NCBI RefSeq assembly: GCF_900890425.1
Contig: NZ_CAAHFG010000001.1
Coordinates: 4,154,001 to 4,218,000, forward strand
Direction of reading: 5' to 3'
Source of the DNA: Pontiella desulfatans
Lineage (GTDB): Bacteria > Verrucomicrobiota > Kiritimatiellia > Kiritimatiellales > Pontiellaceae
Length of the DNA stretch: 64,000 bases
Shown: positions 1 through 64,000 of the stretch, one piece after another
Layout of the letters: each line of letters begins with the position of its first letter
Numbering within the stretch: position 1 is the first letter of the stretch
Notes under the pieces: generated by a model
Told to the model about the DNA's origin: nothing
Database searches by the model: none
What the model saw: the letters and a program-made list of their open reading frames with translations, nothing else
Translations under genes and position numbers: made by a program

Positions 1-875
1 CCCCAGAGGCGGATGAGGCTGGTAATCAGGCCGCAGCCGAAACCGAAGATCCAGGCGCCCTTGTGGGTCATGGGCGAGGTGACCATGTCGGTCGCCATGA
101 AGAAGGCGCCAAGCAGCAGGCCGCCGGAAAAAACGTGGACGAACGGCGAGTGGTAGACTTCGGGCTGCACGACATGCGCGATGCCCGTGAAGACGAAGAC
201 CGTGCCGATGAAGGCCAGCGGAACCTCCCACTTGATCAGCTTGAAATAGAGCAGGATGGCACCGCCGATGATAAGCGCGATGGCGGAGGTTTCGCCCAGA
301 CAGCCGCCGACGTTGCCGAGCAGCATGTCCTTCACGAAGGTTTCGCCGGGCGCAAGGCCGAGCGGCGTGGCGGCGGTGACGCCGTCGATGGCCCAGTGGC
401 CGAGCTCGGGCTTGTCCCAGGTGGTCATGATGCCCGGGAAGCCGATCAGCAGGCCGACGCGCGCCACCAGCACGGGGTTGAACGGGTTGTAGCCGAGGCC
501 TCCGTAGAGTTGCTTGCCGAGGATCATGGCGAGGATGCCGCCGAGCAGGCAGATCCACCACGGCGCACCTGCGTTAAGGTTCATGCCGAGCAGGATGCCC
601 GAAAGGATGGCCGAGCCGTCCTTCCAGGTGGAGCTGCGCTTCATCAGCTTGTTCCAGCCCTCTTCCGCCAGCACGCAGGAAAACACGCAAAGCGCGAGAA
701 CCTCCAGCGCCGCAAAGCCGAAGAAGAGCACCGCCGCGATGCAGGCGGGCAGCATGGCGGCCACGACGGTGAACATGATGCGACCGATCGTGGGCTTGTC
801 GCGCATGTGCGGCGAGTTGCTGACGATCAGTTTTGCCGGATCCGGCAAGCGAATGGATTGAGTTTCTTCAGACAT
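1..875 (-). CDS. rnfD: RnfD, ion-translocating ferredoxin:NAD oxidoreductase subunit D (partial, 3' end outside window)
   Basis: Membrane subunit of the Rnf complex, which couples ferredoxin-NAD electron transfer to Na+ or H+ pumping. I read it on the minus strand from an ATG at 875 (MSEETQSIRLPD) without a stop to the window edge, about 291 codons. Multiple hydrophobic segments are visible. The motif ATDMVTSPMT near residue 260 matches the family's covalent FMN attachment site, where the threonine carries FMN. It starts 4 bp after rnfC ends, so it is translated from the same transcript. rnfG and rnfE probably follow beyond the left edge. Confidence 0.93.
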   Translation of the reverse strand, partial: MSEETQSIRLPDPAKLIVSNSPHMRDKPTIGRIMFTVVAAMLPACIAAVLFFGFAALEVLALCVFSCVLAEEGWNKLMKRSSTWKDGSAILSGILLGMNLNAGAPWWICLLGGILAMILGKQLYGGLGYNPFNPVLVARVGLLIGFPGIMTTWDKPELGHWAIDGVTAATPLGLAPGETFVKDMLLGNVGGCLGETSAIALIIGGAILLYFKLIKWEVPLAFIGTVFVFTGIAHVVQPEVYHSPFVHVFSGGLLLGAFFMATDMVTSPMTHKGAWIFGFGCGLITSLIRLW

Positions 876-879
876 AAAA

Positions 880-2208
880 TTAACCCTTCTTCCGGAGGCC
901 GGCCTGGATTTCGACCTTGGCGCGCTTGAAGTGCTGGTTGAGCGGACGGTGCGACGGGCAGGAATAGCTGCACGAACCGCACTCGATGCAGGCCATGACA
1001 TTCAGTTTTTCCGCCCAATCGAACCGCTTGTTTTCAACGGCCTGGCTAATGGTGGCGGGCAGGATGTCCATCGGGCAGCAGTCGACGCAGCGGCCGCACC
1101 GGATGCACGGCTCGGAGGTGTATTGCGAAACCTCGTCGTTGGCGATCAGCAGCACCCCCGAGGTGTTTTTCATGATCGTCACGCCGAGCGTACTCTGTGC
1201 AATCCCCATCATGGGGCCGCCAAGCAGCAGCTTGGCCGGCTGTTCGGAAATCCCGCCGGCGAGTTCAAGCACCTTATCGATCGGTGTGCCGATGCGCAGC
1301 TTGAAGTTGCCGGGATCGACCAGCGGTTTTCCGGTGACGGTGGTGATGCGCTCGATGGAGGGAATTCCCTTGATAACCGCATCGGCGACCGCCGCGGCGG
1401 AGGCGACGTTCTGCACGACGCAGCCGACATCCATCGGCAGCTTGCCCGGAGGCACCTCGCGGCCGGTGATGGCATAGATGAGTTGTTTCTCGGCGCCTTG
1501 CGGATAGTTGACGGGCAGTGCCGCCACCTTGACGTTGTATTTACCCGCCACCTGGTTCAACGCCTCGATGGCGTCGGGCTTATTGTTTTCAACGCCGACG
1601 ACGGCGGAGTCGAGGCCGAGGATGCGGGCAATGATGGCCGCGCCCAGCACGACGTCCTCCGCGTTCTCGAGCATTAGGCGGTGGTCGGCGGTTAGATAGG
1701 GTTCGCACTCGGCGCCGTTAAGGATGAGTGTATCGATCTTTTTGCCTTCCGGCGGGGAAAGCTTGACGTGCGCCGGGAAGCCCGCACCGCCCATGCCGAC
1801 GATGCCCGCATCCCAGACGCGTTGCTTGAGTTCGGCGGGATCGGTGCTTTTCCAATCGGCAATGGGTTCGAAGGGGCTGGCCCACTCGTCTTCGCCGTCG
1901 GCCGCGATTTCGATGCAGGGAACATGGATGCCGGTGGGGCCAGGCACCTTGTCGATGGCCTTGATGGTGCCGGAGGTCGGCGCATGCAGCGGCACGGAAA
2001 CAAAGCCGCCAGCCTTACAGAGCAATTGCCCTTTCTTGACTTCATCGCCCTTCTTGACGAGCAGCTCGGGCGGCGCGCCGATGTTCTGGTGCATGATGAC
2101 CTTGTAGGAATCAAACAGCGGGGCTTCCTGGATCGGCTTGTGGGCCGAAAGCGCCTTGGAATCGTTGGGGTGGACGCCCCCTTTGAACTTGCGTGGCTTA
2201 TCGCTCAT
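880..2208 (-). CDS. rnfC: RnfC, peripheral NADH-binding and iron-sulfur subunit of Rnf
   Basis: 442 aa. Peripheral subunit thought to exchange electrons with NAD(H). The N-terminal half carries the glycine-rich stretch GMGGAGFPAHVKLSP of the Complex1_51K-like domain. The C-terminal part has two 4Fe-4S sites, CIRCGRCVDCCP and CIECGSCSYSCP. Length is typical for short RnfC proteins without the long C-terminal tail of E. coli RsxC. The start ATG overlaps the rnfB stop by 4 bp, which fixes the start and implies translational coupling. Order A-B-C-D is that of the rnfABCDGE operon. Confidence 0.95.
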   Translation of the reverse strand: MSDKPRKFKGGVHPNDSKALSAHKPIQEAPLFDSYKVIMHQNIGAPPELLVKKGDEVKKGQLLCKAGGFVSVPLHAPTSGTIKAIDKVPGPTGIHVPCIEIAADGEDEWASPFEPIADWKSTDPAELKQRVWDAGIVGMGGAGFPAHVKLSPPEGKKIDTLILNGAECEPYLTADHRLMLENAEDVVLGAAIIARILGLDSAVVGVENNKPDAIEALNQVAGKYNVKVAALPVNYPQGAEKQLIYAITGREVPPGKLPMDVGCVVQNVASAAAVADAVIKGIPSIERITTVTGKPLVDPGNFKLRIGTPIDKVLELAGGISEQPAKLLLGGPMMGIAQSTLGVTIMKNTSGVLLIANDEVSQYTSEPCIRCGRCVDCCPMDILPATISQAVENKRFDWAEKLNVMACIECGSCSYSCPSHRPLNQHFKRAKVEIQAGLRKKG

Positions 2209-3032
2209 TTGGAAGCTCCTTCTTTCGCGTAGGCCCCGGCGGCGTGCTGCGAATCGATGCGCAACGCGGTGGTCGGGCAGGCGGCGGCCTCGACCAGCTC
2301 GGTGGCGGGCGGGTTTTCATAGTTGGTGCGGATGAGGAAGCCATCGACCAGCATGTGCTCTTCCTCGCCGGAGGCCTTGACGCATTTGCGGCAGCCGATG
2401 CAGGCCGTCTGGCAGACCGCGCGCTTGGCCGCGCCCTTTTCGGGCGAGTTGCAGTAGACGTGCACTTCGGTGGCGGCCGGCACCATTAGAATTAGATCCT
2501 TCGGGCAGGCGGCCACGCAGTTTTCGCAGCCGACGCAGAGTTCCTTGTGGACGATGGCGAGACCGTCGTTGATTTCGATGGCGCCGAACGGGCAGGCATC
2601 GGCGCAGGAGCCGAAGCCGAGGCAACCATAGTCGCACCCCTTGGCGCCGCCCGCCACCAGCACGGCCGAACGGCAATCGCGTACGCCGTTATAGAGGGAG
2701 CGGACGGTGTTCTTGATGTCGCCGCTGCAGCGGACGAGCGCCACTTTCTTTTCCTTTTCCTCGGCGGAGATGCCCAGATAGCCGGCAATGGCGGTGACGT
2801 CTTCGGGGGAACAGACGGGGCATTGGTCGGGCGTGGCATCGTGGGCAACGACGGCCTTGGCGAAGTCGGCGCAACCGGCGAAGCCGCAGCCGCCGCAGTT
2901 CGCGCCCGGCAAAAGTTCGCCGACCCCTTCGATCCGCTCGTCGATCTCGACCGCGAATACCTTCGCGACCACTCCGATAATTACGCCCAGCAAAACACCA
3001 AGCAAGCCAACGGCAATAATTGCAGTCATCAT
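2205..3032 (-). CDS. rnfB: RnfB, ferredoxin-type electron-input subunit of Rnf
   Basis: 275 aa. One N-terminal membrane helix (residues 3-25) is followed by the Fe4S domain GANCGGCGFAGCADF (cysteines about 46, 49, 54) and a later CPVC. Then come ferredoxin-type clusters CLGFGSCADACP and CVGCENCVAACP and further CxxCRKC motifs. The family accepts electrons from reduced ferredoxin and passes them to the membrane flavins. The gene sits between rnfA (12 bp upstream) and rnfC (4-bp overlap). It is somewhat longer than the proteobacterial protein because of extra C-terminal clusters. Confidence 0.95.
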   Translation of the reverse strand: MMTAIIAVGLLGVLLGVIIGVVAKVFAVEIDERIEGVGELLPGANCGGCGFAGCADFAKAVVAHDATPDQCPVCSPEDVTAIAGYLGISAEEKEKKVALVRCSGDIKNTVRSLYNGVRDCRSAVLVAGGAKGCDYGCLGFGSCADACPFGAIEINDGLAIVHKELCVGCENCVAACPKDLILMVPAATEVHVYCNSPEKGAAKRAVCQTACIGCRKCVKASGEEEHMLVDGFLIRTNYENPPATELVEAAACPTTALRIDSQHAAGAYAKEGASK

Positions 3033-3044
3033 AATCCTATATCC

Positions 3045-3638
3045 TTAAACGAGCCCGGAGAAACCGAGGAATGCCATGGCGAGGATGCCGGCGGTGACGA
3101 GCGAGATCGCCGTGCCTTCGAACGCTTCGGGGACGTCGGCGAGGTCGAGTTTTTCGCGGAGGCTGGAGAAGAGGATGAGCGCCAGCGCAAAACCGAGCGC
3201 GGAACAGAAGCCATAGATGGTGGCGCCGTACCAGGTGGCCTGGATCGATTCCGGCGCCGACTTGGCGTTGAGCACCACGCAGCCGAGCACGGCGCAGTTG
3301 GTGGTGATTAGCGGCAGGAAGATGCCGAGGCTTTCATAAAGCTTGGCGCTCAGCTTCTGCAGCATGATTTCCACCAGCTGCACCAGCGAGGCGATCACCA
3401 CGATGAAAACGAGCGTCTGCAGGAATTCGAGCTTCATCGGAACCAGCAGAAACGTGTTGATCAGCGAACTGACCAGCGAGGCCAGCGTCATGACGAAGAT
3501 CACCGCGCCCGACATGCCCAGGGCCGTGTCCAGTTTTTTTGAAACCCCTAGAAATGGACAAATCCCCAAAAACTTCGACAAAACGAAGTTGTTTACCAGG
3601 ATTGCCCCCACCGTGATTACGAGGAACTCGCTAAGCAT
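3045..3638 (-). CDS. rnfA: RnfA, integral membrane subunit of Rnf
   Basis: 197 aa, about six transmembrane helices. It contains the conserved N-terminal NNFVLSKFLGICPF and the internal ITTNCAVLG, both signatures of RnfA/RnfE/NqrD-E proteins, where paired cysteines bind an intramembrane iron-sulfur centre. Position as first gene of the operon favours RnfA over RnfE. An AT-rich stretch upstream on the minus strand could hold the operon promoter. Confidence 0.93.
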   Translation of the reverse strand: MLSEFLVITVGAILVNNFVLSKFLGICPFLGVSKKLDTALGMSGAVIFVMTLASLVSSLINTFLLVPMKLEFLQTLVFIVVIASLVQLVEIMLQKLSAKLYESLGIFLPLITTNCAVLGCVVLNAKSAPESIQATWYGATIYGFCSALGFALALILFSSLREKLDLADVPEAFEGTAISLVTAGILAMAFLGFSGLV

Positions 3639-3679
3639 AATCTGAATCTTCCCCTATTGGTTTTTGCACAAAGGCATGG

Positions 3680-3707
3680 ATAATACCTATGCGAACGGCA
3701 TCCGCAA
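3680..3707 (-). promoter_or_regulatory. Candidate sigma-70 promoter for rnfABCD
   Basis: Reading the minus strand there is a TTGCGG (-35-like), a 16-bp spacer and TATTAT (-10-like), about 40 bp ahead of the rnfA start codon. The -35 match is mediocre, so this is a sequence-pattern suggestion only. Confidence 0.35.
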
Positions 3708-3858
3708 CCCCGTTTCCCGATGCCGCCCCTATTTAGAATGGGTTTAAACTAGCCACCTGAATCGAGCGATTTATATCGATTCCCCGATGTCGTTATCTTC
3801 TTTCAAGAAGTCTCGTTACCATGAAAACGTTAACATGTAATATTTCCGAGAAAACCGT

Positions 3859-3887
3859 TTGAATATGTTTGGCGCTTCGAATATATA
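3859..3887 (+). promoter_or_regulatory. Candidate sigma-70 promoter for the ribbon-helix-helix gene
   Basis: TTGAAT, 17-bp spacer, TATATA on the plus strand, about 30 bp before the start of the small gene at 3918. It is a good match in a locally AT-rich stretch. Confidence 0.45.
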
Positions 3888-3917
3888 TTTTCGCTCAACA
3901 AAACCACGAGGAGAACC

Positions 3918-4097
3918 ATGGCAACCAACCCAATAGGAAAAGGCACCAAGACCATTGGAATCAACATGAACGCCAAGATGGCGGACGACCTGACCGACCG
4001 TGCGGAGTCGATGCACCTCTCGGTCAGCAAATATTGCAAGATTATCCTTCAGCAGTGGATCGACTCGGGCAAGAAGCTCAACCTAACCGAAAGATAG
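3918..4097 (+). CDS. Small ribbon-helix-helix-like protein
   Basis: 59 aa, starting MATNPIGKGTKTIGINMNAK. A gaggag ribosome-binding site precedes the ATG by about 7 bases. The pattern is a basic beta-strand-like segment (TKTIGINM), then helix (MADDLTDRAESMH) and helix (SVSKYCKIILQQWIDSGKKL). This is the layout of Arc/MetJ-type DNA-binding antitoxins and small regulators. No toxin gene is adjacent, so it may act alone. It has its own promoter-like upstream sequence and a terminator directly after it. The function beyond DNA binding is unknown. Confidence 0.7.
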   Translation: MATNPIGKGTKTIGINMNAKMADDLTDRAESMHLSVSKYCKIILQQWIDSGKKLNLTER

Positions 4098-4118
4098 GTT
4101 CGGCGGAATGCCAGTCCA

Positions 4119-5351
4119 CTAGCCGGCCTCTGCGAGGTCGGCTTTTTTTAGGTAGGCACGCAGGCCCAACGTATTGCCGACCAGGGTGAAAATGCACATC
4201 ACCAGCGCCGCCAGCAGGAAGGTGTTGCGGTAGGCATACTCCTTCGGAATCATGAGGATCAGTGCCACGGAAAGCGCCCCTTTAAGGCCGCCGAGGTTAA
4301 GGACATGCAGCCACGACACGGGCAGCCTGATCCGCAGCAGGCGGAACAGCAGGCCAAACCCGTAGACCACCACACTTCGCGCCACCAGCAGCGAGACCAG
4401 GGAAACGATCAGCAGCCGCCATGCAACTTCGTTGGAATGCGCACCGATCTCGGCGCCGAGCATGAAGAAAAGGATGGCGTTGGCGAGCTCGCCCAGGAAA
4501 TCCCAGAAGCCCCGGTAGAACTCCCGTTCCATATGCTTCGGCATTTCCTCTTGCGGATAGCGGGCGCTGACGATCTTCATGGCGAGTGTCGCCGCCATCA
4601 CGGCGATCACCCCGGAAATATCGAGCCAGGCCTGCGCCGCGCAAAATACGAGATAGATGAACAACAACGGCATGAGCGGCGCAATGAAGTGGTCTTTCAA
4701 GACCTTCCAGCGGTGCAGCAGGATCATGCAGCCCCAGCCTCCGGCGATGCCGATGAGCGTGGCCCCCGCCACTGCGAGCACAAAATAAACCAAGCCTTGC
4801 CGAAAGATCAGTTCGTGGCCATGGATCACCCGCTCGAATAAAAGCGAGAACAGGATCACCGCGGTGGCATCGTTCAGCAGGGACTCGCCCTCGACCAGCA
4901 TCTTGAGTTTTTCCGGAACGGGAAACACCTTGAAGATGGCGACCACCGCCACCGGATCGGTGGCCGACATGATGGCGCTGAAAAACAGGATGTCGATCCA
5001 CGGAAGATTGGAAAAGAGGCGGATCGGCACCGCCATGACAAACATGCTCGCCAGAATGCCCACCGTTGCCAACAGGGCCGAGGGCAGCGCCACCTCCCGC
5101 GCAACCTTGAGCACCAAATGGCGCGATGAATCGAAGATCAGCACCGGCAGGAAGATGTAGAGGATGACGTCCGGCGTCAGGTGGATCCAGGGCAAATCGG
5201 TCAGGGTGAACTTTTGCAGGATTCCATAGCCCATGCCGAAGAGCACCACCCACCCGACATAGGGCAAGGGCGAGTTGCGGAAATAGTGGGCAATCGCGCA
5301 AAGCCCGATGAGAAACAGACAGATAAAAACCAATCCCTGAACCACGTCCAT
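4119..5351 (-). CDS. Na+/H+ antiporter, CPA1 family
   Basis: 410 aa with about 11-12 hydrophobic helices. The family motifs SATDPVAVVAIF and EGESLLNDATAVILF are present. They contain the Asp pair (in TDP and ND) that binds and exchanges the cation in CPA1 (NhaP/NHE) proteins. It probably exchanges cytoplasmic Na+ for H+, which fits an organism with an ion-pumping Rnf complex and a salty habitat. The C-terminal cytoplasmic tail is very short. The gene lies 22 bp from the stop of the acyltransferase gene upstream on the same strand, so the two may be cotranscribed. Confidence 0.88.
   Translation of the reverse strand: MDVVQGLVFICLFLIGLCAIAHYFRNSPLPYVGWVVLFGMGYGILQKFTLTDLPWIHLTPDVILYIFLPVLIFDSSRHLVLKVAREVALPSALLATVGILASMFVMAVPIRLFSNLPWIDILFFSAIMSATDPVAVVAIFKVFPVPEKLKMLVEGESLLNDATAVILFSLLFERVIHGHELIFRQGLVYFVLAVAGATLIGIAGGWGCMILLHRWKVLKDHFIAPLMPLLFIYLVFCAAQAWLDISGVIAVMAATLAMKIVSARYPQEEMPKHMEREFYRGFWDFLGELANAILFFMLGAEIGAHSNEVAWRLLIVSLVSLLVARSVVVYGFGLLFRLLRIRLPVSWLHVLNLGGLKGALSVALILMIPKEYAYRNTFLLAALVMCIFTLVGNTLGLRAYLKKADLAEAG
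4121..4149 (+). terminator. Intrinsic terminator after the ribbon-helix-helix gene
   Basis: 8-bp stem agccggcc / ggtcggct (one G-T pair) with a 7-base loop, followed by a T7 run. It overlaps the last codons of the convergent antiporter gene. Confidence 0.75.
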
Positions 5352-5373
5352 ATCGGTCTCCTCCGACCTACGG

Positions 5374-6270
5374 TCAATCCTTCAGGCGCTCCTTGCCCGA
5401 TTGGCCTTCGAGCTGCACCGTTTTCCAGCGCCGATGCATCCAGATCCATTGCTCGGGCGCCACGCAGATCGCATCTTCGATCACCTTGGTATAGAGCTGG
5501 GTGGCCGCGTGGATCGTTTCCGGCTGGCGATCTTCCGGCGGGTCCAGCGGCGGATGAACCTTGAGCCGGAAACCGCCGTCCGGCTTGCGATAGATAAATA
5601 CCGGAACCACCGGGGCCTGCGACTGTGCCGCCATGTAGGCCAGGCCCGGCGACGTGCAGGCCGGCTTGCCGAAAAAATCCACGAACACCCCGGAGTCGCG
5701 CGTCATGTTCTGGTCGATGATCATACCCACCGCCTCGTTCCGCCTCAACGCCTTGAGGCAGTCGCGATAGGCATGATCGGTGGCAAGAAAACTCAGCCCC
5801 TCATGCGTCCGCAGCTTTCCGACCACCTCGTTGACGGCCTCGTTCTTGATGCGCTTGACGATCACGCTGAGTTTATAGCCGAGGGCGGCGGTGGCCATGG
5901 GCATCAGCTCGAAATTGCCGATGTGGGCCGTGAGGGCCAGCACACCCTTACCCCGCTCGCGCGCCGTTTCAACATGCTCCAAACCATCCACCTCGACCGC
6001 CGCCTTTACAGCCTCAAGCCCGCGCATGGAATACCACATCATTTCCAGGAAATGGACCCCTTGAAGCCGATACATCGTGTTGATGGTTTTTTTGCACTCG
6101 GCCGGCGACAGCTCCGGAATCGACCGCTCCAACGCCTCGAAGGCATCCTCGCGATGGTGGCGGAGCACCCGGCCGAAAACAAAGCCCACAAAGCGGCCCA
6201 GGCCCCGCGCAGCGGACAATGGACAAATGGAAACAAATTTGAGCAGGCCTGTGAGTATCGCTTTGATCAT
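5374..6270 (-). CDS. Lysophospholipid / lipid A acyltransferase (LpxL/HtrB-like)
   Basis: 298 aa from the ATG at 6270 (MIKAILTGLLKFVSICPL), with an N-terminal hydrophobic segment. The acyltransferase motif HIGNFE (H116, E121) matches the HX4(D/E) catalytic pair of late lipid A acyltransferases. IIDQNMTRDSGVFVDFFGKPACTSPG is the typical second block (quoted from two adjacent pieces). It would transfer an acyl chain to the Kdo2-lipid A precursor at the inner membrane. The frame stays open well upstream, but that part crosses the divergent 6-phosphogluconolactonase start and has no family match, so I use 6270. No strong ribosome-binding site precedes this ATG. Confidence 0.85.
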   Translation of the reverse strand: MIKAILTGLLKFVSICPLSAARGLGRFVGFVFGRVLRHHREDAFEALERSIPELSPAECKKTINTMYRLQGVHFLEMMWYSMRGLEAVKAAVEVDGLEHVETARERGKGVLALTAHIGNFELMPMATAALGYKLSVIVKRIKNEAVNEVVGKLRTHEGLSFLATDHAYRDCLKALRRNEAVGMIIDQNMTRDSGVFVDFFGKPACTSPGLAYMAAQSQAPVVPVFIYRKPDGGFRLKVHPPLDPPEDRQPETIHAATQLYTKVIEDAICVAPEQWIWMHRRWKTVQLEGQSGKERLKD

Positions 6271-6331
6271 GCAAGGAGGGTGCAAGATTAAACATCCGGG
6301 CGCAAACGGAAAATGAACGGGAGCCCCCCGC

Positions 6332-6373
6332 AGGCCACGCATCTGACGACGGCCGTGGTCAGATGCGTGGCCT
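6332..6373. repeat. Perfect 16-bp-arm palindrome (extragenic palindrome family)
   Basis: Arms 6332-6347 (AGGCCACGCATCTGAC) and 6358-6373 are perfect reverse complements around GACGGCCGTG. It lies between two divergent genes, so it is not an obvious terminator. A second sequence with an ACGATCGT core lies near 6408-6416. See the other family-like palindromes at 7223, 45158 and 46055. Confidence 0.8.
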
Positions 6374-6505
6374 CTTTTCACGAAGCCGTGCACCAGCCCA
6401 ACCAGATTAACGATCGTCAAATCGTTTTGCAGGGACGGTTCCCGCAGAACAGCCGCAGGAATTATTCGGTGGATTTTCTCGCGGGGGTTGGCCACTATCC
6501 TACCC

Positions 6506-7165
6506 ATGATCACAACACGCACCTTCGACTCGACAGACGCGTTGATTCTCGAAACCGAGGAGCTTCTGCGCAAAACCCTTTCCACCTCCGGCAACCTGAT
6601 GCTAAGCGGCGGCTCCACGCCCTATGTCATCTACAACCGCCTGGCCGCCGCGCCCTGCCCCGTGCATCCGCAACGCAACCTATTCCTGAGCGACGAACGC
6701 ATGGAACCGTTCAGTTCCGAAAAAAACAACGCCCACAACCTGCTTCCCATGCTGCAGGCCCTGGATTGCCACGGCCACTTCCTCCAAGTGGACACCAAGC
6801 TTTCCGTCCGGGCCGCCGCCGACCACTTTGACGAAGGACTCGAGAGAATGAACACTGTGGATCTCGGTTTGCTTGGCATGGGCACCGATGGCCACACCGC
6901 CGGGTTCTCCACCAAAGAACAGGCCAACATGAAAAACGGCCCCCTTGCCCTCTACACCGACCGTCCGGACGGCATGCAGGGCGTCAGCGTGACCCCCGCC
7001 TTCTTAAAACGGGTGGAACGGATCATCCTGCTGGTTACCGGCGAGTCCAAGCGCGCAATCATCAACACCCTGCTCACCCACCCGCAGTCCATCCCCGCCG
7101 GCATCGCGCTGGGGGATCACCCCAACATCGAACTCTGGACGGATATCAGGCCAGAAAAACGCTAA
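6506..7165 (+). CDS. pgl: 6-phosphogluconolactonase (DevB/Pgl family)
   Basis: 219 aa from the ATG at 6506. An in-frame TTG at 6488 is an alternative. It hydrolyses 6-phosphogluconolactone in the oxidative pentose phosphate pathway, in the cytoplasm. Visible family blocks are LSGGSTPYVIYN, LFLSDERMEP and LGMGTDGHTAGFS, in the order of the glucosamine-6-phosphate isomerase/6-PGL fold. Length is slightly short but normal for the DevB type. No zwf or gnd gene is adjacent. Divergent from the acyltransferase gene. Confidence 0.88.
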   Translation: MITTRTFDSTDALILETEELLRKTLSTSGNLMLSGGSTPYVIYNRLAAAPCPVHPQRNLFLSDERMEPFSSEKNNAHNLLPMLQALDCHGHFLQVDTKLSVRAAADHFDEGLERMNTVDLGLLGMGTDGHTAGFSTKEQANMKNGPLALYTDRPDGMQGVSVTPAFLKRVERIILLVTGESKRAIINTLLTHPQSIPAGIALGDHPNIELWTDIRPEKR

Positions 7166-7222
7166 TCGCCATGGATCGACAGGCAACAGTGCAGGGGAAT
7201 CGGCCAGCGGTTTTCGCGAAAA

Positions 7223-7262
7223 GGTGACATCCAAACTGACGATCGTGCAAATGGATGTCACC
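7223..7262. repeat. Palindromic repeat with ACGATCGT core
   Basis: Perfect 11-bp arms GGTGACATCCA / TGGATGTCACC around a centre containing ACGATCGT. It lies between the convergent pgl gene and the large secreted protein gene, so it could double as a transcription stop. The core resembles the palindromes near 45.2 and 46.1 kb. Confidence 0.75.
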
Positions 7263-7282
7263 CTACTTGGTGCGCGCAGCCC

Positions 7283-10200
7283 CTATTGACGTTGGATGGT
7301 GATCGAGTATGGCGTTCCATATTCATCGAGCGTTCCGGAAATGGTATCCCCTTCCACGGTGCCTTCCAGGTTTAGGCCATTATAGAACGTCATTTGCAAC
7401 GCATTTCCGGTGAGGGTGTAGGTTCCTCCCCCGCTATCGCTGTCCGACCAAAAGTCGAAGTAGCCATCGGAATAGAATTCAATGTTCAAGTATTCCCCGG
7501 GATCAAGGGGCGATCCATCGAAGGTTTCCACCGACCAATAGCCTTCAACCGTCGGCGGCTCCACCCGTTCGACATCGACGCGGTAGAAGCCGATCGACTC
7601 GACCCCGTGGACGGTGTCGGTGAAGCTGTTGGCGGGATAGGCCAGGCCGGTCTGAAGCGTGCGGAACGCTCCGCCGGCGGAGGGGGCCCACTTGACGCTG
7701 TAGGAGCGATCGGGCACCGAGATCCATTCGACCACGAAGCCGGCGGCATCGGGCTCGACCCCGGTAACCGCGAAATACGAGCCGCCATCGCGGGGATCGG
7801 TGCCGGCGATGAATTCGCTGATATTGTCCTGTCCGTCGCCATCGCCGTCGCCGGTGGCGGCGGCGGAATAATCGACGAAATACATGCCTTCCCAATCGTC
7901 CGGCAGGCCGTCGGCATCGAGGTCGTTGCCGCCGGGCATGCGGGCGAGGACGCGGTAGTAGCCCTGCGAGGCCGCGGCATGGACGGTGTCGGTATAGCTA
8001 CCCTGCGGGAAGTGAATGCCCGTGGCCAGCAGCTGGAAGGGTTCGTCCAACGCGGGGGTCCAATGAACGTCGTAGACGCGCTCCTCTTCCGATTGCCACG
8101 AAATGACGATGCCCGACACCACACCCGTTGCCGGCGCATAGGCCGCCTTGAAGAAGGAGGCACCGTTGGTGGGATTGGAACCACTGAGGAACTCTTCGCC
8201 GGTGGTCTGTCCATCGCCGTCGCCGTCGGCATCGGCCATGGCATTGGTCGGGTTGCCGAAGTATTCAAGCTCCCACCCATTGGGAATGCCGTCGTCGTCC
8301 CAATCCGTCGGAGCATCGATCTTCCACAGGTAGGCCATCTTCCGCCCCTCGGTCATGTTCGGCAAGATGCCGCCGAAGGTGGGATCGGGCAGCGTATCCA
8401 TCATGGGCTGGTCCATGATTTGCCAAAATTCGGGCGCCATCGCGCGGGTCAGATAGGTCGGTTGGTAGAGTGCGCCGAGTTGAACCAGCTCGTCGAGCTG
8501 CACTTCGCCCAGATCGTTGGTGACCACGAACTGCACCGGGGCATAGAGGCTGTCCTCGGCCTGCTGGATCCGGGTAAAGGCCTCCACGCGCTCGGTAATG
8601 TTGGATGGATCGTATTCAATGAAGTGCATCAGCATATCGGTTCGCGCCTGGATCAATCCATCGGCGAGCTGCGCGAGATCGATGGCCTCCTGCAGATTGG
8701 TTTTGGCCACGGCCAGCTCCGCCTCGAGGCGCACCGACTGGAGGAACTCCGGATGGTTTTGCTTGAAGACATCGATGGGCAGGTTTTCCGGGGAATAAAC
8801 ATCGTCGCCATCGCGCTGTTCCCAATGCCAGCCCCATCCATAATCCACATATTCACCGAACTCGGCATAGGCATCGGTAATGCAGGCATTCGATACGGCA
8901 ATGGAGGGCGGCACGGGGATTTCCACCTCCAGCAGCCCGTTGGTGTAGATCCAGGCAATATCCTGCGTATTCGAAGCAGTTGCCGAAAACCAAATGTTCG
9001 TGTAGCCCCAAACCGGGAAAACCGCAACCTCAACATTGGATTCCAGCCCCAGCCGTATGGTGGCATCCGCGCCCATCAAATCGAACGGCACCTCGTTGAA
9101 GGCCATCAGCATATACACCGACGAACCGTTCCAGGCCCCCTTCACATAGTCGATGCTGCCATCCAGAGAACCCTGCAGTTGCACCGGGACCCCCGCCCAG
9201 TCGCCGATGGAACCATCCAGGGTAATCGCCGTCTGGGGCACCTCCAGGGGGACGACCATCTTTTCATAATCGATATTGAATTTCTGGGCGTGCAACGTGT
9301 GCAACCAGGAACGGGCGCCCATGAGGATGGCCTTGCCCATCGTCAGGTCGCCAATGTCGGCATGGACCGTTTCATCGACCGGGAAATAGTTGGTCGAGAT
9401 TTCCACCGCCCCCGTCCAGTTGGTCGGGATCGTTTCCAAATCCGCAAAGGATGCGTCGAGGGCCTGCAGGATATTGGTGTACGCAACATCGCTGACGACG
9501 TCGAGCAGCGGCGCCGTATCGAAATCGAAATCGCCGGTCACCACGAAGTTGCCGTTGAGCGTGGTGCCGAACTGTTCGGCAAGGTCGTAGAGATCATCGG
9601 CGCTCGTCAGGTTCAGCAGACGTGACAGAGCGCGGAAGACGCGCGCGGAGTGGTTGGTTGGCTCGGTGGCCAGCACCGTCACAAAGCATTCTTCGATCAG
9701 GTTGAAGCGCGCCGCATCGGGATCGTTGGTGACCGCCATGCCCAGGAGGCTCAACCCCTCTTCCATCGTGTCCGGCACGTTGCCATCGGCCACCAATGGA
9801 TCGAAACCAAGGATATGTTCCTCGATGTTGGAGAAGAGGTCGCCGTCATAGTTGTCGTCGCGCAAGACGCTGGCCACGTTCGTGATGGCATCGGCCGGAT
9901 TGTCGTCCACAATCCTTCTTTCCCAAACGTCGAGCATGCCGTCCTCGTCGCGGTCGGCGTGGATTCGCAGGGGCAGCCATCTTTGGTCGGTGTTTCCCCA
10001 ATCGTCTTCAACCGTCACCACCACGCCATCGTTATAGGGTTCGGTCGGCGTTCCGGAAATCACTCCGTTGGAGGACAGGGTCAACCCGTGCACCACGGGG
10101 CCCGGGACTACGGGAGTAAAGACGATGTCCGGGGCATAGTTCATGGGTTGCCAGCTGGATGGGTGCGTATAGTAGGTTCCATTGCCATTCAGACCGATTT

Positions 10201-10756
10201 CCCCGCCCGAGCTGTTGCCTGCACCATACTTCATGACCATGGTGCCATCGGAATGCAGGGTGACCGACAGGGAAATTTGAGCCAGGGAATCCCAATAGGA
10301 AACCCCGTCCCACCGGATGGTAATCGCACCAGGCTCGGTCAGGATATAGACATCGCCGGCAGTCGTATCAATGTCCTCCTGGAGAACGTAGATCGTGGCA
10401 TCCCAGTCCCCCAGACGGATGTCGCCTTTTAAACCGACATAGCAGTACGTATAGGTTTCATCCCCGAATGGAAAGGCGAACGGCAAAGGCAGATACCAGT
10501 CCGTCCAGGTGCTTTGCCAGCCTTGCGCCGTCCCCACCGGGGCAAAGCTGTTGGGTTGCGAGGATACCTCATAGGGAAAGTTGTTCCACGACCGCGACCA
10601 GCTCCAGGCATAGGGCGGTGTTCCGTTCGATGCCGTAAGGGTTGCATTGTACGGCAACCCCACATCGCCTTCCGGCAACGCCGTTGTTGCAATTTCCTGC
10701 GCCCCGGCCCCGAGGGCCGAAATCAGACAAACCAACCAACACATTCGTTTTTTCAT
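7283..10756 (-). CDS. Large secreted protein with Ca-binding (thrombospondin-3-like) repeats
   Basis: 1157 aa. Signal peptide MKKRMCWLVCLISALGAGAQ. The N-terminal part has an Ig-like segment of the putative-Ig type (GLPYNATLTASNGTPPYAWSW) and a later GVISGTPTEPYNDG. Two C-terminal repeats of about 100 residues each carry acidic loops (DADGDGDGQTTGEEF and DGDGDGQDNISEF) followed by SGSNPTN or AGTDPRDG. These are typical of exported PVC and Bacteroidetes proteins. The last 80 residues resemble a small lipocalin-like barrel (GTYTLTGNALQMTF). It is probably a surface or matrix protein; the exact function is unknown. The start overlaps the upstream gene by 4 bp (ATGA). Confidence 0.75.
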   Translation of the reverse strand: MKKRMCWLVCLISALGAGAQEIATTALPEGDVGLPYNATLTASNGTPPYAWSWSRSWNNFPYEVSSQPNSFAPVGTAQGWQSTWTDWYLPLPFAFPFGDETYTYCYVGLKGDIRLGDWDATIYVLQEDIDTTAGDVYILTEPGAITIRWDGVSYWDSLAQISLSVTLHSDGTMVMKYGAGNSSGGEIGLNGNGTYYTHPSSWQPMNYAPDIVFTPVVPGPVVHGLTLSSNGVISGTPTEPYNDGVVVTVEDDWGNTDQRWLPLRIHADRDEDGMLDVWERRIVDDNPADAITNVASVLRDDNYDGDLFSNIEEHILGFDPLVADGNVPDTMEEGLSLLGMAVTNDPDAARFNLIEECFVTVLATEPTNHSARVFRALSRLLNLTSADDLYDLAEQFGTTLNGNFVVTGDFDFDTAPLLDVVSDVAYTNILQALDASFADLETIPTNWTGAVEISTNYFPVDETVHADIGDLTMGKAILMGARSWLHTLHAQKFNIDYEKMVVPLEVPQTAITLDGSIGDWAGVPVQLQGSLDGSIDYVKGAWNGSSVYMLMAFNEVPFDLMGADATIRLGLESNVEVAVFPVWGYTNIWFSATASNTQDIAWIYTNGLLEVEIPVPPSIAVSNACITDAYAEFGEYVDYGWGWHWEQRDGDDVYSPENLPIDVFKQNHPEFLQSVRLEAELAVAKTNLQEAIDLAQLADGLIQARTDMLMHFIEYDPSNITERVEAFTRIQQAEDSLYAPVQFVVTNDLGEVQLDELVQLGALYQPTYLTRAMAPEFWQIMDQPMMDTLPDPTFGGILPNMTEGRKMAYLWKIDAPTDWDDDGIPNGWELEYFGNPTNAMADADGDGDGQTTGEEFLSGSNPTNGASFFKAAYAPATGVVSGIVISWQSEEERVYDVHWTPALDEPFQLLATGIHFPQGSYTDTVHAAASQGYYRVLARMPGGNDLDADGLPDDWEGMYFVDYSAAATGDGDGDGQDNISEFIAGTDPRDGGSYFAVTGVEPDAAGFVVEWISVPDRSYSVKWAPSAGGAFRTLQTGLAYPANSFTDTVHGVESIGFYRVDVERVEPPTVEGYWSVETFDGSPLDPGEYLNIEFYSDGYFDFWSDSDSGGGTYTLTGNALQMTFYNGLNLEGTVEGDTISGTLDEYGTPYSITIQRQ

Positions 10757-11454
10757 TCCACTGCTCCTTGTTTATATCGTGCAAACATTGCATCGCGTCC
10801 ATCCAGCAAACCGGCCACGCGGAATGCCCCCTGCTCCGTCGATACCGCGAACGGGGGTTCCAAGGCCATCGATGCCTTCCCGCAACGGATGCGCGAGCCG
10901 GTATCGGTCAGGAATTCACATGTCGAAAGCTCCAGCGTCTTGTTCCGCCCCGCCGTGGCCAGCCCGGCCTCCAGCACGCGCACCAGCCCGCCGTCGCGCC
11001 CTGCCAGATCGACGGAAAGCCCCCGGATTTCGAGCGCGGAAAAACGGGGATAGGCGGAAAGGATCTTGCGGAATTCAATTTCGAGATCGTCCCGATTAAA
11101 TCCCGAACCGGCCGGCAGGCCACCCTCGCCGCCGGCCCCGGCCTGTTTGCGGGGAATTGCAATCTTGAGCTGATCGATCACCAGGATGTTGAAGGCCCCG
11201 AACGAAAACCCGCCCTTCCGCTGCTTTTCGATGCGGCAGGAGTCGAACTCAACCAGCCTCACCCCGGGCAAGGCACCGCTCTGGATCGACATACCCTCCG
11301 CCACCTCGTGCGTGTAGATTTTCGCGGAAGGAACCGAATCGACGGAATCCGGCGGCGCGTCAGCAATGCCAGGCAACCGGTGGGCATTCAGCCCAACGCC
11401 CAGCAGCACCGCGCAAAAAAACACGGGAATAACTATTAAAAATCGACCGTTCAA
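10753..11454 (-). CDS. Hypothetical exported protein upstream of the large secreted protein
   Basis: 233 aa if started at the TTG at 11454, which has AGGGAG at good spacing. The frame extends to an ATG at 11532, but that would give 26 extra polar residues ahead of the membrane segment FLIVIPVFFCAVLLGVGL. One N-terminal hydrophobic segment is followed by a soluble domain; no cysteine or catalytic motif is recognisable. It shares ATGA overlap with the 1157-aa secreted protein, so the two are almost certainly one operon and may function together. Family not recognised. Confidence 0.6.
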   Translation of the reverse strand: MNGRFLIVIPVFFCAVLLGVGLNAHRLPGIADAPPDSVDSVPSAKIYTHEVAEGMSIQSGALPGVRLVEFDSCRIEKQRKGGFSFGAFNILVIDQLKIAIPRKQAGAGGEGGLPAGSGFNRDDLEIEFRKILSAYPRFSALEIRGLSVDLAGRDGGLVRVLEAGLATAGRNKTLELSTCEFLTDTGSRIRCGKASMALEPPFAVSTEQGAFRVAGLLDGRDAMFARYKQGAVE

Positions 11455-11626
11455 AGCGTCTCCCTGTGCAAGATCGAGGAACACTAGCAACCATACCCGA
11501 CTACAACCATTTCTTTTTACGGGTTTTTGCATTCTTGCTTATTCCGCATTGCGCATTTCCCGTCAATTGTGTGGATGTTTAGACGGGGTTTCGTTAATGA
11601 TATGAGTTTTTGAACAGGAGAACATA

Positions 11627-14518
11627 GTGAAGAATTTCGAACTGGTACGCACCGAAGAGGTCAAGGAACTCAACACGATGGCGAAGATCTACCGCCATGT
11701 CCCGACGGGCGCGGAGATTCTTTCGATGGAGAACGACGACGAAAACAAGTGTTTCGGGATCGCGTTCCGCACCCCGCCATCGGACTCGACCGGGGTGGCG
11801 CACATCCTGGAGCACACGGTGCTGTGCGGCTCGCGGAAATACCCGGTGAAGGATCCGTTCGTCCAGCTCCTGAAGGGTTCGCTGCAAACCTTCCTCAACG
11901 CCTTCACCTATCCCGATAAAACCTGCTACCCGGTCGCCAGCCAAAACCTGAAGGATTTCCACAACCTGGTGGACGTCTATCTCGATTCCGTCTTCCACCC
12001 GCGCATCACGCCGGACTTTTTCATGCAGGAAGGCTGGCACTATGAACTGGAGTCGCCGGAGGACGAGCTCAAGTTCAAGGGCGTGGTCTATAACGAAATG
12101 AAGGGCGTCTATTCCTCGCCCGATTCCCTGCTGATGGAGGCCTCGCAGCAGTCGCTTTATCCCGACACCACCTATGGCCGCGACTCGGGGGGCAACCCGA
12201 AGCATATTCCCGACCTCACCTACGAACAGTTCAAGGCGTTCCACGACTCGTTCTACCACCCCTCCAACGCCCGCATCTTTTTCTACGGCGACGATCCGGC
12301 CGAGGCGCGCTTCGCCCTGCTGGAGGACTATCTGAAGAACTACGAAAAGATCGATCCCCAGTCCGGCATCGAGCTGCAAGGCACGTTGCCGGCCCCGGTT
12401 CGCGTCGAAAAACCCTACGCCGTCTCGGCCGACGATGAAAACCCGAAACCGATGTTCACCGTCAACTGGATGCTCCCGTCGCCGACCGATGCGGAGACCG
12501 TCTTTGCCGTCAACCTGCTCGACCACATCCTGCTCGGCACCCCCGCCTCGCCCTTGCGCAAGGCGCTGATCGAGTCCGGCCTTGGCGAGGACATCACCGG
12601 CGGCGGAATTGAAACCCACATGATCCAGATGATGTATTCGATCGGCCTCAAGGGCGTGGAAACCAACGACCTGGAAAAAGCCGAGGCGCTGATCCTCTCC
12701 ACTTTCAAGGAGCTCGCGGACCAGGGCATCTCGAAGGACGACATCGAAGCGGCGCTCAACACCTTCGAGTTCGAGCTGCGCGAAAACAATTCCGGCGGCT
12801 TCCCGCGCGGCTTGTCGCTCTGGCTGAAATCGCTCAACGCCTGGAACTACGGAGCCGACCCGCTCGAGCTGATCGCCTTCGAACAGCCGCTGCAGACCCT
12901 GAAGCAGAATGCGCTGAAAGAGGGCTATTTCGAGCAGATGATCCGCGCCTATTTTCTCGACAACACCCACCGCTCCACCATCACACTTGTGCCGGATGCC
13001 GAACAGGCCGCCAAGGTCGAGAACGAGGAAAAAGACCGGTTGGCCAGCATCAAGGCCGGCATGTCCGGCGACGAACTCAACGAAATCGTCGCCAACACCA
13101 AGCGCCTGCTGGACATGCAGGAAACCCCCGATTCCGAGGAAGCGCTGGCCTCCATCCCGCTGCTCCACCGCGACGACCTCGACAAAACCGTGCGCATTGT
13201 CGAGCGCGAAACCGTCGATCTGCATGGCACCACGGTGGTGAAGCACAACCTCTTCACCAACGGCATTCTCTACCTCGATATCGGCCTCGACCTGCATGGC
13301 CTCGACCAGGACGACATCCCCTACGCCTCCCTGCTCGGCAGCGCCCTGCTCGAAATGGGCACCTTGCACGAAGACTATGTCTCGCTCTCCCAGCGCATCG
13401 CCAAAAAGACCGGCGGCATCTATGGCACCCCGTTCCTTTCCGCGGTAGAGGATTCCGAAAAAGGCGTCACCCGCTTCTTCCTGCGTGGAAAATGCATGGC
13501 CAACCAGACCCGCGAACTGCTCGATATCCTGCACGATGTCCTCCTGCAGCCCGACTTCAACAACCAGGAGCGCTTCAAGCAGATCGTGCTGGAGCATAAA
13601 TCCGAAATGGAGACCGCCATCGTGCCGCGCGGCCATTCCGCTGTCATGACCCGGCTCAAGGCGCACCACAACGAAGCGCACTGGGTGAGCGAAAAGATGG
13701 GCGGCGTTGAAGCCCTCTTCTTCATCCGCAAGCTCGCAAGCGACATGGACAAGGATTGGGACTCCGTCCACCAGCGGCTCGAAAAGATCCGCCAAACCCT
13801 GCTCGACCGCAGCAACATGTTGATCAACGTCACCGTCGACCCCGCATCCATGGCCGATGTGCTCCACGACCTCGACCGCTTCGTGGAAAACCTCCCGTCC
13901 ACCGGAACGTTCAGCTCAAAGGAGTGGAAGCGCGGCGAGCTGCCCACCTCCGAAGCCCTCACCGCACCGACCATGGTCAACTATGTCGGCTGCGCGGCCA
14001 ACCTCTTCGACGCCGGCTACAAGATGCACGGCTCGGCCATGGTGATTACCCGCTACCTGCAGACCGCCTGGCTCTGGGAAAAGATCCGCGTCCAGGGCGG
14101 TGCCTATGGCGGCATGTGCTCGTTCGACCAACGCTCCGGCGTCTTCACCTTCGCCTCCTACCGCGATCCCAACCTCGAGAATTCGCTCGAAATCTACAAG
14201 GCCACCGGCGACTACCTCAAGAACCTGCGGCTCTCCGACGACGAACTCACCCGCGCCCTCATCGGCGCCATCGGCCAGCTCGATTCCTACCAGCTGCCGG
14301 ATTCCAAGGGATATTCCAGTTGCCTGCGCCATCTGCTCGACTACACCGACGCCGAGCGCCAGCAGCTGCGCGACGAAGTGCTCGCCACCACGCAAGCCCA
14401 CTTCAACGCCTTCGGCGAAACCCTCAACAAAGCCTTCGAAAACAACGCCGTCTCCGTCCTCTGCTCCGTCGAAGCCGCCGAAAAGGCCGGACTCAAAACC
14501 AAGACCAAGGTGCTGTAG
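11627..14518 (+). CDS. M16C metallopeptidase (presequence-protease/insulinase-like)
   Basis: 963 aa, GTG start at 11627 with AGGAG 7 bases upstream. The inverted zinc motif HILEH (H59, E62, H63) and the distal glutamates, for example in YNEMKGVYSSPDSL, identify the catalytic half. The C-terminal half has the R/Y-type substrate-clamp region (VQGGAYGGMCSFDQRSGVFTF, quoted in part). Length and block order match the PreP/Cym1 subfamily, which degrades short unstructured peptides in a closed chamber. There is no signal peptide, so it is probably cytoplasmic. It is followed by a clear terminator. Confidence 0.92.
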   Translation: MKNFELVRTEEVKELNTMAKIYRHVPTGAEILSMENDDENKCFGIAFRTPPSDSTGVAHILEHTVLCGSRKYPVKDPFVQLLKGSLQTFLNAFTYPDKTCYPVASQNLKDFHNLVDVYLDSVFHPRITPDFFMQEGWHYELESPEDELKFKGVVYNEMKGVYSSPDSLLMEASQQSLYPDTTYGRDSGGNPKHIPDLTYEQFKAFHDSFYHPSNARIFFYGDDPAEARFALLEDYLKNYEKIDPQSGIELQGTLPAPVRVEKPYAVSADDENPKPMFTVNWMLPSPTDAETVFAVNLLDHILLGTPASPLRKALIESGLGEDITGGGIETHMIQMMYSIGLKGVETNDLEKAEALILSTFKELADQGISKDDIEAALNTFEFELRENNSGGFPRGLSLWLKSLNAWNYGADPLELIAFEQPLQTLKQNALKEGYFEQMIRAYFLDNTHRSTITLVPDAEQAAKVENEEKDRLASIKAGMSGDELNEIVANTKRLLDMQETPDSEEALASIPLLHRDDLDKTVRIVERETVDLHGTTVVKHNLFTNGILYLDIGLDLHGLDQDDIPYASLLGSALLEMGTLHEDYVSLSQRIAKKTGGIYGTPFLSAVEDSEKGVTRFFLRGKCMANQTRELLDILHDVLLQPDFNNQERFKQIVLEHKSEMETAIVPRGHSAVMTRLKAHHNEAHWVSEKMGGVEALFFIRKLASDMDKDWDSVHQRLEKIRQTLLDRSNMLINVTVDPASMADVLHDLDRFVENLPSTGTFSSKEWKRGELPTSEALTAPTMVNYVGCAANLFDAGYKMHGSAMVITRYLQTAWLWEKIRVQGGAYGGMCSFDQRSGVFTFASYRDPNLENSLEIYKATGDYLKNLRLSDDELTRALIGAIGQLDSYQLPDSKGYSSCLRHLLDYTDAERQQLRDEVLATTQAHFNAFGETLNKAFENNAVSVLCSVEAAEKAGLKTKTKVL

Positions 14519-14563
14519 TTTCGCCGTTCCATATGGGGCAGGCAGGAATGCCCGCGCCACAAA

Positions 14564-14593
14564 CGAAAAAGCCCGCTCGAAGGAGCGGGCTTT
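14564..14593 (+). terminator. Bidirectional-looking intrinsic terminator after the M16C peptidase
   Basis: Stem gcccgctc / gagcgggc with a GAAG loop, A5 on the left and TTT on the right. Just upstream (14531-14560) is a short GGCA-GGAATGCC-type imperfect palindrome of the kind scattered in intergenic DNA of many genomes. From 14594 to 14846 I see no gene. Confidence 0.75.
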
Positions 14594-14846
14594 GCACGTG
14601 GATCGTCCTGGCCACTTGCCGGGCAAACACATGCCCTATACCTATAGATGAAATTTCACCCGCAGAATCCTTCCAGCCTACCTGAACGCAAGGAACGGCC
14701 TGAAACCGAATAGATATGCCCGCACGGGGCGGTTTGCGGTGAACAACCCGCGCAATCACGGATAGCGGACATAGAAGTCAACTGACACGGAGAAAACACT
14801 AAACACGCCAAAACTAAAGGTTCTTCGTGGAATTTTGTGGGGAAAA

Positions 14847-15031
14847 ATGTGCCAACGGCACAACACAGTTTAGCATGGGGCGAAGCCCTATGGTTCGGGG
14901 TATTCCCTGTTTCTGCCCTGTAGGGGCAGCACAACAGCCGTCTTGTGTTGCCCATTCAGGGCAAATATTTCTCTTTCGCCAGCCCCCTTGGACTGCGTCC
15001 AAGGCTAAGTTGTGTTGTGCCGTTGGCACAT
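14847..15031. mobile_element. 185-bp MITE-like element with 28-bp terminal inverted repeats
   Basis: Terminal arms 14847-14874 and 15004-15031 match as inverted repeats at 26 of 28 positions. Each arm itself contains the perfect small hairpin TGTGCC-AAC-GGCACA. The interior holds further stems: CCTTGGAC-TGC-GTCCAAGG, and TGCCCTG...GGGGCAGCACAA against its inverted near-copy TTGTGTTGCCCATTCAGGGCA (in part). There is no transposase inside. It lies at the left margin of the AT-richer island. It could also be a structured RNA, but the terminal repeats favour a non-autonomous mobile element. Confidence 0.65.
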
Positions 15032-15085
15032 AAGCTATGGATTGCTCCCATAAAAAAATACGTAGACCCAAACTAAATCCTTTTT

Positions 15086-15652
15086 TTAGAATTTTGAGAG
15101 GTTCTTTAACCTGTCTTTTTCTTTCTGGTAGGCTACCTTTTCAAGCTGTTTGTTGTAGAGAGGCGTAACAAAATCGACCTGAGTTTTACGACGGTTCACG
15201 GTCATGATCGTACCGTTTGAGTGCTGGAACTTGGCATAGGTCGGATCGAAATACAGTAGTCCGGTATCGTTAGGTTTCTTGATCGGCTTCCACTCCCCTC
15301 TTTTGGTTTCAGCCGTAACGATTTCTTTCATTTCATCCATTAAGATATTCTGGGATGTGTCTGCGATAAAGAGCTTCGTGTAGGTACAACGGACGCAGTA
15401 TCCATCAAGATAGTAGTTGCAGATCGAAAAAGAACCGGTGTTGTAGCTGCCAGTTTCAAAACCATTCGCGTTCTTGATGTATATCGTTGGCTTGGATTTG
15501 TATCGGGATTCGGCAACTTTTTTAGTGTCGCCGATTCGGGCATGAGTTGCGAGGGACAGGCCAGTAAGAAATACAAAACACACCAACCGGGTTTTTTGTA
15601 GTTGATTTGACCTACAACGATGGTTGCTCAACATAGCCTCATGCAAACTCAT
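15086..15652 (-). CDS. Hypothetical exported protein
   Basis: 188 aa from the ATG at 15652; an in-frame ATG at 15634 gives a tidier signal peptide. A hydrophobic stretch LVCFVFLTGLSLATHA is followed by a likely cleavage site. The mature part has a cysteine cluster (ICNYYLDGYCVRCTY) and a lysine-rich C-terminus. No family is recognised. Base composition is clearly AT-richer than the flanking host genes, as in the rest of the island. Confidence 0.5.
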   Translation of the reverse strand: MSLHEAMLSNHRCRSNQLQKTRLVCFVFLTGLSLATHARIGDTKKVAESRYKSKPTIYIKNANGFETGSYNTGSFSICNYYLDGYCVRCTYTKLFIADTSQNILMDEMKEIVTAETKRGEWKPIKKPNDTGLLYFDPTYAKFQHSNGTIMTVNRRKTQVDFVTPLYNKQLEKVAYQKEKDRLKNLSKF

Positions 15653-15766
15653 ACTCAAATAACACCCCTACTCTCCCCGAGACTCATTTACAATTTATCC
15701 CCATGCGACATGCTACCCACAGAAAAAACGTACACTTATATATTTGATTCAGGATACATGCAAACT

Positions 15767-15952
15767 TTATGCGAATGATATTTTCCGACCAAGAAATTGT
15801 TCAGGAATAACCCTCCACTCAGCGTCACCACTCTCATATACTTTCCCACCTATCTCCAGCGTAGTTTTCGATCCATTGCAGTAGACCCTGGCATCCTCGG
15901 CACAGGCAATCCCGGCATGCATCAAGACCAGTAACATTACAGTTCGTTTCAT
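15767..15952 (-). CDS. Small exported protein
   Basis: 61 aa, start ATG at 15952 with AAAGAG just upstream. Signal peptide MKRTVMLLVLMHAGIACA, followed by a 43-residue mature part (EDARVYCNGSKTTLEIGGKV...). Function not recognised. AT-rich island gene. Confidence 0.5.
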   Translation of the reverse strand: MKRTVMLLVLMHAGIACAEDARVYCNGSKTTLEIGGKVYESGDAEWRVIPEQFLGRKISFA

Positions 15953-16060
15953 TCTCTTTCCCCTATCTCTAATTAAACACAGCCACTCCCTGAGTGGCCC
16001 ACAAAGTTCCCACTCAGGAACAAAACCTATCAGATACACCATTATAGTGTGTAGATAAAA

Positions 16061-16318
16061 ATGCAGTACGATGGTGTTCTTTTCTCCGTGAACACACGTA
16101 GAGAATCACCTCAGAAGATGCTCGGTTCAGCCATCCGTGAAAGACGGCTGGAGCTCGATGTCAGCCAGGAAAAGCTGGCTGAGCTGGTTGGTGTTCACCG
16201 CAACTATGTCGGCAAGGTGGAACGTGGAGAGCAGAACCTCACCATTGAATCGCTGGTGAGGTTTGCTGATACCTTCAAGTGCAGGCCGAGTGAGCTGCTG
16301 GGTGAAGCTGGGCTTTAG
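16061..16318 (+). CDS. XRE-family helix-turn-helix regulator
   Basis: 85 aa from 16061, or 66 aa from the ATG at 16118 (MLGSAIRERRLELDVSQEKL). The segment LDVSQEKLAELVGVHRNYVGKVERGEQNLTIE (given in pieces) has the helix-turn-helix pattern with the typical 'Y/I-x-x-x-E-R-G-x-x-x-x-S/T' end. Such single-domain XRE proteins usually regulate the mobile element that carries them. It is convergent with a small hypothetical gene, with no gap. Confidence 0.85.
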   Translation: MQYDGVLFSVNTRRESPQKMLGSAIRERRLELDVSQEKLAELVGVHRNYVGKVERGEQNLTIESLVRFADTFKCRPSELLGEAGL

Positions 16319-16525
16319 TTACCCCTCCTCGATCTCCAGAAAACCCGGCCCGTTGCCTTCAGGGTCACAATTTACCCAGATGACTTTCTTTCCCTGTTTC
16401 CACTCAGCGGTAAAGCCCCAGTATTCCCCTGTATCATCAACGGCCCCACCGGTGATGGTTAGACCTGTCAGCTCCGGAATTAAGCGATCCAGGCAAGCCT
16501 GAGCGTATTCATTTGGTTTACTCAT
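16319..16525 (-). CDS. Hypothetical 68-aa protein
   Basis: Starts ATG at 16525 with GGAGA 7 bases upstream. Acidic, tryptophan-rich (YWGFTAEWKQGKKVIWVNC) and without signal or membrane segments. A terminator-like hairpin lies between it and the next upstream gene. Function not recognised. Confidence 0.5.
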   Translation of the reverse strand: MSKPNEYAQACLDRLIPELTGLTITGGAVDDTGEYWGFTAEWKQGKKVIWVNCDPEGNGPGFLEIEEG

Positions 16526-16542
16526 TTTGATTCTCCATTCGT

Positions 16543-16577
16543 GTTAAAAATAATGGGAGCCGAATTAACGACTCCCC
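16543..16577 (-). terminator. Hairpin with T-rich tail between two small island genes
   Basis: On the minus strand, GGGAG / CTCCC stem followed by ATTATTTTT. It overlaps the stop codon of the gene at 16565-16855. Confidence 0.55.
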
Positions 16578-16855
16578 GTGTGGTTGATGATAGACTGAAT
16601 TGCTTCAGACCGCTTTTGATATGACCTCAGACCGTCCGGGTAATCCACCCAGATTCGCACGCTGTCCCCTTCAAACCCCAGCCACACTTTGATCATGTCT
16701 CCCTCACCAACTAGAATATCAGCAGGCAGGTTATCCATGACCAGTTCGGCAGCATTCTGGATCGTCAGGTTTACGGCATTATCGGGCAGTTCACTCCACC
16801 GGTTTCCGGCCCAGTAATTTCCGTACTGGTCGAGGACGATGTAGTCGTCATCCAT
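16565..16855 (-). CDS. Hypothetical 96-aa protein
   Basis: Acidic protein starting MDDDYIVLDQYGNYWAG, no signal or membrane segment. It begins 3 bp after the upstream 61-aa gene ends and shares its orientation, so these two and the ArdC-like gene form one operon. Not recognised. Confidence 0.5.
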   Translation of the reverse strand: MDDDYIVLDQYGNYWAGNRWSELPDNAVNLTIQNAAELVMDNLPADILVGEGDMIKVWLGFEGDSVRIWVDYPDGLRSYQKRSEAIQSIINHTGSR

Positions 16856-16858
16856 TGA

Positions 16859-17044
16859 TTACTCCTTTACTTGTTTGATTTCATTCAGCTCACCCATGAA
16901 CAGTTCATATTCATGGGATTCGCTTCCACCGTCTTCGATTTCATCGACCGCCATCGTGTAGAGGTCGATGATTTTGGAACGCTGTTCCGGACACTCTTCG
17001 ATGGCCTTGCGGGCCTCCTGCAGCAGTTCAGCCTGATAGCCCAT
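16859..17044 (-). CDS. Hypothetical 61-aa protein, overlaps ardC-like gene
   Basis: ATG at 17044 overlaps the stop of the antirestriction gene. A GTG at 17047 is also in frame. Predicted helical and acidic (EARKAIEECPEQRSKIIDL). No recognised family. Translational coupling with the ArdC-like gene suggests a role in the same mobile-element function. Confidence 0.5.
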   Translation of the reverse strand: MGYQAELLQEARKAIEECPEQRSKIIDLYTMAVDEIEDGGSESHEYELFMGELNEIKQVKE

Positions 17045-17931
17045 CACGCCGCCTCCTGCAGCTCTACGGGTTGCTCCTGAACCCTGGCGTCCATAATGTA
17101 ATCGAACGCCTTCTGGGCCTCACCACCTGCCTTCACAAGCATCGTGGGATCGGACTTCAGACGTTCCAGCCAGCCTTTCAGGTATGCTGCTTGGTTGGTC
17201 TCGGTGGACATCAGAATCCCGCAGTAACCGCAAAGGAATGCTGCCGTCATCTCAGCCACCAGCTCCTCCTGCGAATAGCCATGACTGCCGAAACCCGACG
17301 GTTCCATGATGGCTTTCCGACCGATTCTACTGGCGTGGCCTACGCTGTGACCAACCTCATGCCAGAGGGCAGAATAATACGACTCTCCGGACTCGAATGA
17401 TTCAGGATCAGGCATGCTCACTAGATCCAGCGATGGCGAGTACGACGCCTGTCTGCACCCATGTTTGATCACGGGAGGATTGGGCATCGACTTCACTAGA
17501 TCCTCTGCAATCTCCAGCGGTGTATGTTCCCGTTTCGGGATCTCCACCACCGGCACCTTGCCTTCGAGTCCTTCACACTGCTCTGTATTGAACACGTTGT
17601 AGTAGCGAAGAAAAGCATAGCCCTTTTTGGGGTCATCCTGCTCTTGTGCTTCCACAAAACGCCAGAACACGACAGGACAACTCTTCTCACCCTTCCGGAC
17701 TTTCCCACCCAACGCCGTCACCTGTTTGAAGCTCAGGAAGTACGGACTCGAATAGCCCAGCATATGCAAAAGGAATACGTTAACTCCCCGGTAGTTCTTT
17801 TTGGTGACCAGGTTCTTCGGCATTAAGCTGAGACTCGTCCACGGTTTCTTCCACGGCAGCTCTTGTGTCGCTTCGATCCGCTCTACTAGACGGTCGGTAA
17901 TCATCTGGTTTATTTTCTGATATGCACTCAT
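17044..17931 (-). CDS. ArdC-like antirestriction protein: ssDNA-binding domain plus zincin metallopeptidase domain
   Basis: 295 aa. The N-terminal ArdC ssDNA-binding domain (about residues 1-125) contains PWKKPW and NYRGVNVFLL. The C-terminal zincin-like domain has HEVGH (H191, E192, H195) and a downstream EELVAEMTAAFL that may give the third zinc ligand. ArdC proteins of conjugative plasmids protect incoming DNA from restriction. Presence here marks the region as part of a transferred element. AACCAAAGGAAATCC directly before the ATG is nearly the same as the leader of the clamp-like gene next door. Confidence 0.88.
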   Translation of the reverse strand: MSAYQKINQMITDRLVERIEATQELPWKKPWTSLSLMPKNLVTKKNYRGVNVFLLHMLGYSSPYFLSFKQVTALGGKVRKGEKSCPVVFWRFVEAQEQDDPKKGYAFLRYYNVFNTEQCEGLEGKVPVVEIPKREHTPLEIAEDLVKSMPNPPVIKHGCRQASYSPSLDLVSMPDPESFESGESYYSALWHEVGHSVGHASRIGRKAIMEPSGFGSHGYSQEELVAEMTAAFLCGYCGILMSTETNQAAYLKGWLERLKSDPTMLVKAGGEAQKAFDYIMDARVQEQPVELQEAA

Positions 17932-17953
17932 TGGATTTCCTTTGGTTGGTTAC

Positions 17954-17980
17954 AAAAAAGGCCACCCGTGATGGATGGCC
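17954..17980 (-). terminator. Hairpin with U-tract between clamp-like and ArdC genes
   Basis: Minus-strand stem GGCCATCC / GGGTGGCC (one mismatch) followed by T6, 23 bp before the ArdC start. It may terminate the clamp-like gene, or act as an attenuator of ardC, because a similar hairpin precedes the clamp-like gene where no upstream gene exists. Confidence 0.65.
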
Positions 17981-18005
17981 CTGTCGTCATTGCTGTGGTT
18001 TGCTT

Positions 18006-18614
18006 CTACGCCGCTATGGCATCAGTTTCCTTCTCTTCCATCGCCTTCATGACCCGTTCAGTCAGGATGGCATCGATTTGCTGTTCCCAATGCTTGTCTA
18101 TCCGATACGGCATCACGACCAATGTGGTCTGGTCGTTTTTCAGCACTACCGGAAACAGGTTCGGGTTGTCTTTCTGGATATGGAGTGTAACGAATTCATC
18201 ATCAGCCAAGGCAATCAGTTTTGGATCCAGGTAGCATCCGAGTGACGAGGCCACCCATAGCACAAACCTGCTTCCGGTTCCTGTGAAGGAATGGGCCGCC
18301 TCATCGGTGTGATCAGGGATCGCCTGCCGGTAATTCGGGAAGACCAGCCCCTCTTCGCATTGCGTCAGAAATACAGCCTTGGCTGAGTTGATCTTGATGT
18401 CGTAGATGCCCGCTTCGGCTTCGAGGTTGAAGCTGTCACTGCGCATCCGTTTGCCGTCCGTGGTAATGATGGTGATGCCTGTTTCGGTCTTTTCCACCAG
18501 TACCTTGGTGATGACGTGACGAGTGGAGTCTTTCGAGGCACAGGCCAGCACGGACTTCATGCGGGCAAAGTCGGCACGGGTGTGTTTGTCATTTTTGAGT
18601 TCTAGTGTATTCAT
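18006..18614 (-). CDS. DNA sliding-clamp (DnaN beta)-like protein of the mobile element
   Basis: 202 aa from the ATG at 18614, preceded by AAAGGAAACCCA. Features resembling beta clamps are ITIITTDGKRM (compare the ATDGxRL block), VFPNYRQAIP (compare FPDYRxxIP) and LVVMPYRI near the C-terminus (compare YVVMPMRL). It is only about half the size of a normal 360-aa clamp, so it may be a shortened plasmid or phage version, or only distantly related. Neighbouring ArdC supports a mobile-element role. Confidence 0.5.
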   Translation of the reverse strand: MNTLELKNDKHTRADFARMKSVLACASKDSTRHVITKVLVEKTETGITIITTDGKRMRSDSFNLEAEAGIYDIKINSAKAVFLTQCEEGLVFPNYRQAIPDHTDEAAHSFTGTGSRFVLWVASSLGCYLDPKLIALADDEFVTLHIQKDNPNLFPVVLKNDQTTLVVMPYRIDKHWEQQIDAILTERVMKAMEEKETDAIAA

Positions 18615-18641
18615 TGGGTTTCCTTTTGGTTGGTGTGAATG

Positions 18642-18669
18642 AAAAAGACCACCCGGGTGAGGGGTGGTC
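18642..18669 (-). promoter_or_regulatory. Hairpin with U-tract in the leader of the clamp-like gene
   Basis: Perfect 8-bp stem GACCACCC / GGGTGGTC followed on the minus strand by T5, only 27 bp before the start codon. No minus-strand gene lies upstream for several kb, so this is more likely an attenuator-type leader than the terminator of another gene. Confidence 0.5.
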
Positions 18670-18732
18670 ATAACTTTAAAAAAATCTACCTAAACAGGCA
18701 TTCACTTACCTATTCAGACAGCCTCATTTTCT

Positions 18733-18780
18733 CTTGCCAACCTTCACAATCGGCGTATATCTCCGAACAGGAGTTTAGGG
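18733..18780 (+). promoter_or_regulatory. Conserved promoter/leader A with small palindrome
   Basis: TTGCCA, 16-bp spacer and TATATC look like -35 and -10 boxes. They are followed at once by CTCC-GAACA-GGAG and TTTAGGG. The same arrangement with identical spacing occurs at 21421-21468, where the stem is CCCC-AATTA-GGGG. The paired T-A to C-G change keeps the pairing. Confidence 0.6.
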
Positions 18781-18790
18781 GAGGTGCAAG

Positions 18791-18865
18791 ATGAAACGCT
18801 CGATACAGAATAAATCCGAAAAACAATCAGGCATTCGCTGTGAAAAACTCGCATGTCTTAAATAG
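18791..18865 (+). CDS. Possible 24-aa leader peptide
   Basis: ATG at 18791 with GGGGAGG 6 bases upstream; sequence MKRSIQNKSEKQSGIRCEKLACLK, given here as its two halves MKRSIQNKSEKQ and SGIRCEKLACLK. Located between leader A and the beta-helix protein gene. The good ribosome-binding site is the only evidence. It may be a leader peptide or chance. Confidence 0.3.
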   Translation: MKRSIQNKSEKQSGIRCEKLACLK

Positions 18866-18898
18866 AGAGGGGAATTGGGAACATATAGGAGGTACGAG

Positions 18899-20551
18899 AT
18901 GAGAAATTCAGCTAAAGCAACTATCAGCGCAGTCGTATGTTTCGTTTGCACATGCAACCTTTCACTGGCTGATACACGTTACGTGGATATCAGCAATCCG
19001 ACACCAGCCGTTCCATACACCACTTGGGCTACGGCAGCTAACGATATACAGCCTGCGGTTAGTATAGCTGCAGCGGGCGACACAGTACTTATTGCTGACG
19101 GAACATATAACATTACGTCTCAGATTAAAATCTACAAAACACTATCGGTAAAGAGTGTGAACGGGCCGGGTCACGTAATCATTGATGCCAACAGCAACTG
19201 CCGGGTGCTCACTTTATCCTCTGGCACCGGAAGCATATCACTGGAGGGGCTGACTTTTACCGGCGGTTACGCAGATGAGGCTGCAACTCGTGGTGGAGGC
19301 ATTTATGCGTTCGGGAATAACAACGTATTCATATCCAACTGCATTGTTGAGAACAATGAATCTCCCGGCACTGCGGGTGGCATCGGTATTTTCGCTGGTA
19401 ACGGAAAAGTCTGCTCTGCAACCGTTCAAGACTGCATCATCCGGAACAACGTGGCGGACTATCTTGGCGGCGGAATCCAGACTGTAATATGGGGAGGGGC
19501 TTCCGGCTCCATCCTTATTAAGAATTGTTTGGTTCAAAGCAATCGTTCCAGCAACAATGGCGGAGGACTTCAGCTCAAAATGAACGAAGGCGCAAACGGA
19601 TCAATCACCGTTGAAGACTGCACCATCAACGAAAACACATCCGCATTGGACGGCGGCGGCTTGCTGTGCAATGCGCAGAGTGGATCGATTAATGTTTCCC
19701 GATGTCTTTTTTTTGGAAATGAAACCGCACGGGACGGAGGTGGTGTGCGTTTATTGCACAATTCCATGCTTACCGACACCCTGATTGCCGGCAATAACGC
19801 AGGCAACAAGGGAGGAGGAGAATACGGAGGTCTTGAAGGCAGTTCCTATATCATCAATTGCACAATTGTCAGCAATCAGGCTCCCGTCGGTGGTGGTGTG
19901 AGTAGATCAACGATTCTCAACTCCATAGTCTATGGTAATACTGCTGGCAGTAATCCAAACATAACCGCTGACAGTGATGTTGCATTCTCCTGCTCCCCGC
20001 AACTGACAGCAGGAGTGAATGGAAACATCAACAGTGATCCGAAATTCATTGATCCGCTTTCTGGAAATTACCGATTACTCATGACGTCACCCTGTCTGGA
20101 TTCAGGAACAAACGCATTTGTTTATTCATTGTCTGATCTAGACGGAAGTACTCGCATCAGGGACGGAAACCTTGACGGCACTCCCATTGTGGACATGGGA
20201 GCCTACGAATTACAGGCATCTACGATTACGATCGATATCAAGCCCGGCTCCGACACTAACCCCATCAACCTGAAATCAAAGGGGCAGCTATCAGTTGCCA
20301 TAATAACGACAGAAGGGTTTGACGCTCCAGCTGTTGCCCCTGCCACCGTACGTTTCGCCGGCGCATCTCCAGTGCATACGGCGTATGAAGATGTCGATCA
20401 GGATGGGGATATAGATCTCTTACTTCACTTCCTCACACAGGAACTTCAGTTAAGCGATACATCTACTCAAGCATACCTGATCGGACAGACTCCAAACGGT
20501 CAGATTCTCATGGGGGTTGATACAGTCATGGTAGTTCCAAAGAAGCGATAG
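18899..20551 (+). CDS. Secreted parallel beta-helix repeat protein
   Basis: 550 aa; ATG at 18899 chosen because of AGGAGG 6 bases upstream. Signal peptide MRNSAKATISAVVCFVCTC...LA. Residues about 30-430 are right-handed beta-helix repeats with GG-rich turns (GGGIYAFGNNN, GGGLQLKMNEG, GGGVRLLHN) of the choice-of-anchor-Q type. The C-terminal domain begins TITIDIKPGSDTNPINL and contains YEDVDQDGDIDLLLHF, a small domain known from many secreted proteins. Likely an adhesin or polysaccharide-binding surface protein. AT-richer than host genes. Confidence 0.8.
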   Translation: MRNSAKATISAVVCFVCTCNLSLADTRYVDISNPTPAVPYTTWATAANDIQPAVSIAAAGDTVLIADGTYNITSQIKIYKTLSVKSVNGPGHVIIDANSNCRVLTLSSGTGSISLEGLTFTGGYADEAATRGGGIYAFGNNNVFISNCIVENNESPGTAGGIGIFAGNGKVCSATVQDCIIRNNVADYLGGGIQTVIWGGASGSILIKNCLVQSNRSSNNGGGLQLKMNEGANGSITVEDCTINENTSALDGGGLLCNAQSGSINVSRCLFFGNETARDGGGVRLLHNSMLTDTLIAGNNAGNKGGGEYGGLEGSSYIINCTIVSNQAPVGGGVSRSTILNSIVYGNTAGSNPNITADSDVAFSCSPQLTAGVNGNINSDPKFIDPLSGNYRLLMTSPCLDSGTNAFVYSLSDLDGSTRIRDGNLDGTPIVDMGAYELQASTITIDIKPGSDTNPINLKSKGQLSVAIITTEGFDAPAVAPATVRFAGASPVHTAYEDVDQDGDIDLLLHFLTQELQLSDTSTQAYLIGQTPNGQILMGVDTVMVVPKKR

Positions 20552-20590
20552 CTCATCGCTCTTGGAGTTTGACAGAAATGGAGGTGTGAG

Positions 20591-21157
20591 ATGAAAAAAT
20601 TGAAAATAATACTGATTGGAATGATGGTGCTACCAGGAGTCACCGTCGCAAATGCCGAGCTTCCAAACTTCAGGCCATACGGTGGACTGGATTATATGTT
20701 TATCGACACAGTTAATTATGGAGGGGAAGCGAATCTGGGAGCAGTCAGGGGGAAACTGGGAGCGGAACTGAATCCCTATCTGGCACTGGAAGGTTCTGTC
20801 GGGACGGGGGTCGTTTCCGACCATGACGACAGATTCAATGATAAGGTGAAGTTGACACAAATATGGGGGCTCTACATCCGGGGAATCTTACCGCTTCATG
20901 ACCGGATAAAAGTTTATGGTCTGTTTGGTATTACGAGAACAGAATTTGAAGGTACCCCCGCCGATAGTGGCCAGACAGGAAGTTACCACACAGCTGGCTA
21001 CTCTTATGGCCTCGGCTTTGAAGTCTTTCCTCTAGATAACCTCGCTATAGTCGTTGAGTTTGCCAGCCTGATTGATGAGCTTGAAATAAGCGGTTCACGA
21101 GATGAGAACGAGCTTGAAATATCAGCGGTAACACTAGGTGCCAAATATTATTTTTAG
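20591..21157 (+). CDS. Outer-membrane beta-barrel protein
   Basis: 188 aa. Signal peptide MKKLKIILIGMMVLPGVTVANA, then alternating strands typical of the OMP_b-brl family and a C-terminal GAKYYF ending in phenylalanine, the usual barrel-assembly signal. Ribosome-binding site GGAGG at 8 bases. It follows the beta-helix protein by 39 bp and is probably cotranscribed with it, so it could anchor or assist a surface protein. Confidence 0.8.
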   Translation: MKKLKIILIGMMVLPGVTVANAELPNFRPYGGLDYMFIDTVNYGGEANLGAVRGKLGAELNPYLALEGSVGTGVVSDHDDRFNDKVKLTQIWGLYIRGILPLHDRIKVYGLFGITRTEFEGTPADSGQTGSYHTAGYSYGLGFEVFPLDNLAIVVEFASLIDELEISGSRDENELEISAVTLGAKYYF

Positions 21158-21174
21158 GTGGCATGGAGGTCAAA

Positions 21175-21393
21175 ATGAACCGTGCTCTTAATAATAAAAC
21201 TTGGATCAAAGGGCTGACCATGGAATGCCCCCACGGCATACCGGTAAGCGACTGCCCTTTAAACGGATTGCGAAGCCTCCCTATTTCCGAGGCCAACAGA
21301 GTGATCAACGAAATGAATGACGAGCAGGTCAATGCCTACATGAAGACCCATCGGAAATGTTATAATCATCGGGTGAAATCGCAGACCGTTTAA
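21175..21393 (+). CDS. Small Cys/His protein (CPHGIPxxDCPL type)
   Basis: 72 aa from the ATG at 21175 (GGAGG upstream). The pattern CPHGIPVSDCPLNGLR...THRKCYNHR has spaced cysteines and histidines and may bind a metal; related short proteins with CPx..CPL..R..H..C occur in diverse bacteria without known function. It follows the barrel protein in the same direction, 17 bp apart. Confidence 0.55.
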   Translation: MNRALNNKTWIKGLTMECPHGIPVSDCPLNGLRSLPISEANRVINEMNDEQVNAYMKTHRKCYNHRVKSQTV

Positions 21394-21420
21394 ATGGTTG
21401 TATCGACCCCCACATTCCCC

Positions 21421-21468
21421 CTTGCCAATCTCAAGCAAAGGAGTATATCCCCAATTAGGGGTTTAGGG
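21421..21468 (+). promoter_or_regulatory. Conserved promoter/leader B with small palindrome
   Basis: Second copy of the element at 18733. CTTGCCAA and the GTATATC box are the same, the stem is CCCC-AATTA-GGGG, then TTTAGGG. The distance from CTTGCC to the stem is 28 bp in both copies. Confidence 0.6.
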
Positions 21469-21483
21469 CACTGGAGGTATTAG

Positions 21484-22293
21484 ATGAAAGCCAAAGCAGC
21501 ACTCACAGCGGTACTGACCATCGCCTGCACCACCGTGCTCCATGCACAGATGGTTTACATTGACTCGCTTGAAAGCAACGGTCAGCTTACTGCAACCACG
21601 CCCTCGAATTCCCATTACTCCATAGAGTGGGCAAGCTCACTTACCCCCACCGCTCAGTGGTATCGGACATGGGCTGAACTAAACAATATCCCAGGAACGA
21701 ACATGACCGTCGAAGTTCCCATGTTCTACCGGGTTTCCTGCTACACGAACGGATTGATTATCGATCCCACGCTGGACCGCACCTACACCTATCAGGTCAC
21801 AAATTCATATGGGGAAGTATGGGGTAACGATATTTCAACGCACGGTCTTACTTATCTCCCTGCCTTAACCAATACCTTCCTGCTATACTCAACGACTTAT
21901 TCCTGGAGCGGAGATATGCCTTTGGGTGCAAAACAAGGCCCCGATTATGGCTTTGTTAGAATCACAGGAGATACGATGTATCTGGGTGACCCAAAATACA
22001 CGCACGAAGTCATCGTGTGGAAAAGGGCTCCAACAGGAACAACGTGGACCAACGGCCATAATGAAGTCATCACCGTAGAGGGCTATGAAAACATTACCGT
22101 TCCAGCCGGCACATTCACAGATTGCATCAGGCTCCACCGAAAGGATCTCGGATCAACAGGGTCAGAAACAGGACATCGGGAATGGATAAAACCAGGGTTC
22201 ATGCTGGTAAAGGAGGTGCGTTATTCTGATTTCGTAGATCCACCCGAAGCAGCACCGATGGTGCTGGAATTGCATTCGTGGAGTGATGATTAG
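21484..22293 (+). CDS. Hypothetical secreted protein
   Basis: 269 aa. Signal peptide MKAKAALTAVLTIACTTVLHAQ. The mature part has a C-terminal block ENITVPAGTFTDCIRLHRKD...REWIKPGFMLVKEVRYSD that resembles the 'T-V-P-A-G-x-F-x-C ... W-x-x-P-G-x-x-x-V-K' pattern of exported DUF3108-like proteins. Function unknown. Preceded by leader B and GGAGG. Confidence 0.6.
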   Translation: MKAKAALTAVLTIACTTVLHAQMVYIDSLESNGQLTATTPSNSHYSIEWASSLTPTAQWYRTWAELNNIPGTNMTVEVPMFYRVSCYTNGLIIDPTLDRTYTYQVTNSYGEVWGNDISTHGLTYLPALTNTFLLYSTTYSWSGDMPLGAKQGPDYGFVRITGDTMYLGDPKYTHEVIVWKRAPTGTTWTNGHNEVITVEGYENITVPAGTFTDCIRLHRKDLGSTGSETGHREWIKPGFMLVKEVRYSDFVDPPEAAPMVLELHSWSDD

Positions 22294-22327
22294 TCGGTAT
22301 GGGATCGACAACAGCCCCGTATGCTCA

Positions 22328-22430
22328 CCTTGCACGGACTCTATATACAGCGTATAGCAAACCTATCTCTTCCCTGTATTGATTAGGTAGGATAGGTTTC
22401 TGATAAGCCAAGGTTTCAGCCCGTGCAAGG
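22328..22430. terminator. Nested inverted repeat between convergent genes
   Basis: Outer arms CCTTGCACGG / CCGTGCAAGG (22328-22337, 22421-22430) are perfect, inner arms AAACCTATC / GATAGGTTT (22359-22367, 22391-22399) are perfect. It lies between a plus-strand and a minus-strand gene that face each other, so a bidirectional terminator is the simplest reading. There is no long T-run. Confidence 0.55.
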
Positions 22431-22439
22431 CGTGCATGG

Positions 22440-22727
22440 TCATTCCGCTAACGCTGATTCGGCATCGCCTTGGAATATGAACTCGTCCAGAGTCTCCTGA
22501 ATTGAGACCGCCTCACTATCCACCAGATCAGCCAAAACCGCTATCGCTGATGGACTGACCTCGACGGTATCGTCACCGCAGTACCGCAATAGACTCAGCA
22601 GATGAGCCACAGCCACAATACGGTCTACCCGCTTTGTAACGGCGTTCCGCATCTCCAGATACCGCTCCAGATCATCAGGATGGATCAACATACCCGACTT
22701 CAGTTCTACAATCTCATCCGCTTTCAT
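22440..22727 (-). CDS. Hypothetical 95-aa protein
   Basis: ATG at 22727 preferred over the GTG at 22733 because GGAGG sits 5 bases before the ATG. Sequence begins MKADEIVELKSGMLIHPDDLERYLEM, quoted as MKADEIVELKSGMLI and HPDDLERYLEM. Acidic, helical, soluble. It overlaps the end of the upstream membrane protein by 14 bp. Function not recognised. Confidence 0.5.
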   Translation of the reverse strand: MKADEIVELKSGMLIHPDDLERYLEMRNAVTKRVDRIVAVAHLLSLLRYCGDDTVEVSPSAIAVLADLVDSEAVSIQETLDEFIFQGDAESALAE

Positions 22728-23028
22728 TGTCACCTCCTTCCAGCAATAATGGTTCGTGGTTAATGATTTGTTTCGATTGACGCATCCCAGCGATGGCCTT
22801 CACCCCGGAATAGGCACCTAGACCTAATCCTGTTGCGACAGCCACACCACCGGCTCCCATCAGTACAAAGCTGGAGCCATAAACGAGCACGCCCACACCT
22901 GCCATACCTAGGCCGAACGTTGATCCGGCCCCGCACGGGGTGCCGTAGTTGCGGTGGTTCATATATCCGCTGACACCAGCAACCAGTAACCCGACACACA
23001 CTAGTCCTTGACCAGCGATGGCCAGCAA
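22714..23028 (-). CDS. Small membrane protein, probably missing its N-terminus
   Basis: About 104 aa with three glycine-rich hydrophobic segments (LVCVGLLVAGVSGYM, GLGMAGVGVLVYGSSFVLMG, GVAVATGLGLGAYSGV). The frame has no ATG and no ribosome-binding site; the nearest start is a TTG at 23028, and coding-like sequence (VGAAGIAVSPL) continues upstream to about 23058, where a peroxiredoxin fragment abuts. I infer that a rearrangement removed the original 5' end. Confidence 0.45.
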   Translation of the reverse strand: MLAIAGQGLVCVGLLVAGVSGYMNHRNYGTPCGAGSTFGLGMAGVGVLVYGSSFVLMGAGGVAVATGLGLGAYSGVKAIAGMRQSKQIINHEPLLLEGGDNESG

Positions 23029-23059
23029 CGGAGATACAGCAATCCCTGCTGCACCGACA

Positions 23060-23228
23060 ACAAGGTAAAATTAAGCCCTTCCGCCTGCTGAAAATATTTA
23101 AGGCTTTGAGGTGAGTCTCCGCTGATTCCGACAATCTCAACATCCTCGTTCGAGTCTTTGCTGACAAAGTCACGATAGCTACATGCCTGCTTAGTACAAC
23201 CACCGGTCATTGCGGCCGGATAGCAGGG
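23060..23228 (-). pseudogene. Fragment of a peroxiredoxin (BCP/PrxQ family) gene
   Basis: The minus-strand frame reads YPAAMTGGCTKQACSYRDF...VEIVGISGDSPQSLKYF...LNFTLLS. This matches the peroxidatic-cysteine region of BCP/PrxQ enzymes (YPxxxTxGCTxQA...GISxDS...FTLLSD). Both the strand-forming N-terminal 35-40 residues and everything after FTLLS are absent. Upstream it is fused to a truncated integrase gene and downstream to a membrane protein frame. It is a gene scrap that cannot encode a working enzyme. Confidence 0.75.
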
Positions 23229-24232
23229 TCAGAGACATCAGCACGTCTCTGCTCGTGATATCGAAGTAGCCCCAGCTCTATTAAAGCGGGATGAACCGGA
23301 ATCAATCTGCGGGAACGGGCATTCTTGAGGCTCTTGGCTACCTCCCCTTCCGTCGTTATATTGAAGCAAGGGATGTCATCCACAACGCAGAGATCAGATA
23401 CCGAGAGCTGGGCAATTTCATTTAATCTGGCACCCGTGTACAGACAGCACAGCGTTACCCAGAAACGTTGATGCCTAAGATCGCCCCCAGATGCCGTTTG
23501 CACTGCCAGTTGATTAACCATCCTCTGAAGTTGATCAACAGAATAGCTATCCCGTTCTTTGCTCGGAGCTTTTTCCAACGAGAGCGTTAGATCAACGACC
23601 GGATTAATATCGAGGTATCCATACTTCACGGCATAATTGAAGACTGTGTTGATGTGGCCGAGCTTATGATTAACCGTTGCCGGTTTCATGGCCTCGGCTT
23701 CACACTCTTCCGCAATCGAACGAATAGGCCGACCGACATATCTATTGATCTTATAAAAGTTCGGAGGAAGCCGAAGCAGTCCCTTGTCCCTGAACTCCAG
23801 AAGCATCTTTCTGGTGTAGTGGTCTACAGGCAGGTCGCCATGCCACTCAATCAGAAGCCTGACCGCCGCCTTGCGAGCCGATATGGATGTTTTCTTACAT
23901 GGCTTCGACTGCAACAACTCATGCAATACCACCGACAGCAATGGTGCTTCATTGCGAGGCTTAAGCTGAGCAATGTTTAACGGCATCAAGAAATCGGATG
24001 GGATGCATTGCTCTGCCGGAATCGTTGAACCATGCCTGAATGCATGGAACTGCCTCTTATACCGATCCCGCAACTCACACGCCTGAGCGAAAGCTGCAAA
24101 CGGATCTATCGTTCGGAGGCTTTTCGAGATCTCCCGCTTCCCGCCAAAGTGAATCCGAAGATCTTCTGGAATAATCAAACGGAAATAAAACGTGTTTCCA
24201 CGCTGATGAATGTGACTCAATCGAACTTTCAT
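23207..24232 (-). pseudogene. Tyrosine recombinase/phage integrase, C-terminally truncated
   Basis: 341 aa from the ATG at 24232 (AGGTGAGAG upstream). The N-terminal DNA-binding and core-binding domains are present. The catalytic domain starts normally, with TGARLNEIAQL carrying the first catalytic Arg and a Lys in SLKNARSRRLIPVHP. The frame then ends at ADVSDPAIRPQ, before the HxxR, H/W and Tyr motifs. About 90 residues including the nucleophile tyrosine are missing, so strand cleavage should be impossible. The break point coincides with the peroxiredoxin fragment. It lies directly downstream of tRNA-Leu, the usual place for such integrases. Confidence 0.85.
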
Positions 24233-24265
24233 ATCTCTCACCTATATGTGACAGACATGCAGCAA

Positions 24266-24295
24266 ACAAGGCGGCCGCTTTCGCAACCGCCTTGT
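24266..24295 (-). terminator. Hairpin downstream of tRNA-Leu
   Basis: Perfect 9-bp arms ACAAGGCGG / CCGCCTTGT, followed on the minus strand by TTTG, 20 bp after the tRNA 3' end. Confidence 0.6.
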
Positions 24296-24314
24296 AGCAA
24301 ACTACTTATGAGAG

Positions 24315-24401
24315 TGGTGCACCCGAATGGAGTCGAACCATCACGCCATTGCTGGCACAAGAACCTGAATCTTGCGTGTCTACCAATTTCACCACGGGTG
24401 C
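24315..24401 (-). tRNA. tRNA-Leu (anticodon CAG)
   Basis: 87 nt on the minus strand. The 7-bp acceptor stem GCACCCG pairs with CGGGTGC. The D arm contains AAATTGGTAGAC. The anticodon arm is CAAGA-TTCAGGT-TCTTG, giving CAG. There is a long class II variable arm, a T loop GTTCGACTC and an encoded CCA end. The truncated integrase gene begins 83 bp downstream, so this tRNA is the likely integration site of the island. I found no second copy of the tRNA 3' end in the window. Confidence 0.95.
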
Positions 24402-24487
24402 GATGAAGGGCGAATTTATACGCATCGGATCGATGCGAGTCAACGCCCTAAAGCGAAAATTTTTCATCCCGCCGAAACGGGCAGGAA

Positions 24488-25834
24488 TCAGCCGAAAAAG
24501 GCGTGCCCAAGGGCTAGAACGGCTTTCTTGCGGTCGATCTCCTTGACGGCGAACATCATGCTGATTTCGGAGGCGCCCTGGTTGATCATCTCGATGTTGA
24601 CGCCATGCTCGGCGAGCGCGTTGGTGGCCTTGGCGGCCTGGCCGACGGCATAGTGCATGCCCTCGCCCACCACCATGAGCAAGGCGAGGCCGTGCTCGAC
24701 GGAGACCGCGTCGGGAGCGAGCTCGTTGGTGATGCGCTCGACCACGGTCTTTTCCTTTTTCCCGAGTTCTTCGGAGCGGAGGATGATGGACATGTTGTCG
24801 ATGCCGGACGGGGTGTGCTCGTAGGAGATTTCCTCGTCTTCGAGAATCTGCAGCAGGCGGCGGCCGAAGCCGACTTCGCGGTTCATCATGTATTTATCGA
24901 TATAGATGGCGCAGAAGCCATCGGCACTGGAAATGCCGGCTACTTCGGTCTGCTCGTATTTGCGCTCGGGCACGATCAGGGTGCCCGGGGCTTCGGGGCG
25001 GTTGGTATTCTTGATGCAGATCGGGATCTCGTGCTTGACGGCTGGAATGATGGCTTCGTCGTGGAAAACACCAAACCCGGCATAGGCCAGTTCGCGCATC
25101 TCGCGGTAGGTCATGAGGTCGATGGCCGGCGCATTGGGGACAATGCGCGGATCCATGGCATAGACGGAATCGACATCGGTAAAATTTTCGTAGACCTCGG
25201 CCTTCACGGCCGCCGCGAGGATGGCGCCGGTGATGTCGGAACCGCCGCGCGGGAAGGTGGCCACATCGCCGGCCTTGGTGCTGCCGAAGAAACCGGGGAA
25301 AATGACGATGTCGGATTCGCCCTTGAGGGCCGCCAGTTTTTCGAAGGATTCGGGCAGCACTTCGGCGTTGCCGAATTCATCGGAGAGCAGCATGCCCGCT
25401 TCCCCGGGGTTGATGTATTTGGCCGGATGGCCCTTTTTGGTGAAGGCTTCCGCAATCAGCTTGGCATTGTTGTCCTCGCCGGAGGCCTTCATGGTGTCCA
25501 TGAACTGGAGATCGTTGGAGCCGCGGCTTCCGATGCGGCCGCGCAGGTCGGCCTCGATGGTTTCAACCACCGACTTCGGCAACGCCAACTCGTGCTGGAT
25601 TTGGGCATAGCGATCCACCACGGCCTTGAGCGCGGATTCATGGTTTTCGCCGTTGAGCACGGCGGTGGCCAGCGCGATCAACAGATCGGTCACCTTGGCG
25701 TCGTCGCCGTGGCGTTTGCCGGGCGCGGAGACCACAACGATGCGGCGGTCCGCGTCGGCCGTGACGATATCAATGATCTTGGAAATCTGCTCCGCGTTCG
25801 CCACGGAGGAACCACCAAATTTTACAACTTTCAT
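24488..25834 (-). CDS. lysC: Aspartate kinase
   Basis: 448 aa from the ATG at 25834 (MKVVKFGGSSVANAEQI). It phosphorylates aspartate, the first step to lysine, threonine, methionine and diaminopimelate. Visible are the N-terminal KFGGSSV nucleotide-binding motif, FPGFFGSTKAGDVATFPRGGSD (in part), and FTDVDSVYAMDPR, which contains the substrate-site residues. The C-terminal part has two ACT-like repeats (SYEHTPSGIDNMSIIL and VNIEMINQGASEISMMFAV) for amino-acid feedback. It lies downstream of homoserine dehydrogenase on the same strand. Confidence 0.95.
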   Translation of the reverse strand: MKVVKFGGSSVANAEQISKIIDIVTADADRRIVVVSAPGKRHGDDAKVTDLLIALATAVLNGENHESALKAVVDRYAQIQHELALPKSVVETIEADLRGRIGSRGSNDLQFMDTMKASGEDNNAKLIAEAFTKKGHPAKYINPGEAGMLLSDEFGNAEVLPESFEKLAALKGESDIVIFPGFFGSTKAGDVATFPRGGSDITGAILAAAVKAEVYENFTDVDSVYAMDPRIVPNAPAIDLMTYREMRELAYAGFGVFHDEAIIPAVKHEIPICIKNTNRPEAPGTLIVPERKYEQTEVAGISSADGFCAIYIDKYMMNREVGFGRRLLQILEDEEISYEHTPSGIDNMSIILRSEELGKKEKTVVERITNELAPDAVSVEHGLALLMVVGEGMHYAVGQAAKATNALAEHGVNIEMINQGASEISMMFAVKEIDRKKAVLALGHAFFG

Positions 25835-25850
25835 ACTATTCACCGTTTTG

Positions 25851-25920
25851 AACCACAAAGACACGAAGGCCACAAAGGCCAATTCCTGATAAGCTTGGAG
25901 TCCTTTGTGTCTTAGTGGTT
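25851..25920. repeat. Inverted repeat of the ACCACAAAGACAC type between lysC and hom
   Basis: Arms 25851-25869 and 25902-25920 match at 17 of 19 positions as inverted repeats (AACCACAAAGACACGAAGG against CCTTTGTGTCTTAGTGGTT). Sequences of this wording are scattered intergenic repeats in many bacterial genomes. It would form a hairpin in the hom-lysC intergenic mRNA. Confidence 0.7.
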
Positions 25921-25926
25921 AATTGT

Positions 25927-27228
25927 TTATTCGAAGTCTTCGAGGCGCATGCGGATGGGGGTGCAGGTGGAGACATCGAGCGCGTCGATTTCGGCGATGG
26001 CCGCCACAAACTCGGACTCCTTGGCCTTCTGCGTGAGAATCACCACCGGGGCGCAGCCGCTCTCGTGCAGTTCCTTCTGGACGACGGAGGCAATGCTGAT
26101 GTTGTGCGCGCCGAAAATATTCATGACCTTCGCCATGGACCCCGGCTTGTCCTCCAGGCAGAGGCGGATGTAGCAACGTTTCTCGATGCTGCCGGGGGCG
26201 CAATAGTCCAGCTCGGACTTCTGGAGCATCATTGTAACGCTCACCGGAACCCCCTTGCCGTTGAGTTTGTCGGATGCGGCTTCCATGATGTCGCCAATAA
26301 CCGCACTACCGGTCGGCAGGCGCCCTGCACCGCGTCCGTAGTACATGGTGTCGTCAACAATGTCGCCCTTCACGAACACGGCATTGAAGGAGTCGCTGAC
26401 GGATGCGATCATGTGGGTCTTCGGCACCAGGGCCGGTTCGACGGAGAGTTCCACCTCGCCGTGGTTTTCCTTGATGATGGCGAGCAACTTGATGCGGTAG
26501 CCGAGCTCCTCCGTATTGCGGATTTCGGAGGCGGCGAGGCCGCGGATGCCTTTGGTCGGGCAGGCTTCCATGGGAACGGGCGCGCCATAGGCCATCGAGG
26601 CGAGCACAACGGCCTTGTGGGCGGTGTCGATGCCGTCGATGTCGAGATCGGGCGGGGTTTCGGCATAGCCAAGCGCCTGGGCATCGGCCAGGATTTCGTC
26701 GAACGGCAGGCCTTCGCGCTCCATGCGGGTGAGGATATAGTTGCAGGTGCCGTTGAGGATGCCGTAGATGCTTTCGATCCGGTTGCCGATGAGTCCGGCG
26801 CGCTGGGAGCGCAGGATCGGTATCCCGCCGCCAACGGAAGCTTCGTAGTAGATGCCGGTGTTGTTTTCGCGGGCGGTTTTATAGATTTCCTCGCCGTGGT
26901 CGGCCAGCAGCGCCTTGTTGGCGGTGATGACGGGCTTGCCCCGCTTGAGCGCCTCGAGCGTGAAGGTGCGCGCAATGGAGGTTCCGCCAACGAGTTCCAC
27001 GATCAGGTCTATGCCGTCGTCGGTGATGACGGACATGGCATCGGTGGTCAGCACGCCTTCGCCCACGCTGATGCCGCGGTCGGTTTCGATGTCGAGATCG
27101 GCGATTTTCGCGACCACCGGGACGATTCCGGTTCGCTCGGCCATCAGCGCCCCGTTCTTCTGGATGCCTTCGACCACGCCGGCACCGACCGTGCCGAATC
27201 CGAGTATACCGATCTTGATTTCTTTCAT
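25927..27228 (-). CDS. hom: Homoserine dehydrogenase
   Basis: 433 aa from the ATG at 27228 with AGGAAG 5 bases upstream. It reduces aspartate semialdehyde to homoserine. The Rossmann motif GFGTVGAGV is at the N-terminus. VITANKALLADHG, YEASVGGGIPI and GILNGTCNYILT are the conserved catalytic blocks. A C-terminal ACT domain (RLCLEDKPGSMAKVMNIFG) should sense threonine. Gene order hom-lysC and the 92-bp gap with a hairpin suggest one transcript. Confidence 0.95.
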   Translation of the reverse strand: MKEIKIGILGFGTVGAGVVEGIQKNGALMAERTGIVPVVAKIADLDIETDRGISVGEGVLTTDAMSVITDDGIDLIVELVGGTSIARTFTLEALKRGKPVITANKALLADHGEEIYKTARENNTGIYYEASVGGGIPILRSQRAGLIGNRIESIYGILNGTCNYILTRMEREGLPFDEILADAQALGYAETPPDLDIDGIDTAHKAVVLASMAYGAPVPMEACPTKGIRGLAASEIRNTEELGYRIKLLAIIKENHGEVELSVEPALVPKTHMIASVSDSFNAVFVKGDIVDDTMYYGRGAGRLPTGSAVIGDIMEAASDKLNGKGVPVSVTMMLQKSELDYCAPGSIEKRCYIRLCLEDKPGSMAKVMNIFGAHNISIASVVQKELHESGCAPVVILTQKAKESEFVAAIAEIDALDVSTCTPIRMRLEDFE

Positions 27229-27360
27229 ATCTACTTCCTGTTGGGTGAAAAAACGAAGCGCAACCATAGTTAAATGGACTTTCGACTCAAGCCAAAAGCC
27301 CATACTTTAAAGGGGATCCCACCTATTGGAACCCCCTTCCGAAATCCGGTTTTCGCACCG

Positions 27361-28110
27361 CTAATAGCGGGTCGACTTGGGGCGCGTGGGATGGGTCCGG
27401 GTGCAGGTTTTGTCGAAATAGGCGCCCACCGGGAGTTTTTTAAGGTTTTCCAGGTTTTCGAAGAGCCATTTGCTGGTTTCCGAGTGCGCGATGATGATTC
27501 CGCGCTTATCGGTTACCGTGACGAGATAGCCGTTGTATTTCCTGCCGCGGTAATCGTCGTCGTAGAGATATTCCATCACCTCCACCTTCTTGCCCTTGAA
27601 TTCGTGGGACAACTGGTTTGCCCTGGAAGGGGTGAAGCTGCTTGAACCGCGGTCGAGCAGGATGAACTTGTCGCCATACGTTTTCCGTTCCGCGCCGATG
27701 GCGAAATATTCCACCTGCAGCTCATGGGGATAGGGCCGGGCGCTGGTCTGCTTCATCTTCACCCCGAACACATAGTCGAAAATCGTTGCGTCCTGGTTTT
27801 CAATATAGGGTCCGGTTTCGACGAAGCGCTGCCCGGACTGCTTCGTGAAGGTAATGTTGAACACCGGCGCCTTGGCCAGATCGATGAACTCCAGATCCTC
27901 GGGCGACATCTGGGCAACCGGGATTTTCACGGTTTTCCCCTTTTCGGTTTTCAAAACCAGCTTGTCGCCCATCACGGAAACAAACTCCGCTTCGACCGTT
28001 TTTCCATCCGTGCTCGTCCACACCCGCATTTCCGCCTGCACCTGGTGCAAGGGGATCAAGACCACCAGTGCGGCAAGGCCCAGCCATCCAGCATGTTTGA
28101 TTGTCGTCAT
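27361..28110 (-). CDS. Exported SHD1-domain protein
   Basis: 249 aa from the ATG at 28110 (MTTIKHAGWLGLAALVVLIP), which has a signal peptide ending near VQAE. Residues about 28-75 (RVWTSTDGKTVEAEFVSVMG ... VPVAQMSPEDLEFI) form an SHD1-like domain, common in exported proteins of the PVC group and of unknown role. The rest has no recognised motif. It starts 11 bp after the upstream TonB-like gene, so both are one operon. Confidence 0.7.
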   Translation of the reverse strand: MTTIKHAGWLGLAALVVLIPLHQVQAEMRVWTSTDGKTVEAEFVSVMGDKLVLKTEKGKTVKIPVAQMSPEDLEFIDLAKAPVFNITFTKQSGQRFVETGPYIENQDATIFDYVFGVKMKQTSARPYPHELQVEYFAIGAERKTYGDKFILLDRGSSSFTPSRANQLSHEFKGKKVEVMEYLYDDDYRGRKYNGYLVTVTDKRGIIIAHSETSKWLFENLENLKKLPVGAYFDKTCTRTHPTRPKSTRY

Positions 28111-28120
28111 ATCCGCTACC

Positions 28121-29239
28121 TCAATAATCCCTGAACACCGGGCCGTTGGTGACACTTGCCTCGCCCTCGGGCATGGTCTCGTAAATGGCATCGACCAGAT
28201 CGTGGGAAGGCTCGGTGGTCTTGAAGATCGGGAGGATGGGGCCGCCCTGTCTGTTTCTAGGATAATCCACCCCTTCCACTTCGACCGTCAGCATGGCGGA
28301 AAACTGGCCGCCCGGCTCCTCGCCGATCAAGACATCCATATCCAAGGGGACTCCCGCCTTGAGCGTGATCCAGTCGCCGACCACGGCCGTGTTGTTGCCG
28401 AGGTAGAACTTGCGGCTGTCCGCCGACTTGCTCGACCACCCCCGGCAGGCGGACTGCATGGCCTCCTCGGAATTGCCCGGCCAGCTCGCGTTCAGCACGA
28501 TCTTCCCATCCACGCGGACCACCAGGTTGTCGTCCCCCTGCCCCCAGAACCGGAAGGTGATGTCCTCCTTGTGAACCAGCTGGCCCTTGTAGTGGACCGC
28601 CCAGCAGTAGCCGATCGTATCGGCCTCGTCGAACGCCGACGGGGCAATCGAGGAAAGGATGGCCGGAACCATGATCGTGGTGGCATACAGTTGTTTCGGG
28701 GAACGGTAGTATTGGGCAATGGCCGCAGGTTTCCAGCCCCGCAGCACAAACTGCTTCATCTCCTCCGTGTATTTTTCGCGCGACATGGGAATCGGCCTGC
28801 CCTGGCGGTTGCGCTTGAAATCGATGAACGTGCCCACGAAATCGTTGCCAATGCTTTGGCCGCCGCCGAAAATGGTGACCTCCCCCAGATCCGGCATGAT
28901 TTCGAACCCGCCGATGCCGCCGGCCAGGCCGTCCGCCATCCCGCTCATTTCCGGCAACTGGATATCCGGCATGCTGGCGCGCTTGACCTTGGTGACAATG
29001 CGGGTGGTCGGCTTGGGCTTGGAGGTTTTCTTCACCTTCACCTGCGGCTTCTTGAGCTTCATTTTCGGACGATCCACCGGCGCCGGGGGAACAAACTTCT
29101 TTTCCTCCTTCTGGACCACCGAAAACACCACCAGCATACCCGCCAGCAGGAATGCCGCCGCATGCACCAGCAAACTGACGACAAACCCACTCGGTGCTCC
29201 CTTAACCACACCCTTTGCCTTATTGAGCCGCTTCTTCAT
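28121..29239 (-). CDS. TonB-like membrane-anchored periplasmic protein
   Basis: 372 aa. A short cytoplasmic start (MKKRLNKAKGVVKGAPSG) is followed by one membrane helix (FVVSLLVHAAAFLLAGMLVVF) and a Lys/Pro-rich linker (VDRPKMKLKKPQVKVKKTSK), the layout of energy-transducer TonB proteins. The C-terminal 250 residues do not look like the TonB C-terminal domain, however; VHYKGQLVHKEDITFRFWG and NLVVRVDGKIVLNA resemble a PA14-type carbohydrate-binding fold. No exbB or exbD is near. Role unknown; possibly an envelope-spanning binding protein. Confidence 0.6.
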   Translation of the reverse strand: MKKRLNKAKGVVKGAPSGFVVSLLVHAAAFLLAGMLVVFSVVQKEEKKFVPPAPVDRPKMKLKKPQVKVKKTSKPKPTTRIVTKVKRASMPDIQLPEMSGMADGLAGGIGGFEIMPDLGEVTIFGGGQSIGNDFVGTFIDFKRNRQGRPIPMSREKYTEEMKQFVLRGWKPAAIAQYYRSPKQLYATTIMVPAILSSIAPSAFDEADTIGYCWAVHYKGQLVHKEDITFRFWGQGDDNLVVRVDGKIVLNASWPGNSEEAMQSACRGWSSKSADSRKFYLGNNTAVVGDWITLKAGVPLDMDVLIGEEPGGQFSAMLTVEVEGVDYPRNRQGGPILPIFKTTEPSHDLVDAIYETMPEGEASVTNGPVFRDY

Positions 29240-29453
29240 TCACCACTCCGGAAAACCCTCTCTTCGTGCCGCGTCATCGCAAGATGAAAACCACCATCCC
29301 CGTTCGTCAGGCTCCAAATGGCCAAACGGCAGAAAAGGCGGGACGCACCACGGATCACGATTTTCGCAAAAAGTAATCCAGAATGGGTTCCCGGTCAACA
29401 TTCCCTTGCGCCTAGCTTATACCTTTTCCCGTCAGGTCCGGGGCGCCTCCATG

Positions 29454-29488
29454 GAAAAAGGCCGGAACCCAAGGGAGGGGCCGGCCTT
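29454..29488 (-). terminator. Intrinsic terminator after the frameshifted SHD1 gene
   Basis: Stem AAGGCCGG / CCGGCCTT followed on the minus strand by T-rich sequence (six A in plus orientation, 29454-29459). Confidence 0.7.
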
Positions 29489-29516
29489 CCATCGCTTTTC
29501 CGGAACTGATCGCGGA

Positions 29517-30521
29517 TCACGGATTCCGGTTGTGGAACCCCGGACGGGACTCATCCGCCGCGTGTTCGGGCCTGGCGCTCCAAGCATATTTTTTCACGAT
29601 GTTTTTGGGCACGGCAACCTCGCGCTCCCGCACCGTACCATCCGGCGCCTTCATGGTAACCTTGACCCAGATGCCGTTGAGCTCGCCCTCCAGGTCGATC
29701 AGCTCGCCCTCGGCCGAACTGCTGGCATTCCGGTTGAGGATCGTAACACTATCGGTTGGCAAGGTCTTGCGGGCATGGGGCGCCAGGGCGTCAACCTGCA
29801 AACGCCCGGATTCCACCCGCTCCTCGGCCACCGCCATATAGAAGCCTTGTTGCTGTCCGCCAAAGCGGGAGTTGCCCCGGCTTTGCTGCGGCTGGTCGTC
29901 GCCGTCTTCCCGCACCGCGCGCTCCTGGTCATAGAAAATGCGGTATTCGAGATCCAGTTTTTCCAGCCGAAGGTTGCTGCGGTTGGCCAAGGTGATATCG
30001 TAGCGATAGCGAACGTTCTTATCGACGGCGACCACCTCGGGACTACCCCGCCTCCGCCGCCGCCTTCACCCCCGCCACCGCCGCCGCCGCCACCGCCCCC
30101 CCGCCGCCTGCCCGAGCAGCCCGCCACCACCGCCGCCCTGCCCGCCTGGCCGACCTTGCCCGTCCTGCGTCGACTCATGCTTTGTCTTCCACTTGCGGAT
30201 TTCAACGCGGCTAAGCGTGACCGGAAACTGCGTGGCCGACATAAACTCGGTCACCGGCCCCCACGTCATGATGTAGGCCTGGTCTTCCGGGGCAAAGGCC
30301 TTGCTGCAGATCCTGATCCGCTGGCCATCGTCCCGCAAAATTTCCACCTTGTCCGTATCGCACTCATAGGAGAGCACCCTTGCCCAGAGCTTGCGTCCAT
30401 CGTTCGCGGCGAACTCGCGGAACTCCTTGGCCGGCCGCGCGCCGGCGGTGATTGTGGCCAGCAACAACGCTAGCGCTCCCACTTTCATTCTTTTCGTTCC
30501 TTGGCTTGTTCTTGTCTTCAT
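29517..30521 (-). pseudogene. Exported SHD1-domain protein with a Gly-rich linker; two compensating frame breaks
   Basis: Start ATG at 30521 with AAGGAGG upstream; hydrophobic signal ALALLLATITAGA. The N-terminal SHD1-like domain (REFAANDGRKLWARVLSYE) reads in one frame and then hits a stop at 30066-30068 inside a GGC-rich tract. The C-terminal half (VDKNVRYRYDITLANRSNLR ... EREVAVPKNIVKKYAW) is in the same frame below 30050. Between them the sensible Gly-rich reading is in another frame. One G fewer in the G6 run near 30096-30101 and one more in the G4 run near 30049-30052 would restore one continuous protein. Homopolymer sequencing error or a real double mutation are both possible. It has the 39-bp regulon element upstream. 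Confidence 0.7.
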
Positions 30522-30550
30522 GGCATATGCCTCCTTAGCTTTAGACGGTG

Positions 30551-30607
30551 CCATTGAAACAGGGAACCATGACAACCAACCCCGGCAGGCCATTAACTTT
30601 TTGTCAT
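30551..30607 (-). promoter_or_regulatory. Regulon element 1 (upstream of SHD1 gene)
   Basis: Minus strand: ATGACAA-N4-TTAAT, then TTGTCAT ending exactly 39 bp from the first base, then TTTCAATGG at the fixed downstream position. It is one of six copies with the same spacing between 30 and 45 kb. Confidence 0.8.
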
Positions 30608-30637
30608 CATGCATTCCCGCCTTGCCTCCCAGGGGGA

Positions 30638-30991
30638 TTATGCCGCGGCGGAACGGGAAACCGGCTTCCGGACTCCGTAAATTGATTCGGACAGCTTGGC
30701 CGCGGCGGCGGTGTCGCCGAGCGCGACGAGGCAGTTCATGATGCCCTGCACGGGCCAATCGTCGTTGCTGATTCGGCGGGCCTGTTCATAAAAGCCGATC
30801 GCCTCCTCGTAGGCGCCCAGCCGGTAGGCAAGCCAGCCGGCCCGCAGGAAAACCGCGTAGGATTCCCGGTCGTCGGCCAGGATCAGCTTATGGATTTCCA
30901 GGGCCTTCCGGTAGTCGCCCCGGCTCTCCGCGCGGCGCGATTGGGCCCAGTGCTTCTCCCGCAAATATCTCTGTTTTTCGGTCGCATTCAT
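30638..30991 (-). CDS. Small TPR-like protein
   Basis: 117 aa from the ATG at 30991 (MNATEKQRYLREKHWAQSRR). An ATG two codons earlier is too close to the AAGGAG site. Helical pairs with tetratricopeptide character are visible: GDYRKALEIHKLILADDRES, AGWLAYRLGAYEEAIGFYEQ and ALGDTAAAAKLSESIY. There is no signal peptide, so it is cytoplasmic. Likely a protein-protein adaptor in the regulon below which it sits. It carries its own regulon element. Partner unknown. Confidence 0.65.
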   Translation of the reverse strand: MNATEKQRYLREKHWAQSRRAESRGDYRKALEIHKLILADDRESYAVFLRAGWLAYRLGAYEEAIGFYEQARRISNDDWPVQGIMNCLVALGDTAAAAKLSESIYGVRKPVSRSAAA

Positions 30992-31026
30992 CGTCATTGC
31001 TCCTTTCGGTTTCCCGATTACGAAGA

Positions 31027-31083
31027 GCATTGAAGCCGATGAACATGACGCGGAACGGCGCGGCAAAATTAACGGTTTGTCAT
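31027..31083 (-). promoter_or_regulatory. Regulon element 2 (upstream of TPR gene)
   Basis: Minus strand: ATGACAA-N4-TTAAT, CGTCAT ending at 39 bp, then CTTCAATG at the fixed position. It directly follows the stop of the TolC-like gene. Confidence 0.8.
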
Positions 31084-31098
31084 GATGGGTAGGCGGGG

Positions 31099-32316
31099 CT
31101 ATTCGCCGAGGGTGCCGAGCTCTTCGGCCATATCGATGGCCAAGCGCTCGCGCTCGAATTCCATGCGGGCCGTACCCAGGGCGGTTTCGAGGATCCGCTT
31201 GTGGATGAGTAGCGCATCGCGCGACTGCTCCAGGGGCAATGTCTTCATCCGCACCAGGTCTTCCTCCAACCGCTCCACCAGGGGCTGGATGAGCCGGTTC
31301 CGCCGTTCAATGCCCTCATTGAGCGCCAGCGACGTGTTGAGCAGAACGAGCAACCGCTCCTCCATTTCCGCGTTCCGCTGATCCATGGCGGAAACCGTAA
31401 GCGCCTTCTGCTCGCGATACAAGGCGATGTCCGGATTCCGGGTTCCCCACGGCAGGACGAACGAGGCCGAGATGCCCCAGCTATCGGCATTGTCGCCCGA
31501 GTAGCCCATGCTGTATTCCGGTTGGATATATTTGAAACGGAAGCCATCTTCGGAACGCGCAACGGCCTCGGCCGCGCCCAGCGCCAGGGCCTCGGTTTCG
31601 AGTTGGCGGTAGTCGGCCCGGTTCGCACGCGCCCGCTGAACGAGCTCGGCAAGTTCGAGCCGTTCCGGCAGCGCGAGGGTGGCCGTTTTGGAGAACGCAT
31701 CCAGATCGGCCCGGTCGCCCACGCCCAGATGCAAGCGCCGCTCGACTTGGATGAATTCCACCTCCACCTGGTCGCGTTCATTCATCAGGTCGAGATAGTG
31801 GCCATAGAGCTTCGCCCGGTCGGCCGCGGCGAGTTCGCGCGATTCAACGGCCTGGTCCGCCCGCGCCAGGAAGGGGGCGATGCGCTCCATCTCCATCGCA
31901 TAGAGAGCGAGCTCCTTCCGCAGCACGCGGTAGGAGCAGAAATCGCGATAGACCTCCAGCAAGTCCCGCCATTCCAGCGCCGCAATCCGCAACCGCTCCG
32001 ACTCGGCGACGAGGGTCAGCCGCTCGCGCAGCTTGTCCTTGCTCCAGCGGTCCGGCAAATAGATCCGCAACGCAACGCCGACACTGTCGTCCGTCACGCG
32101 CGGGCGCAGTTCGATGCCGTATTCCGAGCGACTTTTCGCCCGCGCGGCGGCTTGCTCCACGGCAATCGACTCCTCCATCAGCGCGCTCTCGGAACGGGAG
32201 CGCACCGTGTGCTTCAACGCCCCGGTCTCCATGGCCTTGTCCAACTCCCCGTCCGCGAACAGGACGTGCGGCAACAGGCAGCAAGAGATGCGGAATAAGA
32301 TGCTTCGGAGCTTCAT
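31099..32316 (-). CDS. TolC-family outer-membrane efflux protein
   Basis: 405 aa from the ATG at 32316, which overlaps the HlyD stop as ATGA. A signal-like hydrophobic start (ILFRISCCLLPHVLFA) is followed by long alpha-helical repeats rich in E, R, L and A, with two beta-strand-like hairpins (GIELRPRVTDDSVGVALRIYL, in part, and YSMGYSGDNADSWGISASFVLP, in part). This is the TolC/OEP layout of coiled-coil barrels with membrane strands. It would form the outer-membrane exit duct for the HlyD-type adaptor upstream. No ABC or RND pump gene is present. Confidence 0.75.
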   Translation of the reverse strand: MKLRSILFRISCCLLPHVLFADGELDKAMETGALKHTVRSRSESALMEESIAVEQAAARAKSRSEYGIELRPRVTDDSVGVALRIYLPDRWSKDKLRERLTLVAESERLRIAALEWRDLLEVYRDFCSYRVLRKELALYAMEMERIAPFLARADQAVESRELAAADRAKLYGHYLDLMNERDQVEVEFIQVERRLHLGVGDRADLDAFSKTATLALPERLELAELVQRARANRADYRQLETEALALGAAEAVARSEDGFRFKYIQPEYSMGYSGDNADSWGISASFVLPWGTRNPDIALYREQKALTVSAMDQRNAEMEERLLVLLNTSLALNEGIERRNRLIQPLVERLEEDLVRMKTLPLEQSRDALLIHKRILETALGTARMEFERERLAIDMAEELGTLGE

Positions 32317-33329
32317 CGTTTCCCCATCCATTGTTCCATGATGGAGATGTCCGGAACCACGACCACCCGCTCGCCGGGCACCAGTTCGTCGCCCTCGTCG
32401 AGTTGGATGACGATACGGCGGCCACGCAGGATCTGGTCGCCGAAGCCGGTGAAGACGGGCAGCTTGCGGATATCGGCGGTCACCGTTTGCACCGTGCCCA
32501 TGTGGACTTCACGGCTGGCCGAAGCAATGACGCGGCACTTTTCACCTTCCATGATATCGCCGCGCCGCTCCTCAGGCACGAAGGCGATGATGCGGGAGGT
32601 GGAAACATTGCTGATGCGCAGGATGGGGTCGCCGGTTTCCACCACGTCGCCGGGTTGGTGCAGCACCTCGGCCACCACTCCGGCGGTGTTCGCCTCGAGC
32701 CGGCATTGGGCGGCCTGAAGCTGCTTGAGTTCCTCGGAGTTGAATTGTTCAACATGGCTCTGCGCCGCCGCGAGCCTTTTTTCGAGCTGGGCGATCAGGT
32801 CGGGATAATGGCCCAGTACCTTGCGCGTGGCCTCGATTTGCGGGCGGAGGTCTTCGGCATCCTGTTCGAGCAGCAGGTTTTTGGAAAGCAGGTCCTGCGT
32901 CCGCGTCCAGCGGCTTTCCAAGGCCTGGAGCTCCGCCGCCGTCTTGGCCTCATCGAGCTTGAGGTTTTCCACATCGCAACGGATGGCGTGCACCTTGTCG
33001 CTCGTCTTCATGAGCGAGGCCTGGTCCATCAGCAGTTCGGTGGCCAGCGCGACGTTGTCGAGTTCGCCGAGCAGTTGCCCGGCATGGACGGCTTCGCCCA
33101 TGCCGACCAGCAGGGTTTTCAGGCGGCCGTCCTCGATCGGCGAAACATATTCATAGGTGCGCTCGGCCACGCCGTGGAAACGGATGCGGTGGAGCCCGCC
33201 GGGCAGCAGCAGCAACACGGCAACCGCGGCGCTCAGCCAAATGACCCACGGCCAGCTGCTGAAAAGCTGCTTGACGAGATGCCGGCGGCGGTGGCGCAGG
33301 GCGGGACGTTGGAAATTTCGATTAGTCAT
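32313..33329 (-). CDS. HlyD/RND-type periplasmic adaptor (membrane fusion protein)
   Basis: 338 aa. One N-terminal membrane helix (WVIWLSAAVAVLLLLPGG), a split lipoyl-like domain (SPIEDGRLKTLLVGMGEAVHAG and EANTAGVVAEVLHQPGDVV, in part) and a central coiled coil (about residues 85-215, with ALESRWTRTQDLLSKN and LIAQLEKRLAAAQ). It bridges an inner-membrane partner and the TolC-like duct. In this operon the only inner-membrane candidate is the DUF4956 protein encoded directly upstream, which makes an unusual assembly possible. Confidence 0.85.
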   Translation of the reverse strand: MTNRNFQRPALRHRRRHLVKQLFSSWPWVIWLSAAVAVLLLLPGGLHRIRFHGVAERTYEYVSPIEDGRLKTLLVGMGEAVHAGQLLGELDNVALATELLMDQASLMKTSDKVHAIRCDVENLKLDEAKTAAELQALESRWTRTQDLLSKNLLLEQDAEDLRPQIEATRKVLGHYPDLIAQLEKRLAAAQSHVEQFNSEELKQLQAAQCRLEANTAGVVAEVLHQPGDVVETGDPILRISNVSTSRIIAFVPEERRGDIMEGEKCRVIASASREVHMGTVQTVTADIRKLPVFTGFGDQILRGRRIVIQLDEGDELVPGERVVVVPDISIMEQWMGKR

Positions 33330-33344
33330 GGTGCATCCCCCTGC

Positions 33345-34046
33345 TTAAAGTTCCACGGTCGTGCGTTGCATGACGAGATTGACTTCCGCGATCGAGTCGA
33401 GCGCTTCGAGCTTCTTGACGATGTCGACCTGGTAGGAAGGATCGATCAGCCGGACCTGGTAGGAATATTCGAGCAGGTCGCCCTGCACGGCTTCGCGCAT
33501 GGCGAGCAGCATGTAGGCGGAGCAGCATTCGGCCAGCACGGCGTCCACCTCGGTGCGGGCGGCATCGTTGTCGGCTTCAACCAGGAAGCGCAGCATCGCC
33601 TCGTAGCGGCGGCGCGTGGCGAACGGCGCCCAGTGCAGCAGCACGATCACGGAGCTGAGCAGCACGCATCCCGTCACCGCCACGGCAAACATGCCCGCGC
33701 CGCAGGCAATGCCCAGCCCGAGCGCCGCGAACAGGAACATCATGTCGCGCGGGTCGCGCACCACGGTGCGGAAGCGGATCAGCGAAAGCGCGCCGAGCAC
33801 CCCGATCCCCCGCGCAACGCTGTCGCCCATCGACATCATCACCATGCACACGATCATGCCGCCGAGAATCAGCGTGTGCACGAACGAGCGGGAATAGGAG
33901 AGCGACTGGAACGTCAGCTGGTAGAGTTTCGCAATCACGGAGCACAGCACAAAGCTCAGCAGCATCGCGGAGATGACATGCTGCAGGCTCAGGCTCTGCC
34001 CGCTTCCGGCCGCGGCCAACAGGTCGGCCAATCCACTTGTATCCAT
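33345..34046 (-). CDS. DUF4956 membrane protein
   Basis: 233 aa; AAGGAG at 5 bases before the ATG at 34046. About four transmembrane helices (VISAMLLSFVLCSVIAKLYQ, SFVHTLILGGMIVCMVMMSM, FLFAALGLGIACGAGMFAV, TGCVLLSSVIVLLHW). The conserved core GVLGALSLIRFRTVVRDPRD is diagnostic of DUF4956. The cytoplasmic C-terminus has an ACT-like pattern. DUF4956 proteins often neighbour VTC-domain and CotH proteins, as here; the molecular role is not known. It lies 12 bp downstream of the VTC gene. Confidence 0.85.
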   Translation of the reverse strand: MDTSGLADLLAAAGSGQSLSLQHVISAMLLSFVLCSVIAKLYQLTFQSLSYSRSFVHTLILGGMIVCMVMMSMGDSVARGIGVLGALSLIRFRTVVRDPRDMMFLFAALGLGIACGAGMFAVAVTGCVLLSSVIVLLHWAPFATRRRYEAMLRFLVEADNDAARTEVDAVLAECCSAYMLLAMREAVQGDLLEYSYQVRLIDPSYQVDIVKKLEALDSIAEVNLVMQRTTVEL

Positions 34047-34058
34047 AGTACTCCTTAA

Positions 34059-34886
34059 TTAGTCATACATAAACTGGTCGGAAAAGGGGGCCTCCCCTTT
34101 TCCGATCAAAAGGTTTTCCATCCAGATGGCGGTGGAATATTTGCAATTGCCGCACCGGATCAGATCGAACTCCTGCACCAGCTCCACCATCCAGGTGGGC
34201 ACCTGCTCGGTGCACTTGACCTCCAGCACGAGCGACGACTCGCGGCGGTGGCGCACCAGCCCGCTGTCCATCGAAATAAAGCGGCCGTCCCCGCCCCAGT
34301 TGTACATATCGAACACAGGCTGGTAGCAGAGCTGGGAATCGAAGGTGATGCGCGCGTAGTGGTCGAAGATGCCGGTGAAGGCTTCGCGGCAATAACGGAC
34401 ATACACCAGCGGGCGCGCATCGATCTCTTCGGCAAGACGGACGAATTCGCGGAACGCCTCGCGCTCCTTCACCGATTTAAGGTTCAGTTCATCGGCATGC
34501 TTTTTCAAGATGCCGGGCTTCCATTCATCGAACGGAATGCACGCCCTCGACTTGATGACGCGTTCGAAATATTTGCGTTTGATTTCGAGGAACACCGGCG
34601 CCTGGCCCGGTGGCTTTCCGTAGGTGCGCACCCGCAGCTTGAACCGGTGCGCCGCCTCCCATTCCTTGGCATAGTGGAGCGAAAGCGCCTCGTTATCCAT
34701 CTGCAGGGTGTTGATGAAATATTGCCCGCCGGCCGCCGCGCAATGTTTGTCCATCGTGCAATAGGGGCGGATGAAGGCCTTGATCGGCTCCACCAGCTGG
34801 CGCGGAATGATGTACTTCGCCTCAAAGCGGTCCAGTTCAGTGGAAAAGTCCGCTGCCGCCGTTCTCGATTTATTAACACCCACCAT
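34059..34886 (-). CDS. VTC-domain protein (polyphosphate polymerase-like)
   Basis: 275 aa from the ATG at 34886; the start is uncertain because no close ribosome-binding site is visible. It has the tunnel-fold pattern of the VTC/CYTH superfamily: RFEAKYIIPRQ at the start, then alternating charged strands FKLRVRTYGKPP, FLEIKRKYFERVIKSRA, YVRYCREAF, RITFDSQL and SSLVLEVKCTEQVPTWM. Basic and acidic residues of this kind line the nucleotide and polyphosphate channel in the yeast family member. Whether this one makes polyphosphate is not known. First gene of VTC-DUF4956-HlyD-TolC and preceded by a regulon element. Confidence 0.87.
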   Translation of the reverse strand: MVGVNKSRTAAADFSTELDRFEAKYIIPRQLVEPIKAFIRPYCTMDKHCAAAGGQYFINTLQMDNEALSLHYAKEWEAAHRFKLRVRTYGKPPGQAPVFLEIKRKYFERVIKSRACIPFDEWKPGILKKHADELNLKSVKEREAFREFVRLAEEIDARPLVYVRYCREAFTGIFDHYARITFDSQLCYQPVFDMYNWGGDGRFISMDSGLVRHRRESSLVLEVKCTEQVPTWMVELVQEFDLIRCGNCKYSTAIWMENLLIGKGEAPFSDQFMYD

Positions 34887-34932
34887 GGTTACGCTATCGC
34901 CCGTCCTTGCCGGTTCCTTTGTTTTGATGGCT

Positions 34933-34989
34933 CCATTGAAACCGGTAAGAATGACACGGCGGCATGGCCGCCAATGAAACAATCGTCAT
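34933..34989 (-). promoter_or_regulatory. Regulon element 3 (upstream of VTC-DUF4956-HlyD-TolC operon)
   Basis: Minus strand: ATGACGA-N4-TTCAT, TGTCAT ending at 39 bp, TTTCAATGG at the fixed position. About 50 bp before the VTC start. Confidence 0.8.
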
Positions 34990-35219
34990 AAACCCGATTC
35001 TCGCCGCACACCCACGCACATCGCCTATTATCCAACATGATTCAAGAACGGATTTAACCATTCCAAGGCAAGCCTGTCCACCATCCGTTTCAATGATGGA
35101 TAACGCCCTTTTTGCCAGAGCGGAGTTGCCGAACGAATCCCAACCCAAGTTAACCAGTTAGCTTCATTCGCATGAACAGCCCATCCAGGGAAGGAAGCAA
35201 CAGGCCACTTCGCCGCGGC

Positions 35220-38200
35220 CTATTCATCCTCCACCTGAAGTTGGTAGTAGGCGCATTCCGCATCGTCCACCCCGGTGGTGTAGGTGTTCAGGGGGGGCGT
35301 CGAAGGAATGGGCGAAGCGGAAAGCTCGAAGTCTCCGGCGACCAGGTTGGTGCAGACCCACAGCGAATAGGTTTTGCCGGTGGCACTCTGCCAGGTAAAG
35401 ACGGAATTGCCGGACGTTTCCAATGATTCGAACTGGAAGGTGGACGCCGCATTGGTCGGGTCGGTTCCGGCGCGCCATTCGTTGTAGTTGGAGGCGCCGT
35501 CGAGGTCCCAGTCGTCCGCTTCCCCGCCGTGTTCCGCGTTGATGGAACCGAAATAGTCCAGCTCCCAGTCGTCCGGCAGGTTGTCGGAATCGCCGGAAGC
35601 GGCGGTTCCCGGGGAAGGCGTTGCGTCGGCCGTCCAGTTGGCGGCGTCGTTCGGGTAGAGCGAGGCAGCGGTGCGTTCGAGGGACGAACCGAGGCCGTCG
35701 GCATGGGTCGGCCACGGGGAGGCATCGTTGTATTCGACCCGCTCGACGACGATGTAGGGCACCTCGCCGGTCAGTTCCTCCGGGTCGCCGGGGCGCGTGA
35801 GTTCGAGGTCTTCGCCATCGTTGTTGAGCTGCCCGTCGTAGGGGCCAAGCACCGTGGTGCCGGCATCGACCGGATAGTAGCTGCGGAAGGTCGCCTCGTC
35901 GGTTTCGGAAACAATCAGGCATTGCCCGGCGCCCAGCACCAGACCGTCCGGGAAGGCAAACTCCACCGCCCCTTCGAGCCGCCAGGTGTTGGTTGTGTTG
36001 TAGAGCGGAACGGAGGCGGTTCCCGCATTGAACAACTCGATGAATTCGAACGCGTTGCTGTCGGCCGGGTGGTACATGATTTCGGCAACGACCACCTCGC
36101 CGACCAACGGATAGGCGTTGGCCGCGCCGGGCGTCTGCGCGCTCTGCGCAGTGAAGTCGGCGGAGCCGTCGCTCTTCACATGGCGCCCGAAGGTGACATC
36201 GCGCTCGGCGGCGCCGAAGCTTTCCCCGACCCAGTAGCCGGTCAGTTCGCCGCCTTCGCCGGAGGAGAGATAGATTTCGTCGCCCAGCTCGCTGAGCGCG
36301 AAACCGTTGGTTCCGGCCACGGTGGTTCCGAAATGCGAGGCTTCGGTCAGCACCAGATAGCCGCCGGGTGCGATGGCCTGCAAGCCGCCCAGCTCAACCT
36401 TCGCCAAGTCGTATTCGTCGTCGCTGAGGAACCAGCCGTTGATGTCGAGGGTGTTGGTGGAGCTGTTGTACAGCTCGACCCAGTCGCCGGGCGTATCGGC
36501 GTCCTGGTGGGTCAGCGCCTCGTTGATCAGCAGGTCGTCCGGGGCCAGGAAATCCACCGGCCCTGCGCCGGGCGTTCCGCCGGCATATTTACTTGGCCGC
36601 CATGAGGCGCTGTCGCCCCAGGTGTTGGTTGCCGCGTACGGATCGATCAGCGTCAGCGAGAAACCTTCGCCGTCGGTGGCCTCGTACCAGTCGTTATACC
36701 CAAAATCGAGGATCGTGTTTCCGAGTCCGTCCACCAGCGCAATGTCCTCGCCGCCGTTATCCAGCGCGGCGGTCGGGATGAAGAATTTACCATGGTAGAC
36801 GCCGGCAACGTTGATGGACGCCCAGTTGGAATAGCGGTTGGTGAAGGCGTCGTAGTCGTTCACCAGCACGGCGTAGTCGCCGGGGGCGAGCGCGGCCACG
36901 GCGCCGTCGGTGAAGTCGAACAGAACACCGTCGGTGAATTCGGTTCCGGCCAGGCCGACCGTTTCGGTGCCGGTATTCAGAATTTCGATGAACTCCGCAT
37001 CCACTGCCGTATCGTCCGGGTGGTACATGATTTCGGTAACGCGCAGCGGCGATGCTTCGTTGACGACGAACGTGGCTTTGGTGAGCGCGCTCCAGGTTCC
37101 GCCGCTCAAGCAACGCGCCTTGACCTGCGCGGAGCGGTTGAGCGTGATGGCGGAGCCGTAGGCCGTCCCGGCGACCGCGCCGCCGACGGCGCGCGGATCG
37201 GAGCCGTCGGTGGTGTAGTAGATGGTGCCGCTGCCGGAGATGGAGAGCGGGAAGCCGGAAGCGATGGCGCCACCGTGCTGGCTGAAGACGGGGGCCGCCA
37301 CCGTCGGATACCAGCCCTTCGCCACGATCTGGGCCAGCACGGTGTCGGAGCGGGTAGTCGGCGAGGCGCGGAAGTAGCTGTTGAGCAGCCAGTTCACCGT
37401 GCCCAGCCAGTCGCCGTCGCGAGTGCGAAGCGTTCCCTTGCTATCCCCCCAGCGCGCGGACTCCGCAACGACCGCGCTGTAGATTTCATCCCGGCGCGCT
37501 TCCATCCGGTTTGCACAGACCTCGGAGGTCAGCAGGCCGCCATTGAAGAAATATTCATGCACATGGTCGGCGAAGCGGAGTTTGTATTCGGCGTTATTCA
37601 TCAGCTTCAGGTTCAGCGACCATGGATTAAACCGATCCACCGCATCGAAGGAACTGCTCAGACTAACGCTGAAACGGTTTTGGCTGACGCCTTGGCTGAC
37701 TTCCAGTGAGTGCTCGTTGTCGTGGGCAACAAACTTGAAGCCGTCCGGGTTTTCGCGGTTATAGATGGCGGTAAGGTTGCGCGGCATGGTTGGGCTGTTC
37801 ATGGGAGGACCCACCGGCGAGTCGCGGTTCGCGGTGAAGTAAACAAGCAGCATATAGTCAATCACGTTATCCACATCCAGCAGTTTGGTGTAGCTGCTGT
37901 TTTCCGTTCCGTCGGCGTTCATGCCCTGGAGGGCGAAATAGGAGGCGTTGGCACTGACACCGCCATACGCTCCGGCCCAGAGTGAATCGTAGGCAGCGCG
38001 TGTGCCGTCGACCGCATAGATGTCGCCCGAGTCGGCATTGGCCTTCACGGCATCATAATCGTCGTCGTCCCCGCCGAAATACGATTCGGCATAATTCGAC
38101 TCGCAACGCTCTTCGGTCTGGTAGAGGCCCCAGTACATGCCGTTGATGTAGAGGTGGTAGTATTCGCCGGCGGTATAGGGCTGGTTCATGTCGCGGTGGG

Positions 38201-40109
38201 TGTCGCGGGTGAAGATGTCGTAGAGCCAGGTGGCATACTGCGGGGTCTGGTTCGCCCACGAAAAATTCTGCCCCGTGCGCAGATCCATGCGCTTGAAGCT
38301 GTCCACGCCCTCATCGCCGAACAGGGGATAATTCAGGCGCGATGTCCCGTATTCCGAACGGAAGAACAAGCGGAAGGAGTGCTTCGGGTTGCCCGACGAC
38401 GTGCTCGATGCCCCACGGATGCGGATGCCGCCGTTAATCTGGAAGCCGTCCGTGCCGTCGGGGTTGATCAGCTCGATGGAGGTTTCGCGCTCCCACGCCT
38501 CGCCTTCCTGGCTGGCGTTGACGTAGATGCCGGACGAGGAATCAAACAGGTTGGCCGGATCCGTCACGAGCGAGATGGTTGGAATGGCCTTCAGCGCCGA
38601 TTTGATTTCGCCGGAATAGGTTGCACTCTGCGTAATGTCCGTATCCATGCCGTAATCGAAGCCCTGTCCGTTGACCGCGCTCGGCGGGAAGTAGGGATCG
38701 AGCCCGCTGACGCTCGTGCCCTGGGCAATGATGTCGTCGAGGAAGAGATAGGTCTGCGAGTCTACATCACTGGATTGGTAGTTAGCTTTGGTTGCGGCGG
38801 CGCGCAGCACGGTGGTTTTGTTGATCGTGACGGGCGTCGTGTAAAGCGTGCCGTTGTCGGCGGAAGGGGTGGTGCCATCGATCGTGTAGTAGATTTGGGC
38901 GCCTTCGGTTTTGCAGCTGATCGCCACATCGAACGCATTGGAATAGAACCCGCGATCGACGCTGAACGAGGTGTCGCCCACATAGCCGAGCACCCCCGAC
39001 ACATTGTTTGCGCCGGGCGTGGGCGTCGGGAGATAGACGGCGGTATTCGTGTAGATCTGCCCGGCGGATAGGCCGTTGAGCTCCGGCATGATGAAGAAAT
39101 CAGCCGTGGTCCCCATTCCCGGCGGCCCCATCACGGTGGGATAGGCCAGTCCGTGGATGGCCAAAACATTCTGGCCGGTCACCAGATAATTCCCCGCATT
39201 CAAGAGGGAAAAGTCCTCATAGGCCGTGCCGCCGTGCTCGGCCGTGGCGGAGGAGGAATAGACCGGGGAGGCCGGCGCGTTGGCCGAGGCCACTTCCGTG
39301 CCGTTGATGTAGGCCACGAAGCCATCGTCGTACTTCATGCGCAAGGTCAGCTGGTCAAAGGCCGCGGCATCAGCCACGGTGAAGCCCACCCGGATGTAGG
39401 CCGAGCTGCGGTAGGTCGGCGGGCGCGAATTGACAACCATGCTCGATTCAAGATCCAACCCGATCAGGGAGCCATAGGTTGATCCCGTGTCGTATCCGAC
39501 TCCGGTCTGGCCCGAGCTCCAGCCCGAATCGTCGAATCCGGCCGCCTTCCAGCTTGCCGAAGGTTCCGACGAACCGGCAATCGCCCTCGCATCCTCGCCT
39601 TCGGCAATGAGAAACGATGTGCCGGATTCCTGATCCAGTCCGTAGGAAATGTCGTCGTCCTGCTCCGGATAATTATAGAAGGCATCAGCAACCGTCATGC
39701 CGTCGGACTCGGTCAGAACAACATCCTCGCCGTCGCCGCTGAGCTTGAAGGTCGTATGCAGGTAGCCGAGGCTGTCGGTGTAGCCGGCGGTTTCCTGCCC
39801 CGAGGCAAACACCACCAGGAACTCGCCTGCCGCGATGCTTTTGGAAGGGAATACCCATTGGGTCAGGTTGTTGGTGTCGTCGGAGAGATACCACCCCGTG
39901 AGATCGACGGGGTCGTCGCCCAGGTTATGGAGTTCGATCCAGTCGGAATAGTTGCCGTCGCCATCGATCAGCGTCTTGTCGTTCTTGGCCATGAACTCGC
40001 TGATGACCACCTGGCCAAAGCTACCGCCAACCATCATCAGGCATACGAACGCGGCAACCGCCCCGACCTTCCGCACCCCCGGAAAAGGGAATAAATCCAA
40101 ACCCACCAT
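35220..40109 (-). CDS. Giant secreted CotH-kinase-family protein with lamin-tail and chitobiase-like domains
   Basis: 1629 aa. Signal region VGAVAAFVCLMMVGGSFG. Approximate order: lamin-tail domain (33-130), a jelly-roll-like domain (190-340), chitobiase C-terminal-like domain (IYYTIDGTTPS near 405), CotH kinase region (IRIRGASST near 561, YYHLYINGMYWGLYQTEE near 650, HDNEHSL near 793), a second chitobiase-like domain (IYYTTDGSDP near 963), three more lamin-tail domains (about 1030, 1195, 1346), and a Ca-loop segment near 1508 (DSDNLPDDWELDYFG). CotH proteins in spores and some effectors phosphorylate proteins. The acidic HDNE block could be metal-binding. It may modify surface or matrix proteins. 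It has its own regulon element. Confidence 0.85.
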   Translation of the reverse strand: MVGLDLFPFPGVRKVGAVAAFVCLMMVGGSFGQVVISEFMAKNDKTLIDGDGNYSDWIELHNLGDDPVDLTGWYLSDDTNNLTQWVFPSKSIAAGEFLVVFASGQETAGYTDSLGYLHTTFKLSGDGEDVVLTESDGMTVADAFYNYPEQDDDISYGLDQESGTSFLIAEGEDARAIAGSSEPSASWKAAGFDDSGWSSGQTGVGYDTGSTYGSLIGLDLESSMVVNSRPPTYRSSAYIRVGFTVADAAAFDQLTLRMKYDDGFVAYINGTEVASANAPASPVYSSSATAEHGGTAYEDFSLLNAGNYLVTGQNVLAIHGLAYPTVMGPPGMGTTADFFIMPELNGLSAGQIYTNTAVYLPTPTPGANNVSGVLGYVGDTSFSVDRGFYSNAFDVAISCKTEGAQIYYTIDGTTPSADNGTLYTTPVTINKTTVLRAAATKANYQSSDVDSQTYLFLDDIIAQGTSVSGLDPYFPPSAVNGQGFDYGMDTDITQSATYSGEIKSALKAIPTISLVTDPANLFDSSSGIYVNASQEGEAWERETSIELINPDGTDGFQINGGIRIRGASSTSSGNPKHSFRLFFRSEYGTSRLNYPLFGDEGVDSFKRMDLRTGQNFSWANQTPQYATWLYDIFTRDTHRDMNQPYTAGEYYHLYINGMYWGLYQTEERCESNYAESYFGGDDDDYDAVKANADSGDIYAVDGTRAAYDSLWAGAYGGVSANASYFALQGMNADGTENSSYTKLLDVDNVIDYMLLVYFTANRDSPVGPPMNSPTMPRNLTAIYNRENPDGFKFVAHDNEHSLEVSQGVSQNRFSVSLSSSFDAVDRFNPWSLNLKLMNNAEYKLRFADHVHEYFFNGGLLTSEVCANRMEARRDEIYSAVVAESARWGDSKGTLRTRDGDWLGTVNWLLNSYFRASPTTRSDTVLAQIVAKGWYPTVAAPVFSQHGGAIASGFPLSISGSGTIYYTTDGSDPRAVGGAVAGTAYGSAITLNRSAQVKARCLSGGTWSALTKATFVVNEASPLRVTEIMYHPDDTAVDAEFIEILNTGTETVGLAGTEFTDGVLFDFTDGAVAALAPGDYAVLVNDYDAFTNRYSNWASINVAGVYHGKFFIPTAALDNGGEDIALVDGLGNTILDFGYNDWYEATDGEGFSLTLIDPYAATNTWGDSASWRPSKYAGGTPGAGPVDFLAPDDLLINEALTHQDADTPGDWVELYNSSTNTLDINGWFLSDDEYDLAKVELGGLQAIAPGGYLVLTEASHFGTTVAGTNGFALSELGDEIYLSSGEGGELTGYWVGESFGAAERDVTFGRHVKSDGSADFTAQSAQTPGAANAYPLVGEVVVAEIMYHPADSNAFEFIELFNAGTASVPLYNTTNTWRLEGAVEFAFPDGLVLGAGQCLIVSETDEATFRSYYPVDAGTTVLGPYDGQLNNDGEDLELTRPGDPEELTGEVPYIVVERVEYNDASPWPTHADGLGSSLERTAASLYPNDAANWTADATPSPGTAASGDSDNLPDDWELDYFGSINAEHGGEADDWDLDGASNYNEWRAGTDPTNAASTFQFESLETSGNSVFTWQSATGKTYSLWVCTNLVAGDFELSASPIPSTPPLNTYTTGVDDAECAYYQLQVEDE

Positions 40110-40161
40110 CTGTACCGTCCTTCTTTTGTTAGAAATTTGTTAGGAAACCTAAATGCGAAAA

Positions 40162-40200
40162 ATGACAACCCCTTCACCGTTATCATGAATTTTTTGTAAT
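40162..40200 (-). promoter_or_regulatory. Regulon element 4 (upstream of the CotH gene), most diverged
   Basis: Minus strand: ATTACAA-N4-TTCAT, TTGTCAT ending at 39 bp. The third block TTCAATGG is not conserved here. About 53 bp before the start codon. Confidence 0.75.
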
Positions 40201-40241
40201 GATATTTGTCTTGCCTACCCCGCACCGGCCACGATCGCGGA

Positions 40242-40952
40242 TCATCTCGGCAACACAATCGGCCTGCTGAGGCGTCTCCCGTCCGGGGTTTCCATTCCGA
40301 GCGTAATCCGTATGACACCGGAGGAAAATTCGCCATTGGCATCAGCCAGGGAAACGGGATCGGTTAAATACAACTTCCAGCCCCCCGCCTCCAGACGGGC
40401 AACGCGCAAGGTTCCAGCAATGGCATGGGTTGCCGCCACCTGCCCCTCTTCTTCCGCCGGGGAGGGCGCTTGCGGCGAAAGCGAAACCGCGTGGGTTGCG
40501 GAACATTTCTGTGAATAGCAAACCTGGTAGTCCACCGTTAGGTTTTCCAGGGCCACGCCGCCCAGGTTATAGAGCGTGAGGTAATACCGATGCTCGCTGA
40601 CACCGGCAACCATCTCCGGATCGTCGGCCTGCGGCCCATCCTCCCCCTCGCCCAGCCACCGGCGGTCGACGGAATACGTGGGCACCACCACAAACCGCGT
40701 CGGCGCCATGAACAGATCGCATAGTTCCCACTGCCTCAGATAAGTCCGGTCGGCGGCGCAAAACCCGGAAAGGCCGGACTCAACGGTACTGCCATCATCC
40801 TTGACCAGCACAACCGACTCCTCCCGGCTATCGCATGAGACCACCACGGCATTGAACGCAGTGCCGTCATGGAGCGTAAACGTGTGCAACTCCCCCACGC
40901 CGGATGCGGTTGCGGACGCGATTAGACAGCTCAAGGCAATCAACTTTTTCAT
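40242..40952 (-). CDS. Exported SHD1-like protein, last gene of the redox operon
   Basis: 236 aa from the ATG at 40952 (GGAGAG 5 bases upstream). Signal peptide MKKLIALSCLIASATASG. Residues about 24-70 (HTFTLHDGTAFNAVVVSCDS...KDDGSTVESGLSGF) have the SHD1 pattern, as in the proteins at 27361 and 29517. The central part (YYLTLYNLGGVALENLTVDY) resembles the C-terminal half of the 29517 protein (YRYDITLANRSNLRLEKLDL), so the two are paralogues in one regulon. It starts 14 bp after the flavoprotein ends. Confidence 0.7.
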   Translation of the reverse strand: MKKLIALSCLIASATASGVGELHTFTLHDGTAFNAVVVSCDSREESVVLVKDDGSTVESGLSGFCAADRTYLRQWELCDLFMAPTRFVVVPTYSVDRRWLGEGEDGPQADDPEMVAGVSEHRYYLTLYNLGGVALENLTVDYQVCYSQKCSATHAVSLSPQAPSPAEEEGQVAATHAIAGTLRVARLEAGGWKLYLTDPVSLADANGEFSSGVIRITLGMETPDGRRLSRPIVLPR

Positions 40953-40966
40953 GTTCACTCTCCGGT

Positions 40967-42694
40967 TCAAACAGGATGCTTGAGCAGCTCCATGCCGCCG
41001 TCGGCGGCTTGGCGGATCTTGATCCAGCAAAGCCAGTCGTTATCGTTGCGCTCGGGATAGTCCTCGCGGTAGTGGCTCCCGCGCGATTCGGTGCGCATCA
41101 GCGAGGCGCGCAGCTTCATCTCGGCATTCAGCACCATGTTTGCGGTCTCGTGGCACTGCCGCAGTTCATGCAGATCGTCGGCCATGAGCAACGGCACCTG
41201 GTGGTCGCGCAGATATTCGATGTAGGTGAGCGCGGCGAGCATTCGCGCTTCGTCTTTTACGTAGAGGATAAAGTTGGGAATCATCACGCTCTGCAACGTC
41301 TGCGTAACCCACTGTGGCGAAAAGCCGCCTTGGCGCAGGTAGGGCGCATAGATTTCGGTATTAACTGTTTTCAGCACGGCATCGCTGGCTTTGACGAGCT
41401 CGCGGCCTTTGGCATAATCGGCGGCCGCTTTCCCGGCGAGCGCGCCCTGTGCGCCGGAGCCCGCCAGCGAGGATCCGACCTGCGTGTAGATCCCGCCGTT
41501 CTGCATCGAACAGAGCGAATCGCCGGCGGCATAAAGGCCGGGAATGTTGGAAGAGCATTTGTCGTCCTGCGGAAAAAGTCCTTCCGCCTTATGCTGCGAC
41601 ATACCGGCCGACACACCGCCGCTCATGGTCGGGCCTTTACCGCTGCCGCCCCCGGGAGGTCCGCCGCCTTTCCGGCTGCCGCCGGGAGGGCCTCCCGGCC
41701 CGCCGGCCATTCGTTCGCCGCCCGGAGGCGGACCGCGTCGATCACCACCGTGACCACCGCCGCCGGGTGGCGGGCCCATCATGCCACCGGTAGAGGGGCC
41801 GCTCTTTTCAACTTCAATATTCTGCTCGACCCCGAGCATGCCGCGGATCTCCTGCGTGGTGGCGCAGGTGGTTTTAGGCAGGCCTTCAAGGCCAAAATTG
41901 GTCATGCCGTGTCCATCCACCCACTCCTTGCCGCTGATTTCCGCGCCGATGCGATAGGCCATCGCGTCGCCGTCGGACGTAAGCGAACCGATCTGCCAGC
42001 CGGTCGGTTTGAAGCCGCTGGCGCCGGTGCAGAGAATGACGCTTTTGGCATGAATGGCGATGGACTCGTTTTTATCGATAAACAGGCCCATGGCTCCCAC
42101 CACTTTTCCGCCGTCTTCCAACAGGTGGGTGAGCACGACGCGCTCGATCACCGGAATGTTCCGTTCCCTGAGCGGATGATTCATGGCTTTGGCATAGGTG
42201 GCTTCCTTGAAGAAGCCCCAGGATTCCAGTTCATCGACCACAGTGGCCGACTGATCGAGCAGCAGTTCGGTGTAGACGGGATTGTTCATCTGCTCCGCCG
42301 CTTCGGCGGTCTGCCGGAGATAGTCGGCCCGGCTGATGCCATCCTTTTCGTCGAAGCGGAAAATCCCGCGGGCAAACGGCGTCTGGCCGGAGCGACCGAC
42401 GGCACCCTTGTCGACCAGCAGCACCTGGGCGCCGTTGTCGTGCGCCTTGACCGCCGCGAAAACCCCGGCCATGCCGCCGCCAACGACCAGTACATCGGTC
42501 GTGACCTGGTTCATTTTTCCTTCCACCGCGTTTTTCTTCGGCTGGCTGCGTTGCCCGGAGGGCATCGGTGGACGTCCCCCGCCCTGCGACGGTTTTTCCT
42601 GTTGCGCGAGGGCGGCGGCGCCGATGACGGCGCAAGAACCGCCGACGGCTCCCATGAAGCCCCGGCGCTTGAACGTGGTGCTAAGCGGATTCAT
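40967..42694 (-). CDS. Tat-exported FAD-dependent oxidoreductase (fumarate reductase/AprA-like) with Gly-Pro-rich insert
   Basis: 575 aa. Twin-arginine motif KRRGFMGA at residues 9-16 and a hydrophobic stretch, so export by Tat is likely. FAD motif VVGGGMAGVFAAVKA (71-85), second block VILCTGASG, C-terminal GLYAAGDSLC. Residues about 298-357 are an unusual low-complexity insert (GPPPGGGG, GGPGGPPGGS, GGGPPGGGSGKGP) between the two halves. The family reduces or oxidises small substrates such as fumarate or APS; the substrate here is unknown. It overlaps the cytochrome b gene by 14 bp. Confidence 0.8.
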   Translation of the reverse strand: MNPLSTTFKRRGFMGAVGGSCAVIGAAALAQQEKPSQGGGRPPMPSGQRSQPKKNAVEGKMNQVTTDVLVVGGGMAGVFAAVKAHDNGAQVLLVDKGAVGRSGQTPFARGIFRFDEKDGISRADYLRQTAEAAEQMNNPVYTELLLDQSATVVDELESWGFFKEATYAKAMNHPLRERNIPVIERVVLTHLLEDGGKVVGAMGLFIDKNESIAIHAKSVILCTGASGFKPTGWQIGSLTSDGDAMAYRIGAEISGKEWVDGHGMTNFGLEGLPKTTCATTQEIRGMLGVEQNIEVEKSGPSTGGMMGPPPGGGGHGGDRRGPPPGGERMAGGPGGPPGGSRKGGGPPGGGSGKGPTMSGGVSAGMSQHKAEGLFPQDDKCSSNIPGLYAAGDSLCSMQNGGIYTQVGSSLAGSGAQGALAGKAAADYAKGRELVKASDAVLKTVNTEIYAPYLRQGGFSPQWVTQTLQSVMIPNFILYVKDEARMLAALTYIEYLRDHQVPLLMADDLHELRQCHETANMVLNAEMKLRASLMRTESRGSHYREDYPERNDNDWLCWIKIRQAADGGMELLKHPV

Positions 42695-43328
42695 TGGCAG
42701 TTCCTTCGTAGATATTTAGTTTGGCTTTCTTGCGCACGGGCCTGTAGGACCAAAGCAGCGCCCCGACGGCGCCGCTGGCCAGTACGATCCAGAATCCCGA
42801 CATGGCCGGGCTGCTGTGCCGCCCAACCGTTATGACATGCCAGGTGGCCAGGCCAACGAAACCGATGGACAACAGGCCATGCACATGGCGGAACACGTTG
42901 GCCGGAAGCTTTTTCCGGACCAACGCCACCACCACGATCACCAGTAGCAAGCACCAGGCAATGATTCCGGTCAGCAGCAGGGGGGAACGAAGCATCAGCA
43001 TGAAGTTGCCAACCGGGTTGGACTCCTCCACCCAGAGGCGGCGGGCAACCATCAGAAACGGATGCAGCAGCATGACGCCCCCGGCGGCGTAGCCGATGTA
43101 TTTATGCCAGCGCAGGGTGCTGGAATAACGCATCTGAACCGCGTTGCGCGGCAACAGGCGCGATAGCCAGAACAAGCCGAGCAGCGAGCCGAAACCGGAT
43201 AGACTCACCAGCAATACGACATGCTGATAGGTAAACCGTGTTGGAACCTCCTGCGTCAGGGCCAGATAGACCGGGGCCCAGGCAAAGAAGAGCAGATACA
43301 GCGACGCGAAAATCCATTTATTCATCAT
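42681..43328 (-). CDS. Ferric-reductase-like cytochrome b membrane protein
   Basis: 215 aa, six hydrophobic segments. Histidines in paired helices (RWHKYIGYAAGGVMLLHPF and FRHVHGLLSIGFVGLATWHV) fit b-heme ligation in ferric-reductase-like transmembrane domains. It lacks the FAD/NADPH-binding C-terminal part, so it probably serves as an electron conduit across the membrane to a separate flavoprotein. The partner is likely the Tat-exported protein encoded next. Start taken as the first of two adjacent ATGs (43328, 43325). Confidence 0.78.
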   Translation of the reverse strand: MMNKWIFASLYLLFFAWAPVYLALTQEVPTRFTYQHVVLLVSLSGFGSLLGLFWLSRLLPRNAVQMRYSSTLRWHKYIGYAAGGVMLLHPFLMVARRLWVEESNPVGNFMLMLRSPLLLTGIIAWCLLLVIVVVALVRKKLPANVFRHVHGLLSIGFVGLATWHVITVGRHSSPAMSGFWIVLASGAVGALLWSYRPVRKKAKLNIYEGTANESA

Positions 43329-43329
43329 A

Positions 43330-43545
43330 TTATCCCCATGCGGTTATGGCCGGAATGGCTCTTCCGTCCGAAATGGTTATGGCATCCACCGGGCAGTATT
43401 GCTGGCAGAGGCGGCAGACCTGGCAATCCTGCGGATAGCGGATCTCGGCTTTTTTTGTTTTGGCATTCATTCGCAATACATCGGTCGGACATGTTGGAAC
43501 ACAGGTCCCGCAGCCGGTACATCCATCGATTCGTTCAATTCCCAT
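43330..43545 (-). CDS. Dicluster 4Fe-4S ferredoxin
   Basis: 71 aa from the ATG at 43545 (GGAG 8 bases upstream). Two cluster motifs, CTGCGTCVPTCP and CQVCRLCQQYCP, both complete. There is no signal peptide, so it is cytoplasmic; it would deliver low-potential electrons to the cytochrome b encoded next. First gene of ferredoxin - cytochrome b - flavoprotein - SHD1 protein, and preceded by a regulon element. Confidence 0.88.
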   Translation of the reverse strand: MGIERIDGCTGCGTCVPTCPTDVLRMNAKTKKAEIRYPQDCQVCRLCQQYCPVDAITISDGRAIPAITAWG

Positions 43546-43576
43546 AATCAGCTCCGTTTTTCCCTTAGGATGCTGC

Positions 43577-43633
43577 CCATTGGAACAGACGAAGATGACA
43601 AGGCGCGGCATGGGCCAATGAATTAGTTGTCAT
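43577..43633 (-). promoter_or_regulatory. Regulon element 5 (upstream of the ferredoxin operon)
   Basis: Minus strand: ATGACAA-N4-TTCAT, TGTCAT ending at 39 bp, then TTCCAATGG at the fixed position, about 31 bp before the start codon. Confidence 0.8.
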
Positions 43634-43751
43634 ATTCCGCATCCCCTGGGAACGGATGCCGCTTTGGTGAACCATGGCTTTATTTCTCCCGCCCGATGCA
43701 CTAGTGTCCCGGAATTGGAACAGGCAAACGATCACGCCTTGGAGAATGGCC

Positions 43752-44084
43752 ATGGAGATAAAAAACGTACGCGTCAGAAAGAGGGAACTCACCTGCAGAA
43801 ACTGCGACACCGAGTTTTTCGGCTACACCGGAATCCAGGAGGACGCCGATGCCGACAAGCTTTACGAATGCAACGACTGCGGCGCAATCTTCTCCCTCCC
43901 CCTCGGGGACGTCCCCGCGCTGGAGGAACGGATCGAAGGCAAATGCTGCCCCGACTGCGATGCCCCCCTCGAAGAAACCTTGGAGGAAAAAACACAGGCC
44001 GGGGTCTGCCCGATGTGCGAAGACCGCGACTACTACGGCTCGGGGGAATCCGAAGAGGTGCAGCTCGAGACGTTCAGATTGTAA
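43752..44084 (+). CDS. Zinc-ribbon protein with four CxxC pairs
   Basis: 110 aa from the ATG at 43752 (GGAG 7 bases upstream); an ATG two codons earlier is too close to that site. Cysteine pairs CRNC, CNDC, CPDC and CPMC suggest two zinc ribbons or rubredoxin-like sites. The rest is acidic. There is no signal or membrane segment. It lies divergent from the ferredoxin operon and 24 bp ahead of the rhodanese gene, so a thiol or redox function is possible. Family not identified. Confidence 0.6.
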   Translation: MEIKNVRVRKRELTCRNCDTEFFGYTGIQEDADADKLYECNDCGAIFSLPLGDVPALEERIEGKCCPDCDAPLEETLEEKTQAGVCPMCEDRDYYGSGESEEVQLETFRL

Positions 44085-44108
44085 TTAGAGAGAGGATAGG
44101 TGTTTAAG

Positions 44109-44435
44109 ATGGGTTTTTTATCCAATTTTTTCAAGAGTTTCGCCGCTCCCGACGTGGATCTCAAAAAGCTGATGGATGAAGGTGCGCGCGTGCTCGATGT
44201 GCGCAGCCCGGCGGAATATGCCAATGGCCACATTGAGGGTTCCATTAATATTCCGCATACCAACATCAAAGAAAGCGTCGGGAAGGTGGTGCCTGCAAAA
44301 GATGCCCTGATCATCGTCTACTGCCACAGCGGCGCCCGGGCGGCCGTTGCACGCGGCGTGCTTGAAAAAATGGGCTACACCCGGGTAACCAACGGACGAA
44401 CCTATCACCACATGCTTCACCAGCTCAGCCATTAG
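44109..44435 (+). CDS. Rhodanese-like protein
   Basis: 108 aa from the ATG at 44109 (MGFLSNFFKSF); a GTG at 44100 closer to AGAGG is an alternative. Single rhodanese domain: VLDVRSPAEYANGHIEGSIN and the active-site loop YCHSGARAA with the catalytic cysteine. Such small proteins move sulfane sulfur. It is possibly cotranscribed with the zinc-ribbon gene. Confidence 0.87.
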   Translation: MGFLSNFFKSFAAPDVDLKKLMDEGARVLDVRSPAEYANGHIEGSINIPHTNIKESVGKVVPAKDALIIVYCHSGARAAVARGVLEKMGYTRVTNGRTYHHMLHQLSH

Positions 44436-44463
44436 CCGATCGGCTGGCCCATCGGCAAAAGGT

Positions 44464-44512
44464 GGCCGCCCGGAGACTAGGGGGGCGGGAAGGGAGGCAT
44501 CCCCGGGCGGCC
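44464..44512. terminator. Inverted repeat between convergent rhodanese and EF-hand genes
   Basis: Perfect 10-bp arms GGCCGCCCGG / CCGGGCGGCC with a 29-base loop. It may stop transcription from both sides; there is no T-run. Confidence 0.5.
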
Positions 44513-44519
44513 GGTGTTG

Positions 44520-45008
44520 CTAACGTCGTTGCCGCGGCGGCGGGCCGGAAGGCGCTTCGTCCGAACTCAGGTATCCATCGCTGTTTTTATCGAGTTCGCT
44601 GAAAATTTCCGCAGGACCGTCGAACTCATCCTTGGAAACCTTGCCGTCGCTATCCTTATCCAGGCGCGTCACAAAATCGCCGCCCTGCTTCTCGCCCTGC
44701 TGCTGTCCCTGCTGCTGTCCCTGCTGTTGTCCCTGCTGTTGTCCCTGCTGTTGTCCTTCTTGCCTGGGCGGACGCCCTTGGGGGGCTTCATCGGTGCCGA
44801 TATAGCCATCGCCATTCGTGTCGAGCTGGGTGAAGTGTTCCGACGGACCATCGAACTCGTCCGATGAAATCTTCCCGTCGTTATCCTTGTCCAACCGCGT
44901 CACAAAATCGGCGCCGCTGGATTGTTGCCGGTTTCCGTTTCCTCCGTTGCGCTGGGCCATGGCGGTTCCTGCAGCAAGCAGGACTAGAATTGCGAGTTGT
45001 GTCTTCAT
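44520..45008 (-). CDS. Secreted four-EF-hand calcium-binding protein
   Basis: 162 aa from the ATG at 45008 (AAGGAG upstream). Signal peptide MKTQLAILVLLAAGTAMAQ. Four canonical 12-residue loops begin at about D40 (DKDNDGKISSDE), D63 (DTNGDGYIGTDE), D117 and D140. They form two near-identical EF-hand pairs, each with the frame FVTRLD...EFDGP...F...LD...DEAP. The pairs are joined by a Q/G linker of tandem QQG units. The periplasmic domain of the sensor kinase at 46964 carries the same pair. It probably binds Ca2+ outside the cytoplasm. Own regulon element. Confidence 0.9.
   Translation of the reverse strand: MKTQLAILVLLAAGTAMAQRNGGNGNRQQSSGADFVTRLDKDNDGKISSDEFDGPSEHFTQLDTNGDGYIGTDEAPQGRPPRQEGQQQGQQQGQQQGQQQGQQQGEKQGGDFVTRLDKDSDGKVSKDEFDGPAEIFSELDKNSDGYLSSDEAPSGPPPRQRR
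44694..44757 (-). repeat. 12-bp tandem repeat coding for the QQG linker
   Basis: About five consecutive 12-bp units (plus strand ctgctgttgtcc-like) inside the EF-hand gene, encoding QQQG units. Likely to vary in copy number by slippage without loss of frame. Confidence 0.8.
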
Positions 45009-45046
45009 GAGGGTCTCCTTGGGTTGGTTGTTCCTGATGACGCCAA

Positions 45047-45103
45047 CGATTCGAACAGATGAAAATGACACGCAGGCATGGGCGGGAATGAATTGTTTGT
45101 CAT
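45047..45103 (-). promoter_or_regulatory. Regulon element 6 (upstream of the EF-hand gene)
   Basis: Minus strand: ATGACAA-N4-TTCAT, TGTCAT ending at 39 bp, then GTTCGAATCG in place of TTTCAATGG at the fixed position. Confidence 0.8.
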
Positions 45104-45157
45104 TTTGAACAGGAGACCGGCACGCCCCCACCCGTGCGCCAGCCCCCGGAACCGACA

Positions 45158-45209
45158 ACCGGACCCCACGGAAAAGTTCACGATCGTGAATTTTTCCGTG
45201 GGGTCCGGT
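45158..45209. repeat. 52-bp almost perfect palindrome, left copy
   Basis: ACCGGACCCCACGGAAAA...TTTTCCGTGGGGTCCGGT with an ACGATCGT centre. One base pair deviates from symmetry. 43 bp of it (45166-45208) recur identically at 46055-46097. Confidence 0.9.
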
Positions 45210-45210
45210 C

Positions 45211-46023
45211 TCATTGAAATCTTGTTGCGATACGCTGGATCAATTCCTGGTGCAGCGCAAAAACCTGACTGCCGGCATAGCCATTGGGCAATAATTCAGC
45301 CGGAAGCAGCGGATCGAGCGCCATGGACTGGCCATAGGCTTGGTCTTCCATTCTCAGCAGCCGAACCAGTTCTTCGTCCGAAAATCCCGCACGATCCAAG
45401 AAGGCCAGATTCTCGTTCACGAAGTCGCAGTAGCGTTGATGAACATCCTTGATGCGGTCGAAATTCCAAGCCGCCTCCACCACCGACTGGTTCCCATGGC
45501 CGAGCACCGTTCGCGATTCGAAGAGGAACGCAACACTATCGACGGCCGCCGCCCGGTCGAGGTCATCATATTCGGGCCGGATGTCCCTCGGGGTGACCCA
45601 CACACTGCGCTACAGACAGCCCAACCGTTCCTTTTTCAGGAATCTCCTCAACTCATCCCGGTAGGCGCGGTCTTTTTCGGGCACATCGAACATCAATACA
45701 TACCACCATTTGTTCCACTTCCGGTTCCAGAACCGCTGCGGATCATAATAGGGTGGAAGCCGATCCCTTCCGGCATCGGTCAGCCGCAGCCCCGGCATCG
45801 ACCCATCGGTTCGGGACTGGACTACCAGTCCCCTTTCCCTCAAGCGGGCAAGCGAAGCATAATAGGCTTTTCGGTTGGGGTAGCAGTGGCCATAAACTTC
45901 ACTGGCCCCTCGGGATAGAATGATTGCCGCCGAGCCGCCAATCAAGGAGACCAGCTCCTCGCCGGCCTTGCGGCGCATCACCGGCAAGGAAAAATCCGGA
46001 TGGTGGAATGTCGCCCATTTCAT
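45211..46023 (-). pseudogene. PaaX-like regulator (winged helix plus Cas2-like domain) interrupted by an in-frame TAG
   Basis: Reading from the ATG at 46023, an N-terminal winged-helix-like part (YYASLARLRERGLVVQSRTD) is followed by a Cas2-like domain, KWWYVLMFDVPEKDRAYRDE. The frame stops at TAG (45610-45612) after RFLKKERLGCL and continues in the same frame as RSVWVTPRDIRPEYDD. The family pattern 'G-x-x-Q-x-S-V-W-V-x-P' expects Gln at this point, so a single CAG-to-TAG change explains it. Total length of 270 codons fits PaaX-like proteins. It is flanked on both sides by the palindromic repeats. Confidence 0.8.
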
Positions 46024-46054
46024 GCGGGAAGTATAGCGAGCCCATGCATGTAGT

Positions 46055-46097
46055 CCACGGAAAAGTTCACGATCGTGAATTTTTCCGTGGGGTCCGG
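46055..46097. repeat. 43-bp palindromic repeat, right copy
   Basis: Identical over 43 bp and in the same orientation as 45166-45208; it lacks the outer CCGGA on its left side. The two copies bracket the PaaX-like gene, 889 bp apart. Confidence 0.9.
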
Positions 46098-46188
46098 AAG
46101 CATCCCTTTGCTTGGTGAACGGGATGGGAACCGACCTTCAAGCGGAGCGGGGTACTGGCCAACGCGACGGGAAGCCGGCGCGGGATTA

Positions 46189-46204
46189 TGAAAGTTTTGT
46201 AATG
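46189..46204. promoter_or_regulatory. Possible half-site of the regulon element ahead of the two-component system
   Basis: ATGAAAGTTTTGTAAT fits the inverse of ATKACAA-N4-TTMAT, as at the CotH gene. The YGTCAT partner at 39 bp is missing and the orientation points away from the response-regulator gene. It could be an autoregulatory site or chance. Confidence 0.3.
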
Positions 46205-46249
46205 AATAAACCATGGTCGGCGAACCGGCGGATGTGGTATCCAAGCACC

Positions 46250-46924
46250 ATGAAAGTATTAATTGTTGAGGACGACCGCAAGATTGCCTCCTTCGTGCAG
46301 AAGGGGCTGAAGGAACAGGGCTACGTGGTCGATGCATGCCATGATGGGGACGAGGGGTATGACCTCGCATCGGGTGAATCGTATGATGTGATCCTGCTCG
46401 ACATCATGTTGCCGGGCCGCGATGGGCTCAGCATCCTGCGCACCCTGCGCGAGGAAAAGAACACGGTCCCCGTCATTTTGCTCACCGCCCGCAGTGGCCT
46501 CGACGAACGGGTCGAAGGGCTCAACATGGGCGCGGACGACTATCTTCCGAAACCCTTCTTCATGGAGGAGCTCATCGCCCGGATCATTGCCGTAAGCCGC
46601 CGCGCCTCGGGAGACCAGCTCAGCGTCCTGCACCACGGCGACCTGGAGCTCAACCTGATTACCCGCGTGGTCAAGAGCGGAGGCGAAACGCCCGAGCTGA
46701 CCAGCCGCGAATTCAACCTGCTCGAACTCCTGATGCGTTCGCCCGGGCGGGTCTATTCCCGCACCCAGTTGCTCGAGCACGTCTGGGGCTACGACTTTGA
46801 TCCCCAGACCAACGTGGTCGATGTCTACATCCGCCGCGTCCGCGGCAAGATCGATTCGCCCGACACCCCTTCCCTCATCGAAACCGTCCGTGGTGTCGGC
46901 TACCGGTTCAAGGCGGAAGGATAG
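46250..46924 (+). CDS. OmpR-family response regulator
   Basis: 224 aa from the ATG at 46250 (MKVLIVEDDRKIASFVQKGL). The receiver domain has acidic ED at 7-9, phospho-acceptor D51 in LLDIMLPG, T in LLTARSG and K in LPKPFF. The C-terminal winged helix has TSREFNLLELLMR, RTQLLEHVWG and VDVYIRRVRGKID, the classical OmpR/PhoB DNA-binding pattern closest in style to QseB/CusR. Forms a pair with the kinase that begins 39 bp downstream. It is the obvious candidate to bind the 39-bp elements of the neighbouring regulon. Confidence 0.93.
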   Translation: MKVLIVEDDRKIASFVQKGLKEQGYVVDACHDGDEGYDLASGESYDVILLDIMLPGRDGLSILRTLREEKNTVPVILLTARSGLDERVEGLNMGADDYLPKPFFMEELIARIIAVSRRASGDQLSVLHHGDLELNLITRVVKSGGETPELTSREFNLLELLMRSPGRVYSRTQLLEHVWGYDFDPQTNVVDVYIRRVRGKIDSPDTPSLIETVRGVGYRFKAEG

Positions 46925-46963
46925 GCAGAACAACCACGGGACACGCCGCATTCGCCACGCACC

Positions 46964-48550
46964 ATGAGAATCTCCTTCAAATTCAAGATCGCTGTTATAT
47001 CGTTCGCCGTTTCCGGGGCCTTGCTAACGGCATTCGGCCTGGTTTTTTTTGCGTTTGTCTACCAGTCCGGGATGGATCGCATGGATCGGGAAATCCGCAC
47101 GTTCGCGGAATCGTCGTTGCATGGGGCCCGGCCGCCCGAGCATTGGCAGGATTTCGACAAGTCGCTGAACTTCATCTATGGCGACACCAGCGCTACGCGC
47201 ATGGCCTTGCTCGTCCTCGGCATGGATGACGGCATCCAGTTCAAGTCCAAAAACGCGCCGAAGGAGCTGGCTACCCTGCCGCGGCCCAAACCTCCCGAGC
47301 AACGAATGGAACCACGCCCCGGCATTGACGAACATTTCAACACCCGGCTCGACCGGAACCAAGACGGTCGTGTTTCCTTCGAGGAGTTCGATGGCCCGCC
47401 GCACGTCTTCTTCGAAACCGACCGGAACAATGATGGATACCTGGACCGGGATGAAGCCGAGGAAATCGGCTCCCCGCCGAGGGGCAGGTTCCGTCGCAAT
47501 GGCGCACCGGAAACCCCCACCTTCACCCAGGCGTTCCTGACCATGGAAACCGATTCCGGGAACTGGCGCGTCGGGACGTTCAGCGATCCCAATCTCACGG
47601 TGCATGTGGCGATGGACATGGTCGAGTTTTATTCGGACATCAACCGCTTCAGGACCGCGTTCATGATTGCCGTCCCGCTCGGATTGATTCTGATGGGCAT
47701 CGCGGGCTGGTTCATGGCAGGCCGAGCCATGCAACCCGTCGCCGCCATTGCCGACACGGCGGAAGGCATCACGGCCAAAGACCTCGGCAAGCGTATCCCG
47801 ATGGTTGGAAACGACATCGAGCTCGAACGCCTCGTGACGGTTTCCAACAACATGCTCGACCGCTTGCAGAAGAGCTATAACCAGGCGGTGCGCTTCAGTG
47901 CCGATGCTGCGCACGAGTTGCAAACGCCGCTCACCATTCTCCAGGGCGAGCTCGACAACGCCATCCAAAGTTCGGAAGACGGTTCCACCGAGCAGCAGAA
48001 CTACAGCATGCTGCTCGATGAACTGCGCAACCTGAAGGCCGTAGTGCAAAAGTTGCTCCTGCTCGCCCATGCCGACGAAGGCCGGCTCAACATCAACCCA
48101 CAATCCACCGACCTTGGGGATCTGATTGAAAGCGCGGTGGAGGACATTGAAATCATGGCGCCCGGTCTGGAAATCGAGAAGAGCATCGAAGAAGGGATCA
48201 TTGTTTCCGCCGATCCCGCCCTGCTCAACCAAACGATCCGGAACATGATCTCGAACGCGGCCAAGTATGCCACGGGGAACGGGCGGGTGGTGTTTGGGCT
48301 CAAACAGGATGCCGGCTCGGCGCTCTTCACCCTGGCCAACACCGCGCCTCCGATTCCGGATGAAGACCAACCCTTGTTGTTCGACCGCTTCCACCGCGTT
48401 GACAAGGCGCGCACCACCACAGGCTCCGGCCTTGGCCTAAGCCTGGCCCGCGAGATTGCCCGCGCCCACGGCGGCGACCTCGTGCTTGCCCCCTACAACG
48501 ATGGCATGGTCTCGTTCACGCTGACCCTCCCGGTCCACCCCGGCCGCTAG
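46964..48550 (+). CDS. Sensor histidine kinase with an EF-hand pair in its extracytoplasmic domain
   Basis: 528 aa. Membrane helices about 8-32 and 229-252. The extracytoplasmic part contains two canonical EF-hand loops: D130-E141 (DRNQDGRVSFEE) and D153-E164 (DRNNDGYLDRDE), followed by a PPRGRFRR stretch. HAMP domain follows, then the His box FSADAAHELQTPLT (H317), and an ATPase with NMISNAAKYA, a diverged G1 region and TGSGLGLSLAREI. The EF-hand pair shares the wording F-x-TRLD...EFDGP...F...D-x-N-x-DGY...DEA with the secreted protein at 44520. This strongly suggests Ca2+ sensing or direct competition for a shared ligand. Confidence 0.9.
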   Translation: MRISFKFKIAVISFAVSGALLTAFGLVFFAFVYQSGMDRMDREIRTFAESSLHGARPPEHWQDFDKSLNFIYGDTSATRMALLVLGMDDGIQFKSKNAPKELATLPRPKPPEQRMEPRPGIDEHFNTRLDRNQDGRVSFEEFDGPPHVFFETDRNNDGYLDRDEAEEIGSPPRGRFRRNGAPETPTFTQAFLTMETDSGNWRVGTFSDPNLTVHVAMDMVEFYSDINRFRTAFMIAVPLGLILMGIAGWFMAGRAMQPVAAIADTAEGITAKDLGKRIPMVGNDIELERLVTVSNNMLDRLQKSYNQAVRFSADAAHELQTPLTILQGELDNAIQSSEDGSTEQQNYSMLLDELRNLKAVVQKLLLLAHADEGRLNINPQSTDLGDLIESAVEDIEIMAPGLEIEKSIEEGIIVSADPALLNQTIRNMISNAAKYATGNGRVVFGLKQDAGSALFTLANTAPPIPDEDQPLLFDRFHRVDKARTTTGSGLGLSLAREIARAHGGDLVLAPYNDGMVSFTLTLPVHPGR

Positions 48551-49188
48551 TGAATCGTGAGGCCATCGACGACCTCGCGGACTTTCAGCTTGAGGTCGGC
48601 GCGAAACGTTTCGTTCCCGAAGCCCTCGATCCAGAAGGCCTCGCGGAGGGAGCCCAGGATGAAGTAGCCCTCGTAGGCGAGCGGCAGTGGATTCTTCTTG
48701 AAATAGGGGCGGCTGGTGCCGCTCACATGGACCGCGCGATGGCCGTTGATTTCCGTGATCTCGTTGAAGGCGGCGTCATCGTTGATCTCGACCATCTTTC
48801 TGCGGGCGACCTGCTGGAGGGCATACTGCATTTCCATCGGAGTGATGGATGCCCATCCGCCGCCCAGTTCGTAGGTATCGGCGATGAAGCTAATGAAATA
48901 GTCGGTTCCATGTTCGAACAGAAAGCGCTCGGTGAAGGCGGCATACCAAACCGAAGCCGCACGGCGGTCTTCTTCGGCGTACCATCGTTGGAAGTCGCTC
49001 ACCTGGGCCGATTCCAGGTTGGCCATGGCTGGATTGAAAATGGCCAACCCCTCCGGCACCAGCAACGAGTAGCCGTTCCACCCGACATTGGGATTGCCGA
49101 TGTTCCGGCCATCGACGATGGCAGGCTGATAGGCGGTGCAACCGGCAAGCAGCACCAGGGCTATCGACAATATCAATCCCCGTAACAT
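48547..49188 (-). CDS. Hypothetical lipoprotein
   Basis: 213 aa from the ATG at 49188. Lipobox VLLAGC after a short charged start (MLRGLILSIALVLLAGC), so it is a lipid-anchored envelope protein. The mature part (GYSLLVPEGLAIFNPAM; TDYFISFIADTYELGGGW; INGHRAVHVSGTSRPYFK) has no recognised domain. Its stop overlaps that of the convergent kinase gene. Confidence 0.65.
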   Translation of the reverse strand: MLRGLILSIALVLLAGCTAYQPAIVDGRNIGNPNVGWNGYSLLVPEGLAIFNPAMANLESAQVSDFQRWYAEEDRRAASVWYAAFTERFLFEHGTDYFISFIADTYELGGGWASITPMEMQYALQQVARRKMVEINDDAAFNEITEINGHRAVHVSGTSRPYFKKNPLPLAYEGYFILGSLREAFWIEGFGNETFRADLKLKVREVVDGLTIH

Positions 49189-49243
49189 GGGGAAGACCGT
49201 AGGCCTTCGCGCCCCGCCCCGCAAGGCAAATCAACCAATGCGC

Positions 49244-49925
49244 CTAGCCGCCGGGCAGGTTCAGAACGCTGCATCCGGGCAGCGGATTCATGAACGCCTC
49301 CTTGCCCATCATATCGATGCGCGGATCCTTGTAGAGCAGCTCCTTGCCAACCTCGATGGCTTCGAGCGCTTTCGCGTAGTCCGGATCGGACCGGTCGGCA
49401 AAGACCGGCGAGCCGGCTTGCCTGCACCGTATCGAATATGACCGTAAGGCTGTTTTCGGTATACCGGGCATCGGCCACCTCGCAAACCACGTGGCCATCG
49501 GCGATCAGCTGAAACGTCCGGGGGGCATAGTCGTCGTGCTTCCACCCCGAAAGAACAACGGCCCGGAACGAGACGGGTTCTTTCCAGTCGAGACGCAGGA
49601 CATACTCCCTGCCGCCGTCTTTGTCGTCCCGGTAGGTTTCCGGGTCGCCGTCGTTTGCGCCCGACACGGCGTGCCCCTGCTCCGGCATGTCGTCGGGGCT
49701 GGAGGCCTTCGCCTTGAGCGCCAGGTTTTCCGCAGGCTTCACCCCGGCAGGAAGTTCCAGGGCATGGAAAACATCCATCTCCGGCGCGAAGACATAGGCC
49801 AGCGACCGATCCATATTACCGAACTCCTCGTCCTTGAACGGGCCAATCACATGCCAGTCGCCCAGCTTCAGTTCAGCGGCAGATGCACCGATCGCCACCA
49901 GCATGCACACCAGTACGATTTTCAT
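49244..49925 (-). pseudogene. Exported discoidin-like protein with a 1-base frameshift
   Basis: Starts ATG at 49925, overlapping the IclR stop by 4 bp. Signal peptide MKIVLVCMLVAIGASAAE. An N-terminal WHVIGPFKDEEFGNMDRS block and a discoidin-like segment (GDPETYRDDKDGGREYVLRL, VLSGWKHDDYAPRTFQLIAD) read in one frame to FDTVQA near 49418. Sensible coding (GSPVFADRSDPDYAKALEAI ... MNPLPGCSVLNLPGG) continues in another frame to a stop at 49244. Deleting one base near 49410 would rejoin them. Even repaired, about 227 aa would look like the front part of a larger protein. Confidence 0.6.
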
Positions 49926-50713
49926 ATTGAACTACCCAGCTTGGTTGAAATCAGACCTGCCGCTTGCCTGACCTGTTCGCCACGCTCCTTGAACAGCGAA
50001 ACCGGGAAACGGCTGGAAGGCCCCGTGATCACAAGCGCGGCAACGGGAACGCCGCGCTCATCGCAAACCGGGGCGGATATGCAGTGAATACCTTCCATCT
50101 CTTCGCCGAGATCCACCGCGTAGCCAACCTCGCGCACCGTTTCCAAGGCATTGAGAAACGCCCTTCGGGAGGTGATGGTTTGACGGGTGAACTTTTTGAA
50201 CGTCAGTTGGGCGAGCACAGGGTTGCGGTCTTCTTCCGGCATGAAAGCCAGCATGGCCTTGCCCGGCGCCGAAGAGTGCAGCTGGAAATGGGCTCCCGTT
50301 TCCACCACCAACCGCAGCGAGTGCGGGCTGGGCACATGGTCGAGCACGATCCCTTGCTCCCCTTCGATGGTGCAAAGCGTGACGGTTTCCTTAATCTCGT
50401 TGCGCAACGACTTCATTAGCGGCATCGAGACCTCGATCAGGCTGGTGTGCTTGAGCACATGATAGCTCATTGAAAGCAACTTGCGGCTGACGGCGAAGGT
50501 TTTCGAATCCTCGTTCCGGTCCAGATAGCCCCGCAGGTGCAGCACGCCGGTCGCCCGGAAAACGAAGTTTTTCGGCAACTCGAGCAACCGCGAAATCTCA
50601 GACGTGCCCAGCCCGTCCGGATACTCCGTGAGCAGTTCCAATATGGTCAGACCCCGCTCAAGATTGGTCATCTTGAATTCCGACAGCTGTTCCCTATTCG
50701 CTTGCAAAACCAT
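49922..50713 (-). CDS. IclR-family transcriptional regulator
   Basis: 263 aa with GGAGG 3-4 bases before the ATG at 50713. N-terminal winged helix (NLERGLTILELLTEYPDGLG, SEISRLLELPKNFVFRATGV). The C-terminal IclR effector domain contains LHSSAPGKAMLAFM and GYAVDLGEEMEGIHCISAPV, the conserved ligand-pocket blocks. It lies divergent from the cytochrome-like gene at 50865 and may regulate it. Effector unknown. Confidence 0.92.
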   Translation of the reverse strand: MVLQANREQLSEFKMTNLERGLTILELLTEYPDGLGTSEISRLLELPKNFVFRATGVLHLRGYLDRNEDSKTFAVSRKLLSMSYHVLKHTSLIEVSMPLMKSLRNEIKETVTLCTIEGEQGIVLDHVPSPHSLRLVVETGAHFQLHSSAPGKAMLAFMPEEDRNPVLAQLTFKKFTRQTITSRRAFLNALETVREVGYAVDLGEEMEGIHCISAPVCDERGVPVAALVITGPSSRFPVSLFKERGEQVRQAAGLISTKLGSSI

Positions 50714-50864
50714 GGCACCTCCAATATTTAGAACAACGTTCTACTTTCAGAAAGAAGGACAGGCAAGGGCAAATATTTATGACTGGGCCGGATTTCGTCC
50801 AACAGTCGGGAAATGAAGCGTCTTGGTGTAAACAATGGAACGTTCGGAATGAAAAGAGGAAACG

Positions 50865-53210
50865 GTGCATATTAGAACACACGTAATGATATCCATATTG
50901 GCATCAGCGGCCATTGCCTACTCCGCAACGGGATCGAAGATGAACAAAATCCCCGCGCCTCCCCCGCTCACCGATCTCTTCAATCCGGCGGCAGCCCGCA
51001 AACTGATCGCCAACGGAGTGAACAAACTGGCGTTCATCAAGCGGAACACGCTAGATGCGAACCATTTTTACACCGAATATGTCAACAGCACCTGGAAACC
51101 GGGCGGCAACATTTGCATCCTCGACCTGAAGACCGGAACCGCGCGCGAGCTGATGCCGGAATTCAGTGAAGGCGTCTTTAACCGTTTCGACGTCTCCTTC
51201 GATGCGAAAAAAATTATTTTCGACTACAAAAAAATCCATGCCGAGGGATACCGGATCTACGAAATCAACGTGGATGGCACCGGACTGCGTCAGCTCACCT
51301 TCCCCCAGGCCAACGAAGCGGCACTGGTCAAGAGCTACGGCAACAGGCAGTACCACCACGGCACCGACGACATGCATCCGTGCTACCTGCCCGATGGAAG
51401 CATCGCCTTTGTATCCACGCGCTGCCAATACAGCATTCTTTGCGATAGCGGCGATGTTTTTTCCACCAAGGTGCTCTACCGGATGGACAAGGATGGCAAG
51501 GGCATGCGGGCGCTCAGCAACAATCCGGTCAGCGAGGCCTCGCCCACCCTGATGCCCGACGGACGCATCCTCTACCACCGCTGGGAATACAACGACAAGG
51601 CGGCCGGCAACGCCAAATGCCTTTGGTCAATGCGTACCGACGGCTCCGGATCGGCCGAGGTCTACGGCAACACGCTCACCTATCCCGAAACCCTGATCTA
51701 CGGCCGCGCGATTCCCGGTGCACCCGGAAAGATTCTCTCGCTGGCCTGCAGCCACTGGGGGCCGAACAACGCCATGGGCACGGTCGTCGTGATCGATACC
51801 ACCAAGAATATCCGCACCAGGGAACCGCTAACCTACATCACCAAGGATGTCGATGCCCAGGCGCACAGCGGCTTCCACTTCCTGATCGACGGCCAGTGGA
51901 TCCACGATAAAACCGGACTGCCCGGACGCCTGTTCAAGGATCCCTACCCCATTTCCGAAACGCTGTTCATGGCCTCCCTCAAACCCAAGGGCTACCGCTG
52001 GAACGATGTAGCCGCCTACGACCTTTGCCTGCTCGACGCGAACGGTGAAACCACCCCGCTCTACCAGGACAAATCCATCTCCTGCTGGCACGCCATGCCG
52101 CTGGCGCCGCGCACAAAACCTCCGGTTGCCGAAGGCTCCATCGATCCCGCGCTCGCGAAGAAGGGCAAAGCCGTCTGCGTGGTGGCCGATGTCTACCACG
52201 GCATGCCGGAAGTGGAGCGCGGCGCCGTCAAATACCTCCGGGTCATGGAGCAGGTCAGCCGCCCCTGGACGGTGCGCAACCGATGGCCGAACGACCGCAG
52301 CGGCATGGCGCACTCGGCCATCGGCATCGGGCGCCTCGGGCTCAAGGTGCAGCACGGCATTGTTCCCGTCGAGAAAGACGGATCGGCCCACTTCGAGGTT
52401 CCGGCCGAACGCAACATCTATTTCCAGGCGCTGGACGAAAACCATATGGCCGTACAGACCGAACGCACCTATATCAACTATATTCCCGGCGAAACGCGCA
52501 GCTGCGTGGGTTGCCACGAACTCCCCGGCGAAGTGCCGCCCGCCTCGACCGGGTTCGCCACTCCGCTGGCACTTCAACGGGTTCCGTCGCAAATGCGGCC
52601 CCAACCCGGCGATTCCAGCCCGCAAAAGACCATCAACTATCTCACGCAGGTGCAACCCGTTTGGGACAAGCACTGCATCGAGTGCCACGGTGCGGTTGAT
52701 CCCAAAGGCGGCCTGAACCTCACCGGCGCCCCGACCAAACTATGGACGGTGTCGTATGAGGCGCTGATGAACAGTCGGAATCCCAGACTGGGAATCCCCT
52801 ATGCCGGCGAATACATGAGCGCCAACGAGGACAAGGGGAGCGCCGACATCTCCTACCGCAATGCCTACCACTCCGGTTCGCACACCAGCCCCCTCGTCAC
52901 CGTCATCGGCAACGGACGCATTCCGCTCCGCCACCCGGACGCCGATGCGATTGCCAGGCGCCTCGTCAATCCGCACAGGAACATCAGGCTGACCCAGGCC
53001 GAGTTCGTGAGCGTCGTCAACTGGCTTGATGCCTTCGGCCAGTTCTACCCCTCCTACTGGGGGCTGAAAAACGCGGCCCACGAAGGCCACGAGTTCTTCC
53101 GGCCCGACGTCGGCTTCGAGGATGCGATCAACCGCGAGATCCCTGCCACCTTCGCGCCGCTTTACGACAACCCGCCGAAGCAACCCAAGACCACCGCCCG
53201 GAGCAAATAG
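50865..53210 (+). CDS. Di-heme secreted protein related to the hydrazine synthase alpha subunit (middle domain)
   Basis: 781 aa, GTG start at 50865 with AGAGGA upstream; an ATG at 50886 is possible. Signal peptide ISILASAAIAYSA. A WD-like propeller region (FDVSFDAKKIIFDYKK, HPCYLPDGSIAFVSTRC, ASPTLMPDGRILYHRWEYND) precedes two c-type heme sites, CVGCHE (about 546) and CIECHG (about 603). This arrangement is known from hydrazine synthase alpha-like proteins, which are widespread in PVC genomes without anammox. Hydrazine synthesis is not implied. Probably a periplasmic oxidoreductase or binding protein. Confidence 0.82.
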   Translation: MHIRTHVMISILASAAIAYSATGSKMNKIPAPPPLTDLFNPAAARKLIANGVNKLAFIKRNTLDANHFYTEYVNSTWKPGGNICILDLKTGTARELMPEFSEGVFNRFDVSFDAKKIIFDYKKIHAEGYRIYEINVDGTGLRQLTFPQANEAALVKSYGNRQYHHGTDDMHPCYLPDGSIAFVSTRCQYSILCDSGDVFSTKVLYRMDKDGKGMRALSNNPVSEASPTLMPDGRILYHRWEYNDKAAGNAKCLWSMRTDGSGSAEVYGNTLTYPETLIYGRAIPGAPGKILSLACSHWGPNNAMGTVVVIDTTKNIRTREPLTYITKDVDAQAHSGFHFLIDGQWIHDKTGLPGRLFKDPYPISETLFMASLKPKGYRWNDVAAYDLCLLDANGETTPLYQDKSISCWHAMPLAPRTKPPVAEGSIDPALAKKGKAVCVVADVYHGMPEVERGAVKYLRVMEQVSRPWTVRNRWPNDRSGMAHSAIGIGRLGLKVQHGIVPVEKDGSAHFEVPAERNIYFQALDENHMAVQTERTYINYIPGETRSCVGCHELPGEVPPASTGFATPLALQRVPSQMRPQPGDSSPQKTINYLTQVQPVWDKHCIECHGAVDPKGGLNLTGAPTKLWTVSYEALMNSRNPRLGIPYAGEYMSANEDKGSADISYRNAYHSGSHTSPLVTVIGNGRIPLRHPDADAIARRLVNPHRNIRLTQAEFVSVVNWLDAFGQFYPSYWGLKNAAHEGHEFFRPDVGFEDAINREIPATFAPLYDNPPKQPKTTARSK

Positions 53211-53259
53211 CACCCTATCGGTCTCGCATTCCATGGGGTGCTCGACTACCCTGCTTCGA

Positions 53260-54402
53260 ATGAACATCAAATCCATTTATTTGGCGCTGCCGCTCCTTGC
53301 CGTCTGCATGAGCGCCTGCATCTCCGCGGAAAAAGCGGGCGCGGAAACCCCATCCGTACCCCATGAAATCCAGGCATCCCACCCCGCCCTTGCCGAAGGG
53401 AAGCCGACCCCCCAAACCCTGATCCAAACCCGCGATCCCGAGGGCAGCCTCCTGGAGTATTACCTGGACGTGGATTCGGTGATCTGCGGCGACGGACAAT
53501 GCGAAATCATTTCGGTTAGGCTGTTCTGGGACCCGATCGGAACCTTCCTTCGCTACGAATTCCCCAAGGGCGGAGACCTGACTAAACGCGGGCACCAAAA
53601 GTTTTCAGCCAAAGACCATGAGAAGCTGCAGGGTATTCTCTCCGACCCGGCATCCTTGCTGAAGGAAGTGAACCCGAAGGATGTTGTTTCACCGGCCCAG
53701 GCCCAGACGGGTGATGAAATCGATGGCTCGTCCGGGGCCACCCTGCTCTCGGATAAATCGGCGATCGTTTCCGGCGCGGTCTACACCTGCTATACCCTGT
53801 GGCACTGGGTCAACAGTCCGCTGCAGGCCACGATCAGCGGCATTTCCGCCAAGGAGATGAACAACCGGCAACTCATCGACTATCTCAACAGCACCGATGA
53901 GCAACGGATCGAATTCGCCATCACCCGACTCTCCGAACGGGGCACGAAGGATGAATCCACCAAGGGGGCCGTCTATAACCAGGCCCTTAACGGAAACACG
54001 GGGCTGGCGAGTGCCGCGATCGGCTATTTCGAAAGCCTTGGAGCCGAAAACTACTACGAGGCCATCGCAAAACTCTTTAGCCAGGGTTCGTCCAAGAAAC
54101 AGGTGCTCTATCTTTCATCCTTGGTTTCAACCGATCTACCGGCCCCCGATGGATTCTACGACCACCTAAGCAACAGCCTGCCCGAACTGGAAAGCTATTA
54201 TGAAGTCCACTTGCTGCTGAACCTGATGACCGACAAGAACCGCGAATCACCGGAGGTCGTTGCGAATGTCCTTGTGCTGCTCGACAACAAGTCGTTTTTG
54301 ATCGGCCGCCGGGCCTATAATTTCCTGAAAGACCTTGAACTGCCGGAACCGCAGCTCGCACAGGTCGAAGCCTTCCGCACCAAATACGCCGACCGATTGT
54401 GA
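53260..54402 (+). CDS. Exported lipoprotein-like protein with FMN-attachment-like motif and helical repeats
   Basis: 380 aa from the ATG at 53260. Signal with LLAVCMSAC, probably a lipoprotein. The central block DEIDGSSGATLLSDKSAIVSG resembles the D-G-x-S-G-A-T flavinylation motif of NosR/RnfG-type FMN-binding domains. The C-terminal half (residues about 200-380) has helical HEAT-like repeats (IEFAITRLSERGTKDES, AAIGYFESLGAENYYEAIAK). Similarity to the FMN family is my reading of one motif only. It follows the di-heme gene by 49 bp. Confidence 0.55.
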   Translation: MNIKSIYLALPLLAVCMSACISAEKAGAETPSVPHEIQASHPALAEGKPTPQTLIQTRDPEGSLLEYYLDVDSVICGDGQCEIISVRLFWDPIGTFLRYEFPKGGDLTKRGHQKFSAKDHEKLQGILSDPASLLKEVNPKDVVSPAQAQTGDEIDGSSGATLLSDKSAIVSGAVYTCYTLWHWVNSPLQATISGISAKEMNNRQLIDYLNSTDEQRIEFAITRLSERGTKDESTKGAVYNQALNGNTGLASAAIGYFESLGAENYYEAIAKLFSQGSSKKQVLYLSSLVSTDLPAPDGFYDHLSNSLPELESYYEVHLLLNLMTDKNRESPEVVANVLVLLDNKSFLIGRRAYNFLKDLELPEPQLAQVEAFRTKYADRL

Positions 54403-54530
54403 GGAAGGCCGCTTCCGCCACGACGAAGACCACCCGATAGAGGCGGATATTCAGGGCTTATTGGTGGAAAGAAAGCTTGCCTTTGCAGGACAATTGTCTT
54501 ATCAATTACGCCAGATGACAGGAGAAACCC

Positions 54531-54989
54531 ATGAAGAAGCCCATAAAATATCCGACAGCGGAAGAGGCTCCGACCGATCTGATGGTCGAAGAACCCATTG
54601 CGATTTTCGGCCGGGTTGATAGCCGCGAAGAGGTCATCACCCGCATCAAGAAAGGCCTTCCCACCGCGAGCTTTGAAAAGCTGCGGGAAGAATTCGGGGT
54701 GACCGCCGCCGAGCTGGCGAAAACGTTGAACATCAACATGAGGACACTTGCGCGAAGGAAGCAAAGTGGTCGACTCGATGTTGATGAGTCGGAACGGGTG
54801 TACCGCTTGGCGCGGCTTTATCAGATTGCACTGAATCTCTTCGAGGATGCCAGCCTCGCCCGGCGCTGGTTCGCGGCACCCAAGGATATTTTCGGGGGCC
54901 AGACGCCGCTCAACTATGCGGACACCGAACCCGGCGCACAGGAAGTGGAAAAACAATTGCGCCGTTTGGAACACGGCGTCTTCTACTAA
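54531..54989 (+). CDS. Xre/MbcA/ParS-type antitoxin
   Basis: 152 aa. The N-terminal helix-turn-helix region (EEFGVTAAELAKTLNINMRT, LARRKQSGRLDVDESERVYR) and the C-terminal DUF2384 toxin-binding domain (ASLARRWFAAPKDIFGGQTPLN, given in part) are both visible. It neutralises the RES toxin encoded 9 bp downstream and should autoregulate the operon. GGAG ribosome-binding site. Confidence 0.9.
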   Translation: MKKPIKYPTAEEAPTDLMVEEPIAIFGRVDSREEVITRIKKGLPTASFEKLREEFGVTAAELAKTLNINMRTLARRKQSGRLDVDESERVYRLARLYQIALNLFEDASLARRWFAAPKDIFGGQTPLNYADTEPGAQEVEKQLRRLEHGVFY

Positions 54990-54998
54990 GGAAACCCC

Positions 54999-55469
54999 AT
55001 GCCCCGGGCCTGGCGACTCGTTCATAAAAAATATGCCGCATCCGCCTTCAGCGGCGAAGGCTCCCGGTTGGCAGGAGGCCGCTGGAACTCCGAAGGATAC
55101 CCCGTCGTCTATACGGCGGGCTCCCTTTCGCTCGCCTTGCTCGAAATCATTGTCCACCTGGAATTCAAAAAGGCGCTGCAACACTACAAAGCCATCCCGG
55201 TTGACATTCCCGAAAGCGAACTGCTGGCCGTCGACGCCTCTAGACTCCCGTCCGGATGGAACGAACCGCTACCGCACTCCTCCACCCTGCTGATCGGCAA
55301 CCGCTGGCTGCAGGATCAGGGTTCGGCGGCCATGATGGTGCCCAGCTCCATTGTTCCCATCGAATCAAACTTCCTGCTGAATCCGCAACATCCGGGCTTT
55401 GGCAAACTGACCATCGGAACCGCCATCGACCTGCCACTGGATCCCCGCGTTCTGAACAAACTGAAATAG
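54999..55469 (+). CDS. RES-domain toxin (NAD+ phosphorylase/ADP-ribosyltransferase-like)
   Basis: 156 aa. The RES residues are visible: R in GSRLAGGRWN, E in ALLEIIVHLE and S in MMVPSSIVP, together with YTAGSLSLALLE. RES toxins deplete NAD+ in the cell. It forms a type II pair with the Xre-type antitoxin, in the usual antitoxin-first order. Complete length. Confidence 0.92.
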   Translation: MPRAWRLVHKKYAASAFSGEGSRLAGGRWNSEGYPVVYTAGSLSLALLEIIVHLEFKKALQHYKAIPVDIPESELLAVDASRLPSGWNEPLPHSSTLLIGNRWLQDQGSAAMMVPSSIVPIESNFLLNPQHPGFGKLTIGTAIDLPLDPRVLNKLK

Positions 55470-55648
55470 GTCAACCCACACACCAAACATCATACTTGCA
55501 TAAGTATGATATTTCCGGCGACAGGCCCTGGCAGATTGAACGAAAGGGTCATACGGCACCCGAACGGTGGATTTCGTGGCCTGGCTTTACGTGGAAGTAG
55601 CGCATTGCCCCTGCGCTTTCGTTTCAAAAAAAGCCTGGGCACGTCGAC

Positions 55649-55806
55649 TTATGCGACGGCAATGCGGGCGGGATCGTTCCAGAGGTTGTCCACTTCCCCG
55701 GGATCTTCGTGCAGGTCGAACATTTCACCGCGGTCGGGTTGACGGTGTACGCGCGGTTGTAGGTGGCGCCCTGCGCTGCCAACCGGTCCGGATTGGCTGT
55801 TTCCAT
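55649..55806 (-). pseudogene. Relic of a sulfatase gene with internal deletion
   Basis: On the minus strand ANPDRLAAQGATYNRAYTVNP matches the start region of arylsulfatases (P-N-x-D-R-L-A-x-x-G...AY). In another frame it abuts RGEMFDLHEDPGEVDNLWND and a stop at 55649, which matches the C-terminal end of such enzymes. Several hundred residues between them, including the CxPSR active site, are gone. From 55470 to 56026 I see no intact gene. Confidence 0.75.
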
Positions 55807-56026
55807 CTATGGATCAAGGAACCCCATGGTGTTCCAATGCTGCTGGCCGCTTCCTGATGCTGGATGATCCGTTCCCCGGAACATACGCATGCCAATGCAG
55901 GAATACGCCCCCTGCTTTTTTGATTTTCGTCTAAAGTAGGTCGGCAGGTTGCTTTTAAGCCAACTTGCTGGTAAATATTATGATGTTTTTATCAATACCT
56001 TCATCATGACGCATGGGAGATTTCGA

Positions 56027-56938
56027 ATGAAAGCAATCCAATTGGCAGTTGCAACCGCATTAATCGGCATATCGGCCTTCGCCTCCGGCTACAGGGTCGA
56101 GACCCAGATCGGCAAGGACAAGCTTGGATTTATCAGCCAATTGGCGATTGGATCCGACGACTCGATCTGCGTCCTCGAAAACAACGGGAAAGTCTCCCGC
56201 TTCAACGGCGACGGTTCCCTTGCCGGAACCATCGAAACCGAAATGGAAAACACCACGGCCATTGCGGTTTCCCGGAACGGGAATATCCATGTGTTTTCAA
56301 CACAGACCGAAGTGAAAAAGGTCAAGTCGGGAGCCCGCATGAGGGAAGTCCATGTTCCGGTTGGCGTTGAACACGGCGTATTCGATGCCTCGGGGAAAAA
56401 GCTGAAAAGCAACAAGCTTGATAACCTTAAATCAGCCAAGGCGGCGAAGATCCTGGATGGCAAACTGGTGGTGGCGGATCTCACGGCGCGCGCACTGGTT
56501 TTCCACGACCTGGAAACCGGCAAGGAAACCGCGCGGATCAAGAAGGGACTCCGCCTGTGTTGCGGCATCTTCGATTTTTGCGAAGCCCCCGACCGGACCG
56601 TGGCGGTCTCCAACCTCGGCGCGTTCAAGGTGCAGCGCTATGACCTGAACGGCAACATCGTTATGGAGTTCGGCCAGCGCGGGCGCGGCCTCGACGATTT
56701 CCAGGGATGCTGCAACCCGGTGAGCGCGGCCTACCTGCCCGGCGGCACCATCCTCACCGTTGAAAAAGATCCCACCCGCATCAAGGTCTACGATGCCGCC
56801 GGCAAAAACGCCAAGCAGATCGAAGGCGTTGAAGAACTCGTTAAAGGTTGCAGTTTCATCCCGACCGCCGTCGATAGCAAAGGCAACATCTACCTTGCCG
56901 CCAACACCAAGGGCTACATCGTCAAATGCGTAAAATAG
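56027..56938 (+). CDS. Exported beta-propeller protein with cysteine motifs
   Basis: 303 aa from the ATG at 56027 (GGAGA upstream). Signal peptide MKAIQLAVATALIGISAFASG. NHL/SMP-30-like propeller blades are visible (SQLAIGSDDSICVLENNGKV, IAVSRNGNIHVFS, RTVAVSNLGAFKVQRYDLNG, PTAVDSKGNIYLAAN). Paired cysteines at LRLCCGIFDFC and QGCCNPV could form disulfides or bind metal. Its last 13 bp overlap the next gene, so it is the first gene of a four-gene operon with PhnD-like and NapG/NapH-like proteins. Confidence 0.78.
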   Translation: MKAIQLAVATALIGISAFASGYRVETQIGKDKLGFISQLAIGSDDSICVLENNGKVSRFNGDGSLAGTIETEMENTTAIAVSRNGNIHVFSTQTEVKKVKSGARMREVHVPVGVEHGVFDASGKKLKSNKLDNLKSAKAAKILDGKLVVADLTARALVFHDLETGKETARIKKGLRLCCGIFDFCEAPDRTVAVSNLGAFKVQRYDLNGNIVMEFGQRGRGLDDFQGCCNPVSAAYLPGGTILTVEKDPTRIKVYDAAGKNAKQIEGVEELVKGCSFIPTAVDSKGNIYLAANTKGYIVKCVK

Positions 56939-57768
56939 GACTCAGTCTTTTTGCACTGGCACTGGCCGGTTGCATCACCAGGCCCACCGATCCACTGGCC
57001 CTGAAGATTGCGGTCAACGACATCTACTGCACCGACACCGCCTGCTTCTGCGTGCACGATGTCGCCGCACGCGGCTACACCCCGACCGTGGACACGTTGA
57101 GAGCGGAACACGGCATCGAGCTGGAGTTCACCTACTTCACGGAACCCTACCAGCTGGAGGAGGCCATCCTGTCCGGCCAATTCGACGGTGTGCTTGCAAA
57201 ACCGTGGACGGCCTTGCGCCTTCAAAGGCAGGCCGGAGCCGAATTCCAGCGCATCGCCGACGTGCTCGACCCCAACGATAACCGCTGGCTAAGCGGCATC
57301 GTGATCGTCCCGGCCGACTCCCCCATCCAAACCCTGGAGGAACTGAACGGGAAACACGTCTACCTCGGCCAATCCGACGCCTACGAAAAACACCAGGCCG
57401 CCAAACGGCTCTTCGAACTCAAAGGCATCAAGCCCGCAAAAGTAGGCACCAAGGCCAGCTGTTCCGAAAACATCGGGGTGCTGCTGGATGAGGAAGCCGA
57501 TGCCGCCGTCATCAGCGACTACGCCCTCTCGGCCGACTGCGCCGTCGATTTCGCCAATCCCGGCGACTTCCGCACCCTCGAACACACCGAACGGATTCCA
57601 CTGACCTCCTTGATGCTCGACATGAAACGCGTGGGTCCACCGGAGGCGGAACGCCTGAAAAAGGCTCTGCTTTCCATCTCGGGCAGCCAGGCCGACGAAT
57701 CCCTGCTAGGCCAGGGTTTCGTGGAGCCCGCCCCCTGGAACCCACCAGAATTGGAGCACACGCCATGA
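56926..57768 (+). CDS. PhnD/SsuA-type substrate-binding lipoprotein
   Basis: 280 aa, lipobox ALALAGC. Two-lobed periplasmic binding protein pattern: LKIAVNDIYCTDTACFCVHD, YQLEEAILSGQFDGVLAKPW, GIVIVPADSPIQTLEELNGK, VYLGQSDAYEKHQAAKRLFE and DAAVISDYAL. An extra cysteine-rich stretch (CTDTACFC) at the start of the first lobe is unusual. No ABC transporter subunits are adjacent, so it may act as a sensor or partner of the iron-sulfur proteins encoded next rather than in import. Confidence 0.8.
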   Translation: MRKIGLSLFALALAGCITRPTDPLALKIAVNDIYCTDTACFCVHDVAARGYTPTVDTLRAEHGIELEFTYFTEPYQLEEAILSGQFDGVLAKPWTALRLQRQAGAEFQRIADVLDPNDNRWLSGIVIVPADSPIQTLEELNGKHVYLGQSDAYEKHQAAKRLFELKGIKPAKVGTKASCSENIGVLLDEEADAAVISDYALSADCAVDFANPGDFRTLEHTERIPLTSLMLDMKRVGPPEAERLKKALLSISGSQADESLLGQGFVEPAPWNPPELEHTP

Positions 57769-58379
57769 AGCGAAGAAACCATCTAAGGATCGTCGGCCAG
57801 CTGCTCGGCATCTCCGTGTTGGGCGGTGCAGCCGCGCGCATCTTTTCCCCACCCTCGGAAGATGCCGAATTCGTCGCCCAGGGGCGCCGTTTCGCCTGGC
57901 AGATCATTCCCGGAAAATGCCGGCATTGCGGCATCTGCGAGACGGCCTGCGTCCGCAAGCCTTCGGCCGTCAAGGCGCTCAACGATCCGAAAAAATGCTC
58001 CAACTGCGTAGTCTGCTACGGCCACATCACCGATACCCACATCGACTCCAACAAGATCGATTCCGAAGGCGACCGCGTTTGCCCGGTCAATGCCGTCACC
58101 CGCATCAACTTCAGCGGCGGCGCCGACGGCATGTTCCTCTATGCACAGGATCCCAAACGTTGCATCGGCTGCGGCAAATGCGTCAAGCGCTGCAACCACC
58201 ACGGCACCGAATCGATGTTCCTCGCCATCCGGCCCGACCTGTGCCTCGGCTGCAACGAATGCGCGATTGCCCTGGCCTGCCCGCACGACGCCATCGAACG
58301 CATACCCCGCGAAACGGTCGACGACTACCTGGGCGACTACTGGTTCGATTCCACCTATATGACGGGGGAAGGCGCTTGA
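57765..58379 (+). CDS. NapG-like 4Fe-4S protein
   Basis: 204 aa, start overlaps the previous stop by 4 bp. The N-terminus MKRRNHLRIVGQLLGISVLG is Tat- or anchor-like with a hydrophobic stretch. Four cysteine groups are present: CRHCGICETACV, CSNCVVCYG, CIGCGKCVKRCN and CLGCNECAIALACP, enough for three to four 4Fe-4S clusters. Likely a periplasmic-side electron carrier paired with the NapH/NosR-like membrane protein encoded next. Confidence 0.82.
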   Translation: MKRRNHLRIVGQLLGISVLGGAAARIFSPPSEDAEFVAQGRRFAWQIIPGKCRHCGICETACVRKPSAVKALNDPKKCSNCVVCYGHITDTHIDSNKIDSEGDRVCPVNAVTRINFSGGADGMFLYAQDPKRCIGCGKCVKRCNHHGTESMFLAIRPDLCLGCNECAIALACPHDAIERIPRETVDDYLGDYWFDSTYMTGEGA

Positions 58380-59413
58380 TCCGGATTTTGCTCATCCTCT
58401 TCCTTGCGCTCGCCCCGATCGGAGCAACGGTCGCCCAGGAATCCGACGAATGCCATCGTCCCCCGACACAGGAGTTGGCCGACTACAAGGAAACCTACGT
58501 TCCCCAGGAATTCCACTGGGAATCGTTTGGCTGGGAAATCGCCGACGTGATTGCGCTGGCCATCATGCTGGCCATTGGCAGCCTGCTCTCCGTACGGCAC
58601 CTCCAGCGCCATTGGTTCACCGCACTGGCGGGCATTGCCCTGCTCTACTTCGGCATCGTCCGCGGCGGTTGCATCTGCCCGGTCGGCGCCACCACCAACT
58701 TTTTCATGGGTCTTGCCGCGCCCGAGTTGATTGGCAAGCTGGTGGCCGTCTTGTTCCTGCTGCCGCTGATCGCCGCATTTTTCTTTGGCCGCGTCTTTTG
58801 CTCGTCCGCCTGTCCGCTCGGCGCTATCCAGCACCTGCTCTCCCGCAAGAACGGCATCCAGCTCCCGACCCTCCTCAACAAGATCCTGCGGCTCATCCCC
58901 ATTGCCCTGCTCATCGCCACTGCCTGGGGCGCATTGCGTAGCGGCATCTTCCTCGCCTGCAAGCTCGATGTCTACAAACCCATCTTTTTCACGGGCCACG
59001 CCTGGTTCGGGCAGCTCGCCGACCGCGTGGGCGAAGGCTCCATGGAACCGGGGCTGTTGATCGTCGGCAACCTGCTGAACTGGCTTGTCCTGCTGGCGGT
59101 ACTGGCGCTGGGCATTTTCATCCCGCGCCCGTTCTGCCGCTTCGCCTGCCCCTACGGCGTCCTGCTCGGATTCTTTTCGAGGGTCGGGCTGCGCAAACGG
59201 CACATCGATGCCGAAAGCTGCTTCGCCTGTGTCCAGTGCACCAGGACCTGCCCCGTGCAAGCCATTACCGCCGACCGGGAAAAGCGCAACATCAAGGTTT
59301 CCGACTTCCACTGCGTCCAGTGCGGCCGTTGCGACGTAACCTGCAAGGCGGATTCCTTCCAAAGCCCCTCCCCCTATCCAGAGACACGCTTTCCGAACAT
59401 CGGTAAGAACTAG
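58376..59413 (+). CDS. NapH/NosR C-terminal-like polyferredoxin membrane protein
   Basis: 345 aa from a TTG at 58376 that overlaps the previous stop (TTGA). Signal or first helix ILLILFLALAPIGA, then about five further helices. CxxxCP motifs CSSACPLGAIQ and CRFACPYGVLLG are the hallmark of the NosR/NapH/CcoG membrane family. Two C-terminal ferredoxin clusters follow, CFACVQCTRTCP and CVQCGRCDVTC. Probably moves electrons between quinol and the exported iron-sulfur protein. No nosZ or nap reductase gene is in the window. Confidence 0.85.
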   Translation: MIRILLILFLALAPIGATVAQESDECHRPPTQELADYKETYVPQEFHWESFGWEIADVIALAIMLAIGSLLSVRHLQRHWFTALAGIALLYFGIVRGGCICPVGATTNFFMGLAAPELIGKLVAVLFLLPLIAAFFFGRVFCSSACPLGAIQHLLSRKNGIQLPTLLNKILRLIPIALLIATAWGALRSGIFLACKLDVYKPIFFTGHAWFGQLADRVGEGSMEPGLLIVGNLLNWLVLLAVLALGIFIPRPFCRFACPYGVLLGFFSRVGLRKRHIDAESCFACVQCTRTCPVQAITADREKRNIKVSDFHCVQCGRCDVTCKADSFQSPSPYPETRFPNIGKN

Positions 59414-59497
59414 CGGATTTCCCCCCAGCGAGAACCACATCCCCCCGCAAACAAAGACCCGAACAAATGACGCACATGATGATCATATTCCGCCTTT

Positions 59498-59517
59498 ATA
59501 TTAGTGTATTATAATAT
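59498..59517. promoter_or_regulatory. Candidate ArsR operator
   Basis: Imperfect 20-bp palindrome ATATTA-N8-TAATAT in a very AT-rich stretch 48 bp before the arsR-type gene. The position fits autoregulation. Confidence 0.4.
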
Positions 59518-59565
59518 TCTGTTATTTGGCTTTATTTTCTCTTGCGCCGGTGTATTTTAGCAACC

Positions 59566-59916
59566 ATGAAACCATGCAATTTCGAGATCTTTGAACTGCA
59601 GGCCGACCTGTACCAGACGATGGCCAGCCCCAAACGGCTGGCGATCGTCGAGCTGCTGAGCCACGGGGAACAGTGCGTGGGCGCCATCGCCGAGACCCTC
59701 GACTCATCTGTCAGCGCCATCAGCCAGCACCTGCGGAACATGAAGGACAAGAACGTCGTGGTCACCCGCAAGGATGCCCAGACCGTCTACTACCGCCTCA
59801 AGAATCCCAAGATCATCGAAGGCTGCCACCTTGTCCGTGAAATCCTGCTCGAAGAGATGGAAGCGCAGGGCCGCAAGGCGCGCGACTACGACGAAGAAAC
59901 CGTATTAACAAACTAA
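59566..59916 (+). CDS. ArsR-family regulator, possibly persulfide-sensing
   Basis: 116 aa from the ATG at 59566. Winged helix: MASPKRLAIVELLSHGEQC, SSVSAISQHLRNMKDKNVVV and VYYRLKNPKIIEGCHLVREI. Cys37 lies in the helix after GEQ and Cys87 near the C-terminal helix, positions similar to the two cysteines of SqrR/BigR-type sulfide/persulfide sensors. A metal-sensing motif of the CxC type is absent. It heads an operon with DsrE, TusA, MvhD and HdrA proteins, which supports a sulfur signal; this is inference. Confidence 0.87.
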   Translation: MKPCNFEIFELQADLYQTMASPKRLAIVELLSHGEQCVGAIAETLDSSVSAISQHLRNMKDKNVVVTRKDAQTVYYRLKNPKIIEGCHLVREILLEEMEAQGRKARDYDEETVLTN

Positions 59917-59938
59917 CCCCAACCGCTGGAGAAACACC

Positions 59939-60493
59939 ATGAGCGAAGAACAAGCCAACCTTGAAGAAATGATCAAACAGCTGACCGCCCGCGTGGAGGA
60001 GCTCGAAGAAAACGCGCCCGGCGACAAGCTGACGCTCGGCGTCATGAGCGGGGATCTCGACTATACCATCGCCGCCTTCATCATCGCCCTCGGTGCAACG
60101 GCCTACGACATGGAGGTGGATATGTTCTTCACCTTCTGGTCGCTCTCCGCCCTGCGTGATCCGAAGAAGAAAGTGAAGAAGGACTTCCTCGGAAAAATGT
60201 TCGGCGCCATGTTGCCGTCCAGCTCAAAGAAGCTCCCGCTTTCCAAGATGCAGATGATGGGCATGGGCCCGCCAATGATCCGCGCGGTGATGAAAATGCA
60301 CAAGGCCAAGTCGCTCGAAGAGCTGATGGCCGACGCCGCCGAATTCGGCGTCCGCATCCATATCTGCGAAATGTCCATGGGCGTCATGGGCATCAAAAAA
60401 GAAGAAATCATCGATTACCCGCATCTGGACTTCGTCGGCGTCGGCACGTTTGTCGATATGTTCCAGGGCTCGAAGCAGTGCTTCTTTATGTAG
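59939..60493 (+). CDS. DsrE/DsrF/DrsH-like protein
   Basis: 184 aa; a GGAG site lies about 10 bases before the ATG. An N-terminal coiled-coil segment (EEMIKQLTARVEELEENAPG) precedes the DsrE fold (LTLGVMSGDLDYTIAAFIIA, MFFTFWSLSALRDP). The conserved cysteine is in FGVRIHICEMSMGVMGIK (about Cys143), the position of the DsrE persulfide carrier. Methionine-rich middle part (KMQMMGMGPPMIRAVMKMHK). It would hand sulfur to or from TusA encoded next. Confidence 0.88.
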   Translation: MSEEQANLEEMIKQLTARVEELEENAPGDKLTLGVMSGDLDYTIAAFIIALGATAYDMEVDMFFTFWSLSALRDPKKKVKKDFLGKMFGAMLPSSSKKLPLSKMQMMGMGPPMIRAVMKMHKAKSLEELMADAAEFGVRIHICEMSMGVMGIKKEEIIDYPHLDFVGVGTFVDMFQGSKQCFFM

Positions 60494-60498
60494 GGGAA

Positions 60499-60556
60499 TG
60501 ATGAGTGAAACGTGAGGCGTGATTTTTGAAGTTCACGCCTCACGGCTCACTCGTCA
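60499..60556. repeat. Inverted repeat of the GTGAGGCGTGA type
   Basis: Arms 60499-60522 and 60533-60556 match at about 22 of 24 positions around TTTTTGAAGT. It makes a long hairpin between the dsrE-like gene and tusA and may uncouple their expression. Confidence 0.75.
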
Positions 60557-60595
60557 CGCAATTTTCAATCAACTAACAACGACAGGAGAACAACC

Positions 60596-60847
60596 ATGAG
60601 TGAAGAACTGAAAGCATTGGACGTAGCCATTGAAGTAGACGCACGCGGAACCGCTTGCCCCGGCCCCTTGCTGGAAGCCAAACGCGCGATTGCCGATTGC
60701 CCCGTCGACGGTGTGATGTGCGTACTTTCGTCTGACGAAGGCACGATCATCGATATCCAGCGCTGGAGCAAAAAGATGAAGCACGAATATGTCGGCGACT
60801 ATGAAGACGATGGCTTCTGGCGTGTCTACATGAAGAAACTCGGGTAA
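60596..60847 (+). CDS. TusA-family sulfurtransferase
   Basis: 83 aa, AGGAG 6 bases upstream. The signature GTACPGPLLEAKRAI contains the CPxP persulfide cysteine. The rest (VLSSDEGTIIDIQRWSKKMK) fits the small two-layer TusA fold. Transfers sulfane sulfur between proteins. Context with DsrE and HdrA resembles sulfur-carrier sets in sulfur-metabolising anaerobes. Confidence 0.92.
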   Translation: MSEELKALDVAIEVDARGTACPGPLLEAKRAIADCPVDGVMCVLSSDEGTIIDIQRWSKKMKHEYVGDYEDDGFWRVYMKKLG

Positions 60848-60866
60848 CCGTTTTTCTTCCGTTACC

Positions 60867-60940
60867 GGTTGTCGGTTACTGGTTATCAGTGACCGGCTTC
60901 CGGAACCGCTTTGATAACCAATAACCAGCAACTGACAACC
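60867..60940. repeat. Imperfect inverted repeat between tusA and the MvhD-like gene
   Basis: Arms GGTTGTCGGTTACTGGTTAT (60867 onward) and its gapped reverse complement ending GACAACC at 60940. A scattered intergenic repeat type; it ends 12 bp before the next start codon. Confidence 0.6.
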
Positions 60941-60951
60941 CGAGCAGAGCG

Positions 60952-61359
60952 ATGATGAAAAGCAACGAACCGCAACCCAAGATTCTGGTCTTCTCGACCA
61001 ACAGCATTTCGGATCCAGGCATCGACCTGGCCGGAAGCGCCCACATGCACTATTCCACCGCGGTGCAAGTGATTCCCCTGCCCTGCTCCAGCGGCGTCAA
61101 GCCTTCGTGGATCGTCCACGCCATCAAGCAGGGCTTCGACGGCGTCTTCGTGGCAGGCTGCGGCGGCGACTGCGCCTTCCTGGCCGACTGCACCCCGCGC
61201 ACCAGCGCGTTGATTAAACAGGCGCAGGAACTGATGAAGGAAAACGACATCAGCCCGAAGCGGCTCAAGATGTCAGGCCTCTGCTCGGTCTGCGCCGACA
61301 ACTTTGTGGCGCACATGAACGCATTCCAGAAAGACCTCATCAAGTTGGAGGAACAATGA
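60952..61359 (+). CDS. MvhD/FlpD-like iron-sulfur subunit (hydrogenase iron-sulfur subunit family)
   Basis: 135 aa; adjacent ATGs at 60952 and 60955. MvhD pattern: VIPLPCSSGVKPSWIVHAIK, GVFVAGCGGDCAFLADCTPR and LKMSGLCSVCADNFVAHMNA. Five to six cysteines can hold a 2Fe-2S cluster. In methanogens MvhD passes electrons to HdrA, and here it overlaps the HdrA-like gene by 4 bp. It probably links an electron donor to the bifurcating flavoprotein. Confidence 0.87.
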   Translation: MMKSNEPQPKILVFSTNSISDPGIDLAGSAHMHYSTAVQVIPLPCSSGVKPSWIVHAIKQGFDGVFVAGCGGDCAFLADCTPRTSALIKQAQELMKENDISPKRLKMSGLCSVCADNFVAHMNAFQKDLIKLEEQ

Positions 61360-64000
61360 GCGATAAAAAAGAAATGGACTACGATGTAATGGTGGTCGGC
61401 GCCGGAACGGCCGGCATGGAAGCCTCCCTTTCCCTCGGCGACATGGGCTTCAAGGTGCTGCTCGTCGAAAAAGACCCCAGCATAGGCGGCCGCACCATTC
61501 TGCTTTCCAAGGTGTTCCCTACCCTCGACTGCGCCAGCTGTATTTCGACCCCGAAAATGGCCCAGAGCCTGCACCACCCGAATATTACGTTGATGACCTA
61601 CAGCGAAGTCGATGGCGTCACGAAAAACGCCGACGGCACCTTCCACGTCAACATGCACAAGAAGCCGACCTATGTCGACCAGACCACCTGCACCGGCTGC
61701 GGCCAGTGCGAAAGCGTCTGCACCGTGCCGATTCCCGACGAATATAACTACAACATGATTGCCCGCCGCGCCGCGCACATCCCCTTTCCGCAGGCCATTC
61801 CGAAAAAGGCGGTCATCAGCCGCAGCGCGCAACCGCCTTGCACACACACCTGCCCGGCCGGCGTTAAGCCGAGCGGCTTTGTTTCGCTGGTGCGCTCCGG
61901 GAAATATGAAGAAGGCTTCAAGCTCCACCTGGCCGACGCCCCGCTCGTCGGCAGCCTCAGCCGCGCCTGCTACGCCCCGTGCGAAGGCGAATGCACCCGC
62001 GACGAAATGGAAGGCTCGGTCAACATCCGCGCCATCAAGCGCTTCATGGTCGATTGGTACTACGACCGCCATCCCGAGCCGGACTACGGCCCGGTTGAAA
62101 CCCAGCTCGATTCCAAGGTCGCCATCATTGGTTCCGGCCCCGGCGGACTGACCGCCGCGTTCCACCTGGCCAAACAGGGCCATCAGGTGACGGTCTTCGA
62201 ATCCGAACCGCAGGCCGGCGGCATGCTGCGCCACGGGATGCCCGCCTACCGCATGCCCAAGTCGCTGCTCGACCGCGATATCAAAAACATCACCGCTCTT
62301 GGCGTAGAGATTAAAACCAGTACACCGGTCGAAAGCATTGCCTCCCTCAAGGAAGCCGGCTACGACGCCGTCTTCGTGGGCGTCGGCAACCAGAATCCGC
62401 GCATTATTCCAATCACCGGAAACAATCTCGCCGATGTTACCGACTGCATGTCGTTCCTGAAAGACACCAATGTCGGCGACGAACTGCCCGACATCGAAGA
62501 TAAGGATTTTGTCGTGCTCGGCGGCGGCAACGTGGCGCTCGATGTGGCCCGCGCCGCGGTTCGCATGGGCACCAAGAGTGTTTCGATCGTCTGCCTGGAA
62601 GAAAAAGACCAAATGCCTGCGCTCGACTTCGAAGTCCGCGAGGCGGACGAGGAAGGCATCACGTTCTACACCGGCGTCTCCACCAAGCGCATCTACACCG
62701 ATGATGCCGGCAACAGCATCCTGGAAGTGCTGAAGGTCGACCAAATCAACTTTGACGAAAACGGCCGCATGACCGGCTTCTCCACTGCCGAAGGATCGGA
62801 ACAGCAGATTCCCGCAGACGTGGTGGTGATGGCCGTCGGCCTTTCGCCGAGCACCATCCCGTTCGAGAATGAGCTGGAGCTCAACGGCAACAAAACCATC
62901 CCGGTTAACAAGCAAACCCTCCAGACCGCGGATCCGATGGTCTTTGCCGGCGGCGATGCCGTGCTCGGCCCGTCGATCATCGTCGAAGCCATGGGACAAG
63001 GCCGCAAAGCCGCGTTCTACATCGACCGCATGCTCAAGGGCGAATCGCTCGACGTTGGCTTTGAAGTAGAGCTGGAAGCGGCCGACAAAGAGGAGATTCT
63101 CTCCTGTTCGAAGAACTGTTCCTCTCTGGCCCCGACCGCAATCCGCGAACTCGAACCGCACAAGCGTATTCAAAGCTTCGAGGCCTATGAAGAAACCATG
63201 ACCGAAAGCGAGGCGCGCCATTCCGCCAACCGGTGTTTAGGTTGCGGCGAGTGCTCGCAATGCCGGGAGTGCGTGAATGTCTGCCCCGGCGACTGCATCA
63301 ACTTCAACATGGGCACGGACAACCTCGAAATGACCGTCGGCTCGGTGATCATTTCCACCGGCTACGAAATTCTCGATCCGGCCGGCAAGGAACTCATGGG
63401 TTACGGCAGATATCCCAACGTCATCTCCGGCCCGCAGATGGATCGCCTGCTGGCGCCGACCCGCCCCTACAACGGCGTGCTGCGCCCGTCGGACGGCAAG
63501 GAACCGGAAAACATTGCCATCGTACTCTGCAACGGTTCGCGCGACCACACGGTCTGCAACCCGCTCTGCTGCCGCATCGGCTGCATGTATTCCGCCAAGC
63601 ACGCGCAGCTCGTGATGGGTGCGCTGCCGATGGCGGATGTGACCATCTACTACATCGACTTCCGCGCGTTCGGTAAAGGCTACGACGAATTCTACGAACA
63701 GTCGAAGGGCATGGGCGTGCAGTACACCAAAGGCAAGGTCGCCCGGATCGATGAGATCGAAGGCGGCAACCTGAAGGTGCACTACGAAGATATGGAAGGC
63801 GAAGGCGGCCTGCAGGAAGCGGAGCACGACATGGTCGTTCTGACCGTCGGCTTCCTGCCCAATCTCGAATCGCTCAAGCTCTTCAAAGGCAGCGAACTCG
63901 AAGCCGATGAATTTGCCTACATCAAGGAACCGGACGCGACCTCGCAACCGGGACGCACCAACATCGAAGGCTTGTTTGCCGCCGGCACCGTCATCGGTGC
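61356..64000 (+). CDS. HdrA-like flavoprotein with inserted GltD-like NAD(P)H module (partial, 3' end outside window)
   Basis: 881 codons visible without a stop. Order: HdrA-type FAD motif VVGAGTAGMEASLSL (residues 12-26), CASC, a 4Fe-4S site CTGCGQCESVC, then a DPD/GltD-type cysteine domain (CTHTCPAGVKPSG, CYAPCEGECTRDE). Next come an FAD motif IIGSGPGGLTAAFHL, an NAD(P) motif VVLGGGNVALDVARAA, a ferredoxin stretch CLGCGECSQCRECVNVCP, and the C-terminal HdrA part (CNPLCCRIGC, YYIDFRAFGKGYDEF). A second flavin and NAD(P)H site in one chain would suit electron bifurcation with the MvhD-like subunit. Confidence 0.88.
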   Translation, partial: MSDKKEMDYDVMVVGAGTAGMEASLSLGDMGFKVLLVEKDPSIGGRTILLSKVFPTLDCASCISTPKMAQSLHHPNITLMTYSEVDGVTKNADGTFHVNMHKKPTYVDQTTCTGCGQCESVCTVPIPDEYNYNMIARRAAHIPFPQAIPKKAVISRSAQPPCTHTCPAGVKPSGFVSLVRSGKYEEGFKLHLADAPLVGSLSRACYAPCEGECTRDEMEGSVNIRAIKRFMVDWYYDRHPEPDYGPVETQLDSKVAIIGSGPGGLTAAFHLAKQGHQVTVFESEPQAGGMLRHGMPAYRMPKSLLDRDIKNITALGVEIKTSTPVESIASLKEAGYDAVFVGVGNQNPRIIPITGNNLADVTDCMSFLKDTNVGDELPDIEDKDFVVLGGGNVALDVARAAVRMGTKSVSIVCLEEKDQMPALDFEVREADEEGITFYTGVSTKRIYTDDAGNSILEVLKVDQINFDENGRMTGFSTAEGSEQQIPADVVVMAVGLSPSTIPFENELELNGNKTIPVNKQTLQTADPMVFAGGDAVLGPSIIVEAMGQGRKAAFYIDRMLKGESLDVGFEVELEAADKEEILSCSKNCSSLAPTAIRELEPHKRIQSFEAYEETMTESEARHSANRCLGCGECSQCRECVNVCPGDCINFNMGTDNLEMTVGSVIISTGYEILDPAGKELMGYGRYPNVISGPQMDRLLAPTRPYNGVLRPSDGKEPENIAIVLCNGSRDHTVCNPLCCRIGCMYSAKHAQLVMGALPMADVTIYYIDFRAFGKGYDEFYEQSKGMGVQYTKGKVARIDEIEGGNLKVHYEDMEGEGGLQEAEHDMVVLTVGFLPNLESLKLFKGSELEADEFAYIKEPDATSQPGRTNIEGLFAAGTVIG

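Follow-up and report, generated by a model that had tools for sequence, protein, structure and literature searches.

A putative exported ferredoxin, cytochrome b and flavoprotein system of Pontiella under common control with EF-hand and CotH genes

Three adjoining genes of Pontiella desulfatans, found in a 64,000-nucleotide stretch of DNA (hereafter the window), probably encode an oxidoreductase that is attached to the inner membrane on its periplasmic side. In this proposed system, electrons would pass from menaquinol to a b-type cytochrome, then to a co-exported dicluster ferredoxin, to the FAD of a flavoprotein and finally to an acceptor outside. This reading, drawn from sequence and model comparisons, is given about an even chance of being correct. 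The parts are of known types, and their combination and regulation are unreported in the literature, as far as found; the gene set is a variant among the MsrQ-like and Mfr-like exported oxidoreductases. An exported branch of the AprA/FrdA flavoproteins with its ferredoxin is combined here with an MsrQ-like cytochrome and with regulation common to EF-hand and CotH surface proteins, three things that are not known to belong together. The exported branch with its ferredoxin partner is new, and ferredoxin co-export becomes directly testable. For fermentative bacteria of the PVC group that degrade polysaccharides, such a system would be a possible electron sink in the periplasm.

Operon organization and the cytochrome

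The genes for the ferredoxin (43330-43545), the cytochrome (42681-43328) and the flavoprotein (40967-42694) lie on the minus strand in this order. The first two are separated by 1 nt and the last two overlap by 14 nt, confirming the cluster of abutting and overlapping genes described in the initial annotation. The order is kept in 6 out of 117 related genomes, all six of them from Pontiella. The host is a marine seaweed degrader of this genus. The last operon gene follows the flavoprotein gene after 11 nt and encodes a secreted protein of 237 aa (40242-40955, minus strand), whose paralogues recur in the regulon and whose relatives adjoin the operon in other Pontiella. A Pfam scan matched no family to this protein, and SHD1 was dropped as a label for want of Pfam support.

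The cytochrome (215 aa) matches the Ferric_reduct/MsrQ-like family PF01794 at 44.9 bits, over the cut-off of 28, and the genome has no further match to this family. Two H-x13-H pairs, H75/H89 and H150/H164, are candidate heme ligands and are invariant in six Pontiella sequences; together with the family match, they place the protein among the MsrQ-like/FRD cytochromes. Pfam detected no flavin or NAD domain in it. The AlphaFold2 model has approximately six membrane helices at low confidence (mean pLDDT 54), and no solved structure matching by sequence was found. The genome also encodes ALAD for tetrapyrrole synthesis, which, with the histidine pairs, supports the earlier description of a probable b-heme protein. 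Futalosine-pathway menaquinone genes in the genome would give the cytochrome a conventional donor.

The flavoprotein

The flavoprotein (575 aa) carries a twin-arginine signal (KRRGFMGAVGG...AAALA) that is present in all seven Pontiella copies, and TatC is encoded in the genome, so that the export through Tat previously proposed for this protein is supported as a prediction. It has the domains and the fold of FrdA/SdhA, namely FAD_binding_2 and a C-terminal Succ_DH_flav_C in Pfam and a Z score of 43.5 to FrdA over 437 aligned residues. The best profile matches are AprAB (1jnr, E 2.5e-59) and the Methanothermococcus PAPS reductase (8a8o, E 5.1e-58), with fold comparison Z scores of 38.5 and 44.1, respectively. 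The flavoprotein is thus nearest to AprA/PAPS reductase. It is not AprA itself: the AprA model TIGR02061 gives 66 of 642 bits, far under its cut-off, and the column aligned with Arg265 of AprA, the APS-binding residue, is not an arginine.

Identity as a fumarate reductase or succinate dehydrogenase was rejected as well. The best NCBIfam FrdA/SdhA model (NF006131) reaches 173 of 587 bits, far under the curated cut-off, and key residues are absent. The substrate arginine in the SdhA motif NRLGGNS is missing from the aligned YTQVGSS, where Q405 takes its place (G in most of the family). The covalent-FAD histidine is also absent; the site reads RSGQTP, and in the 53 rows of this column the commonest residues are Q, A, L, S, E and C. 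This absence alone does not exclude fumarate reduction, because the Wolinella MFR also binds FAD non-covalently (PMC2680327). An ordered capping domain with a catalytic arginine was not found in the alignment; instead, the cap region is unaligned and replaced at residues ~300-360 by a Gly/Pro-rich segment predicted to be disordered (pLDDT below 50 at 264-281 and 301-360). Of the earlier label 'fumarate-reductase-like', the fold therefore stands, but the signature residues and curated cut-offs do not bear it out. The Gly/Pro richness of the cap has a median of 0.42 in exported members versus 0.225, and was rejected as an export marker because the tree has only four changes of the Tat label, so that the difference is inseparable from ancestry.

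The ferredoxin and its partner

The 2[4Fe-4S] ferredoxin (71 aa) has two CxxCxxCxxxCP motifs, matches Pfam Fer4 families over the cut-off, ends in Trp-Gly and carries no signal peptide. In its own genome no second copy was found, the next best match having 37% identity (E 1.9e-4). Small dicluster ferredoxins of this kind adjoin members of the flavoprotein family in more than 30 loci, most of which lack a Tat signal, and the distances of the two proteins correlate (Mantel r 0.60, p 2e-4), partly through shared ancestry. In the family alignment, the C-terminal Trp is kept in most pairs, exported and cytoplasmic alike. These comparisons mark the ferredoxin as a partner dedicated to this family of flavoproteins, as in AprAB-like pairs. 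Because of this pairing, seen mostly in non-exported members, the ferredoxin is probably co-exported through Tat.

The exported members of the family differ in their neighbors. In Desulfopila aestuarii, an exported flavoprotein is paired with the cytochrome and no dedicated ferredoxin, and the ferredoxins closest to that of Pontiella are encoded beside 2-oxoacid oxidoreductases, so they are no dedicated partners of the flavoprotein. The flavoprotein segment 536-557 deviates in D. aestuarii at 6 of 14 otherwise conserved positions (p 0.0014, from one lineage) and is nearly intact in Pontiella, which fits a ferredoxin interface that is still used after export. Exported versions from Chloroflexi have another membrane protein and the same kind of ferredoxin. 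The exported members at loci L034 and L070 adjoin a DUF4405 protein, from a family for which heme b binding has been shown (PMC11334425). Two observations count against co-export, namely that D. aestuarii manages with the cytochrome and exported flavoprotein and no such ferredoxin, and that the Pontiella ferredoxin gene precedes the cytochrome gene and does not adjoin that of the flavoprotein.

Route of the electrons

The initial annotation had proposed a path for low-potential electrons from the cytoplasm to a periplasmic or surface acceptor, which could draw on the ferredoxin pool also used by Rnf. On such a path, the ferredoxin would stay in the cytosol and reduce the cytochrome at its inner heme, and the electrons would then cross to the exported flavoprotein and an outside acceptor. 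The lack of a signal peptide, the ferredoxin gene abutting the cytochrome gene, Rnf-subunit-like ORFs at ~0.9-3.6 kb of the window and the need of the cytochrome, which lacks the usual cytosolic flavin domain, for another donor all favor this path. However, the ferredoxin family pairs with the flavoprotein and not with the cytochrome, the D. aestuarii pair lacks such a ferredoxin, and the Chloroflexi versions keep it beside a different membrane protein. With a dedicated, single-copy ferredoxin and menaquinol as a conventional donor, a free carrier on the Rnf pool is not supported, and a cytosolic start of the path is possible but considerably less probable than the menaquinol route.

In the menaquinol route, the ferredoxin would bind the flavoprotein after this has folded in the cytosol, and be carried along through Tat, as in the Mfr of Wolinella, where the flavoprotein has the Tat signal and the hydrophilic subunits are exported (PMC2680327). 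The cytochrome would receive electrons from menaquinol and pass them to the ferredoxin and on to FAD, which would reduce a periplasmic or surface acceptor other than fumarate. The open, disordered cap may give a bulky acceptor access to FAD.

Enzymes of the SDH/FrdA/AprA fold can run in both directions. The flavoprotein could therefore also oxidize a periplasmic substrate and feed electrons through the ferredoxin and cytochrome into menaquinone. Oxidizable substrates are plausible, given that polysaccharides of macroalgae are degraded by a Pontiella relative (PMC10880615). Nevertheless, such reverse flow is improbable: no terminal acceptor was found, an electron sink is more useful to a strict anaerobe, and succinate, the most obvious substrate, is unlikely given the missing residues.

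Comparison with known systems

The proposed menaquinol route resembles MfrABE, the 8-methylmenaquinol:fumarate reductase of Wolinella and Campylobacter, in which only the complex-II-type flavoprotein has a Tat signal; here too, the signal is on all seven flavoproteins and not on the Fe-S subunit. Exported hydrophilic subunits, a membrane anchor and a menaquinol-type donor are also features of MfrABE (PMC2680327) and are proposed for Pontiella. Unlike MfrABE, the Pontiella system has an MsrQ-like cytochrome as its anchor and a small dicluster ferredoxin as its Fe-S subunit, and the flavoprotein lacks the fumarate signatures and the ordered cap. MsrPQ and other extracytosolic 'MsrQ-like' systems (PMC8238504) likewise combine a PF01794 cytochrome, carrying two pairs of histidines, with a neighboring redox protein that is exported, but the Pontiella gene set has no MsrP, ApbE, FMN_bind protein or NAD domain, and its cytochrome is partnered by an AprA-like flavoprotein and a ferredoxin. 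ApbE-type flavinylation and ApbE-FMN_bind extracellular electron transfer were rejected, as neither FMN_bind nor apbE occurs in the operon and the scanned flanking genes. AprAB and the Methanothermococcus PAPS reductase likewise combine a flavoprotein with a dicluster ferredoxin-type partner; in contrast to AprAB, the Pontiella flavoprotein is predicted to be exported, Arg265 is unmatched and the cap region is not conserved.

Regulation

A CusR-like promoter motif, ATKACAA-N4-TTCAT-N17-TGTCAT, occurs seven times in the window when three mismatches are allowed, where 0.03 are expected. Genome-wide (8.66 Mb), up to two mismatches give seven distinct places, six in this window and one elsewhere. 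All putative operators are on the minus strand. That of the redox operon (ATGACAACTAATTCAT-N17-TGTCAT) lies at 43595-43633, and the same motif precedes the genes of a secreted EF-hand protein with canonical Ca2+-type loops (operator 45065-45103, gene 44520-45008, minus strand) and a secreted CotH kinase/lamin-tail/chitobiase-like protein (40162-40200 and 35220-40109, minus strand). It also precedes the operon for VTC domain, DUF4956 membrane, HlyD family and outer membrane efflux (OEP) proteins (34951-34989, one mismatch; genes 31099-34982, minus strand), a small TPR protein (31045-31083, two mismatches; ORF 30638-31066) and a paralogue of the 40242-40955 protein (30569-30607, one mismatch). 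The box alone, ATTACAAAACTTTCAT, occurs in the upstream region of the regulator itself (46188-46203). The claim that these genes are under the same control is thus borne out by their shared motif.

The regulator, on the plus strand (46250-46924), is an OmpR-family protein whose best NCBIfam model is CztR/SilR/CopR (TIGR01387), at 244 of 279 bits and under the cut-off; it is CopR-like and not a filed family member. The histidine kinase (46964-48550, plus strand) resembles CztS/SilS/CopS, and its sensor domain contains EF-hand loops. As for CusR/CopR-type regulators, the promoters of the regulon carry a matching palindrome, and its left half, ATGACAA/ATTACAA, equals that of E. coli CusR and Pseudomonas boxes (PMC11195947). 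The motif fits this adjacent CusR-like regulator with its EF-hand kinase. Most likely, the two-component system is calcium-sensor-like and switches on the redox genes together with calcium-binding surface proteins.

MsrQ acts in the repair of oxidized periplasmic proteins. A stress-response reductase or relay, detoxifying metals or oxidants and not respiratory, would agree with this role, with the CztR/CopR-like or PmrA-like regulator families and with the HlyD/OEP genes. This role is very unlikely, as the regulon holds no metal-resistance transporter or Msr enzyme that could be found, and a sensor with EF-hands points to Ca2+ more than to Cu or Zn.

The EF-hand gene is near the redox operon in all six Pontiella. 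In four sister species, this gene and the redox operon stand behind PmrA-like boxes and CotH is not adjacent, indicating a conserved core of redox operon plus EF-hand protein. One core under two two-component systems and two operators in one genus is good evidence that its members function together. The earlier proposal of a Ca/CotH regulon thus holds for the shared motif, but CotH falls outside the conserved core. A wider reading, in which Kiritimatiellota deliver electrons outside the cytosol, is doubtful; here, the cap would have been lost for the Gly/Pro segment to serve a large surface or matrix acceptor, with co-expression of EF-hand and CotH surface proteins when the EF-hand histidine kinase senses Ca2+ or another cation. 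The CotH, VTC and DUF4956 genes adjoin as in the CotH-polyphosphate polymerase-DUF4956 cassette (PMC7112168), and in Pontiella they have the promoter motif in common. Unlike that cassette, no pel genes were seen nearby, and the Pontiella genes are co-regulated with a redox operon and an EF-hand gene.

Organization and conservation of the redox operon

The 8.66 Mb genome of this member of the genus Pontiella (Kiritimatiellota) encodes, on the minus strand of the window, a dicluster ferredoxin (71 aa, 43330-43545), a PF01794 cytochrome (215 aa, 42681-43328), a flavoprotein (575 aa, 40967-42694) and a secreted protein (237 aa, 40242-40955). The first three genes had been described in the initial annotation as overlapping or abutting, and this is confirmed: a 1-nt gap separates ferredoxin and cytochrome, cytochrome and flavoprotein overlap by 14 nt, and 11 nt lie between the flavoprotein and the 237-aa protein. 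The ferredoxin-cytochrome-flavoprotein order is kept in six of the 117 genomes searched, all from Pontiella. Pontiella sulfatireligans carries two tandem flavoprotein copies; no second close flavoprotein of this type is present in the P. desulfatans genome. A gene paralogous to the last one of the operon (29517-30758, minus strand) consists of two ORFs in different frames, with the split at a Gly-coding G-rich stretch, and its homologue at locus L020 (5403-6350) is a single ORF. The two-ORF state is attributed to a frameshift or an assembly error.

The N terminus of the flavoprotein carries a twin-arginine signal (KRRGFMGAVGG...AAALA) that is conserved in all seven Pontiella copies, and TatC is encoded in the genome. 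The cytochrome has the histidine pairs H75/H89 and H150/H164 in all six species, each 14 residues apart, which is the spacing of the FRD/MsrQ family. ALAD, an enzyme of tetrapyrrole synthesis, is also encoded, as is menaquinone synthesis by the futalosine pathway. The menaquinone genes comprise those of two PF02621 proteins and a 465-aa ORF that resembles futalosine hydrolase fused to a UbiA prenyltransferase and adjoins an MqnD-like gene (C3 of the same genome, about 574-577 kb; L084).

Identity of the flavoprotein

The nearest profile-search matches of the flavoprotein are AprA, the PAPS reductase alpha subunit and SdhA, and its AlphaFold model (mean pLDDT 78) matches PAPS reductase (Z 44) and FrdA (Z 43). 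Its C-terminal helical domain is one that characterizes complex-II/Apr-type proteins; the matches to flavocytochrome c3 and to urocanate reductase lack this domain and end near model residue 430. H262 and H368 correspond in alignments to active-site histidines in SdhA and in PAPS reductase; of 53 relatives, 44 retain the former and 45 the latter. Fumarate or succinate is an unlikely substrate, judging from sequence and model, because the protein has neither the histidine that would bind FAD covalently nor the RLGGNS-motif Arg, and because the counterpart of the FrdA capping-domain region is Gly/Pro-rich and predicted to be disordered (residues 264-281 and 301-360).

Pairing with ferredoxin and the electron path

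Relatives of the flavoprotein, mostly with 34-50% identity, were found by genome scan in Desulfobacterota, Alphaproteobacteria, Gammaproteobacteria, Chloroflexota, Actinomycetota, Lentisphaerota and Bacillota. Of these loci, more than 30 have, next to the flavoprotein, a small dicluster ferredoxin belonging to the same family, whose C terminus is mostly Trp or Trp-Gly. Most of these paired flavoproteins have no export signal; the ferredoxin is also kept beside exported ones in Deltaproteobacteria, Lentisphaerae, Actinomycetota and Chloroflexi. In both Chloroflexi loci, the exported flavoprotein has a lipobox-like sequence and is accompanied by a protein of the DUF4405 family, for which heme b binding has been demonstrated (PMC11334425). 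There is a correlation between the distances of flavoproteins and those of ferredoxins (r 0.60, p 2e-4), to which shared ancestry contributes. A second, non-exported flavoprotein-ferredoxin pair occurs in Pontiellaceae B1224 (L041/L025) beside Lcl_C-like (DUF1566) secreted proteins; Lcl_C neighbours are also found at the exported flavoproteins of L070 and L071, and arylsulfotransferase-like neighbours at L032, L036 and L071.

Desulfopila aestuarii, which branches as sister to Pontiella in the tree, has the cytochrome and the exported flavoprotein, with no ferredoxin of the paired family near the locus and no dedicated one elsewhere in its genome. Its flavoprotein departs at six of the 14 conserved positions of segment 536-557 (p 0.0014); this segment is nearly intact in Pontiella. 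The simplest reading of these sequences is that the ferredoxin would still bind the flavoprotein in Pontiella. Beside the cytochrome/flavoprotein pair of D. aestuarii (L029, 7462-8778) are an EF-hand protein with Pro-rich stretches, a two-component system and small lipoproteins rich in Pro, a similar company in another phylum.

Tat exports proteins in the folded state, and the ferredoxin lacks a signal of its own; it would therefore leave through Tat together with the folded flavoprotein. This would be similar to the hydrophilic subunits of the Wolinella 8-methylmenaquinol:fumarate reductase (Mfr), which ride along in export (PMC2680327). The path proposed initially, from a cytosolic ferredoxin over the cytochrome to the exported flavoprotein and an outside acceptor, is revised accordingly: we favour a flavoprotein-bound, co-exported ferredoxin over a cytosolic one, which is considered less likely. 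The system is read as an AprA/FrdA-type flavoprotein that is exported and, with its ferredoxin, sits on an MsrQ-like cytochrome, with a link to surface proteins of the Ca type.

Shared control with surface protein genes

The proposed common control of the operon with the CotH and EF-hand genes holds and can be sharpened. Their upstream regions share a motif (ATKACAA-N4-TTCAT, 17 nt, TGTCAT) that has seven matches in the window at ≤3 mismatches, versus 0.03 expected. One match is the reverse-strand read of the CotH site, leaving six distinct promoters: those of the paralogue of the 40242 protein, a TPR protein, VTC-DUF4956-HlyD-OEP, CotH, the redox operon and the EF-hand gene. Genome-wide, at ≤2 mismatches, only one further place was found (C4:287168, L117), preceding a small acidic lipoprotein (GCDEDSEDSDDSE...) that is likely a further regulon member. 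The operator box alone is found upstream of the regulator gene (46250-46924, plus strand). The left half of the motif is that of Escherichia coli CusR, and ATTACA...TTCAT resembles a Pseudomonas palindrome (quoted in PMC11195947). For the adjacent regulator, CztR/SilR/CopR is the best-scoring model, with a score under its cut-off. EF-hand loops are present in the sensor of the window kinase (46964-48550, plus strand) and, by eye, in that of P. sulfatireligans.

In the four other Pontiella species, the same genes have CTTAA-N6-CTTAAGG boxes, with two to five exact copies per locus and at most one in 200 shuffles. These resemble the PmrA box, which consists of a pair of CTTAA-type half-sites with a spacing of five bases (PMC3973317), and the neighbouring regulator scores best as PmrA in both of the loci, out of these four, in which it was scanned. 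In these four species, no CotH gene occurs in the 15-16 kb of sequence covered around the operon. The conserved unit is therefore considered to be the redox operon plus the EF-hand protein, which CotH and VTC join only in P. desulfatans and P. sulfatireligans.

Also in the window, a PaaX-like gene that reads as two ORFs (45211-45603 and 45610-46023) is flanked by an identical 43-nt palindromic repeat (45166-45208 and 46055-46097, 889 bp apart). This may represent a small mobile element or one of REP-like type.

Follow-up and report, generated by a model that had tools for sequence, protein, structure and literature searches.

A propeller, a PhnD-fold lipoprotein and a NapGH-like pair as a putative exported redox module in Pontiella desulfatans

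The four-gene operon

The window, a stretch of 64,000 nucleotides of the Pontiella desulfatans genome, contains four successive genes on the same strand.

56027 to 56938, plus strand: NHL-type six-bladed β-propeller (PROP) with a signal peptide, 303 amino acids (sequence, Pfam, AlphaFold2, VIA-align)
56926 to 57768, plus strand: PhnD-fold periplasmic binding lipoprotein with the lipobox LAGC, 280 amino acids (Pfam, structure prediction, VIA-align)
57765 to 58379, plus strand: NapG-like exported polyferredoxin with an RR signal and 16 cysteines, 204 amino acids (sequence, Pfam Fer4 domains)
58376 to 59413, plus strand: NapH-like membrane protein, 345 amino acids (sequence, Pfam Fer4_5)

The genes overlap by 13, 4 and 4 bp and are one unit, as the first-pass annotation of this DNA had claimed from overlaps of 4 to 13 bp. 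Identical overlaps (13, 4 and 4 bp) are found between the four genes in Pontiellaceae bacterium B12227. The putative start of the NapH-like gene is a TTG within the TTGA overlap. No reductase or ABC transporter gene adjoins the operon. The host is a marine anaerobe.

An HZS-alpha-like cytochrome gene (50865 to 53210) and the gene at 53248 to 54402, both upstream, were left out of the module because four relatives (L018/L026, L027, L028 and L029) carry another gene in the upstream position, which we take to be RlmN-like. The gene at 53248 to 54402 looks FMN-binding-like by eye (EIDGSSGAT) and has no match in Pfam or NCBIfam.

The propeller protein

PROP matches the Pfam family SBBP with 23 bits (cutoff, 20.5) and NHL with 19.5 bits, slightly below the cutoff of 20. 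Its AlphaFold2 model (pLDDT 91.5) shows the predicted six-bladed NHL fold and aligns in VIA-align with the NHL domain of TRIM2 (7b2r) with a Z score of 30.4 and an rmsd of 2.2 over 252 residues. The fold relatives include the Trx-NHL protein NHLRC2 (6gc1) and a lumenal quenching protein, which we take to be SOQ1. The propeller had previously been described as Cys-rich, and it indeed contains eight cysteines, five of which are conserved.

56558 to 56563, plus strand: Cys178-Cys179 (LCCGIFDF), conserved in PhnD-linked propellers
56708 to 56713, plus strand: Cys228-Cys229 (GCCNP motif), conserved in both propeller sets
56849 to 56851, plus strand: Cys275 (KGCSFIP), in the same blade register as Cys179 and Cys229

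The Cys228-Cys229 pair is present in all 18 PhnD-linked propellers and in all 29 PhnD-less sisters, a count that does not include the PQQ-propeller fusion L084. Cys179 occurs in 18/18 and Cys178 in 17/18 of the PhnD-linked set, in contrast to 0/29 sisters with a cysteine at either position, and Cys275 is found in 18/18 compared to 2/29. Row L046, which partly reads N, was left out of the propeller alignment (A6). Cys178, Cys179 and Cys275 follow PhnD and not NapGH, being kept in PhnD-linked propellers with or without NapGH; this correlation corresponds to a single change on the propeller tree and is not repeated evidence. Cys179, Cys229 and Cys275 occupy one register in consecutive blades, an arrangement that should gather them at one end of the channel.

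The PhnD-fold lipoprotein

The second protein belongs to PF12974 (Phosphonate-bd), with 87.4 bits against a cutoff of 27, and its predicted structure (pLDDT 91.0) has the PhnD fold, aligning with PtxB (5o37) at a Z score of 20.1 in VIA-align. It scores 21.4 bits with the model of the PhnD phosphonate-binding protein, TIGR03431, below the cutoff of 261.1. A phmmer search of PDB sequences returned one weak, unrelated match, and a comparison with PHROGs gave nothing useful.

57028 to 57051, plus strand: Cys35, Cys40 and Cys42 (C-x4-C-x-C) in the loop following strand 1 (alignment conservation)
57385 to 57387, plus strand: Glu154, opposite a serine of the Ser-Thr-Ser stretch of PtxB (PtxB profile alignment)
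57460 to 57462, plus strand: Cys179, opposite a histidine of PtxB (PtxB profile alignment)
57538 to 57540, plus strand: Cys205 (alignment conservation)

Glu154 and Cys179 are invariant in the 24 aligned rows, and Cys40 and Cys42 are present in 23 of them; L023 and L025 are not included in this alignment (A4). Cys35 is found in 14/24 rows overall and in 11/12 of the NapGH-linked set. Cys205 is present in 12/12 NapGH-linked rows, and 11 of the 12 others show, as read from the alignment, a cysteine two residues further on. The sole row without Cys40 and Cys42, L048, also lacks the loop cysteine, a joint loss that fits cysteines forming one site. Cys40, Cys42 and Cys205, placed in loops, are expected to lie at the cleft. 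The earlier description as a binding lipoprotein thus stands as far as the fold is concerned, which is intact, but the protein is not an ordinary member, with a conserved set of cysteines where its relatives bind oxyanions. The claim that it comes without an ABC pump is borne out by the permease PhnE, which is over its cutoff in 0/10 module-bearing genomes (6/14 controls), and a role in ABC transport is rejected on this count.

AioX and ArrX are among the nearest folds (Z scores of 18.0 and 19.9, the pocket being compared via the PtxB alignment), and AioX is described as binding arsenite via a cysteine (PMC5908839). A sensor of this type, in which the PhnD protein would signal on binding a metalloid or a soft metal, would be in keeping with the ArsR-family gene downstream of the module and with a kinase-like gene seen by eye after the L023 locus. 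We consider it highly improbable, as the four-gene unit contains no sensor kinase in any of its 11 loci and a sensor needs neither NapG nor NapH.

The NapG-like and NapH-like proteins

The NapG-like protein contains Fer4 domains, and the NapH-like protein matches Fer4_5 with 58.5 bits, in agreement with the resemblance to nitrate and nitrous oxide feeder components seen previously. The latter carries two C-x3-CP motifs (CSSACP at 142 and CRFACP at 254), which we take to be the hallmark of NapH, and two CxxCxxCxxxC motifs at the C terminus. Both proteins stay below the curated cutoffs: 24.4 bits compared to 269 with NapG NF007012, 69.7 compared to 213.05 with NapH/MauN TIGR02163, and 60.5 compared to 234 with NapH NF007013.

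NapGH-type pairs are commonly taken to signal nitrate or nitrous oxide respiration, and on the strength of this likeness the module could be an ordinary electron path to such a reductase encoded elsewhere. The description of the operon as one without a known reductase, however, holds, and the nosZ or nap enzyme elsewhere that would have refuted it was looked for in the P. desulfatans genome without success: the molybdopterin oxidoreductase family including NapA (PF00384) has 0 matches (11/14 controls matched) and NosZ TIGR04246 has none. The latter model, over its cutoff in 9/276 genomes of the phylum, was used across the phylum in place of PF18764, which was set aside after matching 0 controls. 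With no match to NapA, another PF00384 enzyme or NosZ in the genome, neither NapA nor NosZ is the enzyme served by this NapGH pair. The low NapG and NapH scores also argue against this path, as does the failure of the Pontiella type strains to reduce nitrate (PMC7356697). It is refuted for this genome unless the gene falls in the missing part of the assembly (estimated completeness, 95.17%), and its probability is close to nil.

Distribution and gene arrangements

A survey of PhnD-NapGH neighborhoods, as proposed with the first-pass annotation, shows that, of 23 named loci encoding a PhnD relative, 11 have the four genes together and in the same order; the hosts include Pontiella, Akkermansia glycaniphila and a planctomycete. 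This recurrence across several phyla is far above chance, and the operon is no local accident. The remaining 12 loci encode PhnD without neighboring NapGH, which is therefore dispensable in some cases; 9 of these 12 fuse PhnD to a PQQ/BamB-like propeller. A sister subfamily features a PQQ-like propeller in place of PhnD. The NapG tree separates PhnD-linked from PhnD-less members (95/93), and the propeller tree shows a matching split (100/96). There may be three arrangements, each combining the Cys-motif propeller with two of three partners (PhnD, the PQQ-like propeller and NapGH); the propeller is a part of the operon, as annotated, within a family that also shows two other arrangements. They may belong to one redox system of the Planctomycetota-Verrucomicrobiota-Kiritimatiellota-Lentisphaerota group. 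Searches in an open-access library turned up no published description of the four-gene module, and it looks like an undescribed redox module common to several related phyla.

At L023, a TlpA/AhpC-like gene lies before the propeller gene, and a thioredoxin-like gene lies near L036 of A. glycaniphila. Together with the Trx-NHL relatives of the propeller, these genes agree with a function in maturation or repair, in which NapGH would pass electrons to the propeller and PhnD to keep thiols reduced or deliver metal to exported proteins. NapGH of Campylobacter is likewise discussed as a reductive maturation factor and not a respiratory wire (PMC6195509), and the module contains no catalytic enzyme. 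Weighed against the lack of a consistently adjoining client protein and a number of conserved cysteines in both proteins that exceeds the needs of a thiol relay, this function is possible but on balance doubtful.

The neighboring sulfur cluster

Downstream of the module, the window contains the following genes.

59566 to 59916, plus strand: ArsR-family regulator, the first gene of the sulfur cluster (sequence comparison)
59939 to 60493, plus strand: DsrE2-like protein (PF13686, 152.5 bits)
60596 to 60847, plus strand: TusA (PF01206, 69.4 bits)
60952 to 61359, plus strand: FlpD/MvhD-like protein (PF02662, 101.3 bits)
61356 to 63998, plus strand: HdrA/GltD-like flavoprotein, continuing past the window end (sequence comparison)

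Genes for a second HdrA-like protein, a small Fe-S protein and an HdrB-like CCG protein follow. The module lies upstream of ArsR-DsrE2-TusA-FlpD-HdrA in the window and at L018/L026, L027, L028 and L019/L030, and within the genus, HdrA1 is present in 9/12 genomes with PhnD compared to 0/16 without it (Fisher test, 3.2e-5, kinship ignored). The module could accordingly be a sulfur arm that reduces or captures extracellular sulfane sulfur, polysulfide or a thio-oxyanion and passes it to DsrE2-TusA-Hdr; DsrE3A and TusA of Metallosphaera are reported to react with tetrathionate and to pass thiosulfate on (PMC4175335). The cluster, however, also occurs in other families without adjoining PhnD, and PhnD-NapGH occurs without the cluster at L031 and L033 to L036; linked in Pontiella and separable elsewhere, the cluster is rejected as a defining part of the module. 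A downstream CoA-disulfide reductase-rhodanese-TusA-DsrE2 fusion (L006:13550-16012) could alone account for the reduction of S0, and the type strains do not reduce thiosulfate (PMC7356697). A sulfur arm is thus improbable.

Proposed function

The reading we favor, tentatively and at somewhat less than even probability, is that of an exported redox module in which NapH and NapG exchange electrons with the propeller-PhnD pair as the working end, containing a thiolate site. The membrane-bound Fe-S protein NapH and the exported NapG, with about four Fe-S clusters, would move electrons between the menaquinone pool and this soluble or lipid-anchored pair. The PhnD fold would have lost its phosphonate-type oxyanion site and would carry four or five cysteines (from Cys35, Cys40, Cys42, Cys179 and Cys205) and Glu154 instead, all where the cleft is expected, while the propeller would contribute two CC pairs and a fifth cysteine. 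These thiolates may hold a metal or Fe-S center, probably a metal, or form redox-active disulfides. Two observations count against this reading: no recognizable catalytic enzyme family accompanies the module, and NapGH is missing beside PhnD in 12 of the 23 loci. The propeller-PhnD pair may itself be the missing exported oxidoreductase and not an adapter to a NapA- or NosZ-like enzyme; as an exported protein pair, it could act as an enzyme or as a maturation factor. The operon and its distribution, the conserved residues, the predicted folds and the lack of molybdenum-enzyme and NosZ matches in the genome are observations, whereas the direction of electron flow, the cofactor, contact among the four proteins and catalysis by the pair are inferred. 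The more specific proposal, that a solute-binding fold has become the thiolate-metal catalytic subunit of a novel exported oxidoreductase, with NapGH as its wire to the quinone pool and as one of three arrangements of the system, is a conjecture with the odds clearly against it.

Pontiella type strains are described as making menaquinones and as reducing S0, ferric citrate and fumarate, with strain F1 additionally reducing dimethyl sulfoxide, by a mechanism that is unclear according to the authors (PMC7356697). The module is a candidate for this activity, and an exported oxidoreductase, if true, could explain it. Kiritimatiella glycovorans reduces identical acceptors without quinones (PMC7356697), and the 23 named loci with a PhnD relative include none under its name; the module thus seems dispensable for those activities. 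As NapGH is paired here with Cys-rich exported proteins in an organism without nitrate or nitrous oxide reductases, annotation by resemblance is misleading. The conserved cysteines offer a direct way of testing whether a solute-binding fold has gained a new metal or redox site.

Comparison with known systems

Like NapGH, NosGH and MauMN, the module contains paired genes for an exported polyferredoxin and a membrane-bound Fe-S protein that has two copies of the C-x3-CP motif. It differs from them in its partners, a propeller and a PhnD-fold protein, and in scores below the NapG, NapH and NapH/MauN cutoffs. PROP shares the six-bladed NHL fold with NHLRC2 and SOQ1, NHL propellers with a thioredoxin-like partner, but has no Trx domain, and its cysteines (CC, GCCNP and GC) lie within the propeller itself; for an NHL propeller with such a partner domain, a CC-containing motif is described in the partner domain (PMC6107167). 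The PhnD-like protein has the fold of the oxyanion-binding proteins PhnD, PtxB and HtxB along the whole domain (Z scores of 18 to 20) as well as PF12974 in common with them. Compared to the phosphite-binding PtxB, it shows Cys179 in place of histidine, Glu154 in place of serine and a gain of conserved cysteines, with no PhnE over the cutoff. The arsenic sensors AioX, ArrX and ArxX likewise use a PhnD-like fold outside ABC transport, with a cysteine for the ligand in AioX (PMC5908839), whereas the module is set apart from them by several cysteines, the linkage to NapGH and a unit without a sensor kinase.

Operon and genomic context

The operon comprises four genes of the window:

56027-56938, forward strand: propeller (NHL), operon gene 1
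56926-57768, forward strand: PhnD-like lipoprotein, operon gene 2
57765-58379, forward strand: NapG-like protein, operon gene 3
58376-59413, forward strand: NapH-like protein, operon gene 4

The first-pass annotation described four overlapping genes acting together; the coordinates and the overlaps of 13, 4, and 4 bp between successive genes are reproduced, and the operon observation as a whole is real. The NapH-like protein most likely starts at a TTG within the TTGA overlap, which yields a signal-like N terminus. In a family scan, the PhnD-like protein scores 87.4 bits against PF12974 (cutoff of 27) and 21.4 bits against the PhnD equivalog (cutoff of 261.1). The NapG-like protein reaches 24.4 bits against NapG (cutoff of 269), and the NapH-like protein reaches 69.7 bits against NapH/MauN (cutoff of 213.05). 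Scores below the curated equivalog cutoffs indicate relatives of NapG, NapH, and PhnD rather than members as the curators define them.

An Xre-type antitoxin and RES-domain toxin pair lies directly upstream (window positions 54531 to 55469). The exported-looking protein at 53248 to 54402 contains, by eye, an FMN-binding-like EIDGSSGAT stretch and has no match in Pfam or NCBIfam. In the cytochrome-like protein at 50865 to 53210, PF18582, the middle domain of hydrazine synthase alpha, scores 84.8 bits.

The claim that the operon has no known reductase stands: a search for a nosZ or nap enzyme elsewhere in the window's genome (8,658,305 bases; 6 contigs) gives no match to PF00384, the family of the NapA, DMSO, polysulfide, and formate enzymes, or to NosZ (TIGR04246). 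PF00384 is found in 4 of 10 tested module-bearing genomes and 11 of 14 controls, and TIGR04246 exceeds its cutoff in 9 of 276 phylum genomes. The binding lipoprotein was also described as lacking an ABC pump, in agreement with PhnE, which exceeds its cutoff in 0 of 10 module-bearing genomes versus 6 of 14 controls. The Pontiella species of the window is likely the one reported as a DMSO reducer in PMC7356697, though its own genome shows no match to the PF00384 molybdopterin oxidoreductases.

Three gene arrangements

A PhnD relative is present in 9 of 288 phylum genomes (E ≤ 1e-10), and scanning the PhnD alignment against a named genome collection gives 23 loci. The suggested survey of PhnD-like and NapGH neighborhoods recovers the same four-gene order (type A) in 11 of these (L026 to L036, including L029, where a contig end truncates NapH), in Pontiella and other Kiritimatiellales, Lentisphaerae, one planctomycete, and Akkermansia glycaniphila. 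In the other 12 loci (type B), NapGH was not found adjoining PhnD; 9 have PhnD fused to a PQQ/BamB-like propeller, 1 has a separate adjoining PQQ-like gene, and 2 have neither. The propeller gene is present in 18 of the 23 loci, some of the remaining five being on contigs that end nearby.

Type C is represented by L007, a second locus of the window's genome, where a PQQ-like gene accompanies the propeller, NapG, and NapH and PhnD is absent. Its propeller matches in 41 of 276 genomes; among the best 30 loci, NapG occurs in 28 (within the flank fetched) and a PQQ-like gene in 25, and in one (L084) the PQQ-like and propeller parts share one reading frame. Each type thus joins the propeller to two of three partners: PhnD and NapGH, PhnD and PQQ-like, or PQQ-like and NapGH. 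L007 (positions 1 to 10707; contig 4) contains a SPASM-like open reading frame (by eye), two squalene-hopene-cyclase/prenyltransferase-like genes, a PQQ-like gene, a DUF116-polyprenyl synthetase fusion, a second PQQ-like gene, the GCCNP propeller, NapG, and NapH. It appears to be a redox cluster with a terpenoid link, and its PQQ-propeller-NapGH core is found again in many phylum genomes.

Propeller cysteines

Propeller residues C179, C228, C229, and C275 occur in 18/18 PhnD-linked propellers and C178 in 17/18. The 29 PhnD-less propellers retain C228-C229 (29/29) but have PS (27) or YS (2) at positions 178 and 179 and C275 in only 2. Types A, B, and C each form one clade in the propeller tree, which indicates one evolutionary change rather than many; NapG divides likewise (12 type A rows and 28 type C rows). 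The model (pLDDT of 91.5) is nearest to the TRIM2 NHL fold (Z of 30.4, rmsd of 2.2, 252 aligned), with lower scores for the quenching protein (Z of 23.8) and NHLRC2 (Z of 23.6). C179, C229, and C275 each lie 13 residues ahead of the second strand of their own blade in three consecutive blades, a shared register that should bring them together at one channel face.

Link to sulfur genes

Downstream of the operon follow ArsR, DsrE2, TusA, FlpD, HdrA/GltD-like, second HdrA-like, small Fe-S, and HdrB-like genes. Past an opposite-strand porin gene, L006:13550-16012 encodes an 820-aa CoA-disulfide reductase-rhodanese-TusA-DsrE2 fusion, a candidate for a sulfur or persulfide reductase in the cytoplasm. 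Within the genus, PhnD occurs in 12 of 28 genomes and HdrA1 in 9, all among the 12 (Fisher 3.2e-5, without correction for kinship). Two of the three PhnD-bearing genomes without HdrA1 are 89% and 76% complete; the third, G370, has a PhnD relative with an in-frame TAA (G370:C146:15011-15829) and no HdrA1 relative, as if both were under loss.

Class-wide, HdrA1 is found in 15 of 155 genomes (E ≤ 1e-150). Six genomes outside the family (G349, G216, G214, G285, G012, and G206) show it in the identical DsrE2/TusA/FlpD/HdrA order; G012 alone is among the PhnD-bearing genomes (E ≤ 1e-10), with PhnD on a different contig. No sulfur genes lie beside the PhnD-NapGH unit in the flanks examined of L031 and L033 to L036. 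In Pontiella, the operon and the sulfur cluster are partnered modules rather than a single system.

Role of the module and comparison with known systems

PhnD C179 is present in 24/24 alignment rows, as are E154, R49, Y51, S197, and Y199, and C40 and C42 are present in 23/24; the one deviating row, L048, is missing all three of C40, C42, and the loop Cys. C35 occurs in 14/24 rows (11/12 in type A). C205 occurs in 12/12 type A rows, and 11/12 type B rows have, as read off the alignment, a Cys two residues further on. Predicted secondary structure places C35 to C42 in the loop after strand 1, C179 where a helix begins, and C205 in a post-strand loop, positions that presumably face the cleft of the PhnD fold.

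The best reading, held tentatively, is that the propeller-PhnD pair would be the working part of a redox system that is exported and that NapGH would feed. A maturation role for the module is nearly as likely, if somewhat doubtful in itself; the role of NapGH is debated between quinol dehydrogenase and maturation factor (PMC6195509). According to PMC7356697, the Pontiella type strains contain menaquinones and reduce S0, ferric citrate, and fumarate (strain F1 DMSO as well) but neither thiosulfate nor nitrate, by a mechanism that its authors describe as unclear. Kiritimatiella glycovorans, according to PMC7356697, reduces the same acceptors as the Pontiella type strains without quinones or c-type cytochrome genes.

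The solved fold nearest to the PhnD-like model (pLDDT of 91.0) is the phosphite-binding protein PtxB (Z of 20.1, rmsd of 4.1, 246 aligned), with further matches to ArrX, HtxB, and XAC2383 (Z of 19.9 each) and AioX (Z of 18.0). Profile alignment to PtxB (5jvb) sets C179 opposite a His and E154 opposite a Ser of a Ser-Thr-Ser stretch, both presumed, following PMC5908839, to be ligand residues of PhnD-type proteins.
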